Shown here: positions 1-64,000 of the stretch, in pieces
How positions within the stretch are numbered: the first letter of the stretch is position 1
Layout: every line of letters starts with the position of its first letter
Assembly: GCA_029204225.1 (NCBI GenBank)
Contig: CM055100.1
Span: 11,479,272-11,543,271 of the forward strand
Direction of reading: 5' to 3'
Length of the DNA: 64,000 nt
Origin: Diphasiastrum complanatum
Taxonomy: Eukaryota > Streptophyta > Lycopodiopsida > Lycopodiales > Lycopodiaceae
The notes under the pieces: generated by a model
What the model was told of the DNA's origin: nothing
The model's input: the letters and a program-made list of their open reading frames with translations, nothing else
The model's database searches: none
Position numbers and translations under genes: made by a program

Positions 1-278
1 CATCCTGCATTAATAGCATGGCGAAAGCATGTGAAGGTTCAGCCTACATGATTCCTGTCTATTCCAAAATGGGCTCGAGGTTACTCAGCATTTACATATG
101 AGAAAAAACATGAAGTAAGGCAGGGGACTGCTCTTTCAGACCACATAACCAGTTTAGTTAGAAGAGGTGAATAATCTGGCTGTGGGAAATCTTTGAATGA
201 GATTGGTGATGCATCTACATCTGCAACATAAGTTCTTTGAGTCTGATCAGTTGCAAAAGGTCTTCTTCAATGAAGAAC

Positions 279-3200
279 CTAGTTATAACGTACCACTCCA
301 TATTGTAGGAATAGCGGAAGGAGTAGATCGCGAAGCTGATTTTCAGGTAGATGATGCCCAACAGTTATGCACCTACATACGCCGTAGATACAGATGAAAG
401 TTATAAGATGCGTGATGGTACTTGCAATGAACCGATGCAGTTTCAATTGTCATATCCATCCAAAATAGCAAAAGACCTGTAGCTAGTGTAGAAAAGAGGT
501 GGACGATATTATTAGAAAAGCTACTATTATGTGAATTCGATTTAACTTGGATCTTCAGGCATCATTTTATCTAGAAATATCAGAATATATTGAGTTGTCT
601 TACATTGAAAGACTAGCAAATTAATGTTAGAGAGGAGAATGGATAAAAAGTGTAGATCAAGTGAGCTAAGAAACTACTTACCAGTTAGCAGTGTTGTTGG
701 CTAGAGATCGCTCAAGCCACTGTTCTTGTACCTGGTCATACTATAGCAAAAAATTCAGCAAAATAACCTGTCAGATTTGGACGCAACCATTAACAAACTA
801 GCAACCTTGCACCAGAGGACGACGTACTGAATAAAGTTCCGGGATTGAAAACCTAGGAAATGCTAATCTCTAGGTCAAGAACCAAAAAGTATCATCTTCT
901 ATCAATTCAAAACTTCAAAGGATGAAGTGAGCAACGTTTCCAGGATTGCAAACCCATGAAATGCTAATTTCACGGTCAAGTACTGAAAGAGAATCATCTC
1001 CTATCAACTTAAATCTGATTCAGATTTGAAACAGTTTACCAACTCTCCTCTGAACCTAAATTGATCATTTCTTTAAGAATTACAACATAGAACGCAATCG
1101 TTAGAATGTAATTAAAGTGCATATAAAACTAACCAGTAAAGTCTTCGTATGCAGAAATACTATGTCAATACTTCCACCAGATGGTAGCAAAATTTTCTTT
1201 GTGAAGTACGGGGCTGGCATAATCAAGTATTCTGATATATTTGCATACATAATGTGACCCTCAGGTTTATAATAATCTCCAACTGCCATGTACCTATAAT
1301 TTTCAGAGAAAATGGAGTGTCAACAAGGAAAATGTAAAAGACACTTGCACCTAAATTTGTAAGAGTTTAAGGATCGCGTAACGTAGGTCATGTTACATAA
1401 TGTATTCTTACCAAGGAATACGTAAGGATGGATGGGAAGTGAATACGTCCTGAAAATTCATCACGGAGAACCTACGTCACAATATGCGAGAGGGAGCAGG
1501 TTGATCAAGTTGCGGATAAATACCACTTGGTTTGCTACAAGTATATATATGATAAATAGTAGATGCAAAAGTTGGGAGGAACCGAACCTTACGCAGCCAA
1601 TAAACCGTGTATCCGGATTTGAATACTTGATATACTAGAGACATAGATTGAATAGTTGGAATTTTGAAAGAAACTCTCGTAGTATAGAATCAGTGGAATT
1701 AGATCCTTTTGTTGTTTGAGAGTTCTAGTGTTTGCCTTAGGCTACCATCAATCGACCACGTTGGAAGGTTTGCCTAGTTTGATATGAGATGATCACTGAT
1801 ATTGCAACCTCCTCACTTCTAGCTTATAGCAAAAAGTAGATAACAAGTGACATTAAGAACAGAATACCTTGTCCCAAACAACGGTCCAATGTTGAAATCA
1901 TTTCCCAAGCTTACAACGAATTTGGTCTTGTACTCCTCGGCAGTGACTCCCATCTGCTCTTCAAACATTCAATTCTCTGTTAGAATTTAACCAGCTTCAT
2001 AGTTTTGTCAAATATCAAATTAAACTTAAATGTGTACTAGTTACGTGTCATCTAGTGGCAGGTACGAACTAGGTACCGGCCGTGATAAGTAGCGGCAGTG
2101 AGCAGGCCCACTACCTTGTGTATCATTTAGCATTCAAGCACAAAGCCGCCCTGTGTGATAAGTAGCGGCCGTGAGCAGGCCCACTACCTTGTGTATCATT
2201 CAGCATTCAAGCACAAAGCCGCCCTGTGACGAGGTGCGTTGAAGGCTGCTCTGCCCATACATAGAGAGAGAATTGGTCCAACCGTCATGTGAGTTTGGGG
2301 ACCTTCTTACTTTAACTAGTTAGTTAGTCATGTGTGAATGCGTACATTATTGTTCTTAACACTCCCACTTAATGAAACATTCACAATTTATTCATGCTGC
2401 TAATATCATATGAAATGATCTTAATCAAACCTTATTTAATCAAGAATTATTATATTTATTTTGACATCAAGAATTATTATATTTATTTTGACATTGATGT
2501 CACTGCTCCCACTTCATGTGAAACTAAGAAGCCTCGGAACGTCGTTCAGGACCTTCATGGTTCCGGAACCATGGTTCCAAAATCACGGCGATCCTGATCA
2601 CGGAACCATGCTGCATCTGACACTGCATCTGACATCTGACTAACATCTGCAGCTGTCGTGTTGTGGTTACACCTTATATTTACCCCCCGATCTGGCACTG
2701 CATCTAACATCTGACATCTGACTGACATCTGCAGCTGTCAGATGACTTTTAAAAACAAACAATTTTTGAATCGTTTCGCAAAAAAAATTTCAAAAAAATG
2801 GAAATCGTTCCAGAACCATCGTTCCGTTCGCGTTCTGGAACCATGGTTCCGGAACTACGATGCTTCTTAGAGGTGAAAGCACATTGGTTTTGTTTTGATC
2901 TTGTGTCTTCATGGTCTATGTCTCTGGACTGCAATAACTTCATGTGGGCTATGTTGGAAACGTCAGTGCTTTCCAAACATCTACACACGGCCTCTTATCC
3001 AGCTTTCTGACATCTGCAAGAAAGTTCACTTTGATCACTAGCTGTTTGTATATTTGTTGCTTCCTTCAGCAACTTGATTTGAGACTGCTCCTCTTTGGTC
3101 TATGCTTTTGGACTGCATCTTCATGTGGACTCTGGTAGAAGACGTCTCTTCCTTCACCTGCACACGGACTTTGCTTTAATCAGCTTTCTGACATCTGCAA

Positions 3201-5508
3201 AGAGCTAGCGTTGATCAATGTTTTATTCATTCTGTATCAGATATGATTGCATTCTCTTCTTCATGTTCGTTGTTTTTCAGCATCAGATATGATTGCATTC
3301 TCTTCTTCATGTTCGTTGTTTTTCAGCATATTTGGCATGAAAAGAATAAGAGAACCAGGGCTGGTTTCAGACATTTCTTGTATACACGAGTTTTGACTAG
3401 AAGCAAAGAGAGGCCTGCGCAGGATCAGGATTCATTCCGCTCTGATACCATGGTACATTTCAAAGACCACGCATGAGCAGGAGAGAGAGAGAGTCAGAGC
3501 GTGCGGAGAGAGAAACACATTAACTACATTATTATTCAATGATTATTAATTTAATAATTATTAATGAGAGAAGAGTGAAATGCCCATACATAAAAAGATT
3601 TGGTCGAACCGTTCACATGACGTTTGAGGACCATCTCACTTTAACTAGTTAGTTTAACTAGTCATGTGTGAATGCGTACAATATTGTTCTTAACAGCGGT
3701 CTTAACAGTGGGTTACCTTTAGGCAATTGTTAAGTAAAAAAGAAAGAAAAAAAATGGCATGTTGTGGTCGGCTAGGAGGAGTCTGACTACATGGCTAGCA
3801 TAGCCTCACAAAAACAGTTTATCTAACCTGTCATAAATTGCTATGTCAGCCTGGTATCCTTCATCCTTTAGCAGTTCCCATCTGTAGGCAGCCTCCTCTT
3901 GAACGATACTTAATACATAACAGAGGTGGGGGCGTTACAAATACCTCTAATCTAAGCCGTCAATCTCCCCAGTGCTACGACCTTTATATGCCATCTCACC
4001 GCATAAGGGTGCCCGGGCTCGCCTCCATATACGTTAAACCCTCCATATACGTTAAACCCAATGGAATCGGTGGAGAGGTTCGGCATATAAATATAAAATT
4101 AACAAATTTCAATTGTAGGCTGCCTATATTTCTGCATACAAATTAGACAGCCTATAAATGAATCTTTCATTAACCCAACTTAAGGGACCTAAATTTGATA
4201 TAATAATACACCCCATACTTTAATCTGATGGGCTTGGTCATAATTACACAATGTTACAGTTTTTATTCAAATCTTAAACATACCATAAAATAAAGACGAA
4301 GAAATAGTCACAAATGCTCTTATGTGAAGAAAGCTAGGCTTAATATACTATTATTATACATCAAGTCATTTAAGAGAAAAGGAACTGAATACTAAATAGG
4401 AATCTCTCTTACTTGTATATTTATCCAAATACAGAGACATCCATGCGATACTAGATCGAATGTATTAGGTATCCATCATTCGATGCTAGATATAATGTAT
4501 TAGGTATCATCATTCAGAGGTGGGCACCTGGTGTAGCGCCCTAACCGCTCAGAGGTGACTAGAGCCTATAACCAGCGATTCGATGGCGCTCAGAGGTGGC
4601 TAGAGCCTATAACCTGCGATTGGTTGGCGAATACCATCAACAAGCAGGAGTTGTAGATTTAGGAATGAGATTAATCCTTTAAGAAGAGCATAGAATAAGC
4701 AGGAGTTGTAGATTTAGGAATGAGATTAATCCTCTAAGAAGAGCCATTCTATGTTTTAAAACCTGCATTTCTTAGCCAACCGGGTGATGCACATGCGAAT
4801 ATCACTTCTCACAATTGTCACTAAAAACCACCAGCTTACTTCAGGAATATTGAAACTTTAACCAAAATATACTGAAAAATAAAGTTATGAAGCAGTATGT
4901 GACATAATAAATCAACCTGGTAGCATCAAAAATTTCTTTCGAAGTGAAATTGAATAGGGATCAAAATTCCTCCCCATTCTCCAAATTATTACGTCAGGCA
5001 ATCTGATTACCAAGGCACTCTAAACATCATAACCAACTGCTAATTACATCAATTGAGCGTCGAGGAAGCTCGACCGCGTCCATCAATATTGCATTTGCTG
5101 GATATGTATTAATCTGTTAAACAAATTCTATCCTGATTACTGTGTTCAGCTAATGTATAGAGAAAAGGTTATTGTAGGAATCACGATCGTCCTATTGTAG
5201 TTGAGAGTTGTAAAGCAAGGGAGTACCTGCATAGCAACTGCTTTTTGAGCTGCTGAACCGCAGCAATGGTTTCCCAGACTTAGAAAGTAAACATCATCTG
5301 AACGTGAATGCAACTGCCGGGCTCTCAGAACGCACGCACCGACAACAAGAACAGCGAACATGATCATGCACCCCTGCGCCACTAAAGTTGCCTTCGTATC
5401 CTTCCGCAACCGTAGCGACGTGCCTACTGACTGGGTGGAACAAGGAGGGACAGAAAGGCTTTGATACGAACCCCACGAACTGCGTGTGCCATGGAGGACC
5501 TTATCCAT
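279..5508 (-). CDS. Purple-acid-phosphatase-like protein (ACP5/TRAP type), six exons, metal sites degenerate
   Basis: Exons read 5508-5227, 1953-1868, 1471-1412, 1293-1134, 740-682 and 372-279. Every junction is GT-AG and the phases (0,2,2,0,2) join into one 246-residue frame. The start ATG at 5508 has A at -3 and G at +4. Residues about 42-62 form a hydrophobic segment followed by basic residues, suggesting a signal anchor. The collinear order of FLSLG..., QMG...FVVSLG, FQDVF..PSL.IPW, MPAPYFTK, the LPSGGS segment, WLERSLA and VGHH matches plant purple acid phosphatases, metallophosphoesterases that hydrolyse phosphate esters. However, the expected GDWG reads GNHCCG, GDNFY reads GNDFN, GNHD reads VGDYY and FVDT reads FLHT; only VGHH is kept. 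A TAG ends the frame just before the expected GHDH, and the family is normally over 300 residues. It could be a pseudoenzyme or a young pseudogene. Family assignment is by motif order only; exons beyond the window edge are possible. Confidence 0.62.
2082..2228. repeat. 73-bp tandem duplication
   Basis: Two adjacent copies begin with GTGATAAGTAGCGGC at 2082 and 2155 and differ at only a few positions. The unit is GC-richer than its surroundings. It sits just outside the left LTR of the element at 2254-3695. Confidence 0.9.
2254..2361 (-). repeat. Partial 3' LTR of the small LTR element
   Basis: The sequence from GCCCATACATA to TTCTTAACA matches 3583-3695 with scattered substitutions. The polypurine tract abuts its end at 2362. 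The rest of this LTR is missing or replaced. Confidence 0.6.
2606..2745. repeat. CATCTGACATCTGAC repeat pair
   Basis: Two blocks rich in the 7-mer CATCTGA, each ending in ACATCTGCAGCTGTC, lie about 85 bp apart within the internal part of the small LTR element. The palindromic string GGAACCATGGTTCC is also repeated nearby (about 2566 and 2838). Confidence 0.7.
3236..3327. repeat. 46-bp tandem duplication
   Basis: Two essentially identical 46-bp copies (ATCAGATATGATTGCATT...) start at 3236 and 3282. It lies inside the small LTR element. Confidence 0.9.
3452..3695 (-). repeat. 5' LTR of the small LTR element with adjacent primer site
   Basis: On the minus strand the LTR starts TGTTAAGA and ends at the primer site complement (3440-3451 on the plus strand reads GCTCTGATACCA). 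It contains a purine-rich GAGAGAGAGAG stretch near 3480. Confidence 0.6.
4023..4059. repeat. Short tandem duplication
   Basis: CTCCATATACGTTAAACC occurs twice in immediate succession. Confidence 0.85.
4446..4750. repeat. Cluster of three different tandem duplications (35, 41 and 55 bp)
   Basis: 4446-4514 holds two 35-bp units (CGATACTAGATCGAATGT...). 4546-4627 holds two 41-bp units beginning CGCTCAGAGGTG. 4642-4746 holds two 55-bp units beginning AAGCAGGAGTTGTAG. The units are unrelated to each other, so three separate duplications occurred side by side. Confidence 0.88.
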
Positions 5509-6180
5509 TTTTTTCGAATTTCACAGATTTAGAGTTTTTTTCTCAAAAAACGTCAAACTAACTACTGGTTAGCTCGTTACCAGTTTCTTACCCCCACCAA
5601 TCTCCTGCTCGTGATGAGGACATACAAGAGAACAACTAAACAAAGGTCGTACACAACGGCAAGCAAAGAAAGCTTGCGAAATCCTGCAAAGTAGGCCACG
5701 ATAAGACAACCTTATCATCTGAAATCCACAAGTAAAGATTGTACTCAACTAAGTTTTCAATCCAGAGACTCTATAGTGCTAGATAGAAGCACACATCAAT
5801 CAGCACCGGAACGTAATTAGTATGCCATCTTGTGAGGTGAGATGGTCTTATCCCACCCTCACAGTACAGACATGTCGCACACCTCACAGTACTCACATGT
5901 TGTTGAGGATGTGAAAATAGATCAGATGATGGTGATTTATTCCTAAGGAATTGGCCAGCATCTTGGAGAGGACGAATCAACTTTTGTGATGATAATAGTG
6001 CCGGATTGGAAAAAGCACATTACATCCGTATAAGACAAATATAAATATATGTATATATTATGCATTAGAGCACGTGAAGACACAGAACCTATAATGACAA
6101 ATGCAGCACTAGAAACAGCAGATTAAGACGTGCAGAGCTGATTGGACAAGCGTCCCCACTTAAGACAATGGCGTCCCCAA
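5509..6180. other. Upstream flank of the phosphatase-like gene, no gene seen
   Basis: This is AT-rich sequence upstream of the minus-strand start codon and would contain the promoter and 5' leader. I see no clear TATA box or recognised coding sequence. The short minus-strand frame at 5771-5980 resembles nothing I know. Confidence 0.5.
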
Positions 6181-6269
6181 TTCAATGAATGACGACATCA
6201 ACGATTAGCCATATTAAATTATAGTTCAACTTTTCTGTTTCTTTGGGAGGACCCAGCACTTGCCCTATT

Positions 6270-6345
6270 TTTGAGGCCCTTCTAGGGGGGGAAGGCCCTG
6301 CCAGAGGGCCTTCCGTGCTGGGAGGGCCCTTGCCCGAGGGCAGGG
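6270..6345. repeat. GC-rich block of nested GGGCC inverted repeats
   Basis: Repeated GAAGGCCCT, AGGGCCTTCC, GGGAGGGCCC and GAGGGCAGGGCC strings can pair with each other in several ways. The block stands out from AT-rich surroundings. Open frames over it have no recognisable product. A similar palindromic block lies at 37960-38055. Confidence 0.6.
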
Positions 6346-6581
6346 CCCGAACTGCATGGAATGCTTGAGGGGTAGTGGCCTTCCCCTGCATAATGCTCGG
6401 TGTGAGGGTTTCTTCTAGACTTTTCCATAGAGTTTTTGGCGCGTAGAATGGGAGAGAACGTCGCGATGGGAGCCTGAGGAGCACAGAATGGGAGAGAACA
6501 TCGCAATGGGAGAGGAGTGTCGCCTCTCTTCTCTCGTTCACTCCTATTGCATCACGATCCCTTGTTTCCAGCCACAGTAGT

Positions 6582-6674
6582 GAGCAGTTTGAGAGACGGA
6601 TTTGCTTGCGTTATTGTTGTCACATAGCGAGCAGTTTGAGAGATGGATTTGCTTGCATTTTTGCTGTCACAATA
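6582..6674. repeat. 47-bp tandem duplication
   Basis: Two diverged copies beginning GAGCAGTTTGAGAGA start at 6582 and 6629. Confidence 0.85.
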
Positions 6675-6959
6675 GAGGTGGAGGCATCGTTGTGGATATA
6701 TAGAGGCACATCTTCTTTCTTTGTTTCTATAAAGCCCTTGCAGCCTGTATCTTTGAGTTCAATTTAGTCTGTTGAACGAATGATAGGGATCTGAAAAACA
6801 AATCATTGCTTCTAGTTGTCATGGTGGATTGCATCTCCTGAAGATTAGTGAGCCTCACAAGCTTATGTTTTTTTCGCATTTTTCAAAGTGCCTCAAATGT
6901 TAAGGAAATGACTCTGGCAAAGTGTGGGGCTAAGATTTAAGGACACTGTCGGGTTTTTC

Positions 6960-7560
6960 GCAAATAGCCGACATTGTCGCCTGTGGCAGTTTTAGTTCAT
7001 TTCTGCAGAGTGACAGTTTTAGTTCATTTATGTAGACAGATTGTTTACGACCAATTTTCACCGCTTATTAGCAATCAATTTATGAGAAGGAACTGGATGA
7101 ATGCCAGCGGACACCAGCCAACTGGCAATCACATTTGATGACCTAATTACTTAGTATAAATCAACTATTCATACATCTCTTTTCAAGTTCTGTGGTTCAG
7201 AAGTTTTTGATCAATAGATTAGCAAGTATTGAATAGTTAGCTCTCTCTCTCCCAAGCCTGCGAGCTTGAACACTTTTGAGCATTCTAGCTCACTTCTTAG
7301 AGTTGTTTAGAGATTGCTATTGCGCTTACTGCTTATCAGCATTGAGCTTAATTCAGACTTTCATTTTAGCCGCTCAGAGATAACTTGGTACACGGCTTCG
7401 ATCTGCAACTTATTGTACTCATTTACTTCTGTTTCGTTTTCATACTGAATCAATATTATCTTTCATTGCGTTCAGGTTCGTCTTAGAATGTATGCATTTC
7501 TGTAGTTCTTCCGACTAAATATTTGTCTGATAATTTAATGCATTATTGTTTGGCTAAGAA
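6960..7560 (+). repeat. Partial 5' LTR of a copia element
   Basis: The segment from about 7010 matches the 3' LTR copy at 9246-9640, including AAGTATTGAATAGTTAG, a short (CT)5 run at 7241-7251 and TGAGCATTCTAGCTCA. TATAAAT at 7155 is a possible TATA box. The true LTR start found at 9110 is missing here, so the left end is truncated. Confidence 0.6.
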
Positions 7561-7609
7561 GAGAGATTACATATGACATGTCATGAGGAGTATTATTCAT
7601 CATTGATGG

Positions 7610-9104
7610 CATTTTGAGGTGACAAAAGGGTGATCTACATGGTGAATGATGGTCAGTGTGCAATCAAAGGGATTGGCACAATTCCTATTTCTCTCTCTAC
7701 TAATAGGCATATCTAGACAATCCCTAGTACTTGATCTCGACTATTATTCTGGTAAAGTCGATCTCGCTGTCTGCCATAGCTGCATCTTTGGAAATCAGAC
7801 TAGGATTTCTTTTAGATCGAGTTATAGACATGAAACAAAAGGTCTATTAGATGTCGTTCATACAAATATATGTGGACCTATGCAAACTCCTTCATTTATT
7901 TCATTACCTTTATTGAAATTTTTTCTAGAAGAATAGCTGTTTACTTCATTAAACAAAAGTCAAAAGCTTTCATCAAGTTCAGACAATTCAAAGAGCATGC
8001 AGAAAATCAGACTAGTAAATGAATCAAAGCATTGCACACCAAGCTCTTCAGATTCCAATGTTTACTTCAAGACAGTGCAGCAGTCTTTTATGATTATCAC
8101 TTTGTACATGGATGACACATTGCTCTCCGACAACATGAGTATTGATTTGATAAAAGAAGCCAACACAATGCTATCCTCTGAATTCGACATGACTGACTTG
8201 GGCAAAGCTCATTTTTGCTTGGTATTCAAATTTACAGAGACAGAAATTGAAAGTTGATCTACATTACTCAATAGAGGTACATCTACAATATGTTAGTCAA
8301 ATATAATTTGGTTAATTGCAAGTTAGATCTCTCACCAATGGAACCAGGTCTCAAATTGTCAAAGGAGCAGTGTCCTCGAACAATCAAAGAAAAGAAACAG
8401 ATGCGCAAGTATCCTTATCATTCGATAACAGGATCTCTTATGTATGCAATGATCTATACCAGGCCAGACATAGCTTTTGCAGTTAGCTCTCTAAGTCAGT
8501 ATATGACCAACCCTGGTATAACACATTGGAAGGCTCTCATCAGAGTCATGAGATATCTTTGAGCTACTATGGACTTTTGCATTTGTTATGGAGCAGTCGA
8601 CAATGACAAACTCAATTTACTCAGTGGTTACACAGATGCAAGTTGGGCAAGAGATATAGACAAATGAAAATCTACCTCTGGATTTAATTCTTCCTCAACA
8701 ATGGTCCCATTTCCTGGAACAGTCGCAAGCAATCTTCGGTAGCTCTATCTTTTACAGAATCAAAGTATATCGTAGCCTCACAAGCTACTAAGAAAGCAAT
8801 TTGGTTGAGAAACTTACTTTTAGATATCAATCTGAGTCAATATGACCCAACATTATTATTTTGTGATAATCAAAGTGTCATTGCCTTGTCAGCAACCCTA
8901 GATTTCATTCTAGGAGTAAGCACATTGAACTTAAGCATCACTATTTCAAAAGCAAAGTTCTCAATAGAGAGGTCAGATTGCAGTATTGTCGAATGCAAGA
9001 TATGATAGTGGATATTTTACTAAAGCATTAAGCTTGGATGCACACAGGAAGTTTTGTGCAGAACTAAGTTTAAAGGTCAAGGCATTCATGGATTCAGATT
9101 AAGG
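7610..9104 (+). pseudogene. Ty1/copia polyprotein remnant (PR edge, INT, RT, RNase H)
   Basis: Read in order: a short protease-region stretch (about 7610-7700), the pre-integrase CHSCIFG motif and start of the integrase core ending ICGPMQTPSF (7780-7990), a large deletion, then reverse transcriptase with LYMDD near 8107 and FDMTDLGKAHFCL. The [16 protein letters not shown] region follows (8290-8562), then RNase H (8580-9005). Stops and frameshifts at 7936, 8257, 8562 and after 8660 break the frame. Gag and most of integrase and of the RT N-terminus are gone. A polypurine tract AAGGGGGAG ends it at 9109. A sister copy lies at 10400-11558. Confidence 0.85.
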
Positions 9105-9109
9105 GGGAG

Positions 9110-9639
<530 letters not shown>

Positions 9640-9640
<1 letters not shown>

Positions 9641-10395
9641 TAGTGGACATGGACATTTGAGCATGCCAATTTTGGTGATGAATCTTATATTAATGACTTT
9701 CTTGAGTTTGTACCTTCGTCTCCAAAAAGTCGTATGCGATACATGTTAATGTTTTATGTGACAAGTTTTTTATCATTTTGTATTTATGATATCTAAAATG
9801 TGTGTCCCAACCTTGTGGTCCACGATTTTGCTTTTGTAAGAAAAGACTAATTTGGTTATTTCATCTCTTGGTTTGCTTCTCATATGAAAACCCTAACTTC
9901 TAAACCCTAAACCCTAAATCCCAAACCCTTACAATTTGATGACTCTTTTTGCGATGTTTTGAGTGACTCTGTGAGACTGATGGCACGCCATGTGCCATCA
10001 GTTTTGCACCTCGTGGAAAAGAGGAAAATTGCTAAACTAGATCCATTTGTTGCATCCATTCTATGAAAACCACCATCCACTTGCATAGCATCATCTAGAC
10101 AAGAAGATGAACCAAAACATGCGAGTAAAGCAAAGTTTGTACCTTCAACTTGCTTACCCTTCTTATCATATGTAAGCCTAGATGGCTTTATTATTTCCCT
10201 TTAGGATCTTCTTAGAACTTGACTTGGAGATGCGTATTCACCATCGCCATCCAAAAAACCATCTTCATCGCCACCAAAAAAGTTAGATTGATCAACATAT
10301 TAAAGGAAGTTTGAGCTAAAAAAGGGCCGCATATGAATTCGTGCCAAAATCTCTTTTGCATTTTGTCACTATTTTCAACCATTTAAGATAAACAC
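9640..10395. other. Inter-element stretch with telomere-like motif and hairpin
   Basis: At 9888-9928 there are three to four AAACCCTAA-type units, the plant telomere or telo-box motif. At 9977-10001 a perfect 10-bp inverted repeat (CTGATGGCAC with a 5-nt loop) occurs. On the minus strand about 10290-10000 reads as a nearly open protein-like stretch (GDEDGFLDGDGEYASP, then KPSRLTYDKKGKQVEGT) with one stop; I do not recognise it. Confidence 0.4.
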
Positions 10396-10402
10396 AATCA
10401 CG

Positions 10403-11558
10403 TGTGTAAACTCTATAAAGCACTTTATGGCTTGAAGCAATTTGTTCGAGCATGATTTCAAAGGTTCAATACTTTCCTTATTGATCATGACTATACACCA
10501 AGCTCTTTAGATTTGAATGTTTACTTCAAGATAGTGCAACAGTCTTTTATCATTATCACTCTATATGTGGACGGCACATTGCTCTTCGACAACAATATTG
10601 ATCTGATAAAAGAAAACAAGACAATGTTATCTTCTGAATTCGACATGACCAATCTGGGCAAAGCCCATTTCTGCCTTGGTATTCAAATCCACAAAGATAG
10701 AAATCGAAAGTTGATCTACATTACTTAGCAGAGGTGCATCCACAACATGTTAGTTAGATATAATCTGGTTAATTGCAAGTTAGCTCTCTCACCAATGGAA
10801 CCAGGTCTCAAATTGTCAAAGGACTAGTACCCTCGAACAATTGAAGAGAAGGAGCAGATGCGTGAGTATCCTTATTCGATAATAGGATCTCTTATGTATG
10901 CAATGATCTGTACCAGGTCAGACATAGCTTTTGCAGTCAACTCCCTAAGTCAGTTTACGACTAATCCTAGTATAGCACATTGGAAGGCTCCTATCAGAAT
11001 CATGAGATATCTTTGAGCTACTATGGACTTTTGCATTTGTTATGGAGCAGTCGACAATGACAAACTCAATTTACTCAATGGTTACATAGATGCAAGTTGG
11101 GCAGGAGATATAGACACTCGTAAATCTACTTCTGGTTTACATTCTTCCTCAACAATGGTCTCATTTCCTGGAACAGTCGCAAGCAGTCTTCGATAGCTCT
11201 ATCTTCTACAGAATCAGAGTACATCACAGTCTCACAAGCTACAAAGGAAGCAATTTGGTTGAGAAACTTACTTTTAGATATCAGTCTGAATCAATATGCT
11301 CCAACATTAATTATTTTGTGATAATCAAAGTGCCATCGCCTTGTTAGCCAACCCTAGATTTCATTCTAGGATTAAGCACATTGAACTTAAGTATCATTAT
11401 ATCAAAAGCAAAATTCTTGACAAAGAGGTCAGATTGCAGTACTGTTGAACGCAAGATATGACAACATATTTTTTTACCAAAGCATTAAGCTTGGATGCAC
11501 ACAGAAAGTTCTGTGCAGAACTAAGTTTAAAGGACAAGACATTCAGATTAATGAGGAG
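10403..11558 (+). pseudogene. Second copy of the copia RT-RNase H remnant, 5'-truncated
   Basis: It starts at the ALYGLKQ motif of copia reverse transcriptase (about 10425). It continues through the catalytic box, here LYVDG instead of LYVDD (10561), then FDMTNLGKAHFCLGIQ, a degraded connection region, and RNase H to about 11470. Several stops interrupt it. It is closely similar to 8010-9104, so both are one family. The copy retains HKDRNRK where the first has a frameshift. A polypurine-like ATGAGGAG precedes the LTR start at 11559. Confidence 0.85.
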
Positions 11559-11690
11559 TGTTGGATTATTCTCCTACTAATTGACTAATTGACATTTTAA
11601 TCTTCATCCAATTTTTATCCAAACCTACAGATTTCTTCGTGTTTTTACACAGTCTGCATAACTACTCAAAAACGGCTTACAATGTTGGCA
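11559..11690 (+). repeat. Truncated 3' LTR of the second copia copy
   Basis: It begins TGTTGGATTATTCTC and matches 9110-9235 up to CGGCTTACA. After that the sequence changes to unrelated DNA that leads into the CACTA fragment. Confidence 0.7.
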
Positions 11691-11719
11691 TTTTTGGGAA
11701 TTTCATCTTTTGGGATTTT

Positions 11720-12483
11720 TACTCACTTCGGATTTCTCGCAAAATGTCAGATGCCTCAAATGTTAAGAAAATGACGTTGGCAAAGACCTTCGCATGAGGA
11801 ATGCAAAAGTGGATTTCGTTATACGAAGAGGAAAGGCTTGTAGACAAACCGCTCGAGCCACTTTCAAGAGAGGGCATAGAAGACAACCATATCCACCTGA
11901 CCTCGCCATTCTACCCAAGGACATGAAGTTTGATTGGCTGCGTGATGTCCTTAGAGAAGCCTCGGCAAACAACTAGGAAGTAACAGAGAGAGAATGAGAA
12001 TATGCAAGTTGGTGCGATTTACATGTAAGATATGATGATCATCATTCACATGTGAATTAAAACATTTGTACGTGCAATTTTGTATATGTTTGTTGTATCC
12101 CTAACACATTTAGTTCTATTTTGTTCAGTACAAAAAATACAATGCATTGTGGACACATGGATGACACTTTTGTACGGAGCGCATTGACAAATACATGTAC
12201 AATTGTGGAGTCATGGCAAATTTTACCCAAGAGAGTCGAGCAAGCACGATGGATACCAATTTATTCTCTTCTCAGCTTGATTATTGTGGGACAATTAGTG
12301 ACATACTCCAAGTTGGATTTAGGCAATTCAACTTTTTCATTTTGATGTCAAATGGTTCAAAGTTATTTGCAATGGTTCCAATGCAACTATCACGAAAGAT
12401 GAGAGTGGTTATTTTGCCATTGACTCTACCAAGCTTTGGACGTGGATTAAAACGATACATTTGTTTTTTTTCAACAATGTGAG
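11720..12483 (+). pseudogene. CACTA (En/Spm) TNP2-type transposase, C-terminal fragment
   Basis: 11797-12483 is collinear with 32197-32875 of the larger CACTA copy. It has the same QKW...LYEE opening, the RRGHRRQPYPP segment, GVMANFTQESRAST and the region ending at the FPQQCE-equivalent (DUF4216-like part). A TAG near 11974 and other changes break it. It is cut at about 12483, where an antisense copia gag begins. The segment at 6867-6945 shares the CCTCAAATGTTAAG string found at 11754, so part of this repeat also lies left of the first copia. Confidence 0.7.
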
Positions 12484-12835
12484 CTCTTAGAGTCAACACT
12501 CTAGATGTAGACTTGGACTCATAAAGCTTCTTCAAAGCTTCTGAAGCCTTACTTGATGAAGTACACTTACTAACTTCCTCAAGAAGCTCATTGGTAACAT
12601 TCATCTTGATCATGTGTAGAGCCCTTTTGGCCCTCTTATCATACCTTAATTGATCTTGTTGAGTTGCTAGCCTCTCCTCCAAACCTACAACAATATCCAA
12701 ACTATCATTCATCTCAAGAAGTGATTCCATCCTCACTTTCCATAATGAATAGTTGCTTGAGGTAAGCCTATCATTGGCTTCCAACACTTGATGTTGCCAT
12801 GTAGCAATGACCTGATCTTCCAAAAGAGAGAACAT
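12484..12835 (-). pseudogene. Ty1/copia gag N-terminal fragment (UBN2-like)
   Basis: From an ATG at 12835 the frame reads through LTSSNYSLWKVRMESLL and then KRAKRALHMIKM and LKKLYESKS. These are typical of copia gag N-terminal domains, where the SNY..W segment starts the capsid-like region. It is open for about 118 codons and then runs straight on into antisense CACTA sequence to a stop at 12281, making a chimeric 184-codon frame. The rest of the element is absent. Confidence 0.7.
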
Positions 12836-12909
12836 TATAGAGTGCTAATCAAAACTCCCAAATCGTACGATTATATCCTATTGTAGAATGTCACCACATG
12901 CTCCCTCCC
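12836..12909 (-). repeat. Start of a gypsy 3' LTR with polypurine tract
   Basis: On the minus strand GGGAGGGAGCA (12909-12899) is followed by TGTGGTGACATTCTACAATAGG, the usual polypurine tract plus TG-start arrangement. The LTR is cut after about 63 bp by the copia gag fragment. Confidence 0.55.
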
Positions 12910-13739
12910 TACGACATTTGGGACGTTGGAATTAAACATTACTCTAGCTCACCAAAATTCGAATCACCAGAATTCGAGTCATCAGAACACGAATCATTCG
13001 AGTTCGTCTCAATTTTTGAGCACCAGTACACTATGTAAATATGGACTCCCTCTCTAGGAAGCATGGCTGTCTCAGATGCCTAATTGTTCACTCCCTTCAT
13101 GGTTGTCTCTGACACCTACCAAGACATTCCTCCATTCGATCTAAGTCAATGCTGATATTGTAGGTTGGTAAAGATCTTATAAAGTTCAAGATGAGTGAAG
13201 GGACCTCGGTTACTGATCATCTAACTTATTGCAGCTAACTGATTAGACAACCATGCTTCGTTTTAAACGGCTTACATGAAACACAGGGTGAGCTGTAGAC
13301 TTGTTCTAAAGATCTAATTTTTAAGCTAAAGAACCAATTTTCTTTATAATCCGAAATGGTCCACAATATCTGGTAGACAATTTGTAATGCTTTCTCATAT
13401 GCATAGTCTTAGGATCCTTAGGTATTCTAAGATATACCCAATCATCAACTTTAAAATCTTTGGGAGACCTCTTAAGATTGGCATAGTGCTTAGCTCTATC
13501 CTAAGCAATTTGGATACAATCACATGCCACTTGCAACATTTCATGCATATCATGCAGAAAATCTGCAACTTTCTGGATTTTAACAGACTTCGTCTTCACA
13601 TTTACTGGAGATCTAGATTGAAAATCGTACTTCAGCATAAATGGACTATAACCAGTAGCAAAATGTTTCCTATTGTTATAAGCAAACTCAATCAAAAGAA
13701 TGTAATCTTCCCACTGAGATTGCTTATGAGACACATATG
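12910..13739 (-). pseudogene. Ty3/gypsy integrase C-terminal part and 3' end
   Basis: 13739-13501 encodes the end of the integrase core with QWEDYILLIEFAYNN and TGYSPFMLKY. It is followed by a DDWVYLRIPKD segment and a YCGPFRI motif (about 13400-13340), typical of the gypsy integrase C-terminus. Further along the minus strand is an acidic-serine-rich tail. Stops are present. It is the continuation of 17969-19740, from which it is separated by the nested copia. The 3' tail is repeated at 19798-20700. Confidence 0.8.
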
Positions 13740-13744
13740 TTCTT
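13740..13744. repeat. Target-site duplication, left copy
   Basis: TTCTT here pairs with TTCTC at 17964-17968 (4 of 5 bases). Removing the insert and one copy restores an uninterrupted gypsy integrase reading frame. Confidence 0.75.
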
Positions 13745-13996
13745 ACTTAAAATAGCAATGATCGACTTATACAGTCCTTTCGTATTTCGACGGCACCACG
13801 TGTGCTTAGTTCTAGAATTATCGGGCCGTCTTTTTTTTACGAGCCCTTTGAGTGCTTTTAAGCAACTTTATCTTTGTACTTACTTATTAGTTGAATATAC
13901 AGTTTGTTGAGAGCAATTCTGTTGTCTTGTCTTGTTGCACTTGATGTTGTGCTGTGGTGATTGATCCGGTTGGGTGTTTAAACTATTTTCTTAACT
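13745..13996 (+). repeat. 5' LTR of the nested copia element
   Basis: This is a 252-bp LTR matching 17728-17963. It starts ACTTAAAATAG and ends CTTAACT, not TG...CA. A third copy at 24460-24722 shows the start as AGTTAAAATAG, so the termini form an AGTTAA/TTAACT inverted repeat. Confidence 0.88.
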
Positions 13997-14010
13997 TGGT
14001 ATCAGAGCCC
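13997..14010 (+). promoter_or_regulatory. Primer-binding site (initiator-Met tRNA type)
   Basis: TGGTATCAGAGCCC begins at the base directly after the 5' LTR. Confidence 0.9.
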
Positions 14011-15240
14011 TTGGTGGCTACAATCACCGGAAAAGAACAGAGAGCTACGAATTCATGATGGTTTGTTGGCCAGGAAGCACAAAACCGAGTCTGTGGAGAT
14101 TCATGGAATAGCTCAAAACTATAAGAAGATTCAGAGGCAGGGGATTGTCGGCTGAAATGAGAAGCCAAACGGAAGCATAGAACTCCGTAGAAAGGCTGCC
14201 TAGTGTGGATTCAATTTGAAGCCAATTGAAGATCTATTTGAAGCAGATGATTTCTGACTGTAGGGAGACCTGAGTGCAGTAGAAGGCTACAAAAAGTAGC
14301 TCAGAGAAAACTTGAGCATAGCCCAAGAAGTCTTTCTTCTTTCATGGCTGGGGTTTCAGTAGGAAACATTGATGATCTTTCTCCATTTACAAGGTTTTTC
14401 AGAATTGTAAAGGCTTGAAGAGGGGCGATCTAGCAAGAGTAAGCGAGCTGCAGACAGCCACTGACCGTCGTGGAGAGTTGGAGGAGAGCTTGTGAAGTAG
14501 GCCGTGGGTTTTCCAAAACCCTTTATAATCTCCATAGCTAGGAAAAGAGGAGAGGTCGCATGGAGGCTCGCGCACGGTGAATCAGAGAGAGGTCGTAGTG
14601 CATGGAAGTGTTTAGCATGTGGAGGAGTGGGCTTTAATGCCCAGATGTTTTTTTTTGAACCATCAGATGAGCCTCAATTAGATAAATGGCCAAGATAAAG
14701 TTCTCAGGGAGAAACGTGGGCCACAGAATAGAGGATTACCCTTAGATGAGCTTTGAAAGAGTCTGAAGAATTGAAAGACAAAATAGGCCTTCTTTTCATT
14801 AAAAATTTTCAAACTGAAAAAATTGTTGGGTCCCAAGTATTTGAAAGGTGAAGTTTCTTCACACTGAAGAAACAGTTCAAAAACCCAAATTGCCCTTATT
14901 TTCACCTCCTTTAGCCTATTTTGGCCAAACGAAAGGCGATAGCCTCCAAATGAAGGGCACCCTGACTGTACCTGCATGTACAGTATGCCAAAACAGAGTG
15001 ATTGCCGTGGAGAAAGTGTTTGGAGCACGCCAGAAGTGATTTCACCATTCCATTGGGCAGGTAGCTGGGAGTTGCTGACGAGAAGCATTTCAGAAAGCGA
15101 CGCCAATTTGGCTTTCAATTTGGCGAAAGAGCGACGGGTGGCCTGGTAAAATTGCAGGTCATTATTTTTTATTTTTGACATCACGGTTGGCTTCGGCACA
15201 CATGTTATAGCCTATAGGTGGAGTTTCAAGCAGTTTGGAA

Positions 15241-15965
15241 ATGGCAAACATCAATGAGAAAATTTTGGGCGATGCAAGCAAACTTGATGGGGCTTCTAAC
15301 TACAACATCTGGAAATTCAAAATAAAGAGCATTTTGATGGAGAAAGAGTTATGAGAGTTCGTGACAGGTCCGGCCAAATACCACTCCAGGTGACATGAGG
15401 GCCTTTGATAAAAAGGCATAGAGAGCATTGTCCTTAATCAATCTGTCAGTGAAAGACCATGTGATCACTCATATAAGTGATGCCACGACAGCTAGCGAAG
15501 CTTGGGAAGCTCTTAGAATGCAATTTCGAACTTGCAATCTAGCTTGGGCCATGTTCTTGAAGTCGAGATTGAACGCAGTTAGAATGGAAGAAAGCGAATC
15601 GGTGGGATCTTTCTTCACCAGCATAAAGGAGCTGAGAGATCAACTTGTGGCAATTGGAGAACCAATTAGGGACGTTGAATTGGTACATACCACAATGAGT
15701 GGTGTCTCGGAAGGGCTACAGATGTTTGTGAGCAGCATTGCTTCGAGGGAGAGATTGCCTTCTTTTGAAGACTTCAAGCCTTGCTTGCTAAAGGCAAGCA
15801 AAAAGGATGGAAGAGGATTCCCAAGAAATCCAAGGATGATGATGATGAGGGAGAGTAGTCATCGAAGGCGAAAAAGAAGAAGAAAGGCAAATGTTACTAT
15901 TGCCACAAACCGGGTCATTGGGCACGTGAGTGTTACAAGAAGAAAGCGGACATAAATGAGGGAAA
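15241..15965 (+). pseudogene. Copia gag (nucleocapsid)
   Basis: The ATG at 15241 opens with KLDGASNYNIWKFKIKSIL, the copia gag signature. A TGA at 15352 and a further break before 15428 interrupt it; 15428-15800 is open through EAWEALRMQF and SRLNAVRM. A zinc knuckle of CX2CX4HX4C form (CYYCHKPGHWAREC, 15892-15933) is in a different frame from the preceding part but in frame with the protease, so a frameshift lies between 15800 and 15890. Gag at 58086 is a relative. Confidence 0.85.
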
Positions 15966-15966
15966 A

Positions 15967-16500
15967 GTGAAACAACAAGGCAACATTGCCGAAAATGATG
16001 GAGAACATGAAGAGACAAGCGTGTTCTCATCGGCATTGGCATCCCAGGTTGATGATGGTGCCATATGGTTCATAGATTCAGGCGCCACAAGGCATATGAC
16101 TGGAAAACGTGATTGGTTTGAGAAATTCTCACCAATCCATGATGGGGATAAAATCACTCAAGCCAATGGGGAGGAATGCCAAATACAGAGTGTTGGCAAT
16201 TTACCTATGCAGTTTCCTGATGGTAAAATCAAGAATATCCCTAATGTGCTTTATGTTCCTAGACTCAAAAAGAGTTTGCTTTCTATTGGAGTAATGGCAA
16301 ATCAACATCTTAAGGTTGAATTTTTCAAGGATGGATGCCTTACGAGGGATATGAACCACAACCATAAAGTGGTGGTGAAAGGTTATAGTATAGTAACTGT
16401 GGCCTTTATAAATTGGATGCTGCAAAACCAGGAGAATATGGTCTGGCTATCTCAACAGCATCTCAATTTGAGTTGTGGCACAGAAGACTTGGTCACTTGA
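15967..16500 (+). pseudogene. Copia protease region
   Basis: WFIDSGATRHMTG at about 16066 is the retropepsin active-site motif (DSGA). It is followed by a beta-strand region with LPNVLYVPRLKKSLLSIG-like spacing (NIPNVLYVPRLKKSLLS). A frame change near 16410 connects it to the integrase frame. The protein would be part of the gag-pol polyprotein. Confidence 0.85.
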
Positions 16501-17452
16501 ACTATGGGAGCTTAAGATTGATGGCAAAGCTGAATATGGTAATAGGATTACCAGCATTGCAGGATGATCATCACGCAATATGTGAAGGATGCATCATGGG
16601 AAAGCATCACAGGCAGACATTCAAGAAAGGTGGAGCTGCAAGAGCTAAGAAACTGCTGGAACTTATTCACAGCGACCTGTGCGGCCCAATGAAGACCATG
16701 TCGTTGGGGAAAGCATATTATTTTATGACTTTAATAGATGATTACTCAAGGAGGACATGGATTTTTTTCTTGAAGAAGAAATTTGATGCTTTTGCTCGCT
16801 TCAAGGAGTTCAAGACTTTAATAGAGAACCAACTGGATGCACGCATCAAAGTGCTAAGATCTGATAGAGGGGGTGAATACAGATCAGATTTTGAGGACTT
16901 TTGCTAGGAACATGGCATCAAAAGACAATCTACACAATCACACACACCTCATAGTAATGGTGTAGCTGCAAGGAAAAACAGGACTATTATGGAGAGTGGA
17001 CGCTCATGATGAAGCAAATGGGCTTGACTGATTCACTTTGGTTGGAAGCGTGCAGTGCGGCAATGTTCTTGCAAAATAGGAGCCCTACAGTTGCGGTTCC
17101 AAATGTGACCCCCGAAGAAGCATTTACAGGAATAAAGCCAAAAATTGACAAGTTTTGCATCATTGGATGTAGGGCCTATGTACATGTGCCAAAGGAAGAG
17201 CGAAAGAAACTTGATGCCAGAGCAATCAAGTGTATCTTCGTCGGTTATGATGAGAGGACGAAGGCATACATGTGTTTTGATCCTGTAATGAACAAAATTC
17301 ACATAAGCAAAGATGTGATCTTTGATGAAACGCATAGGTATGAAGATGAAGACCATGCAAGTGGTGAAAGCATCAAAAGACTTCCCACAATTTTGAAAGA
17401 AGAAAATGAAGAAGACGCTCCACATGATGATGCACGTGAAGATGAGAGTTGA
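16413..17452 (+). pseudogene. Copia integrase
   Basis: The pre-integrase domain has [11 protein letters not shown] and CEGCIMGK, a zinc-binding HHCC arrangement. The core has the first Asp in HSDLCGPM and the second in RSDRGGE. The third catalytic residue, Glu in the usual NG.AERKN motif, is Ala (GVAARKN, about 16966). A TAG at 16905 and a frameshift before 17006 break it. The C-terminal part (17006-17452) keeps SLWLEACSAAMFLQNRSP and the IGCRAYVHVPKEER and FVGYDERTKAY motifs. It ends in an acidic tail, after which the RT is deleted. Confidence 0.88.
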
Positions 17453-17539
17453 GAGGGCGAGTATGAGAGGACACCACCTATTCAAGAGCCTAGGGGAAGG
17501 TACTTGCCAATAGGAGCAACAAAGGAGAAACCCCTACAC

Positions 17540-17640
17540 TGTTTTACGTTGTTACAAGTTGCTGATATATTTACAAAAGCTTTAAGTCAAAAAAAGTTTG
17601 AGACTTTTAGAGCCAAACTTAGATCTGGTTATGTAAAAAG
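17540..17640 (+). pseudogene. Residual copia RNase H C-terminus
   Basis: LLQVADIFTKALSQKKFETF is the conserved end of copia RNase H. It directly follows the deletion junction near 17520 and precedes the polypurine tract and 3' LTR. Confidence 0.85.
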
Positions 17641-17727
17641 ATTTTACTTGTAATACTATCATGGAGGTATGTTCCATGAATAGAGTAAACTCTAAAATAA
17701 AGAGAGACGTTGATCATTGAGGGAGAG

Positions 17728-17963
17728 ACTTAAAATAGCAATGATCGACTTATACAATGCTTTCTTATTTTGACGGCACCATGTGTGCTTAGTTCTAGAA
17801 TTATTGGACCGTCTTTCTTTTACGAGCCATTTGAGTGCCTTTAAGCAACTTTATCAGTTGAATATACAGTTTGTTGAGAGCAATTATGTTGTCTTGTCTT
17901 GTTGCACTTGATGTTGTGTTGTGGTTATTGATCCGGTCGGGTATTTAAACTATTTTCTTAACT
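17728..17963 (+). repeat. 3' LTR of the nested copia element
   Basis: A 236-bp copy, similar to 13745-13996 with scattered substitutions and one small deletion around 17847. It is preceded by GAGGGAGAG and followed by the right target duplication TTCTC. Confidence 0.88.
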
Positions 17964-17968
17964 TTCTC
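17964..17968. repeat. Target-site duplication, right copy
   Basis: TTCTC, matching TTCTT at 13740-13744 except for one base. Confidence 0.75.
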
Positions 17969-19740
17969 AACTTATCCTCCATAGTCTGATTACTTCTCTC
18001 AGTATGGCCATTTGATTCAAGATTATCAAAAGAACTAAAACTAAGCGAGGTTTCTAGCTTATGGAATACAACTGACCAAAAGTGACATGTAAATGTAGGA
18101 TCTCTATGACTAACTATATCACTTGGCAGTCCATAAGGCCTAAATAATCTTTCCACAAAGATCTGGGCTAAAGACAAAGCCTTAGCAATTGACTTAACTG
18201 GTATAAAAGTAGCTAACTTTGTGAACTTGTCCACCACAACCCAAATAGAATCATGTTGGCGATCGGGTCTTTGGAAGTCCATCCACAAAGTCCATAGATA
18301 TACTTTCCCATCGTTTCAGAGGGATATCTAGGGGATGTAACAGTCGTCTAGTCTTTAAGCATTCAGCTTTGGCTAATTGACAAGGTCTACATTTAATTAC
18401 ATAAGACTCGACAAATGGCTTCAATTTTGGCCAATAAAACTCTCTTCTGACCAAGTCCAAAGTCATGTGTATATCCGGATGAATGTCATGACACTCATAA
18501 AGAATCCTCTTCTTTAACTCATCATCTACTGGTACACAAATTTTTTCATTCTGAAATAGCAACCCACCTCAGATAGAGAACTGTTCTGCTATCTTCTTAT
18601 CTTTCTTAGAAACTTGAGATCTCTGTGAGTAAATCTCTATTCCATTCTCATTTTTTCATGTCTCCACCATCTTCCAGAATTGGACCAAAATGAGAATCCG
18701 ATTCACACTTTCCTCTCAGTGAAAGATATAGATCAGTGAAAACTGGGTGAATGAAAGTTCATTTAGTTCACCAATCCGACTTAGCACATCCGCAACTTGG
18801 TTAGAGCTGCCCTTGACATATCGGATCTCATGATCAAATTCCTGCATAAGCTCAGCCCAGCGAGCTTTACAACCCCTCAGATTGTTCTGATTACAAAAGT
18901 ACTTTAGAGGTTGGTGATCTATACACTATAAACTGACTACCATAAAGATTATGCCTTTAAGTTTTAAGTGCATGTATCACAACAAATAACTACTTCTCCT
19001 GAGTTGTGTAACACAACTGAGGCCCTGTAAATTTCTTGCTTTCAAACACTACCGACCTATCATCTTGTAGAAGAGCTGCCCCTATCACCGAATCACGTGC
19101 GTCAATTTGCATGACATAATGTAGATCAGGATTTGCAATCTATAAAACAGGAGCTGAAGCAACCATTTGCTTGAGTTTCTCAAAGTCTTGGATTAATTTA
19201 TCATTCCACTCAATAGGATCACTAGGTTGACCTCTCTTTTTCTTTTTGTTAACTCTGCCTTTAGTCAAATTATTTAAAGGTGCAGCCACTTTTGCATAAT
19301 CCTCAATTGACTTATGAATGAAAACTGTAAAACCGAGAAAAGATTTAACTTCTCTAACCGTCTTCGATATCGACCACTCAAGCACTGTCTTGATCTTACT
19401 CTCGTCAATCTTCAACCTACTGCTGGTGATCTTATGATCGAGGTACAATAACTCATGCTTAAAAAACTCACATTCAAATTCTATAGCATAAAGTTTCTCT
19501 CATCTAAGAATATCTAAGACAGTCTTAAGATGACTCAAATGCTCCTTAAGTGTCCTACTGTAGATGAGCATGTCATCTAAGAATACAACCACATACTTCC
19601 CTAGATATGGATGAAAAAGATCATTCATCATCTGTTGGAACGTAGCTAGTGCATTCGTAAACCCAAAAGGAAGCACGAGAAATTCATAATGACTGAATCT
19701 CGTCTGAAAACAAATCTTTTGCAAGCTTGTTTAATTTTTC
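17969..19740 (-). pseudogene. Ty3/gypsy RT-RNase H-integrase, split by the nested copia
   Basis: Reading along the minus strand, reverse transcriptase starts truncated at about 19740. It shows LPFGFTNALATFQQMMND and the FLDDMLIYS catalytic box. 19448-19140 covers the RT thumb with KVKSFLGF-like VKSFLGF. An RNase H region with several stops follows (19130-18600). The integrase zinc-binding domain (HDIHPDIHMTLDLVRREFYW...CRPCQLAK) and core (MDFVDGLP, VVDKFTKLATFIP, HRDPTFTCHFW, SNGHTERSNQTMED) follow to 17969. The catalytic D,D,E residues are visible. Gag and protease are missing, and stops and frame changes make it inactive. Confidence 0.88.
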
Positions 19741-19768
19741 AGGATCCTAGGAGTTAAGCTTAAAGAGA

Positions 19769-19792
19769 GGGGGGGGGGGGGGGGGGGGGGGG
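19769..19792. repeat. Homopolymer of 24 G
   Basis: An uninterrupted G run lies directly at the junction between the truncated gypsy RT and a second gypsy 3' tail. Confidence 0.95.
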
Positions 19793-19797
19793 TTTGT

Positions 19798-20700
19798 CCA
19801 AATTTAGCATCACTCCAGCTCACCATCACCAAAATTTGAGTCATCAGAAAATGAATCACTCAAGTTCGTCTCAATTAATGAGCACCAGTAAATACTCTCT
19901 CTCTCTCTCTATGACATCACTGCAGCCTTACTCTCTGAGGTTGATGTCTATAAAATCAAACGACTGGAGCAGAAGCATGATTGACAACAAAGTCTTCAAG
20001 TTCAAGGTCTACAAATTTTTCATCTTCCTCTTCGACCTAGTTCAAATTCAAGACCTTCGAGTTCAAGTTCCACGTAGACCACACTGCCTCGTTCGACGCA
20101 GACCATGTCACACTTCACTTTAGCACTTTTAGTAACTACACTATTTCACGCTCATTGTCATTGGAACTATTCCATGTATATATACATAACGACAACTTAC
20201 GTGAAATAATTTGTGATGATACACATGCAAGTGGATAAGAGTGAATTAGAATTCTTGCGTAAACTCCATTGTGTCTACATTATTTGATTCTTCAGAATCA
20301 GAGATATCCGAGAGAGTGAAAGTCATTCAAGAAATAGAGATAGTTATTTAATCCGTAGCTAGCTAAGTAAGATCACTGCACATAATGCGTCATTACTGTG
20401 AAGTTCCATTCTTGGGGACATGATTGTGATTTGATCGTTGTATTCACAACTGCTTAATTCAGATTCTCTATTTTCGTATATGTATTGCACTACAAATGCT
20501 TTTTGATAATTTTCTTTCTCAATTGACACTCACTCAATTCAGAATGTCTAATTTCGAAGGAAGCATGGCTGTCTCAGAGGCCTAATTGTTCAATCCCTTC
20601 ATGGTTGTCTCTGACATCTACCAAGACATTCCTCCATTTAGTCTAAGTCAATGTTGATATTGTACTAGTTTGGTAAAGATCCTGTAAAGTTCTCTATGTT
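19798..20700 (-). pseudogene. Second copy of the gypsy 3' tail
   Basis: 19798-19900 and 20560-20696 match 12935-13185 in the same order, including the acidic-serine tail and the GGAAGCATGGCTGTCTC string. About 660 bp between them are absent from the copy at 13.0 kb. It is therefore the end of another gypsy copy lying head to tail with the one at 12.9-19.7 kb. Confidence 0.6.
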
Positions 20701-20872
20701 GGAACTGTGTTTCTTATTTTGCACCTAATTCATTCAAGAGCACCCGAACATGGGCTTTCTTGTGGAACTTATCGTCCAACAAGAAACATTTGAACCACGC
20801 CTTTAATGGAAGAAAATCAAGAGCTACATACCTTCCTAGAATTGGGAGTGTTGGTTACCTTTAGCTCTTCAT

Positions 20873-24459
<3,587 letters not shown>

Positions 24460-24722
24460 AGTTGAGAATACGATTTAAAACTTGACCGAATCAATCACCA
24501 TAGCACATCGTCAAGTGCATCAAGACAAGACAAGATGAAATAGCTTTCCATAAACTGTATATTCACAATCGTCCTCAAGTACAAGGAGAAATTGCTTAAG
24601 AACTCAAGAAGGGCTTGTAAAAGAAATGGCCTGATAAATCTAGAGCTAAGCACACATAATACCGTCAAACTTAGAAAGTAACCGTGAAACAAACTTAAGT
24701 ATTGATGATTGCTATTTTAACT
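24460..24722 (-). repeat. LTR of the AGTT...AACT copia family (minus strand)
   Basis: On the minus strand it starts AGTTAAAATAGCAATCATC right after the polypurine tract TTGAGGGAGAG and ends CGTATTCTCAACT. It aligns along its length with 13745-13996 (TTGAATATACAGTT and TGCACTTGA...GTGCT are shared). This copy shows the intact inverted ends. Confidence 0.85.
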
Positions 24723-25017
24723 CTCTCCCTCAATAATCAATATCACTGAATTGTAAGTCCACGCTATTCATGGAATATACCTCCATGATAGTATCAATAA
24801 GTAAAAACTTTTTATATAACTTCATCTTAGCCAAGTTTAGCTCTAAAAGTTTCAAACTTCTCCTTACTTAGAGCTTTCGTAAATACATCAGCAAGTTGTA
24901 ACATTATAGAACAGTGATATTTCACTTCAATATGCTTTGTTCTCGCATGAAAGACATGATTCTTAGCCAGTTGTATTCCACTTTGGCTATCACAAAAACT
25001 AACAGTAGGATGTACCT
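24723..25017 (-). pseudogene. Copia RNase H C-terminal fragment (same family as 13.7-18.0 kb)
   Basis: The minus strand is open from the right edge through FCDSQSGIQLAKNHVFHART and LQLADVFTKALSKEKFETF to a stop near 24832. This is the end of copia RNase H. The upstream part is cut off at 25018 by the LTR start of another copia. Confidence 0.85.
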
Positions 25018-25018
25018 A

Positions 25019-25083
25019 CTGTAGAACAACTGATCAGACAGATCTTGATTCTACTAACAAAGCGCACAATTTACTTGATGAAG
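25019..25083 (+). repeat. Truncated 5' LTR start of a second copia family
   Basis: TGTAGAACAACTGATCAGAC matches the LTR start at 25528 for about 65 bp. It then passes directly into RNase H, so the rest of the LTR and nearly all of the internal region were deleted. Confidence 0.8.
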
Positions 25084-25527
25084 GATGATAGCAAAAGTAT
25101 CTCAGGAGGTTGTACTCTAGCATTCGGTGCAGCCATACTTTGGATAAGCAAGAAGCAAACAATAGCAGCTCAATCTTCCTGTGAAGCGGAATATGTAGCA
25201 GCAGCCAAGATGGCAAACGAGCTGATCTGGATTAAACAGATATTGGAAGGATTTGATGAATCTATTTTTGAACCTTATGTCTTATTAATGGATAACACTT
25301 CAGCAATCTATCTTACAAAAGATCATGTATTTCACTCAAAAATGAAGCACATAGCTATCAAGTATCATGTGATTCAAGACTTAGTCGAAAAGAAGGTACT
25401 AAAGACAGTCTTCATACCGACAGAGGAAATGACAATTGATATCTTTACGAAACCACTCAATAAGGCTTTGTTCGAGAAGCAGCGAAGAAGATTCGGGTTA
25501 ATCCAACTGCCTACTTTGAGAGGGAGT
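25084..25527 (+). pseudogene. Copia RNase H domain
   Basis: An open stretch with SKSISGGCTLAFGAAILW, the QSSCEAEYVAAAK catalytic segment, MDNTSAIYLTKDHVFHSKMK and IDIFTKPLNKALFE. It is the C-terminal domain of a copia polyprotein, degrading the RNA strand of the hybrid. It ends at a polypurine tract GAGAGGGAG before the LTR. The RT upstream is deleted. Confidence 0.88.
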
Positions 25528-26481
25528 TGTAGAACAACTAATCAGACAGATCTTGATTCTACTAAAAAAGTGCACAGTTTACTTGAAAAAGGATGAGAAA
25601 GAAACGAACGCGAACTTGAAACCTTTTTATTTGTGATCAACCTCAAAGGATTCGCGAAATTTGTTTTGCAGTCAACTCGAAAGATTTGCAAAACAGTTTC
25701 TTGTAGAAGCTTGTGGTTTTTCTAGTTGAAGCTTGAAAAATTCGCGAACAAAAGCTTGTCGCAAAATATTCTATTTCTTGTTCAAACCTCAGATGTCACG
25801 AAATTGTCGCGAACAATTTGCAAAATCTTTTGTACTGTTCTCTAAGCTCACCTATCGTGAAACTGTCACAAACTATTTGCAAAATATTCTAGATTTCTTC
25901 TTCAAGGTTAAGAATTGTCATCTGTCGCGAAAAATTCACTAAAGACGAAATGTCGTGAAGAGACAAGTGTCGCGAACAATTCGTGAAACATGAAGCTGAG
26001 ACGAAAAGATGGACTATCATGAATAATTCGCAATCAGAATTTATTAGACCTTGGAAACAGAGCATTTATTCGAATATCAACCATCGTAGACAGTTAGATA
26101 ATCTACTGTTACAACATTAAAAGGCCAAAAGACCTGTAAATAAAAGGCCAAAAGACCTATCTTGTAGCAAATAAATACATGTGCACTACTCGTTGTAACA
26201 CACTCACTCAATCAGAGACACAACAATGAGATAAGACAACAAGAGATGTATATTGATAAATCAGATTCAAAGCTATAAAAATTCATTTTTGATCAATAAT
26301 TTCTTATTGTCTAAATTGGCTTGAGTTGTCGCTTACTTCCGCATACAAATTCTGCACACATATTCAATCAGAACTAATACTGTTCTATTAGTACATAGAT
26401 CAGATATAGACCCGATTGAAGACATTGATATTAGTTTGATTTCGTGTTCTCTGTGAGAGATTATTTATTATTTTTCCTATA
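25528..26481 (+). repeat. LTR shared by two copia copies, with TCGCGAA repeats
   Basis: It starts TGTAGAACAAC after the polypurine tract and ends just before the primer site at 26483. It therefore serves as 3' LTR of the RNase H fragment and 5' LTR of the downstream gag-pol. Its U3-like part holds at least five TCGCGAA motifs (about 25650-25985). A 23-bp unit (AAAAGGCCAAAAGACCT...) is tandemly repeated at 26118-26160, close to AATAAATA. Confidence 0.75.
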
Positions 26482-26482
26482 G

Positions 26483-26494
26483 TGGTATCAAAGC
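26483..26494 (+). promoter_or_regulatory. Primer-binding site (initiator-Met type)
   Basis: TGGTATCAAAGC follows the LTR end and precedes gag by about 90 bp. Confidence 0.85.
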
Positions 26495-26586
26495 ATACAA
26501 AATTAAAACTGATACAGTAATATCAGAACGAATCAGATCATCCCTCTCAGCAAGCCGCTATTTGGAGGTTATTCAGAAATAAGAAG

Positions 26587-27600
26587 ATGTCGTCGATCAT
26601 CAATATTCAAGCTCATATCACTACAATCTTGGACTCAGAAGGTTGAAATTACTTGATTTGGAGATTAAAGACTTCACTCTTATAAAAGCGAAGGTCTATG
26701 GCAATGGGTATAGAACAAATAGAGGAGAAGCCAGTAGCTACTCCTGGCAAAGAACTTCGGAAATGGAGTTTAAAAAATGACAAAGCTATAGCAATTATTG
26801 TGTCTTCAGTGCATGACAATATAATGCTAGATCTTACATCAATTTCGAATGCAAAAGATTTATGAGAGGAATTGCAAACCAAGAATGAAACTCGATCTCA
26901 TAATCAAATTATGTTCTTGGAAGACCAATTAACTTACCTACAGTGGGACGCCAAAGACCTGAACACATTCATGCAAAAGATTAAAGATTTGCTTATTTCC
27001 TTGCAAAATTATGGTGCAGAAAATACAATTCCTAAGGAAAGATAGCTTAGTTATATTCTTCGAGCCCTACCCAGGTCATTCCACTCGAACCTTATTGGTG
27101 AAAGATGCGACAATGATACTTCAAAAGGCAATAGACGGAGTTGAGGAGGAAGTAGATGCTCGTGAATGTTATGATGACAATGGTGATTCAGAAAATGCTC
27201 TATTTACTCAGAAGTATAAATCTTCTAAGAAGTCTAATTTTAAGAGGGAGTCGTCTAAGAAGAATGAGTCTAAGACAAATGAACAACAATCTGGTAAACA
27301 ACAAAAGAATTTCAACGATAAGAAGATCTGCAACAGATGCAGAAGATTAGATCACACAGAAAAAAAGTGTTGGTTAAATCCAAAGATTGAATGTCTTCAT
27401 TGTCATAAATGGGATCATGCAGTAGTAGACTATTATCAGAATCCCATAAACAACAAGGAGCAGAATCAAAGCGAATTTTCATATTCAAACTATGTCAAAG
27501 ACAAAGCAGAATGCTCTAGAGCAGCAAAAGGCAGGGCAACAAGGAACCTAGCAGCTTATGTTAGTGTTGATCTATGTTGTTCATCCAATTCAATTTGAGA
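26587..27600 (+). pseudogene. Copia gag with two zinc-knuckle-like motifs
   Basis: An ATG at 26587 opens a gag frame with several stops (near 26647, 26674, 26863). A frame change near 27020 leads to 27011-27598, with a lysine- and serine-rich segment. One complete CCHC knuckle (CNRCRRLDHTEKKC) follows, then a second motif CLHCHKWDH whose last cysteine is replaced. The protein would form the particle core and bind RNA. Confidence 0.8.
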
Positions 27601-28125
27601 TGTAGTACTTGATTCGGGAGCCACTCACATTTTGTTTCCTCGAAATTTTTTTTGCCTGAGTACAAGAAGACGAACTATTCGAGATTCATTATACTTGGAG
27701 ACAATTCTAAACATGTGGTTAATGGAACCAGTGTATTATGGCTGGACACAAATCAGGGTGACAAGAAACTGGAGGAAGTTCTCTATGTCCGTACTCTTGA
27801 TAAAGATCTTCTATTTGTAGCTACGATAGTCGATACAGGCATGTCAGTAACCTTCACAAAGAACTCTTGTAAACTGTTCAACAAAGATTATTATAATCTG
27901 GTTGCTAAAGGCAACAGAGAAGGAAATTTATATCACCTAAACATTCAAACAAGAATCGAACAAGCAAATCAAACTCAGGAATCGACAGATGTATTGTGGC
28001 ACAAGAGACTATGTCACATGAATATGGAAGCCTTGTACAAGCCAACAAAAGTCAGAGAATTCAAGGAGTCGAAATCAAAAGTAGAGATATTTGAACTACC
28101 TGCAAATCTTATCTTAAAGGCAAGA
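27601..28125 (+). pseudogene. Copia protease and pre-integrase region
   Basis: VVLDSGATHILFP at about 27604 is the protease active site. After a frameshift, 27652-28128 continues with the protease C-terminal part, VLYVRTLDKDLLFVATI, and the pre-integrase LWHKRLCHMNMEAL motif. Confidence 0.82.
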
Positions 28126-28580
28126 TGACTAGAACACCTTTCAGTAAGGATGTTTATAAAGCAACTAAAGTACTTGAAATTGTGCATTCAGATATTTGTA
28201 GACCATTTGGAGTATTGTCATTGGGTGATGCAAGGTACTTCATTATGCTTATTGATGAGTTCAGCAAGTTCGCTATAGTATACTTTATTCGTACCAAATC
28301 TGAAGCTTTCGAGAAATTTGTTGAGTATACAAATTGGGTTGAGAAGCAGACAAGCAATAAGTTGAAGCAAATTCGCACAGATCGTGGAGGTGAGTAAATT
28401 TCCAATGAATTCAAAGCTTACTGTACTGATCGAGGTATTATGCACATGAAGACTGCATCTTACACACCTCAACACAATGGAATAGCTGAACGAAGGAACC
28501 GTACATTGATGGAAGCTACAAGGTGTATGATGGCTCATGAGAAGGCACCAAAACAGTTGTGGGCAGAAGTAGTGGTCTGC
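28126..28580 (+). pseudogene. Copia integrase core, truncated by an inversion junction
   Basis: The core runs through IVHSDICRPFGVLSLG, LIDEFSKFAIVYF and IRTDRGGE; a TAA follows at 28396. It then resumes with YTPQHNGIAERRNRTLMEAT, so all three catalytic acidic residues are kept. After EKAPKQLWAEVVV (about 28575) the sequence switches to antisense copia RT. Confidence 0.85.
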
Positions 28581-29625
28581 TTAGAATCCTTGACCAAATT
28601 GGTATTGTTGCTAAACAACAACATATCATCCACGTATAAGGTGATGATATGAAGGATTGCTGCACTGACTTGGAATAGAGTTGCAATCAACAACGCTCGG
28701 TTTGGATCCTTTTTTGATGAGGAATGTGTTGATCCTCTAAAACCAAGCTCTGGTAGACTGCTTCAAGCCATAAAGTGCTTTGTGGAGTTCACAGGCATGA
28801 TTCTTCATACCTTCTAGAACGTATCCTTTGGCTGGTTCATGTAGATGTCTTCTTGTATAACTCCATTCAGATAGGCTATTTGCACATCAAGTTGATGTAC
28901 TTCGAGTTTGGCAGCTACAACATAAGACATGAGTGCTCAGATCGACGAATGCTTGACTACTGGACTGAAAGTCTTGCTGTAGTCAATGTTGGGGATCTGA
29001 GTGAATCCTCGTGCTACAAGTTTTGCCTTTCTTCAATCAATTGCTCCATTGGCATTGTATTTGATCTTAAAGATCCATTTGCAATCAATGATATTGCAGC
29101 CAATAGGAGCTTTGATTAGTGACCATGTCTGGTTCTTGATCAGAGAGGAATACTCTCTGTCCTTAGCTTCTCTCCAGAGATCAAAGTCTGGTTGGCTGAG
29201 TGCCTCTTCAACTGTTGTCGGTTCCTGTATCAAGAGACATGTAGACTCAAGAGTATACCTTGTGGGCTATGTGCACACTCGGCTTGATCTTATGGGAGGA
29301 TTCGACTGATGAACCACTCCTGGGACTTGTTGTTGGGTAGCAGCAACGTCTTCATCTGATTCGCTATCAAAAAGTGGGTCAACAATGGACACGTCCGAGC
29401 TAGAAGCAAGACAGTCGTGTCAATGGCAGGTGATGAAGGTTCTCCTGGAGCAATATCCTTGCCTTTGATTTCGATGAACTGATCCTCGATAAAGACTGTA
29501 TCCCGACTATACAAGATTTGCTAGGTATCAAGATCATACAACTTGTATGTATTATCAGATGAAGTAAATCCAATCAGGATGGTCTTAAGACCTTGGAAGT
29601 CCAATTGATTTGCAAAGCACTTTGT
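28581..29625 (-). pseudogene. Inverted copia fragment: integrase C-terminus to RT catalytic box
   Basis: Along the minus strand, 29625-29290 holds an integrase C-terminal region (TYKLYDLDTQQILYSRDTVF). 29233-29033 holds the RT N-terminus (DREYSSLIKNQTW and IIDCKWIFKIKYNANG). Farther on are HKALYGLKQSTRAWF and, near 28650-28625, an IITLYVDDM box reachable after a 1-base frame shift. It ends where the plus-strand integrase begins at about 28580. Stops and frameshifts are frequent. Confidence 0.8.
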
Positions 29626-29841
29626 ATTGCTAAAAAACATGATTGCATGCACCCTTATCATGTATGTATTTGGCGGTCTTCACGATTTGAGAGAATATTA
29701 TATTGTACGGGTGGTCGGATGCGAGCGTCACTTTGTTGTCTGGGTAAGCTTGCTAGCTTCTTGTGTGTTATAGACAAACTCTCATCTCATTTTATCTTTT
29801 CATGCATTGTGGGAGACTATAAGTAATTACATAAATATTTT

Positions 29842-32800
29842 GTGACAGTTTGTTTAGAAAAATGTTGCCTCCAAATAACACCATGGCGGCGTCTCAACAA
29901 GAAGCCAAGAAAATGCTATCCGTGGTCGGCATGGATTACAAGAGTATTCATGTATGTTTCAATGATTGCATCTTATATCGAGATGAGTTTGAGGAGGCAA
30001 GCACGTGTCCACACTGTGGGAAACACTGCTACAGGAAAGATTTATAAGGAGCGACCATATCTGTGAAGGTGGTAAGACATTTTTCCATCATACCCTGGAG
30101 AGAATCCATGTTGATTGTCCAGCATGGAAGCACGTGGATGCTACTTGGCATGAGTTTAGGGATGAGCCTCGCCATTTGTATTTGGGGTTGGCAATGGATG
30201 GTATGAATCCATTCGGTTCAAGCTCCACATCATGGTCCACATGGCCGGTTGTCCTTGTAAATTACAACATCCCCCCTTGGCTAAGTATCAAGAAGGGGCA
30301 CCTAATGCTTGCCCTTCTTATCTCGGGAAAATACAAGGCAAAAAATATGGACATGTATATGGCTCCCTTGATAGATGAGCTAAAGATATATGGCAAGGAG
30401 TTTAAGTGAGCGATATATCAAGACCATTGAGACAAAGAGATTTTGTGCTAAAGGGGACCTTGATGTGGACGATGCACGACTTTCATGGATATGGGGAACG
30501 TTCAGGTGAGATATCCTTGCTATTGGTTCGATTCATGGTATTATATTAAATTTTATGTGTATTCACAAACTTTCTTTCAATTCGAACATTAGACTCACAG
30601 AAAAGTAGTTTTTCTGGTCTCAATATAGGGCTTCAAACTAGTGGCTATAATGCATGCCACATTTGTGGCGAGTATTTGCAAGCACATCACTTACAACATC
30701 TACAAAAGATGGTTTATGAGGGCCACACTCGATACCTTCCACCTGATCACCCTATGCGTGATGGGCTTGTTGGTCAACGTCCCCATTCCATGAAGGTACC
30801 ATACATATTTGGGCCAATGTACATGTCATTTATTTATGTTACAGTTACCCTGTTTATTTTTCATCTAACGATAATCTGAATTAAATGTGTGTACTTGTTT
30901 GCGAATATTGTAGGCAAGTGATTTCAATATTTCTTGGAATGAAGAGGTTATCAATATTTCATAAACTCCCATATTGGGGAGAATTGTTGATAAACCATCT
31001 TTTGGACCCGATGCACATATTCAAGAATGTCGGGAGCACGGTTTGGGAGCACTTGACCAGATTGAAAGATAAAAAAGATGTACAAGATGACTTAAAAAAA
31101 GTGAAAAAGATGGTTGATTTATGGCCACAAATAGTGGGGACTTCAGTTGTCCTCCCAAAGGCCCCATGGATCTTTTCGAGGAGAGAATAGACGATTGTAA
31201 AGAAGGCAATAGCCTCATTTCGAACTCCGATAGGACACATGTGATGCCTAAAGGGTGCTTTCACAAGGGACAACAAGCTAAGTGGACTAAAGTCTCATGA
31301 GTGGCATAGATTTTTATAGGTTGGCATGACATGTTTTTTGATGTTACTTCCACCTCAACATTGTGGATTACATTTTATTGCATGTCTTGTAATTTCATGA
31401 TGATCTCATTGCACATATATGTATCTCAGTGACCAAATTGTTTTTGTGTATGTAGTTTGTGCTTCCCTTGGTGTTAAGAGAGTTCTTGACAGAGGAGTTA
31501 AGGAGTGCAATCTACAAAATCAGTGGTTTGGTGAGGTACGGGTGAATGCAACTCACATCATTCTTTCTTGGGATGATTCAAGATGATGATCTTACTAACG
31601 TGTATGTCATTGTTGTTTACTTTTCTTATGAAGATACATTTCATCCAAGGAATTACCGCCGACATCCATTGAGACGACAAGACAAAGTTCCAGTGAGACA
31701 TCGTGCTTGATTAAGAAGCACTTTCCCAGATCCATTCTCACCATTCAAATGCATCTCATTGTGTATTTGGTAGATGAGGTGGCCATTGCAGGTACATCAT
31801 CTACTTGAGTCAATTGCCTATTCTTAGTCCATCCTAGACTATTGCTATTGTGGTCATTCCATGTTTTCTCACTAACATTGGTCCATTTTTTTAATTCAGG
31901 AACTGTCCATAGTCGTTGGATGTTTTTCTTGAAACAATTCATGGAAACATTGAAAGACTTCATAAGACAAAGAGCAAGGCTTGAGGGTAGCATGGTGGAA
32001 GGATGGCTAGTGCAAGAGTCCATGGTTTACATCACGGAGTTCCTTGCTCATAGTGATTCTTCTAATCCTTGTCTTTGGGATAAAAAGGATGATGAGCATG
32101 TTGTTGGGAAGTTCCTCAAGGAAAAGGAGCGATTATCAGAATGAGAGATTCCTTCAGGGAGAAGATGAATAAGTTTTGCATTCTTAATAACGAGGAAATG
32201 CAAAAGTGGATTTTGCTATACGAAGAGGCCAAGGCTCATAGACAAACAGCTCGATCCACTTTCAGGAGAGGGCATAGAAGACAACCATATTCACCTTATC
32301 TCGTCCTTCTACCCAAGGACATGACACTTAATTGGCTACGTGATGTCCTTATAAAAGCCTTGACAAACAACCAAGAAGTAACAGAGAGAGACCGGGAATA
32401 TGCAAGGGGGTGCAATTTACGTGTAATCTAGCTATGATGATCATCATTCACATGTTAATCAAAACATTTGTACGTGCAATTTTGTACATGTTCGTTGTAT
32501 TCCTAACACATTTAGTTCTATTTTGTTCTGTACAAAAAATACAGTCCACTGTGGATGCATGGATGACACTTTCGTACGGAGCACATTGTCAAAATAGAAA
32601 CACGTACGATTGTGGAGTCATGGCAAATTTTACCCAAGAGATTCGAGCAAGCACAACGGACACAAATTTACTCTTTTCTCAACTTGATTATTGTGGGACA
32701 ATCAATGACATCCTCGAAGTTGAATTTAGGCAATTCAACTTTTTCATAGATTTTAATGTCAAATGGCTAAAAGTTATTTGCAATGGTCCCAATGCAACTG

Positions 32801-33474
32801 TCAGGTATTTTGCCATTGACTCTACCAAGCTTTGGATGGATCAAAGTGATACATTTGTTTTTCCTCAACAATGTGAGCATGTACATTTCTTCTATGTCTT
32901 CAAGATGTCTATGCTCTTTTGTTGTCAATCAATCAATTTTCATTATACTGCAAAAAATGTATATTGTGTCATGTATATCAAGAAACTGTAACATAGCTAT
33001 GAAAACTAACTACGAGTCAACATTTATGGTAACATCAATCAATTACAGGTGTTCTTTCACCTTGATCGTTCAGATCCCAGATGGTGGTACGTGATTCAAG
33101 TCGATCCTCAAAGTAAATTTTTTTTTGAAGATAGAGATGTCATGGAGGACATGGCGTTGCCAACTGATGCACCTGATGAACAAGATCGTGATGATGGATT
33201 CGATGACACATTTTCGGAGGATGATCATGTGCAAGGCTCACAAGCTAATGATGATGTTGAGCATGATGCATCATCATCGAATGGATCAACGACACACGAC
33301 ACACCTTCTCGATCTCACTCGTTATCACCATCGCCATTAGCTTTTGAAGATCAACTTATTAATGATGAAGCTATAAGAGATATTTGGGTGGAATTAGAGA
33401 TAGACTCATTTGATTTGGCCGATTCGTCGCAAGCTGATGCGGCAAATAATAATGATGAGCTACCAAATGAATAA
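29842..33474 (+). pseudogene. CACTA (En/Spm) TNP2-type transposase, near full length, decayed
   Basis: Order of matches to the family: LPPNNTMAASQQEAKKML, FNDCILYRDEFEEASTCPHCG, then LGLAMDGMNPFGSSSTSW...WPVVLVNYNIPPWLSIKK and PLIDELKIYGKEF. Then CHICGEYL...YEGHTRYLPPDHPMR and HKLPYWGELLINHLLDPMHI. Next comes a DUF4218-like part (VHSRWMFFLKQFMETLKDF) and a DUF4216-like part (ILEVEFRQFNFF, FAIDSTKLWMDQSDTFVFP, RSDPRWWYVIQVDP) with an acidic tail. Plausible introns: 30506-30628, 30796-30913, about 31790-31899, 32881-33048. Stops at 30044-30046, 30406-30408 and 31188-31190 and frame changes near 30090 and 32142 show decay. It would cut and paste CACTA elements. Confidence 0.88.
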
Positions 33475-33959
33475 GTGAGACAATACGATGTATTTCAACT
33501 CATTGTAATATTAATCATATTGCTCACAAATGCAATTAGATTTGTTAATTGACTAGTTGACATTAAACAAGAAGTTGACGCATGTGAGACCACAATTTGT
33601 GGTCATCATTTTTTTGTGATACATAAATTTCTTTATCCAATGTGCTGATAGGTAGCAAATTCCAAAAGTGAGATCCATTTACATTTTGTTTTATACCGTG
33701 ATTTATGCTAAGGCGTCTTTTTTTCATCAGTCTCGGTATTACCCTCGGTTAGCAGAGTGTCTTGGAATGCTTCTTGCCACCTCGAACCTCTTTATAACCT
33801 TCTCTATATGCCTCTCTATAACTCTCTCTATAAATGTTTTCAAAACAAGTTCAAATTTGGTAGGCATATACCGAGGCCAAAAACCAGACCCGAGGCTTGA
33901 GCATTTCGCTCCCATCATGACTCATTTCGAAAATTATCTTTCAAACACAAAAAGCCTTG

Positions 33960-33983
33960 GAAATCGTCCGTCCTCTTGTAGTG
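33960..33983 (+). repeat. CACTA terminal inverted repeat, right end
   Basis: Read on the minus strand the end is CACTACAAGAGGACGGACG, starting at 33983. This is the canonical CACTACAAGA type. It lies 0.5 kb after the transposase stop. The matching left end was not found; the region left of 29842 is replaced by the inverted copia fragment. Confidence 0.7.
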
Positions 33984-34105
33984 GTATATCTTTGTTCAAT
34001 TATTGATAGGCGTAGTAATGCACTAGGAAAGAAGGCTCATTTCGCGGTGCTCAATAGTTCGTTCATAGACTTTGACTTATCGAATCCTCATTCCTTCTTC
34101 CAACA

Positions 34106-34401
34106 TGGTGTCAAAGCTTTACTATTAGATACCCTTCATGGTATATGGGTGAGATCATTAGATACTTTTCATAGTATCAAATTCTTATTAGAGCACACTT
34201 GCTCTTAATCTTCAAATTGTGGTATCAAATTTCAGTATCAGGTAATTGATTTTCAATTGTAGCGTCACACAATATCATTCTTGAAGTCATCGACTTATCG
34301 ACAAACCAAGTTTTAAATGGATTCTCAGAGTAAAGATGGTCTTATCACAGACAAGCTGAATGGATCCAATAACTATTTGTGAAAATTTAAGATGAAGACC
34401 T
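34106..34401 (+). pseudogene. Copia leader and gag start
   Basis: CCAACA followed by TGGTGTCAAAGC (34106-34117) looks like an LTR end plus a primer site. The ATG at 34317 opens with DKLNGSNNYL and KFKMKTL, a copia gag N-terminus, with one internal stop. It is interrupted by a second LTR at 34402. Confidence 0.6.
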
Positions 34402-34579
34402 TGTGAGAAATTTCAACCTGTTTAGTCATATTTTGGTTAATTGTCAATATTAGGCCTATATGCATTTTAGACTTAGAGATAAACTTTATGAAAGTTATTT
34501 TAGTCTAAGTTCATTTGAATTACCACTTTTAGAAAGTGTGGGGACCTAATTGGATCTCAGTGATTCATATTTTTTCACA
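34402..34579 (+). repeat. Compact 178-bp LTR with TGTGA...TCACA ends
   Basis: The segment begins TGTGAGAAATTTC and ends TTTTTTCACA. It is followed at once by the primer site TGGTATCAAAGC (34580-34591). It cuts into a copia gag. No coding region follows; 34592-35300 is AT-rich leader-like DNA without a gene. Confidence 0.65.
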
Positions 34580-35525
34580 TGGTATCAAAGCTTTTGATAC
34601 GAATCTATGTAGCATAACTTTTTTGAGTCCACATTTTGTTTCCACACTAAAAATGGCATAACGTTTTAGTGGTAAGTTTGAATTTAGCGGAGTTTGGTGC
34701 ATTGGACAGCGCTCAACAAGGGATTTCCAATGATATGTTGCATGACATACTTTTGAGCCTTGACTAAAAAGTCATGGCAAGTCAAAAGTATTAGTGTTAT
34801 AATATTTTAATAATATAAAAGACATCTTGCACGAATTCTTAAAGGGTCTTTTTGGAGCTCAAATCTACCCTAATGTAAATCAAAACTCAATATAGGGTTG
34901 TGATCTTGAAGTAAGCCAATTTTAGACATTACTTACTAGATTTGGGCGACTTTAATTGCATTAGGAAGGTCTCATTGGAGGCTACAAGATTCTATATCAA
35001 GTTTGTAGCATTTGCATGCAGAATTCGCAAGATTCAATTTTTTGTACTTTTGTCAAAACCCTAAATTTGTTTGGATCTCTTATATTTGAGGTTGCTGGAG
35101 CTTTTAAGAGTGTGTTTCGAGTTTAGAAAGTACAAGAGTTCATGATATTGTAGGTTAATGATCAAGTATCTTCCATTCTATGTGTTGATTTTGCTAGGTT
35201 TGGTGCAAGAAAGAGATTTGCAAGGTTCCATATCTTTGTGATTTCTTCTTGAGTTCATTTGTTGACATTCGTGTGTGTGTTACATATACACAAAAAAGAT
35301 ATTGGCAGGGAAATCCAATGAATTGAAATATGACATGCTATAAAGCAAATTCACAAGGCAACAAAAAACATGCTAACCTATGAGAACTTGTGCCAACCAC
35401 ATATGTAAACCACATATAGGGAACACACAATAGCCACTTGTTCGGAACCCTACATTGAAACAAAACAAATGACGTACACATAGGCTTGTGTACTTCTTGA
35501 AAAGCCAAGAGATATGAAAATTGAT

Positions 35526-35995
35526 TCAATAAAAAATAGAAATATATATCCTACTAGAGCACTCTTCATACCCAGGAAATTTTTGCATACTGGACATCAA
35601 GATCCCCTTCATCACAAAATATCTTTTTCTGCATGGTCTTGAAATATTAGTTGCTCGAATTCTTTGACATAAGATCTTAAGCTCATCTATCAGGGGAACC
35701 ATACATACATCCATAGTCATTGTCTAGTATTTTTTTCAAATAAGAAGGGCAAGCATGAGGTGTCTCTTCTTGATACTTATCCAAGGTAATTATTATTCAC
35801 CAAGACAACATACCAAGTGGATCATGATGTGGAGCACAATCCGAATGGATTCACACCATCCATTGACAACCTTAAATGTATTTAAATGTCAAAGCTCATC
35901 CTTAAATTCAAAACATCTCTCATCTACATGCTTCCATATTGGACAATCAACGAGAATTCTAATAATTTCATCTATCTACAGTTGGTCAAATGTCA
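35526..35995 (-). pseudogene. CACTA TNP2-type transposase fragment
   Basis: The minus strand reads ILVDCPIWKHVDE, the equivalent of DCPAWKHVDATW at 30116. It goes on through MVPLIDELKILCQRI to SRPCRKRYFVMKGIL and FPGYEECSS. The order agrees with the copy at 29.8-33.5 kb; stops and small deletions are present. Confidence 0.8.
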
Positions 35996-36002
35996 TGTCA
36001 TA

Positions 36003-36300
36003 AGTTTTGCTATGGATGAAGAAGATGATCAAGTTGATTAGAATAAGAATGATGTGGATCTAGATCTGCATGGTTTTCAAGAAAATGATACTATTGATCA
36101 TGCTGAATAAATATCTAATGATTTGACTTTACACAATAAGATCAATCATTTCCATCACCATGAACTAAGAAAGATCACCAAACTCATGATAATGAAGCCA
36201 TAGGGGTTACGTGGATAAAGCTAGAAATAGACTCATTTAGTTTGGTAAATTTGTCACAAATATGCAATATATAAATGTTGATGTAATAGAAAATGAATAT
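36003..36300 (+). pseudogene. CACTA transposase acidic-tail fragment
   Basis: The DEEDDQVD opening and the WIKLEIDSFSLVNLSQ segment match the tail WVELEIDSFDLADSSQ at 33389 of the larger CACTA copy. It is in opposite orientation to the adjacent fragment at 35526-35995. Confidence 0.65.
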
Positions 36301-36784
36301 ATGATATACAACGGTTATTGCATTTTGCCATACTCTTGATTATATTGCTCAAACTTTTGTACTTACTTACTTGATCAACTAGCATGACACAAGTCAATAC
36401 TATGTATGATGCATTATTAATAAGTAATTAAACAATCCATCATGATATTGGTACTGCATATTGTTTTGGTTTTTACTTGTATGTATGGCCCTTTTTGTTG
36501 AGTGAGAATTAAAACCATTGTATTGATAAGCATGTCTTTTCAAAAGACTCTAGAAAGCCCTCTCTGTAACATATCATATGGAGGTTAGGTAATTGTCATT
36601 AGTGTCAGTATACTTGTCAGTGATTACTTGTTTATCTACCTCTTTATTTACATTGAATTTTGATGTTTCTACCTCCACATGTACAGACACTTATATCAAT
36701 GATAGTCTTGCCCTGAGTGTGAAGTGGCCAAAAAAATGGTTAAGTATTTGGTAAACACTCGAAAAAAGCATCACAAAATGCTCG

Positions 36785-37350
36785 AATTGTTGTAAACTTG
36801 TTTAAGGTTATTTGTAATAATCTCAATGCGCTTGTGAAAAACGATGAGAGTGGCTACTTTGCCATTGACTCCACCAGGATTTAAAAAGATCAAAGTGTTA
36901 CAATTGTTTTTCTTGAACAATGTGAAAAGGTAGGTACATAGATGTGTTTAACACAGTAATTACATGTCAATGTTTATGGTGATAATTATACCGGTGTCTT
37001 TCATTTATCCTATATGGTAGTATGTGATTCAAGATGATCCTCGAAGTAAGAAATATGTGAGGATAGAGATGTTATGGAGGACACATGCAGCTTGAACAAG
37101 ATGATCAAGTTGATGCTACTTTGGATTTGAATCTTTCTCAAGCAAATAATTGTATTGATTATGGTGCATCATTATTTGACTATTTGATGTCACACAATAT
37201 ACCTTATCGATTATCTCATCATCACGATAGTCGTAATAACAAAGCCATAGGGGACGTACATGTGGATAGAATTTGAGATAGACTCATTTAATTGGGTGGA
37301 TTTGTCACATGATCTGACAGATGATATTGATGTAATAATAGGTGAATGAA
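36785..37350 (+). pseudogene. CACTA transposase C-terminal fragment (DUF4216-like part and tail)
   Basis: KVICNNLNALVKNDESGYFA and AIDSTRI match 32770-32840. Then come VFLEQCEK, an intron-like gap, EDRDVMED, and the IEFEIDSFNWVDLSHD tail. Frame changes and stops are frequent. Confidence 0.75.
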
Positions 37351-37588
37351 TGATACACGACGATCTACAAAAAATTACAACACTATTAATTACATCGCTC
37401 ACACATGCAATTGTACTTGTTACTTGATTCATTGACATGACACAAATGTCTTGTGCATGCTGCATGTTTGAGTGATTAACATGTCATGTTATTGTTATAG
37501 TATATCATTTTGGTTTTTAATTACATGTATGACGCGTCTTGTTGATAAAAAATTAAATTCATTGTACTCATAAGCATATGCTTTCAAA

Positions 37589-37599
37589 AAACACTTAAA
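37589..37599. repeat. SINE target-site duplication, left
   Basis: AAACACTTAAA, identical to 37790-37800. Confidence 0.88.
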
Positions 37600-37789
37600 G
37601 TCCATCGCAGCGCGGTGCTTGGGTAGAGTGGTTGACTGCGACCAGCATGGCACAGGCTCGAATCCCAACCGCTGCGTAGTGACATTGTAAGGAGCTTGCT
37701 CCGATCTTGGCGTTGCCCAGATGGCGTGGCCAGGCTGTATATATTGTGTATAACCCACTAGTGGCGTAACTCTGTATCAAAAAAAAAAC
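37600..37789 (+). mobile_element. tRNA-derived SINE with poly(A) tail
   Basis: The 5' part is tRNA-like, with a box A (TTGGGTAGAGTGG, about 37619) and a box B GGCTCGAATCC (37657-37667), which fits the GGTTCGANNCC consensus at all but one base. A non-tRNA body follows and the element ends in TGTATC plus ten A. An 11-bp direct repeat AAACACTTAAA flanks it at 37589-37599 and 37790-37800. It would be transcribed by RNA polymerase III and moved by a partner LINE. Confidence 0.88.
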
Positions 37790-37800
37790 AAACACTTAAA
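37790..37800. repeat. SINE target-site duplication, right
   Basis: AAACACTTAAA directly after the A-tail. Confidence 0.88.
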
Positions 37801-37959
37801 AATCAACTATGTAGTATACCAAGGTAAATACACCTTTTAATTTACATCAATGTGTCCGTATAAGCCTCTTTATGTACCACCTTATTTACGCCCCACATAA
37901 CTTGAGAGAGAGGAAGAGGCTACATCTGAACTCAACTGCATGGATAGGCTGTATGGGGG

Positions 37960-38055
37960 GGGTTACCCATCGAGGCCATTCTGCAAAGGAAAGGCCTTTG
38001 GCTGAGGGTGGTAGCCTTAGGAGGAAGGCCCTTCCTATAGCCGAATGGCCGAGGA
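37960..38055. repeat. GC-rich palindromic block
   Basis: Strings such as AAAGGCCTTT, GAAGGCCCTTCC and GGCCGAATGGCC-like pairs can fold on themselves. A run of eight G precedes it. It is similar in style to 6270-6345. Confidence 0.5.
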
Positions 38056-38133
38056 GGTGACTTTCCAAAACGTAAAAACTCTTTTTGTTTTTTTTTGTTG
38101 TAAATGTTTTTCACGTGCACCTTATGCATTAAG

Positions 38134-38275
38134 GTCATGTAATTTTTTTTTATATGCTACTTAACATCCCGGAAAGTAAGGTCATGTAACTTTTTCTACA
38201 TGCTCCTTAACATCTCGGAAAGTAAGGTCATGTAACTTTTTCTACATGCTCCTTAACATCTCGAGAAGTGACTTT
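38134..38275. repeat. Three tandem copies of a 46-47-bp unit
   Basis: Units start with GTCATGTAA at 38134, 38181 and 38227 and include ACATGCTCCTTAACATCTCG. They may be subterminal repeats of a DNA transposon ending near 38459. Confidence 0.85.
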
Positions 38276-38441
38276 TAAACTTTTTTGTAGAAAAAAATGG
38301 AGGCGAAAAATTACGTTCTACGAGGCATCTCCTTTCTCTTCATGAAAAAGCAAAATGATTTTATGGCTTAAGATGGCTTAAGAATACCTAGGAACGGATA
38401 TAGTAGATCTGATGTAGGAGGTGAGGATTGATATCGTCAAG

Positions 38442-38459
38442 ACTAAAACGCCTTTTTTG
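38442..38459 (+). repeat. Possible CACTA right terminus
   Basis: On the minus strand the end reads CACTAGCAAAAAAGGCG, resembling CACTA termini of the CACTAGTAGAAAA kind. A partner CACTAGGAAAGAAGGC occurs at 34021 in the right orientation (14 of 16 bases), but the 3-bp flanks do not match. Confidence 0.35.
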
Positions 38460-38469
38460 CTAGTGGAAT

Positions 38470-40460
38470 TTGGCTATCACACAACAATATCATGGGGCCT
38501 TAGCGAAAAATGGTAGACACGAATGTGACAGGCCGCGTTCTTGTAGGGCATGAGCGCAAACATGTCTTCCCGTTTTTGTTTCTTATAACACATGAATGCT
38601 TATTTCGTGTATTGCTAAGTATCGTACCAACATATCTCACCTGGCGAGTGTTGTAACTTGTTCTCAACATGGCAAGTCTTCTCTCAGCAATGAATGGTTG
38701 TTAACTCACATGGCCTCCGTATTCAGTTGATCAAGTTAGATTGAGTTTATGTTTGTGTGTTGCTCGGCAGGTATTTGCCACAAGAGCCCAGAACCGATGT
38801 GCTGTTCCCCCGTGCTGTTTCCTATACATTTCTGTGCTACGCTAAGCGTCTAATGTACTTTATATCATTGCCTAAATTCTGGATTGTAGTATAATTGGGT
38901 TGGGGTTCAATCCTCCACAGTTTTCTAAGAAATGACAACGAAAAGTAGAAATGCAAACTCAATACACAACTGATCGTGCCTTATTTAGCTCTTATTCCAA
39001 TCAGTAATAATGAGATACGTAAGTTTCAACTGATTGTAATTGTGCTCCCAAAGTAAGTACTACCATGGAAAGAATATGGCGATGGTTTGATAGTAATGAT
39101 TCCTTGTAAGCGTAATCATTAATGTGAGAGCTGAATCGTATATGATTCATCGTATATGAGGGCATCAAACATGCTTCTTCTGTCACTTAATGTCCCGACT
39201 TAGAAAGCAATCCATGTTTTCACCCGCTCACTTTGAGAATGATCTTAAACTAGATAGCTTATGGGTGGCGATTAGTCCTTAATTTAACTCATTAAATATG
39301 ATATATAGCTGTTAAGCAAGGGCGGATGCATTCAGTTTGCATCAAACTGACTGAAGTTCAAATAGCATCAAATTTATGTAGTTGAAACTTGAAAAGTGTT
39401 CCAGACTATTATGGGTACAAGAGAAATTAGAATACCAGCAGACATGTTTGTAGGGTTTCAGCCTTGTTATTAAGCAAAGGAAAGAAATCAGGTCATCATC
39501 ATTTATGGAGAGTCTACAAGTTAGAGATACTAGACAAGCTCAACTGCCGCGCCATTGCAAAGTTCAAACACGTGTGGATTTATTTAATAGTGAAGAAATC
39601 CTCATGATCAAGGATGACATAGTATGGTCCAGATGCAGTATACTTCTTCTTCAAAGCATTGAAAGTACTTAACGGAGAAGAAGAACAAACAGGAAAGTGA
39701 CTATACAACCAAGAAATTACTTGAAATTCTTCAGTTACCAGGACTCAGTTGCAGAGAACATGTGTTTTTAACAGGAAACGTCGTCACCTGTATAACAGTC
39801 CATTGCAACTTGGTCTATTAGCGATAATCTAGTGGTTAATTACACCATCGTATCAAAGAATGCAAATCAACAAGGTACTAAATTTTCAAACGAAAATTGT
39901 TTTAATCCCAGTTACCAATGACCATGATTTGAAAGGTTTAAAGATTTATCCAGTGGACACTTTGTGGACGGCAGGATCGGCAGTAATTAATCGTGTGAAT
40001 TATGATATGGTTGTTTGATAATTGTTAAGAGTATATGGCTGTAGTTATTAAGACATGAACATCTATGGGCGGTCCTATTGATTCTGAGAGGAGAACAATG
40101 GCTGCACGTGGACCAGAAATCTAGTAATTGGCGCAAACTGACATAGAGAAGTCCATAGGTTTCACGAGTTCATGATTTTTGTTGTTTGGTCTATCCAGAA
40201 CATAATAGGTAGTAATTTATTCTGCAAAGTCGTCCCCGTATTAAACTTTCTGGATTTGCAGCTTGTTCATTTCATTGTGCTTGTGATGACAATCACGTGT
40301 GGATGCTAGTAGTTGTGGACTCATATTTGTTGAAGATTGCGAATTTGCTTTGGTTAAAAGGGACCGAACAAGTAGTTTGTGGAATGGGGACTATAGTTTC
40401 AGAGTCTACATGCAACTGTACTGCATGAGTAATATTCATTGAATAGTTGAGCTGTGGAGT
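38470..40460. other. 2 kb with no recognised feature
   Basis: AT-rich DNA without long frames, clear repeats or element ends that I can identify. Confidence 0.5.
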
Positions 40461-40463
40461 TAA

Positions 40464-41003
40464 CTAGTAGTGCAAGGAGGATTCTGTTGTAGTCAGTAAA
40501 AATGTTTCGCACCACATTGTGAGATGAGCTACATTATGAGATGAGCAACACGGGACGGATGGACTGAAAGTGAGCCTACAGCATAAAAACGCCACACTAT
40601 CTAAATTGTGGGTTTGACGATGACCAAGATGGAGCGTAAGAGTGTGGGAAAGTTGTAAATAGTGAGAAATGTGAAGCCCGAATGCAGTAAGATACCGGAA
40701 GAGTACTGATATGGACTGAGTTGTAGACGCATTGCATACGGTTCTTATCTTCCCCAATGATTGTTTCTTTTCTAGTGATAGTAGATACACAGAGATGAAT
40801 TTTGAATCATAAATATGACACAATATTATGGGGTCAAGTGCACGGGCGAGGCTGTACAAGTCATTATAAAACTTTCGAAAAGAGAATATATAACACGTAA
40901 GAGGGTCATTGTCAGGTTGGCATAGTTTCTTAAATTTGCATATTGTCATAGTTATGAATACTGGACTTAATTCCGAACACAACATTTCAAAGGCTTCATT
41001 CAA
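40464..41003 (-). pseudogene. Possible retrotransposon gag fragment
   Basis: An open frame of 179 codons contains LCQPDNDPLTCYIFSFRKFY and LLSLEKKQSLGKIRTV. The spacing loosely resembles the central part of copia gag proteins (a short acidic or polar linker followed by a FL.GL-like helix). There are no zinc knuckles or pol motifs nearby, so the call is weak; it could be an unrelated relic. Confidence 0.3.
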
Positions 41004-41779
41004 CGAGATCTGTCTCCAAGTTCAGCTTCTACACTTTTGAGACATTGATTTTCAAATTTATAAATTATGAGATATACAAACATAATGGCGGCAATTACTA
41101 ACACTTCTTTGCTACACTAAATTCAAATTAGACAAAAAAAAAATTACAAATATGTAAACTGTAGTACACCTATTTATCAGTTTTTGAGACACGTCTGCTT
41201 CAAGAGAGTCAGATTTCTGTCCTAAACAAGTTCCAATGGACGGTAGGAGAAGTCTAAGAACCTTGGCAAATCCCTGTATCAATCAACTAAGCCAAATTTG
41301 TACAACGAATTTGTTTCTAAGCTATACCCTTGTAAAAGCATTAAGTCACATTGTTGTTAGAACAAATTATGTTAACTTCAGTTTGACGAAGTTTTTTCAG
41401 ATGTGGAATGAATACAAACATTTTACCATGACCAATCTTTGACGATGTAGAATTCTGAACCATCATAAGTATCTCAAATAATCTAGTGTTTGCTGAATTA
41501 TGGGCACTCGAAGGTGTACACTTTCATTGTTTTTTTGAAGGATTTGTAATTGCCAAAAAACCTATTTTTATCATCTTTTTGCAGTATAGAGTGACCATCA
41601 AACATACTCCAAACTGTCTAGATGTATCCATTCAATCTTTATCAAATCTGTGATCTAACATCCCATTCTGACCTAACTTCCCATTCTAATGTGTTAGCTT
41701 CAATCAAGAGATGGGGCTTAGTCCTACATGGATCATTCCTCCATGTATATTTATGCCTTACCTAGCAAAATTTGACACC

Positions 41780-42425
41780 CTTTGTATTGATGCATTTCTT
41801 TCATTGTCCATTAAAATGATATTTTTTCTTACCCTTCTACTTGTTCATTAGCTCCTATTCCCCCAAAACATGTGATAAAACTTTTAAGGAGAATAAGAGT
41901 AACGAAGTGAGCTTTGACCTTTGATTGGTGCACATTTGTGCTATGTCCATGCTTGATTGAGTTACTGGGCTACCCATTCATGAACCTAGACAAGAGTGAC
42001 TTTGAGTGGAGAAAGGATGCTAATTCCTTGGCATCACCAAGATACAACTACCTCTTTTGTCTATTTGAGCTTTCATCTCTACATGCTTCAACATCATGTT
42101 TATAGTAGGATTGACTATGGAAACCCTTTGTATCCATGCATTACTTTTGTGATCTTCCATCCATTAAAAGGATACAATATTTTCCTTGACCTTGTACTTT
42201 TGTTGCACTATGAGTTGCTTGGCCTAGTTCATTAGCTCCTATTTTCCCAAAGTATGTGATAAAACTTGATCAAGGTTATGAGTAACTATACGAGTTATGA
42301 CCTTTGATTGCTGAATATACTTGTGCTATGTCCATGCTTGATTTAGCTGTGGGGCTACTTGTAGATGAAGCTAGACAAGAGTGATTTTGAGGGGGAGAAA
42401 AATGCTTTATCCTTGGCATCTTAGC
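41780..42425. repeat. 384-bp diverged tandem duplication
   Basis: The order of ATTAGCTCCTATT, GTGATAAAAC, TGACCTTTGATTG, TGCTATGTCCATGCTTGA and CTAGACAAGAGTGA in 41780-42050 repeats at 42130-42425, with GTGATAAAA at 41872 and 42256. Many substitutions separate the copies. The product, if any, is unknown. Confidence 0.75.
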
Positions 42426-42429
42426 TATT

Positions 42430-44140
42430 AACTTAGTGATAGTTTCCACTGGTACCTTGAAGATTGCATCTTCATCTTTTGTCAAGGTAATGAACTTCTT
42501 GTGAAAACTTTGATTGGAGACCTCATGCTAACTGGGCTTTGGCCAACTTAGTGTGGGATTCCACTATCCTGTGAAGGATTTGAGATGTGATGCGGTCTTT
42601 CCTGAGAATGTTCATGTGGGGCTTGTATCCCCTATTTGGTGAATCACTTCTTAGAGTATTCTTCCAAAGTCACACAATCAATTCATTTGTTTTGGGCCAA
42701 CATGGTGTCTATCTTGATTGTTAGCTCCAAATACCCTATTATCTATTATTTGATATACTTATATCCTTCTCATATGATAGTAGTTGGTATTTGGACTGGT
42801 CAAGGCTAATTCTTTGGGTTGTAAATTTTTGACTAAGTAATATGTAACTCTTAGTGTTTGAATAGTGCATACTACATAATATCATATCCTACATCCTTGT
42901 TGTGGACCACCCTTGCTACCACTACTATCAAAAATACATTGATTATACTCTCTTGGCCCATGTGATAGTCAAATAATTATCTCTTGATTTGACAAATTTG
43001 ATATAAAACCTAATGCACATACCTTGTAAGTTTGAAATAGCTTCGATGTCACATGCCCTTGGGACAAATTTGCTAGTGGTACTCCATCCATTGTCACTTA
43101 GCTCTTCCTATCAAGGTGTGCATATGGTACACCGGTACCCTTGCAGAAATTCTAGGTAAGCACACTCTATCCTCCTCTAGAAGAATTTTACTCTTAGATA
43201 ATATGTAGTGTGTGCAAAGTTCCAAAGGGTACTTACTGCAAAACATCTATTACATATGAGTGTAGATCTAGTATCCAACTACATGACAAGTGTAAATCTT
43301 TATATATGCCCTTGTATGCAGCTTTTGAAAGGAATCTAGGTAACTTTCAGTCATATGCAACTCCATGGTACTTCTTTTTCAAGCTAACAAAGTAATTGGA
43401 GCATGACTATGGCTCTATTGAAAATATTTTCACGAATAATCAAATGGTGTAATAGTTATATTGTTGAGTCATCAAGAAAGCATCATGGGAAGCTACACCT
43501 GTACATAAACGATCTTATCTAAAAGCCTATGGAACATTAATAAAATTCCATTGACATTCAGACTATCCCATGCTACTCCTAAAGAGAACTAGCTTTACTC
43601 ATAGCAACTTACATACCATTTCATAATAGCTTTATTGAGATTATAGTGATGCTATCTATAAGGAATAGCATATGTAGCTCCCACTTACAAAGCACAAAAA
43701 GGACTAATAGGGGCATCAAACCACCTGGTCAACTAGAAACTAGAGACACCTCTAAGCCACATTGTGTGAAGCTGACGAGGAGGAAAAGATAGTAACCAAA
43801 AACCAAAAGCTCAATATGGAGGAGGGCAACTTCCTACATGTCCTATATAGGCCATGGATTGCCTATGCATCTATTCACATAACTACATTGAATACCAAAC
43901 ATAACTACAGTTACTATGATACTCCTCGTCATGCATATAGCAATCAAACACCATGTATTACTCCACATGTCACTATTGGAGTGCACGGGCCCTCTCAAGG
44001 TTATTTATAAAAAATATGTCCTTGAATGGATGAGACACAACCAGTAATCTTGAAAAATGGAGGTCTCATGTCCATGATTAGAAGTATTCTAAATCCTTGA
44101 TAATTGGACAAGATGGAGCACTATCATAGACCAAAGAAGT
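42430..44140. other. 1.7 kb with no recognised gene
   Basis: No frame shows a known motif. The sequence probably consists of decayed repeats; its right part leads into the LTR of the copia at 44.2 kb. Confidence 0.45.
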
Positions 44141-45799
44141 AGTCCTACTTATCTATGTTGATGCAATTATGACTATAGTTTGCTTTTGTCTTTAATCTAT
44201 TATTCAATTTGTTACAAACAACCTCTCATTGGTTATCGGCCCATGCAAATAAAACAAACTTGAAGAGAAGGTTATACTTTTGTCCATATTCATTTTCATT
44301 TCTTATGCAAGCTACCTCATGTTTCCCATGATCATAAATCAAGAAAACATCTTGAAACAAATCTAGGTGAAAGATGGCATTGAAAGGATTGAGAAAATCT
44401 AGAATGATCTATCGACTTAAGGGAGGCAACTATGACTCATGGAACTTGAAGATGAAGATACTCTAAAGGGGAATGGTTGGTTGAACAACAACAAAGTTGA
44501 TTGAACTTGATTAAGAGGGTCAAGCTAGAAGTGCCATACAAATAGAAGCACTGCCTAGCAAGGAGTGAAAAGTGCACATGTTAATCTGCATGTCACTTGG
44601 CAACATGGCCAATTCCGAATTGAGGGACAAGGACACAACCAAGGAAATATGAGATACTACAACGCGATAGGATTCTCTAGCATCCTCCTATTTTTGTGGC
44701 AACTACAGAGCATCAAGATGGTGGAAGGAGAGTCCATGGGAGAACACATCGAGAGGATCAAAAGCATTAGACAATAACAACTTGATGGTGTAGAGGAAGT
44801 AATGCAAAAATAACATATAATATTGATACTCCTCTACATGCACACTTTGATCTATTCCACATTTCTCGATTGGAGTCCTTGGCCCTCAACAGGCGACAAT
44901 AGAATGCAAAATATACATGTCAAGGATTATTTTGAATCCTCAATACAAGACAAGGATGTAGTAATGAACCTCAAAGCTAGAAAGAAAACACAAGGGACAG
45001 ATAGTTGAAAAGATTACAAGAAAAAGAACTTGTTGGATAGAGAAGAAAGAATGTCTTTGTATTACAATGGGCCATGAAACTTTTTGCATGAATATTCCAA
45101 GAAGAAGGACGTGAATAAAAGAAGTATAGAGCAAGCCAACATTGTGGTGACAAGGTAGACACATTTTCATAATGGCCAATTAGTAGGATGTTGCGGCAAG
45201 AGAATCAAATATCAACTCGAACATATTTTCATTAAGGGTAAGTTTAGAAATAGTAGCAGTCCTGCCAGATCCTTGAGAACAAAGCTGCATTGATGACCCA
45301 TATTGGTACCTAGATTATGATGCAACATCATGGGAGACAAACAAAAAGTAGATGCAATGGGAGACAAACAAAAAGTAGATGCAATGGGAATGTGATTTGT
45401 ATCATTATGTTTTGCTCAAGAGAGGATCATGATGCTCAAAGACGTTTTACAAGCACCACAAACATGGTAAAATATTTGCTATAAGTAGCCTCCTTAATTG
45501 ACATGGGGCTAGTAGACATAGTCTTTTAGAGGGATGCATGCATCACTTACAGATGATAGCCTCTACAAATTGGCCTACAAGTCAAAGGTCTTTATCAGAG
45601 AAACGCTCATGGCTTGTCTCATTGTTAACTCTAGCAAGACAAACAACGTCTAGCATAGGAGGTCAGAACACCTCAAAGGTATGAACCTACAAAGACTTGT
45701 GAAGGATGAGCTCATAGGATTCGACAAGTCCACTAATGCTTGCATCCATGAAAAGCAACACAAGGAGCTATTTCCAAAAGTAGTGAAGATACCAACTAA

Positions 45800-46470
45800 C
45801 TTGAGCTGATCCATACCAACCTCTATGGACCCTTGAAAGTTGCGTTAGTTAGTGGATCTAATTACTTTCTCATGTACATTGATGACTATATTAAGAGGAT
45901 CATGATCTGATTGCTTAAACATAATAGGCAAATATTGGAAATTGTCAAAGTATTCAAGCACATGGTTGAAAATGAGAAGATCAAAAGGATCAATAGTGAC
46001 AATGATAGAGAATACATAAAAACAATATATTTGTCAGGTTCTATGTAGATCAAGGTATTGAAAGAAATGCATATGAACCATCATGGACATGGTCAGGTTC
46101 ATGTTGCACAAACGAGACAAGCATAAGTCTTTATGAGAAGAAGTGGCCTCAAAGATAGCCTACACTATCAGCTACTCTCCAACCAAATCTATGGATGGAA
46201 AAATGCCATAAAAGCTATGGCATGGAAGGAAACCCAACATAGATGACCTTCATGATTTATTATGCATCACATACATTCATATATCCAAGGGAAAGAAAAA
46301 AGGAAGAAGTTGGATTCCTAAGGGATCAAATGCATTTTTGTGGATTATCATGACTAAATGAAAGGGTACAAACTCTACAACCTTTCCACTAAAATGTTCA
46401 TTATGACTAGGGACAAGGTCTTTGATGAAGATCTCAAGGCTGACTTAACTAATTTAGAAGACAAATAATT
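45800..46470 (+). pseudogene. Copia integrase remnant
   Basis: ELIHTNLYGPLKVALVSGSN and YFLMYIDDYIKR mark the core start. INSDNDREYIKT is the second Asp region. KCIFVDYHD and GYKLYNLSTKMFIMTRD mark the C-terminal part. Frames change repeatedly. Confidence 0.75.
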
Positions 46471-46839
46471 GAAGGGTGCAAGCACCAACTGTCATAGTCA
46501 GGGATCAACCCACTACAATATTAGGCAATGAAGAAGTCACTTAAAGAACAAGAGAGCATGGAGGTGAATTCCACAAAAGGTGAGTAATGGCAAGTGGAAT
46601 ATGTAGAAAGGAAAATTTTCTAGCCAGTAGAAGATGATACAGTTGGTTGATGGACCATGATGGGACAAGAAGGTTAAAAAAGGGAAAGGAAGGTGCCCAA
46701 AATATATGATGACATGGTTGAAACCCAAAGGTGTGTTGATTGGAGCATGTGGCAACAAATGATGGTTGACAAGATCAATCTAGAAAAGCGATGCAATGCA
46801 TGGAATCTAGTATTGTTGCTAGGGGGAAGAAAGGCCACT

Positions 46840-47780
46840 AGGGTAAATGGGTGATCAAAATAAAACTTGATGCATATGGAAATATAGATAGATACGAGGC
46901 CAAGATCATGGCAAAAATGCATGTTCAAATAGAGAGTATAGATTTGGAATAAACATTTGCACCAATAGCAAGGAAAGGATCCATCTAAATCCTACTAACC
47001 TCGGCAATATTCCATGACATGCAAGTGTACCAATTAGACATCAAAACTACATTTTTAAGTGGGTAGCATCAGGGATTCAAACAAAGGTCAGACATGTCTA
47101 CAAGCTGAGGAAAGTGCTTCAGAAGCTCAAGCAAGCATCTCATGTACGGTATGAGAAAATAGATGTCTATGTCAAAAGTAGAGGATTCCAGTTATGCAAC
47201 GTAGACAATAACATATTCTTCATAAGATCGAGCCCCCAGATTACAGTCATGTCCATTTATGTGGATGACAATATAATTATTGAAAACAATTTGATGGATT
47301 TGAAGCAAGTGCGAGGGTGAACTAAAATTGAAATTCAACATGAAAGACATGGGCAACATGCAGTACTATGTAGCGATGAGAGGAAAAGCATGGAGACAGA
47401 GAGGAAAAGCATGTGATTGAGCCAAGAAAGATACATCACAACCATGTCTAAGAGAGATGGTATGGAGGATTCAATTAGGACACCCCTTGAGCCTAGAATC
47501 CAACTTAGCATATATATGTCACCAAAGTCACCTATAACATTTGGAGATGCAATGATATCCTTACATGAACCATGATATAGGATTGTTAATGTACAACAAG
47601 GTGTGCATGAGATTGGATGTTCTTCCTGCTATGGAAAAACTAAATTGCTTTATGGTTAATCTAGGACTTGAGCATTGGCAAGCAGCCACAAGGGTGATGA
47701 CATACCTCAAGAGAACATTAAAGCATTTTCAGGCTCTGAAGGGCCTTGCAATGGAATTGCTAGCATTGTAGACTTGAACT
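46840..47780 (+). pseudogene. Copia reverse transcriptase remnant
   Basis: WVIKIKLDAYGNIDRYEAKI and TFAPIARKGSI open the RT. QVYQLDIKTTFLSG follows, and SIYVDDNIIIENN holds the catalytic box (about 47257). The LEHWQAATRVMTYLKRT segment at 47671 marks the end of RT. Confidence 0.82.
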
Positions 47781-47999
47781 AGGGGAAGGAGATACATATG
47801 ACATGAGGATATCAACTTGCAAATTCATATACTCCATGTTAGATGAGTAATGTAGCAGTCAACTAGAAGCAGAAGTTGGTAACACTTTCGTGCATTGAAG
47901 CAAAGCTGATAGGACTTTATGGAGGAGTTGAGAAATACTTGCGGATTAACAACTTTTGTAAATATTTAAGGATAACCACTGAAGGCACGAGCATATACA

Positions 48000-48206
48000 A
48001 TGACAATTAGGAATGTGCTTTCTTCTACAGGAACATGGATTAGCAAGCACATCAACATTGAGCAACACTTTGTCAAAGACCTAGTACAAAGTGGGAAGAT
48101 CCTTCAATATTGCACAAGAAGAGAGATGCTAGCTAATGTCATGACCAAAGTATTACCCAAGAATAGGTTTATTTCCTTCAGACATGCAAGGTTTAAAAAG
48201 CTTTAG
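48000..48206 (+). pseudogene. Copia RNase H C-terminus
   Basis: SKHINIEQHFVKDLVQSGKI then ANVMTKVLPKNRFISFR is the usual end of copia RNase H. It is directly followed by the polypurine stretch and 3' LTR. Confidence 0.8.
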
Positions 48207-48575
48207 TGCGGCAGCTGGCTGGAATTGAGGAAGGAATTGTTGGTGCCCAGGCATCATGCTTCCATTTATCAATTCAAGCATGTTAATTAGGAATGTAAGC
48301 TTAGACCGCTTTTCTTGATATGAATGTGACCATCAATTAGAACATGTAATGGCTATTTTGTCATGGAGGCACACCACTTGTTTTGGGATTTTGACATTGT
48401 GAGCATATGTAATGTCATCTTCGATATCTAGATGTACCATTTTGCTGTCAGCTTTTCACTAAACTTTCTAATTTGTGTTGATGAGAATATGATTGCAGTT
48501 TGTTGGTCTTCTTTAATCTGCCATTCAATCTGCGGCAAATAACCTTTCAATCAGTACAACTAATAGGCTGCAGAA

Positions 48576-49122
48576 GCCATAAAGGAGGACCCGCATTTTC
48601 AAAAAACAAAACGAGCTTTTTATAAGAATGAATGTAGCCAATTACATCGTTAAAGTATCTCATACCACATAGAAGAACTGCTAGATACAATAACCAAAGA
48701 AAATCTGCGTCGCTAGCAGCTACCAGCTGTCGACTTGAATTGCATCTGCACATTCATACTTTCTCATCCAGCTCTAACCAATCCATAAGATCTCAGACCT
48801 TGGAGTCTAGATTCTAGCGGTGACCGAGAGAACTTTTGTGCAACACAGGAAACATGGTGATGAAACATAGCGATGAACGTTTGAATGCTGGAAGTCACTA
48901 AAAAGTTTCGAAAATTTTATTAAGAGAACATTTGGATTTTTGTGAATCGGTTCTGCTACTGCTAGGATATATTTTCAAAAATCTCTAGAGCTAACTAACA
49001 ATTTTGAGGTGAGATACAGAATCGATAATAAAGACAAGACAGAGAGAACGTATTTCTAACATACTGCTTTTATCGTTGCCGTTTTCTTCCATGCATCTAG
49101 AAAAGATCTCAAGAGAACATAC
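48576..49122. other. Downstream flank of the RING gene
   Basis: A good splice donor GCAG|GTATGT on the minus strand (49123/49122) after the RING stop codon suggests that the transcript continues into a 3' UTR exon here. I could not define that exon; an AATGTGCAG acceptor-like site lies near 48750. Confidence 0.35.
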
Positions 49123-49151
49123 CTGCTAAATATGCATCAGGAATGCTAATG

Positions 49152-51089
49152 CTATCTCCATTTTCCTCGTTTAGCCAACGAGGTGTCCTCCAAGTTTCTC
49201 CCTTCAAAGACCTCCTCAACGATGTATATAGACTCAGATTTAAGTTTACCTAGTGGTATACTCGGAAGAGATATATTCTCGGATTCGAATGGACATACGT
49301 AATTATCCTCCGGAAACGAATTTTCTGAGCCTTCAACGCTAATTTCTTCGAATAGTGAATCTGATAACGCCCACAAATCAGCTTTGCCAGCTCGCTTTTT
49401 TTCACAGTGAGTCGAGCTGCGTATCAATCGTTGCATCCTACTCAGTTTTCCAGGAAGCCACTCTGCTGCTTGTAGAGGTTGCACTGCCAACTGCTGAATG
49501 GCATCTTCTCTTTCCTGCAAGAGACTTTCAGCAAGGTACGTTAGGTTAACATTATCTTCAGGTGAGCCCCGCCAATTTTCGACATCAATATCATCTCTTG
49601 GTATGATGATCTCGTGACTGTTTTTCAAGATATGCATACTTGCCCAACAAAAATCCTCAATGACACTCATTGTATCCTCCCACTCCACTGAAAGTTTGTA
49701 TGCAGTTTCCATCATCTCTTCCTCTGGAGTGCCCATAATGGGATCCACCATCCCGTCGTTTGCTATATTCAAAAGAGAATCCATGTCAAGCACTTGCTGA
49801 ATTAAAGAACCTTTTTCATGTAAATTATTCAAGTTCACATCCTCACATGCACTTTCCTTAGTAGCACTTAGATCTTCGAGGAATAAAGTATTACTCGTGG
49901 CAACAATTATATCCGGGACGTCAATTGAACTGCTCAAAACCTCCTCGCGTGTAATATATGATTCTAAGCTCCCGGTCTTATCAACTTCAGCAGCTGAACA
50001 ATGATCGGCTTTTTTTGATGTTTCTTGACATCTCGAATGTTGTATGTCGACTTTATGATCATTTTTTATAGTGTCTTTAGATAGTGCATTTGCACCTTTG
50101 CCAAATTGTACTTCCATGCGAGCTCGAGAAATCTTACGTGTGACGTCTGAGGATACTCTAGTTCTTGTTTGCTGCAACGACTTTGACTTACTTTCCCTGA
50201 CATGTCCACTTCCCCTGACTGATTGTTTGTCTGTTCGTAGCATTCCTTGAAGCCTAGCAACAGTCATTGTGTTTTGCCGTCCATGGAGAGCCGTGAGATT
50301 ATTTCTAGTTAAAGGACATTTGCATACCGGGCAATTCTTGTTCGGAGAATCATTATGAAGCCAGCAACAAAGACAGGGCCAGCAGAAGAGATGCCCACAA
50401 AATGTTACGACTCGAGCCTCATTTGGCTTGTACGAGCAGACATTACATTTAGGGCTTGCACCAAGGCTCGTCATTTTCCCGGTTTTGGATTTTCCACAAT
50501 TACCGTCTTTTACATTGCTTATCTCATGCGAGATACGTGAATGATGATGGTACGTATGTTTATCATCTTTACTTTCAGCGGTTGCATCCTTTATACGTTC
50601 CGTATATTTCCCTGGGTTTACGAAATGTGTATTGTTGTTCAGCTGCTCTTCGGGTCTAAACCCATATGGTGTATTGCGCTTACCATGGTTCATACCATCA
50701 AAACGGAGAGGTTTATTCTCATATTGTATTGTTGGGTTACTTGAAAGACAAGAATAAGCCTCCTGGGAATATCCTGGCGTGCGTAGGAAGAACCTAGGTT
50801 CTATCAGTGTATGGTCGCGCGAGAAATTGTTGAGAATTGTTGGAGCTGGATAACAAACGTTTGTTTCCGTTGGCGTTACTCCTGGCGTTTGGACATTCCA
50901 CTGAAGTACTGGCTGCTGCACAGCTATACGATTTTCAAGTTTATTATCAAACTGAGGCAACTTGTCTCCAAGTAAATCTGCAGACATTCCATATGGAGTC
51001 TTCAGAAAACGTTGGAAAGCCTGGTCGAACGACTCGTCCTTGTGAATTTGTACACCGTCTACTTCTTCAGAGGTGAAACGAGCAACCAT
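49152..51089 (-). CDS. RMA-type RING-finger protein, probable E3 ubiquitin ligase
   Basis: A single uninterrupted frame of 645 residues. The open frame extends 14 codons farther, but an in-frame TAG and no other ATG lie in the spliced leader, so the ATG at 51089 is preferred. A C3HC4 RING at residues 215-256 reads CNVCSY, VVTFCGHLFCWPCLCCWL and CPVCKCPL, followed by NLTALHGR. This is the arrangement of plant RMA (membrane-anchored RING) proteins, which pass ubiquitin from an E2 to a substrate. RMA proteins are usually shorter and end in a membrane segment. Here I see none: instead a long acidic and serine-rich C-terminal half, and an N-terminal part with repeated TPYG/TPG motifs. Substrate is unknown. 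The frame is intact in a window where nearly everything else is broken, which argues that the gene is functional. Confidence 0.88.
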   Translation of the reverse strand: MVARFTSEEVDGVQIHKDESFDQAFQRFLKTPYGMSADLLGDKLPQFDNKLENRIAVQQPVLQWNVQTPGVTPTETNVCYPAPTILNNFSRDHTLIEPRFFLRTPGYSQEAYSCLSSNPTIQYENKPLRFDGMNHGKRNTPYGFRPEEQLNNNTHFVNPGKYTERIKDATAESKDDKHTYHHHSRISHEISNVKDGNCGKSKTGKMTSLGASPKCNVCSYKPNEARVVTFCGHLFCWPCLCCWLHNDSPNKNCPVCKCPLTRNNLTALHGRQNTMTVARLQGMLRTDKQSVRGSGHVRESKSKSLQQTRTRVSSDVTRKISRARMEVQFGKGANALSKDTIKNDHKVDIQHSRCQETSKKADHCSAAEVDKTGSLESYITREEVLSSSIDVPDIIVATSNTLFLEDLSATKESACEDVNLNNLHEKGSLIQQVLDMDSLLNIANDGMVDPIMGTPEEEMMETAYKLSVEWEDTMSVIEDFCWASMHILKNSHEIIIPRDDIDVENWRGSPEDNVNLTYLAESLLQEREDAIQQLAVQPLQAAEWLPGKLSRMQRLIRSSTHCEKKRAGKADLWALSDSLFEEISVEGSENSFPEDNYVCPFESENISLPSIPLGKLKSESIYIVEEVFEGRNLEDTSLAKRGKWR

Positions 51090-51130
51090 CTCTGTGAGCC
51101 TCACAGTTTTCAGCTGTTTTCTGTTTCTCA

Positions 51131-51413
51131 CTAAAGCGAAGACTAAAAAAATAGACTATTTTCGAACATTCCACCAATATTTTATTCTAGGGCAGGCATA
51201 CCACTACCAAAGAACGTTTCTGATACAACAGAAATATGATTGCAACAGTAAGAGCACAAAAAAGGTACTAGACTAAGTAATTTCTCTTCGTTGAGCAAAA
51301 CTCCATGTTTCCGAAATTGTAACCATGCCGCCAGGACTCTTCAAAGATAGCAGCAATGCAATCAATTTTTGGATCAGAGATTGCAAGATCATAGAAGTGA
51401 GAAGATTGCATAC
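51131..51413 (-). other. Intron in the 5' leader of the RING gene
   Basis: The donor is CTTGCG|GTATGC (51414/51413). The acceptor is TTTTTTTAGTCTTCGCTTTAG before TGAGAAAC at 51130. The leader exon to the right has no usable start codon in the RING frame. Confidence 0.6.
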
Positions 51414-51710
51414 CGCAAGATAAACGTTTGTCATCGAACTTCTAGCATTTGCTTGCAGGACAGCAGCATGGGGACTCGGGAGCAACGATTCTGCAGTGAT
51501 TCTGCAAATTACTGTAAGATCAAATCTTTTATACTTTTAAAACAGGGTAGCAGACCCTCCTACTGTTTGTGATTGGTGAGCGTCTACGATGTACCGAAGC
51601 AATCCTACTGACAGATTATATGGATGTGGAAGTTCAATGTGCCCACCGTTCCCTTCCTGATTGCAATCTTCTTGAGAATCTGACTTCTCCACTAGCGCTA
51701 CTGACTCGCT

Positions 51711-51712
<2 letters not shown>

Positions 51713-51774
<62 letters not shown>
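51713..51774. repeat. (CT)n microsatellite, 62 bp, upstream of the RING gene
   Basis: A perfect CT run (GA on the coding strand) about 300 bp upstream of the leader intron donor. GA tracts near plant transcription starts are common core-promoter or leader features, so it may lie in the promoter or leader. Confidence 0.9.
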
Positions 51775-51776
<2 letters not shown>

Positions 51777-51779
51777 ACA

Positions 51780-52740
51780 TTGATGTCGACATATTTTACA
51801 TATTCAAACTTGGATAAGAACTAAAAACATTTATTACAACTTTGATAAGTACTTGCTAGCTAATGTCCATGGGAAAGACTCACCTTGAAATAAAATATCC
51901 TTAGTATTGGGTGAAGTTAATCTCCTTAAACTTGGGTGCCTATTACTAGACGCTTTGTCATTTTTAGTGGTTTACAGTGTTGTAGTGGTCACATTTCTAT
52001 TATTAATATTAATGAAAGTTGCCTAAAGGGTATAAAGTAGTTGATTATTTTCATTATGAAATTGGAATTCAGAAAAAACAAATTGTCCTTATTTAAATGT
52101 TATCACTTGGTATGTACTTTCATTTGCCTTTCACGTTGATGCTCAATTCATTCAAAGTGGGGTCTTGATTGGGATTCGTGAAGCATGATGTGGGGATAAC
52201 ATATGTTGTAACAAAGATCTTGAGGATGATGGAGAGGAAGATAATATATTTGATGGGTGATTGAAAGGAGGGGGTGAGGAAGAATATTGAATGATTGATT
52301 TGAACTTTTGAAATGTTAATTTTAACATAATGTTGCTAATTTGATCTAGTTGTTGAGGATCATTGGTGAATTTGAATTCCAAAGTGCATTTGGTTAGTGG
52401 TAAGATATGGTTTTACAATTTCATTCACCTCCAACTTGGAGAGGAATAATTATTTGTTCTCATTTGGGACATTCAAGGACGCTAGAGAGTTTTGATACCA
52501 TGGAATTTGTATTCTTATAGAACATGCATTGTTCATAGTATCATGATTAATATTTAGATTTGGTGTCAATGAGTTTTATTCAGAAGATAATCATGTTCCA
52601 ATATATGTAAGTTTTTTAGAAAATTGGTGTGTGAAAATCTCAGTAGATTTTTGTTGAGATGGAATAAAATGATTTATGCCTTATCCACATATTGTAGCAT
52701 CCATTGTATGTACTAAGTGGAAGCTTCATTGAGTGCAACT
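51780..52740. other. 1 kb with no recognised gene
   Basis: AT-rich DNA that probably holds part of the RING promoter at its left and decayed copia sequence at its right. A reverse primer-site-like TTTTGATACCA at 52492 has no LTR next to it. Confidence 0.45.
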
Positions 52741-52744
52741 AAAA

Positions 52745-53806
52745 AATTCTTGTAATTTAAAAGCTTTGAGATGTGATGGTGGAATATGTCTTCAACAAAT
52801 TTAATGATTATTGTGAGCAAGAGGGAGTGAGGAGAGAGTTCACTTGTGCTTATTCCCCCCAAGAAAATGGCGTGGCTGAAAGAAAAAATATAACTCTTTG
52901 CGAATGCGCAAAAGCTCTTAGAATAGAGGCATCTCTTCCAAAAGATTTTTGGGGAGAAGCAATTTCTTGTGCAAATTATCTTTGTAATAGACTTCCAAAT
53001 CTTGCTCTAGGAGGAAAATCACCTTAGGAGATGTTGTATAAGGAAAAGCCTAAGGTAGATCACCTTGGGATATCTGGTTGTGTGTGCTTTGTTCATGTAC
53101 CTTTAGAAACTAGAAAAAAGGATGATTTTAGTTCTATCAAAGGAGTGTTGGTTGGATATTCATCAACAAAGAGAGCATATAAAATTTTCACTCCCTCTAC
53201 TAACAAGATTGTTGTAAGTAGATATGTGATCTTCCATGAAGATCAACAGCTCATCTTGGATGGGGTCGATATCCAGCCAACTTATGGAGGATCTTCTATT
53301 ATCAATCTTGATGCCAATCAAGATGTGGAGGGGTCGAGGCTTGAGGAGGAGCATCTTGAAGCAATTACACCAAGAAGATCTATGAGAGAGAGGGATCTGA
53401 ATCAAGGAGGCTCACATATGTGGAAAAAGACAAGCAAGTGGAAGATGCCACCTCTTATCATGCATTTTTCATCTCTCATGATGAGCCAAGAGATGTCCAA
53501 GATACAATCCAATCAAAGGAGCCATGTCAAAGGAGTATGAAGCCATGTCAAAGGAGTATGAAGCCTTGATTTCCAACGATACTTGGGAGCTCGGGGATCC
53601 ACCTATCAACAAGCATGTTATTGGATGCAAGTGGGTGTTTCGAGTGAAGTACAACAATGATGGATCTATCAACAAGTTCAAAGCAAAACTATGTGCCAAA
53701 GGATATCAAAGAAGGTGATGAATCCAAAGTGTGTCGCCTTCATCAAGTTTAGATCTAATCTTGGCTCGATTCCAAGATCCATGTTAAAGTAGATAGATAT
53801 ATTTTA
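52745..53806 (+). pseudogene. Copia integrase to RT start, then RNase H end
   Basis: The integrase begins near KALRCDGGG (second Asp). It continues with YSPQENGVAERKN (third catalytic Glu kept), DFWGEAISCANYLCNRLP, and after one stop GVLVGYSSTKRAY and IVVSRYVIFHED. RT starts at 53535 with EYEALISNDTWELGD and HVIGCKWVFRVKYNNDGS, then breaks off at 53717. It continues with an RNase H tail (FIKFRSNLGL near 53740). A 24-bp in-frame duplication (AAGCCATGTCAAAGGAGTAT) lies at 53520-53570. Confidence 0.85.
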
Positions 53807-54540
53807 AGGAGTAGTGTGAAATTGTAAAAGCCATCTGTCTTGAGGTTTGGGGGTGCTCTTTCAAAACCACTCATTGTACACTTGTAAATAAGTGATAAGG
53901 CCAAAATTAGAGCTAGATTAGCTCGTGGTAGTGTAGGCTAATTACACTTGGGTTGATGGTAGAGGTTTAGTGACGTAGCACCTCTTGATTTCATTTGTCA
54001 ATTTGGACCAATCACATTGTAAGATGCACCAAAATGGTCCAATCATTGAAAAAGGTGGCATGTAGGTGGTCCAATCAAAGTAAGAGGTGATGTTTGAGAG
54101 GTCCAATCATTGCACTCCATTACCACTCTTCATGGATCTTCAGCTACTATGAGAATGAGTGATATTGAGTCCACACTTGGTTTTTTAAAACTAGGTTTGG
54201 ATGTAGCATGCTCCAACAATTAGAATAATTTTGACATTCTCTCTCTACCCTAGAGCAAGCCATTTTTATACTTAGACTTTTTCATCCAAAGTTGCGTCTC
54301 ATTATGTGTGATGAATGGTTTGTGATAGATGCATGTATAGAGAATTCTTGCCTTAGATTAGTGAGAGATGCATTTGTAGAGTGCTCTTGCCTTAGATTTG
54401 TGAGCTAGATTGCTTGTATCTTATGCAAGATGGATCTATGTGCAATCACACATCTTAGGAGATCATTCACATTGTTTGAGACATCCTCACACGTGTCAAA
54501 AGTACACGGTATAGAGAGGTTGAATGCTAGTTTTTGCAAC
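53807..54540 (+). repeat. 3' LTR of this copia fragment (right end uncertain)
   Basis: It starts TGTGAAATTGTAAAAGCC after AAGGAGTAG, a polypurine-like tract. The body contains repeated GGTCCAATCA strings (about 54035, 54070, 54100). The 5' partner and the right border were not found. Confidence 0.5.
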
Positions 54541-55300
54541 AAGCTTCTTGTGGTTCACTTTTGTCAACATAGTTCATGGTTTTCAATTTGTTGGTCACAT
54601 GTTCTTTTCCATTGCGCCTATGAAACGTTTCTTTCCCGTTTGTTATTGCCATTAAATAAGCTATTTTTATTGGCATAACAAAGGAAACATTTTCACCATG
54701 GTTTTGCTTCAATCTTAATTAGTGGCTTTTAAATTCCAATTTGTATCACTGCTTTATGTAAAGTTGTAAAGTGATGTACAAAGCTGAGAAATGGTGAAAG
54801 CATACAGCTTTGAGCCATGATTTCTCAAGAGCTTTGAAATGTGTTCAATTCAAGATTCTTGGTATTTCATTGAGATACTCGTGGTGTTGTGAATAAAAAC
54901 AACATTATGGCAATCTTGGTTTTTTCAACAAGTTTCTCTTTTTAAGCACTCGGGGAACAATTATGTTGACATTTTAAGCACTAAGCGAGCAGTTATGTTG
55001 AAATTTTTTTTTTGCTTAAACGACCAGCAAATCTTTAAAGCACACATTCAAAGCAGGCTCCCACTTTGGAGAAACATCCACAATCTGCAAATCTTATCTC
55101 AGTTTCTCAAGTTATATGTTGCAAAAGCACATTTCTCTACTCTTCTAAACCTACAAATTGAACATTCAAAACCAGTAGTCTATAAGTAAGAAAGAAACTG
55201 GAATAAAGCTTCCATAAATTTGGCTTTTAAACTTGCATAAAGAAGTAAAGGCATGGAAGCTTAAAACTAAAATAAAGGAAAATAAATGTTGCTCCTCCAC
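54541..55300. other. 0.75 kb with no recognised gene
   Basis: AT-rich DNA without known motifs. GCACTCGGGGAACAATTATG and GCACTAAGCGAGCAGTTATG near 54945 and 54980 form a short imperfect tandem repeat. Confidence 0.45.
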
Positions 55301-55329
55301 ACATGTTGTCGGAGCTACACCAGCATGCT

Positions 55330-55659
55330 CCCTCCCTTCAAACCTGCAGGTCGCGATGGCGCCCTCTTCTAATGGAGCGATGGCATGATGGAAATCCTAC
55401 CTGCGAGCTACTTCGGCCTTTCCATCGATGCATTTGTGGAACGAGCTATCTGCCCAACTCCATCGTTGCTTCTATCGCTTCATTTGTAGAGCGAGCTACC
55501 CGCCCAACTCCAACGTTGCTTCACCTGCGAGCTGTCCATCGATGCATATGTGGCACCTACACCTGGTTTACATATAGCAAGGACAGCGAACTGATCAGAG
55601 CAGTGAGGCGAGGCTGAGCAGCGTAGGTCAGAACAGCGATCAGCGATCAGAGTGGGATG
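55330..55659 (+). repeat. Putative LINE 5' UTR with internal repeat
   Basis: A GC-richer segment with two copies of CGAGCTA.C.GCCCAACTCC (about 55444 and 55491) and two of CCATCGATGCAT. It directly precedes the LINE ORF1 start. Confidence 0.45.
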
Positions 55660-56397
55660 CCATGGATTCGGAGTGGGTAACCACCCGCCGAAAAGGCAAG
55701 AAAACTTCCAGTGAAGTTCCTGCCTCGCCAACTCCCACCATTGCTCCAGTTACTGCCGCCCTAACGCCCATGGATTTTTGATCAGTGGTCGATCATAAAC
55801 AAAATGGAAATCGAACTTCAAAAGCACTCATAGAGTATTATCGCTCTACAAGAAAAGTTAGATAAAAATGCAAACCTCAAAGAACAATTGACAGCCAAGA
55901 ACTCTCAAATCGATCCTAGTCATGTCAAAGCCCTGGAAGACAAAATCCAAACTTCGACCAAAACTTGGGCAGACTTGCTCAAGAACTCGGAAGTAAAGAA
56001 TACGATGGTGGTTTCACAGGCAATGCAGGAGCAAAGCAAGAGGGAATATAAAACCCAAAACGTTCACGTGCGAGGTTTTTCTCTTGAAATCGACCCCCTT
56101 CTTGCAGCGAAGGAACTGCTAGCTTCACTCTCTTACGAGGGACAAGAAGATGTTGTGGAAGCAGCATGGCATAGTAAGTTTGACACTTCGGTAATTTTCA
56201 TTTGTTTCAAATACACTGATTATCGAGATCAAGTTCTTAAGCGTCGTGGACGTCTTAAAAGGAGCAACATTTTCGTTCATGAAGACCTTACCGCCCTACA
56301 GTGGAAGGAACGTAAGCAGCTCATCGAGGAAGCGAATTCAAAAGGGAAAAAGGTTATATTTCGTGATGGACGACATTTTTTTTGTCACTCCATCTAG
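55660..56397 (+). pseudogene. LINE (non-LTR retrotransposon) ORF1-like protein
   Basis: The ATG at 55660 opens with MDSEWVTTRRKGKK and stops at 55780; after further stops the frame is open from 55843 to 56397. It has a charged helical, coiled-coil-like part (KLDKNANLKEQLTAKNSQ and the following 30 residues). It then has a globular part ending RRGRLKRSNIFVHEDLTALQ, WKERKQLIEEANSKGKKVIF and RDGRHFF. This closing pattern is typical of plant LINE ORF1 proteins, which bind the element RNA. No ORF2 (endonuclease-RT) follows, so the element is internally deleted. Confidence 0.75.
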
Positions 56398-56640
56398 AAC
56401 TGATCACTCAGCGCCGCCTCCTGCGTGAGAGCCTTTCATTGACGCTTGTCAGAGATTGTTAAGAATTAGGTTGAGAGTTATAGCACTAAAGAGATATTTT
56501 TCTCTTCTTAGTTAGTTTGGTTTTTAGTTCTGTTGTTTTGACGGCATTGCTCCATCTCGGTGCCATCCATTTTGATGTACTTGTTCGTCTTATACACCTT
56601 TTGGCATGAAAAAGACGTTAATAGAGCTTCTTCTTCTTCG

Positions 56641-56730
<90 letters not shown>
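56398..56730 (+). repeat. LINE 3' end with microsatellite tail
   Basis: About 240 bp of 3' UTR-like sequence ends ...GGCATGAAAAAGACG and then CTTCTTCTTCTTCG. (CT)n (56645-56697) and (CA)n (56697-56730) follow in place of a poly(A) tail. Confidence 0.5.
56645..56730. repeat. Compound (CT)n(CA)n microsatellite
   Basis: 53 bp of CT followed directly by about 33 bp of CA. Confidence 0.97.
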
Positions 56731-56731
<1 letters not shown>

Positions 56732-57123
56732 GATTTTAGCTTGCTTAGGACTCTCCTTCTTATTCCCTACTCATGACCAGCGGGCCCCTAGGCTTCAAAG
56801 GGGAGCCTGAGTGGGCAAGAGGATAAGGGGGGTGTCAGCACGGGTTGTTTTCTATTTTTATAAAGTTATTCTTAAAGGTATTTACAATTTTATTGGCTTA
56901 CATTTTTTTTAAGGGTAGTTAAATCATTTGATTAACAACATGATCATTATACTATTAACATGACATTTTTACTAGTGAAAAAAGGTATAAATTCCTTGAA
57001 GTTGTCGAGGATTGGATAAATCATTGGACAAGCTATTTTAGTTTGCACAACATATAGGAAAAGAAATGCATATGCAAGAAATCAATGATAAACTTCATTT
57101 TTACTGTATATGATGTACTTTAC

Positions 57124-57313
57124 TGTTGACAACTATTACCAACTGTAATTAGCTATAGGCTAGTTTATTAGTCAACTCCTAGGTTTCTCTCTCTCTATCA
57201 AGGTTTATTGTACAATTACATTCAGTGAGTATGTGTGATGGCGTGTGTTCTGCTTCCTTCTTGTGGTGATTGCCTATGGTGAATGATTAATATTGATTAT
57301 CAGATTATTGACA
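57124..57313 (+). repeat. 190-bp copia 5' LTR
   Basis: It starts TGTTGACAACTATTACC and ends AGATTATTGACA. It is followed directly by TGGGATCAGTGTCC (57314-57327), a variant of the initiator-Met primer site. Confidence 0.7.
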
Positions 57314-58085
57314 TGGGATCAGTGTCCGATAGTCTTGCGTGTCTGATTAGTGAATACAGCTTGTCACAGGCTCCACAATGAAGTGAGAAATCCCTTCACA
57401 AGAAGTGAAAGCTTGGAGAGGCAAAAAGTTGAAAGAAATCCTTCCTTGGTGTATTTTGTAGGTTTTGAAGCTCAAAATCATCAGTGGGGAATGAAGAGAC
57501 AGTCCCAAAGGCATCAGAAAGGCCATGATATCATCAGACAGATTGAAAGTTTGTTGAGTTGAGAGATTTTTACAATACTTCCTAATTTTTGCGAAAAGTG
57601 CCATTTGTGAGAGACTTTTGCCAAGAAATCTCTCATTTGTTTGTTTGGAGAACTACAAATCACAGTAGACAGTGTCTAGTACTGCCATTCAGAGTTATGA
57701 GGCTTCATACTTTTGACATTACTGATCTTTGATCTTTTGAGCGATCACACACTTCGAAATCTTTGCAAATTGAAATCTAGAATATTCTCTTTGAAAATTT
57801 GGATATTTCCTCTAGTTTTAATCTTGATCTGTACTAATATCGGTTCAACGCGCGAAAGCCCAAAAAGATCCCGAGAGGTCATACATCTACTTGCTGAATC
57901 GATATTGGATGTGTTCGTACATATCGAATCAACACGTGAACAGCCAAGTCAAGGACTAGGAGTCATACCTGTGCGCGCTGTCAGGTGTACAACCAAGCAT
58001 ATACGATTTTGTGGTGTTTATATTTAGAGACAAGTTTTGTGCTCAAATTGAGTCATTTTTGTGATCCGGACTCATCGATCCAGTA

Positions 58086-58620
58086 ATGGCAACTCTAAGC
58101 GGGAGCGTCCTCAATGAGTCAAGCAAATTGGGAGGAGATGACAACTACGTAGTTTGGAAATTCAAACTGAAAAACATTTTGATGGAAAAGGATCTATGGG
58201 TGATCGTGATAGGTAAAGAGACAAGGCTGTTAATTGAAGAAGATCAACATGCATTTGACAAGAGAAAATGGAAAGCACAGAATGTCATCAACTTATTAGT
58301 TAGAGATGCAATTATTCCCTACATTTTGGATTTGGAAAGATTGAAAGAAGCTTGGGATACGTTGAAGGCATTGTTTGAAATCACAGACACATCTCGAGTG
58401 CTATTTTTGAAGATGAAGCTGCACACATTACGAATGGATGATGGTGCAACTATTGTCGATCACCTATTGAAGATAAAGGAGATCGTGAGATCGTGAGATC
58501 GTGCAATTGACATTGAATAGTTTGAGTGAGTCACATCAGATGTTTGTGACAAGTATAGCCACACGGGAGAATCTTCCAACCTATGAAGAGTTAGGTGGAT
58601 TGCTCTTGTAGGAAGAACAA
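58086..58620 (+). pseudogene. Copia gag (UBN2-like)
   Basis: An ATG at 58086 opens KLGGDDNYVVWKFKLKNIL and NVINLLVRDAI, then EAWDTLKALFE and MKLHTLRMDDG to a stop at 58496. A frame change then continues with LNSLSESHQMFVTSIATREN and EELGGLLL to about 58620. It is related to the gag at 15241. Protease, integrase and RT are absent because the sequence changes to an antisense unknown frame near 58630. Confidence 0.82.
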
Positions 58621-58634
58621 TGTCAAGAGAACTT

Positions 58635-59760
58635 GAGTCATCGCAACAGGGTATCTTTCTCTTCTTCATCAACATCTGTGGCATCATCATTGACAATTTC
58701 TTTGCCTTTGTTTGGTATATTAGAAGCTGTGTCATCATCTTCTGTAGGTGTAGGGCTCTTCTGCTTCTGTGAAGGTTCATCATCAATTGGTATTATAGCC
58801 ATGTTGTCTAATGCAGCAGTCTCTGGTATGACTAATGCAAGAGCATCCGAATTAGGTTCTTTCTGAGTTGATGCATTGCCAACATCCATAGCAGCAGCGA
58901 ATGCAGGCTAGATAGGTGGAACAAATGTATTCTGTAGAAGACTAGATAAATCAATTGAAGTTGTCATAATCATTCTTCCTGCAAAAACATTCTGCTCTTG
59001 ATTAGTGAGTATGCCAAAATGTTCACACAATCTCGAGATGTGTGCTCCCACAGCTGCAAACTTCTTGTTCTTAATCCAACGCAAGAATGCTTTGTAAGCA
59101 ATTTTCTCCAAGAGACTTTGAAACATGCATGAATCTGCCAGGTGCATGTTTAATTAGCTCTGTTGAATCTGGTAAAATAATACCTTCCATCATATTGGCC
59201 TTGGTATGGCCATGAATTTTGTGATTGGTTGACTCCACGGATTTATTCTTGTCGATAGCCTGGTCCTTATTACCAAATTCTTGTTCGGATTCGTCATATT
59301 CATCGTCAACATCATCAGCATCTTGATCAGAATCTTCAAAATTCTTGTCTGCAGCTACTAATTTATTAATAGAGATATCAGCTTCAACATTGCAAACATT
59401 GAAGTATTCTTCTTCGTCATCCAAAAGATCATTTTTCTCGTAGCATTCAAAATATTTTACTTTGATGTCAGACACATTAGAGAAAATATTCAGTGCGTAA
59501 GAAGAATCTTCAAACGTAAAACTTGTGTCTTCACCTTCATATCTGTCATGACTCCAGGTAAAGCAACAACCTATAATTCAGAGTTGATAATTTCTATAGA
59601 TTTTGTAGAAATATCCTTCAAAAATAACTTTGCTGCATCACGATCATAATCAGAGTCATTTTTAAGATTTTTCTTCGTTATCGATTTATTCGATGATATC
59701 TTCTTCGAGGAATTTCTCCACTTTTTTGAAGAAACTTTTGAGGAGCTTTTTCATCTGGTA
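58635..59760 (-). pseudogene. Unknown acidic protein, decayed frame
   Basis: Consecutive minus-strand frames (59760-59560, 59475-59071, 59147-58908, 58889-58638) give a Ser/Lys-rich start (KVSSKKWRNSSKK) and an Asp/Glu-rich middle. A possibly folded segment IKNKKFAAVGAHISRLCEHF follows, then a C-terminal part with DDEPSQKQKSPTPTEDDD. They join with two or three frameshifts and one stop. I do not recognise the family. It may be an accessory frame of a retroelement or a captured host gene. Confidence 0.4.
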
Positions 59761-60402
59761 GTGACGTTGAATAACTTCTCAACATCACTCGGCCAAGATT
59801 GGTCAACTAGCTTCGTCAACTTATCTTCAATGACATCAATCCGCTATACAAACTCTGGCTGATTAAGTTGTCAACAAGGATTCGAGAGATGTTCCATGTA
59901 TTTGAGTACGAACAGGCAATCAGTTAATCTTACTCTTGAACTATTGGGTTCTAAACAGTAATCCTCAACAACTAAAGTCCAGTCACGGTTGAAGAACACA
60001 AATAGTCCAGAATATGCTAGAAACTTATGTCTTCATTACACATAGGAACACAGATCTATGACTCAATTCCTCAGGCAAGGACTACCATCTCATATGTATA
60101 CATATTGTCCTGTCAATGACTGTGGAAGACTGTACCAATAAGATGAGTTATTCAGGTGTTGAATATTAAGTATTCGAGGAGACAAATAAGATAGTTTAAA
60201 GACAGTTCTTTAGAACAACTTTGCGAAAACACAACAATGTCTGTAATGTAATAATGCAATTGTCTGACCAGAGAGTGATTTAAGTAATACAGAAGAGATC
60301 ACTAGTAGACTCAAGATCACTCACACTTAGCAGTGCAGAGAACAGAGATCAGAGAAAGTAATCTTTGATACTCTATTCACTTTTTCAAGCTCTCACAAGT
60401 AC

Positions 60403-60536
<134 letters not shown>

Positions 60537-60699
60537 GTGTAGAATGAATTTGTGTCTTCTATATTTTTTTTACCGAGCTTCAATAAATATATTTGTCGAG
60601 CACATGTCTTCATATTTGAGTATATATTGCCATATTCGAGTAGATATTTGTTATTTAGAAAATACATGGCATTACAAATATCAAATAGAAAAAGGCAAA

Positions 60700-61010
60700 C
60701 TTGATGTTGAAGTTCTCAAGAGAGTACCTAAATGGTACTTATCAGTCATAGATGATGCAAAGAAAGGAGATACCCCCTAATCTAGCGAGCAGGGAGATCT
60801 CAGAAGGTCAAGTAGAAATCGAAAACCTCCTACAAGATTAGAGATGAATCTAGCCCCAATGGGTTCTGTGCTCAAGGCTCAAGAACCAAATACTTTTGAT
60901 GAAGCAAAGGAGTAAGGAGTGGCGTGCAGTTATGGAAACCGAAATGGAAGCCACATCAAAGATAGGACGTGGAACTTGGTTGAGCTACATGATGGTACCT
61001 GATGGTAAGA
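60700..61010 (+). pseudogene. Copia integrase-RT linker and RT N-terminus
   Basis: RRSSRNRKPPTRLEM, EPNTFDEAKE, KEWRAVMETEMEAT and TWNLVELHDG appear in order with two frame changes. This is the linker and first motifs of a copia RT; the rest is missing. Confidence 0.7.
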
Positions 61011-61084
61011 TGCCTATCACTTGCTTGCAGGTAAATTGCAAGTTGATTATTATAAAATTGTGATTTTGCATGCAATTTCAATAC

Positions 61085-61658
61085 ATTATCTTTCAAACTA
61101 ATCAATTTTTTCGAGTTAGAGGCAAGGTATTAGGAAAATATATTAAAGTATTGTTTGATTTAGGGAGCACTCACAATTTTTTGAATTCTAGACTAGTGAT
61201 CACTACTATGTAGTCCATCTAGCCTCGAGATCAGACACAGAGATATGTCAAAGTCCCTAATTTGGAGCTTCAAATGCAGGATTATGTTGCACAACTCGAC
61301 TTTCATGTCATGTATATCGATAACACTGATGTCATCTTAAGGTATGAATGGTTTAATAGTAAATCGAATTATTTAGAAATAGATTTTAAAAACCATTCAA
61401 TGGTATCTAAATATATATATGGTAGAATTGTCTCCATTTTTGAGATTGATGTACTGCCATCACCGCTGATAGTTTCCTCGATAGAAGTGCTTCTGATGTG
61501 GATGTGCTTTTTCTTAATAACACCAAAAATTCTCATCATGAACAACAATTAGTGCAAGATTTAAAATAGGAATTCAACAACATTTTTTCTAAACAACTAC
61601 GTATACCTTTATGATTTACCATGTGCACGGTTCATTGACCATAAGATTGAAATGATGT
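61085..61658 (+). pseudogene. Ty3/gypsy protease and RT start
   Basis: VLFDLGSTHNFLNSRLV (about 61150) is a gypsy retropepsin site with the usual DSGST changed to DLGST. LQMQDYVAQLDFHVMYIDNT and DVILRYEWF match the rest of the domain. After 61552 come FNNIFSKQL and RFIDHKIEMML, the linker into RT. The frame is cut at 61659 by an LTR of another gypsy family. Confidence 0.75.
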
Positions 61659-62347
61659 TGTAACGATTATTTCCTATCCACCTTCAAACCTCGATCCTAG
61701 CACATGCAAAGCATCAAGACCTGAAGAGGATTATAATTTGTCAAGCGGAGATTCATTCCCTTGAGAGCGATAATATAGTTCAAATTCAAGCACATGCTTT
61801 TGATTACACATCTAACACTACGATTCATTCACACTATCCTACCAAAAGATCAAGCTTACTTTTCTCTCTCCGTTTCTTCTCTCACAAAAGTATACCAAGA
61901 TTCAATACCAACAATTAGCAAATCCAAACAATATCAAAATCCAAATAAAGCATGAGAGATGAAGTGAGAAAGAAAAGCAAGGACATCCAATTTGAACTTG
62001 ATAGAGGTTCCACTTTCTTTATTGAAATGAACATGTAAAATGAATTACAAAGTACCACTATATATAGTGGATTTTAGGGCTTTGGCCTCAAATCCTGTTG
62101 GCCAATTTCCACCTCCCTAATTATTTGAGATTTGAAATTTGGGAGAAACCCTTTTTTATTCACTAACTGGACTACTAGGCCTTGTGAAATTTACTTCCCA
62201 CAAAAAGGCCTAAAGTCCTTTTATTAACTTTTAACTGACCAATTAACTATGTGATCATCGGGTTGGACTTACACACGCAGGATGCCAAATCCCTCTCACT
62301 TATGAACTAGGGCTAGGGTTGCCTTGGAATCCACAAACCCTCCAACA
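61659..62347 (-). repeat. Gypsy LTR, left copy (3' LTR on the minus strand)
   Basis: On the minus strand it starts TGTTGGAGGGTTTG after a polypurine tract TTGGTGGGGGATAC and ends ATCGTTACA. It matches 63160-63792. It includes a perfect 16-bp palindrome CCACTATATATAGTGG (62055-62070) that contains a TATA box; the right copy lacks it. Confidence 0.85.
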
Positions 62348-63138
62348 GTATCCCCCACCAAGTTGGTGGTGGTCCCACAACACCAACCTCAACGCTTGAA
62401 TGCAAATTTTTTCAATATATGGTTCTGGTGGCCATTCATAATAACCTTGTTCACTGACAATTGGATAGTTGACACCATCCAAAAAAGGATCCCAAAATAA
62501 TGCTTGTTGATTTTTGTCCTTACAGAGAGGTGCACCTGCTAGCAATGACATTGTTGAAGCTAATGACAACTTGAAGGTTATATAAATTTTTTTTTGACAA
62601 TTTAAAAAATATGTAAGTTGCTCAATATTTAACAAAATGAAAAAAACAATTATATTTCCATAAAGCCCTTTTAATGCTCTAAAACTGCATCTATTCAAAT
62701 AGAATTACCTACAATAAAAAGCTGGAAAAAAAATGGATCAAATAGGGCAAAAAATAAAAGATTTAGAAGTTTCTGGTTTATGGACAATTTACAAAATTTT
62801 GTTGCCAACTTCCAAATTTTTTAACTTGCTTAGTACTTAACGGAATCCAAAAAAAATTATATGCCTTAAAAGCCTTTCAATGCTTTACAATAGTACCTAT
62901 TCAGATCGAATTTTAGAGAACAAAAAGTTGAGCAAAAACTGAATCAGACAGGGGAGAGAAATTAAAAAATAGAAAATACAGTCCCCACTCGTTTTTCGAT
63001 CGTTTTTGGACATAACTCTCACAAATCACATCCATAATGCAAAGCTAACCTTAGCATGCCAAAACCAAGATGCCTAAATGCAAGCTAACCACCATACATG
63101 TATCATAAACATGCTGAAAATGAAAAATTGGCGTAGCT
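62348..63138 (-). other. Internal region of the non-autonomous gypsy element
   Basis: Only 0.8 kb separates the two LTRs. A 132-codon minus-strand frame (62698-62300) spans the LTR border and shows no pol motif. TTTAAAAGCC/GCTTTTAATGC-like blocks near 62650 and 62870 are repeated. The element depended on enzymes from elsewhere or is deleted. Confidence 0.6.
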
Positions 63139-63155
63139 CCTCGACAATGACACCA
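63139..63155 (-). promoter_or_regulatory. Primer-binding site, tRNA-Asp type, decayed
   Basis: The minus strand reads TGGTGTCATTGTCGAGG. The usual plant gypsy site for tRNA-Asp is TGGCGCCGTTGCCGGGG; the differences are C-to-T and G-to-A changes. It lies 4 nt from the LTR end. Confidence 0.7.
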
Positions 63156-63159
63156 ACAT

Positions 63160-63792
63160 TGTAGCGGGCATTTCCTATCCACCTTCAACTCTATACCTAG
63201 TACCTTCAAGTGTCAATGAGGGAAGATGATTCTCTTCTTGTCATGTATAAGTTCGTTCTCATGAGAGAATACTCAACAATCAAGCTCACATGCATGCTTA
63301 TGAGTACACATCTAACACTAGGATCCATTAACACTATCCAACCAAAGGTCCAGCTTACTTCTCTCTCTCTTTTTTCTCACAAAAAATATAACAAGATTTG
63401 ATACCAACAATTAGCAAATCCAAACAATATCATAATCCAAATAAAGCATAAGAGATGAAGCGAGAAAGAAGAGCAAGGACATCCAATTTCATTTGATCGA
63501 GGTTGTAGTGGGTTTCTTTCCTTGCCTATCCTCAACCCAAGATCTAATAAATCTAGCATCAAGGAGATGAAGTTAGTTGGAGGGAAACCCAACTTTATTC
63601 ACTAACTTGACATTTAGGCCCTGCGACATTAAAAAGCCCCGCAAAAAGGCCTAAAGTCTTTTTATTAACTTTTAACTGATCCATCAAATAACTATGTGAT
63701 CACTGGGTTGGACTTACACACATAGGGTGCCAAATCCCTCTCACTTATTAACTAGGGTTGGGGTTGCCTTGGGATCCGCAAACCCTCCAACA
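63160..63792 (-). repeat. Gypsy LTR, right copy
   Basis: Similar to 61659-62347 over most of its length, with a replaced or deleted section around 63500-63590. The primer site lies on its left and a polypurine tract (TTTTGGTGGGAGATA on the minus strand) on its right. It is therefore shared between two tandem elements. Confidence 0.85.
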
Positions 63793-64000
63793 ATATCTCC
63801 CACCAAAACTGGTGGCGGCCCCACGACACCTACAATATGCAGTTATTGGGGACTTTTATTGGCTTCACGCCGAATCTTGATTAAATGATACTGCACCTTC
63901 TCCATAAAGTCGAGGAGTGCAGTATTGAAATCCAAATTGTGGGGCAGGAAACAACGGTGGGCTCCGACAATCCACTTGGAGGTTGTCCATGAGGTGAAGC
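63793..64000 (-). other. Internal region of a further gypsy copy, running off the window
   Basis: It starts with the same polypurine-tract region as 62348-62375. An open minus-strand stretch (MDNLQVDCRSPPLFPAPQFG) reaches toward the window edge; its product is not recognised. Confidence 0.45.

Follow-up and report, generated by a model that had tools for sequence, protein, structure and literature searches.

Does a phosphatase-like gene that has lost most of its metal-binding motifs encode a pseudoenzyme, or is it a recently dead copy? Both possibilities were raised by an earlier note for a gene at the left edge of the window, which here denotes the whole stretch of 64,000 nucleotides that was analyzed. 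The explanation we favor, with moderate confidence, is that this plant locus is a complete, spliced gene whose small product belongs to the TRAP type 5 (purple acid phosphatase) family and is anchored in the membrane, that this product has lost its di-metal catalytic center, and that it is a pseudoenzyme.

Exon structure and reading frame

The six minus-strand exons as first modeled (5508-5227, 1953-1868, 1471-1412, 1293-1134, 740-682, and 372-279) agree with the earlier note. All five introns have GT-AG borders, the phases match, and a single open frame of 246 codons runs ahead of a TAG. This TAG precedes the expected GHDH motif and had been counted as damage. However, the true end of exon 6 is at window position 294, where there is a good donor, and the TAG lies within the intron. 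Two additional exons, located almost wholly beyond the left edge of the window, carry a GHDY motif and the stop codon. A premature stop is therefore ruled out, and the gene has a complete open frame of 317 codons in eight exons on the minus strand, with seven GT-AG introns and matching phases. Its exons are listed below in window coordinates, with contig coordinates (C9) where the gene leaves the window.

Exon 1, 5227 to 5508, minus strand: start codon, predicted membrane anchor (hydrophobic residues 40-63), GDWG changed to GNHCCG; donor GTACTC, no stop.
Exon 2, 1868 to 1953, minus strand: GDNFY changed to GNDFN (D112N, N113D, Y115N).
Exon 3, 1412 to 1471, minus strand: RFSVMNFQDVFTSHPSLRIP(W), aligned with the fedvfs..slr..pw stretch of TRAP.
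Exon 4, 1134 to 1293, minus strand: GNHD changed to GDYY with a few residues lost; FxDT changed to FLHT.
Exon 5, 682 to 740, minus strand: YDQVQEQWLERSLANNTAN(W); a loop of ~15 residues is absent compared with relatives.
Exon 6 (corrected), 294 to 372, minus strand: VGHH kept, ~9-10 residues after VGHH missing; ends GTG/GTACGT.
Exon 7, window position 4 to -126 (131 bases, C9:11479275-11479145), minus strand: DAYIYGHDYVGQYSEDAGVAYIGNGVGG..., GHDH changed to GHDY; the first bases are at 1 to 4 and the rest extends off the edge.
Exon 8, C9:11479006-11478910, outside the window: stop codon.

Family membership and metal ligands

Judged from its sequence, the gene product belongs with the small tartrate-resistant (TRAP type 5) proteins and is predicted to carry a membrane anchor at its N terminus. 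The six-exon model matches six PDB sequences of TRAP type 5 or purple acid phosphatase with E values of 1.3e-7 to 2.3e-7. The 317-amino acid protein scores 94.4 bits with a profile built from 82 bacterial TRAP-like proteins, whereas the best of 999 shuffles reaches 4.9 bits. The homology to TRAP type 5 and purple acid phosphatases spans the phosphatase domain and is beyond chance. Pfam Metallophos (PF00149) recognizes the full protein at 28.4 bits (E 2.7e-6), which exceeds the curated cut-off (21.5 bits). In contrast, the six-exon model alone scores 15.4 bits, under the cut-off, and it is exons 7 and 8 that lift the score; as a yardstick, a bacterial relative (L002) scores 79.8 bits. The 317-amino acid protein matched no NCBIfam family, and no relatives were found when viral contigs were searched with the six-exon model. 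Searches for tRNAs and for Rfam families (gathering score) gave no match in the window.

The protein is collinear over nearly the whole domain with TRAP entries including PDB 1qhw (the rat enzyme), 1ute, and 7ov8. Identity to 1qhw is 64 of 251 aligned residues in the alignment used for the tree and 67 of 244 in a larger one. The protein also groups with 1qhw (support 0.80) in a small tree, where long branches make the placement weak. Its own branch is the longest (1.83, compared with 1.03 for 1qhw), and yet its frame is still open. It differs from 1qhw, 1ute, and 7ov8 by the loss of five of seven ligands, by shorter loops, and by the predicted N-terminal anchor. The protein has one strongly hydrophobic stretch, near its N terminus (residues 40-63), and two N-glycosylation sequons. 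The hydrophobic stretch would anchor the protein in the membrane and would place the phosphatase-like domain either outside the cell or in the lumen of the secretory pathway.

Two of the seven metal ligands are kept (H222 and H249) and five are lost (D80N, D112N, Y115N, N149, which is changed or deleted, and H251Y). The earlier note correctly read the altered motifs GNHCCG, GNDFN, VGDYY, and FLHT and the retained VGHH; the last motif of the full frame is GHDY in place of GHDH. Loops adjacent to the active site are shortened or missing. Alternative exons with intact motifs had been named as an outcome that would overturn this picture. A sequence scan of the coding strand in the 10 kb around the gene found no exon with an intact GD.G, GD..Y, GNH[DE], or GH.H, and it recovered the altered motifs as a control. 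The data do not support the further claim that the metal ligands have been hit preferentially and the other segments spared. Among 46 deeply conserved columns, five of the seven ligands and 17 of the 39 others are lost (Fisher p = 0.23). Likewise, losses affect 15 of 25 conserved columns that are no more than four residues from a ligand and seven of 21 that are more distant (p = 0.085).

Positions 80, 112, 113, 115, 149, 150, 191, and 251 now hold N, N, D, N, D, Y, H, and Y, all of which are metal-capable, with the alignment uncertain at 149-150. This pattern would be consistent with a remodeled metalloenzyme or metal binder that uses Asp, Asn, His, and Tyr side chains in a new arrangement. 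However, the pattern was noticed post hoc and may reflect chance, and the loops around the site are shortened. Moreover, one first-base substitution is enough to convert D, N, H, and Y into one another, and proteins often show such exchanges. We consider this explanation very unlikely. It is also improbable, if conceivable, that a TRAP-type clade survives in the plant only as a membrane-anchored protein in which replacement of the lost ligands by other metal-capable residues (D to N or H, H to Y, Y to N) has rebuilt the site. Such a site would bind a metal or a ligand without hydrolysis, and the protein would act as a scaffold or sensor.

A second copy, other relatives, and the history of the frame

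The contig carries another full-length copy of the gene ~154 kb away, at C9:11330687-11324690. Its ligand losses are identical, and like the window copy it has an open frame, with every exon border preserved and none of the 14 splice ends lost. Across the window (positions 1 to 64,000), 45,837 of 64,000 bases fall in collinear blocks that are 95-99.5% identical to the stretch ~154 kb away, and a further 11,047 bases match that stretch in inverted orientation. A neighboring RING frame diverges less between the copies (4 of 2001 bases) than the phosphatase-like frame does. The other haplotype, placed on the same contig, might account for the second copy, and other matches in the assembly also occur twice, some of them on small contigs. 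A wrong gene model or misassembled region is nevertheless highly improbable, given that frame, borders, and ligand changes are identical in both assembled copies and that the Pfam score rises when exons 7 and 8 are added.

Searches of the same genome score only the best candidates. With the six-exon model (E up to 10) there were 13 rows, of which 12 come from the two copies and one is at chance level (C3, E 3.28). Exons 7 and 8 gave five rows, with four from the two copies and one at chance level (C4, E 7.35). Among these best candidates no further member of this TRAP clade was found, a result from sequence searches that leaves its absence unproved. A bacterial query (E up to 1) returned 25 rows that include pieces of canonical small purple acid phosphatases (PAPs) on C2/C401 and C4; the remaining rows are taken to be further PAPs.

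Canonical small plant PAPs (PAP3/7/8/17 type) belong to the same superfamily as the window gene. One in this genome, at ~C2:70897929-70899715, retains GDWG, GDNFY, GNHDY, FIDT, VGHHP, and GHDH, unlike the window gene, and the pieces of others on C4 likewise show GDNFY, GNHDY, VGHH, and GHDH. When read by eye, the first intron of the C2 gene is apparently in the same place as that of the window gene (before MG/MD), and another is near the PW(Y/F) site. The two proteins have just 54 of 230 aligned residues in common. A recently dead copy of an intact paralogue is not supported on these grounds, since the searches, which cover the best candidates, give only the two copies beyond chance level and the canonical small PAP is this distant. 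Of the two possibilities raised originally, the pseudoenzyme is favored by the complete 8-exon frame common to both copies.

Neither copy has the stops, frameshifts, lost splice sites, or lost introns that mark processed or disabled pseudogenes. The main sign of gene death, a premature stop, does not exist. Both copies combine an intact frame with lost catalytic residues, as is characteristic of a pseudoenzyme. The copies differ at six of 954 coding bases, five replacing and one silent, although six differences give no power on selection. Divergence is alike in exons and introns (6/954 versus 39/4861, p = 0.69), and this comparison gives no sign of selection since the two copies parted.

Recent death of a unitary gene deserves some weight, as divergence between the copies has been no slower at coding sites than in introns. 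Under this explanation, selection on a TRAP-type gene ceased recently and the frame has not yet been hit. The five replacing changes to one silent change are as neutrality predicts, and the loss of deeply conserved non-ligand residues points in the same direction. However, neutral loss on such a scale would leave several stops, no close intact paralogue turned up among the best candidates of the genome searches as the source of a dead copy, and 14 of 14 splice ends are intact in both copies. We therefore regard a unitary pseudogene in early decay as possible but unlikely.

The expected number of stops comes from a neutral simulation that serves as a rough bound. It starts from the present coding sequence, includes no indels, sets transitions at half of changes, and assumes that the ancestor had all seven ligands. 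At a divergence that keeps 56% of residues, a mean of 7.5 stops is expected, whereas none is present in 317 codons of either copy. The joint chance of losing at least five of seven ligands with no stop is at most 1.8e-4 over five divergences tried, with frameshifts not counted. If the 28 splice-site bases are also required to be intact, the chance is below 1e-5. Neutral decay from an active enzyme to the present stop-free state is improbable under this rough model, and therefore selection probably maintained the frame during the period in which the ligands disappeared. From sequence alone, the protein is probably non-catalytic, unless the gene is at the very start of decay. Under the pseudoenzyme explanation, selection would have acted on a binding or anchoring function of the protein as the ligands were lost, and the TRAP fold would persist without hydrolyzing phosphate esters.

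Comparison with known systems and significance

Plasmodium GAP50 (PDB 3tgh), a membrane anchor of the gliding machinery, combines a TRAP-type sequence with an anchoring role. It has a non-canonical site, and its anchor is C-terminal. The bacterial TRAP relative L002 matches GAP50 at E 8e-18, but with the window protein as query GAP50 does not appear among the matches at E up to 1. As for a GAP50-like role as a membrane anchor in a protein complex, the only observation on the window protein is the hydrophobic stretch at residues 40-63. The activity of GAP50 is disputed, and a passage in one report describes it as an ACP5 unit that is fully active and is annotated in protein anchoring (PMC4256932).

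Incomplete ligand sets like that of the window gene occur in PAP surveys of other plants. Passages of these surveys give typical ligands for 35 of 77 PAPs in Brassica napus (PMC11819708), and 16 complete PAPs and three without the first Asp in tea (PMC6515233). Those passages describe no TRAP-type gene reduced to two of seven ligands. A full-text search of a library of open-access papers for "purple acid phosphatase" together with "pseudoenzyme" found no paper.

Pseudoenzymes are well studied among kinases and protein phosphatases and much less so among purple acid phosphatases. Surveys that retain only full-motif PAPs will miss genes such as the one in the window. An open frame with two of seven ligands provides a clean test case for whether the TRAP fold can be kept without catalysis.

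Gene structure and family membership

The six minus-strand exons proposed in the earlier note for a purple acid phosphatase (PAP)-like gene are real. Their coordinates are exact, and they form a single frame. The window corresponds to C9:11479272-11543271 (C9 is contig CM055100.1) of a 1.74 Gb assembly in 5176 contigs.

Exons of the PAP-like gene within the window (one frame, GT-AG introns between exons)
5508-5227, minus strand, exon 1
1953-1868, minus strand, exon 2
1471-1412, minus strand, exon 3
1293-1134, minus strand, exon 4
740-682, minus strand, exon 5
372-294, minus strand, exon 6 (end corrected from 279), donor GTACGT

The TAG at 279 had been read as a premature stop, an assignment we reject because exon 6 ends at 294 with its own donor, which places the TAG within an intron. 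Exons 7 and 8, read in genome sequence beyond the window edge, complete the protein. Exon 7 opens with DAYIYGHDYVGQYSEDAGVAYIGNGVGG, in register with YGVTAYLCGHDH of the tartrate-resistant (TRAP) type family, and exon 8 encodes the end of the protein. With its stop codon counted, the coding sequence runs to 954 bases, encodes 317 residues and is split by seven introns; no internal stop or frameshift was found in this frame. Introns 1 and 4 carry short tandem or near-tandem duplications of ∼50–75 bases (window 2082-2228, 3230-3329, 4639-4744 and 837-1007).

The six-exon model matches six TRAP type 5/purple acid phosphatase sequences in the PDB (E 1.3e-7 to 2.3e-7). Against a profile built from 82 TRAP-like proteins of bacteria (80 loci retained out of 526 relatives, plus three from plasmids, less one locus that had no frame), the full protein scores 94.4 bits; the best of 999 shuffles scores 4.9. 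Pfam Metallophos gives the full protein 28.4 bits, over the cut-off of 21.5, and falls under it when exons 7 and 8 are omitted. In a small tree of 20 sequences, the window protein groups with the TRAP structure sequence 1qhw (support 0.80) rather than with the canonical small PAP of this genome, but this placement is weak because of long branches, the window protein's being the longest (1.83). The canonical small PAPs of this genome are of the plant type and, with its Copia-type elements, point to a plant.

Residues 40-63 are strongly hydrophobic, and the phosphatase-like domain holds two N-glycosylation sequons. Both features fit a predicted single-pass protein with its domain in the lumen or outside, an orientation that we infer. 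Plasmodium GAP50 (PDB 3tgh), reached via a bacterial TRAP relative, offers the closest parallel, as a membrane anchor with a TRAP-type sequence; passages of one paper describe the GAP50 unit as active (PMC4256932).

The active site

Seven metal ligands across five motifs define PAPs, according to passages in two papers (PMC3360649, PMC6515233). Five are lost in the window protein (D80N, D112N, Y115N, N149, which is changed or deleted, and H251Y), and H222 and H249 are still present. Further altered sites are N113D, H150 and D191H. In addition, ∼9–10 residues are missing after VGHH and ∼15 near QEQWLE. A search near the gene for an exon with intact PAP motifs found none. Given the lost ligands, the missing loops and the lack of a nearby intact-motif exon, catalysis through the PAP mechanism is very unlikely.

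The losses had been described as concentrated at the metal ligands, which we can restate as at most a tendency. Among columns with at least 90% conservation across the bacterial set and an identical residue in 1qhw, the window protein retains 24 of 46. Five of seven ligands are lost, versus 17 of 39 other conserved columns (p = 0.23), and 15 of 25 columns near a ligand versus 7 of 21 far from one (p = 0.085).

The second copy and its stretch

A full-length second copy with identical ligand losses lies ∼154 kb away (C9:11330687-11324690); a search of this genome for a further member of the clade found none. The surrounding second stretch (C9:11304939-11386351) spans ∼81 kb of the same contig. 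Collinear blocks shared with it, 95–99.5% identical, cover 45,837 of the 64,000 window bases; 11,047 more match inverted, and 7,116 are without a listed match there. Several insertions, each in one copy only, interrupt the near-identity. The best match of window 27198-38244 (∼11 kb) lies inverted at another place in the second stretch, C9:11310545-11321730 (99.4–99.5%); a mobile element that inserted at separate sites may account for this segment. The two stretches may be a recent real duplication or a pair of haplotypes assigned to a single contig, and doubled matches occur elsewhere in this assembly as well.

Elsewhere in the window, 15422-17452 holds Copia-type retrotransposon frames, with a gag match at E 7e-21 and stretches that by eye resemble a zinc knuckle and an integrase, and a long CT-type simple repeat at 60331-60780 reads as a Ser-Leu codon run in an open frame. 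On the minus strand, 49152-51155 is an unbroken 667-codon frame with a RING finger, every RING match being under Pfam cut-offs. Between the two copies of this neighboring frame, 4 of 2001 bases have changed (2 silent, 2 replacing), proportionally fewer than in the PAP-like gene.

A live gene or a dead copy

The frame of the PAP-like gene is still open despite great divergence, which favors a live gene. In a neutral simulation of 4000 runs, a rough bound that started from the present coding sequence without indels, change leaving just 56% of residues gave a stop-free frame in 0.05%. The joint chance of a stop-free frame and at least five lost ligands was ≤1.8e-4 across five divergences tried. 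Because such divergence rarely leaves a neutral frame free of stops, past selection on this frame is likely.

Divergence between the copies, however, matches the neutral expectation, though six changes give no power. Six of the 954 coding bases have changed, through 5 replacing substitutions and 1 silent one (dN 0.0068, dS 0.0046), and the chance of at least five replacing changes among six under neutrality is 0.58. Introns differ at 39 of 4861 bases and flanks at 30 of 3576 (exon versus intron, p = 0.69).

Passages in plant surveys describe PAPs with incomplete metal ligands (PMC11819708, PMC6515233), and among the open-access papers searched we found none treating purple acid phosphatase and pseudoenzyme together. 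Apart from how it read the stop and the clustering of changes, the earlier note's observation stands. It had offered a pseudoenzyme or a recently dead copy. The dead copy is now less favored, the TAG being intronic, and the pseudoenzyme is favored without being proved. As judged from its sequence, this is a real, complete gene whose product is likely a non-catalytic, TRAP-type membrane protein.
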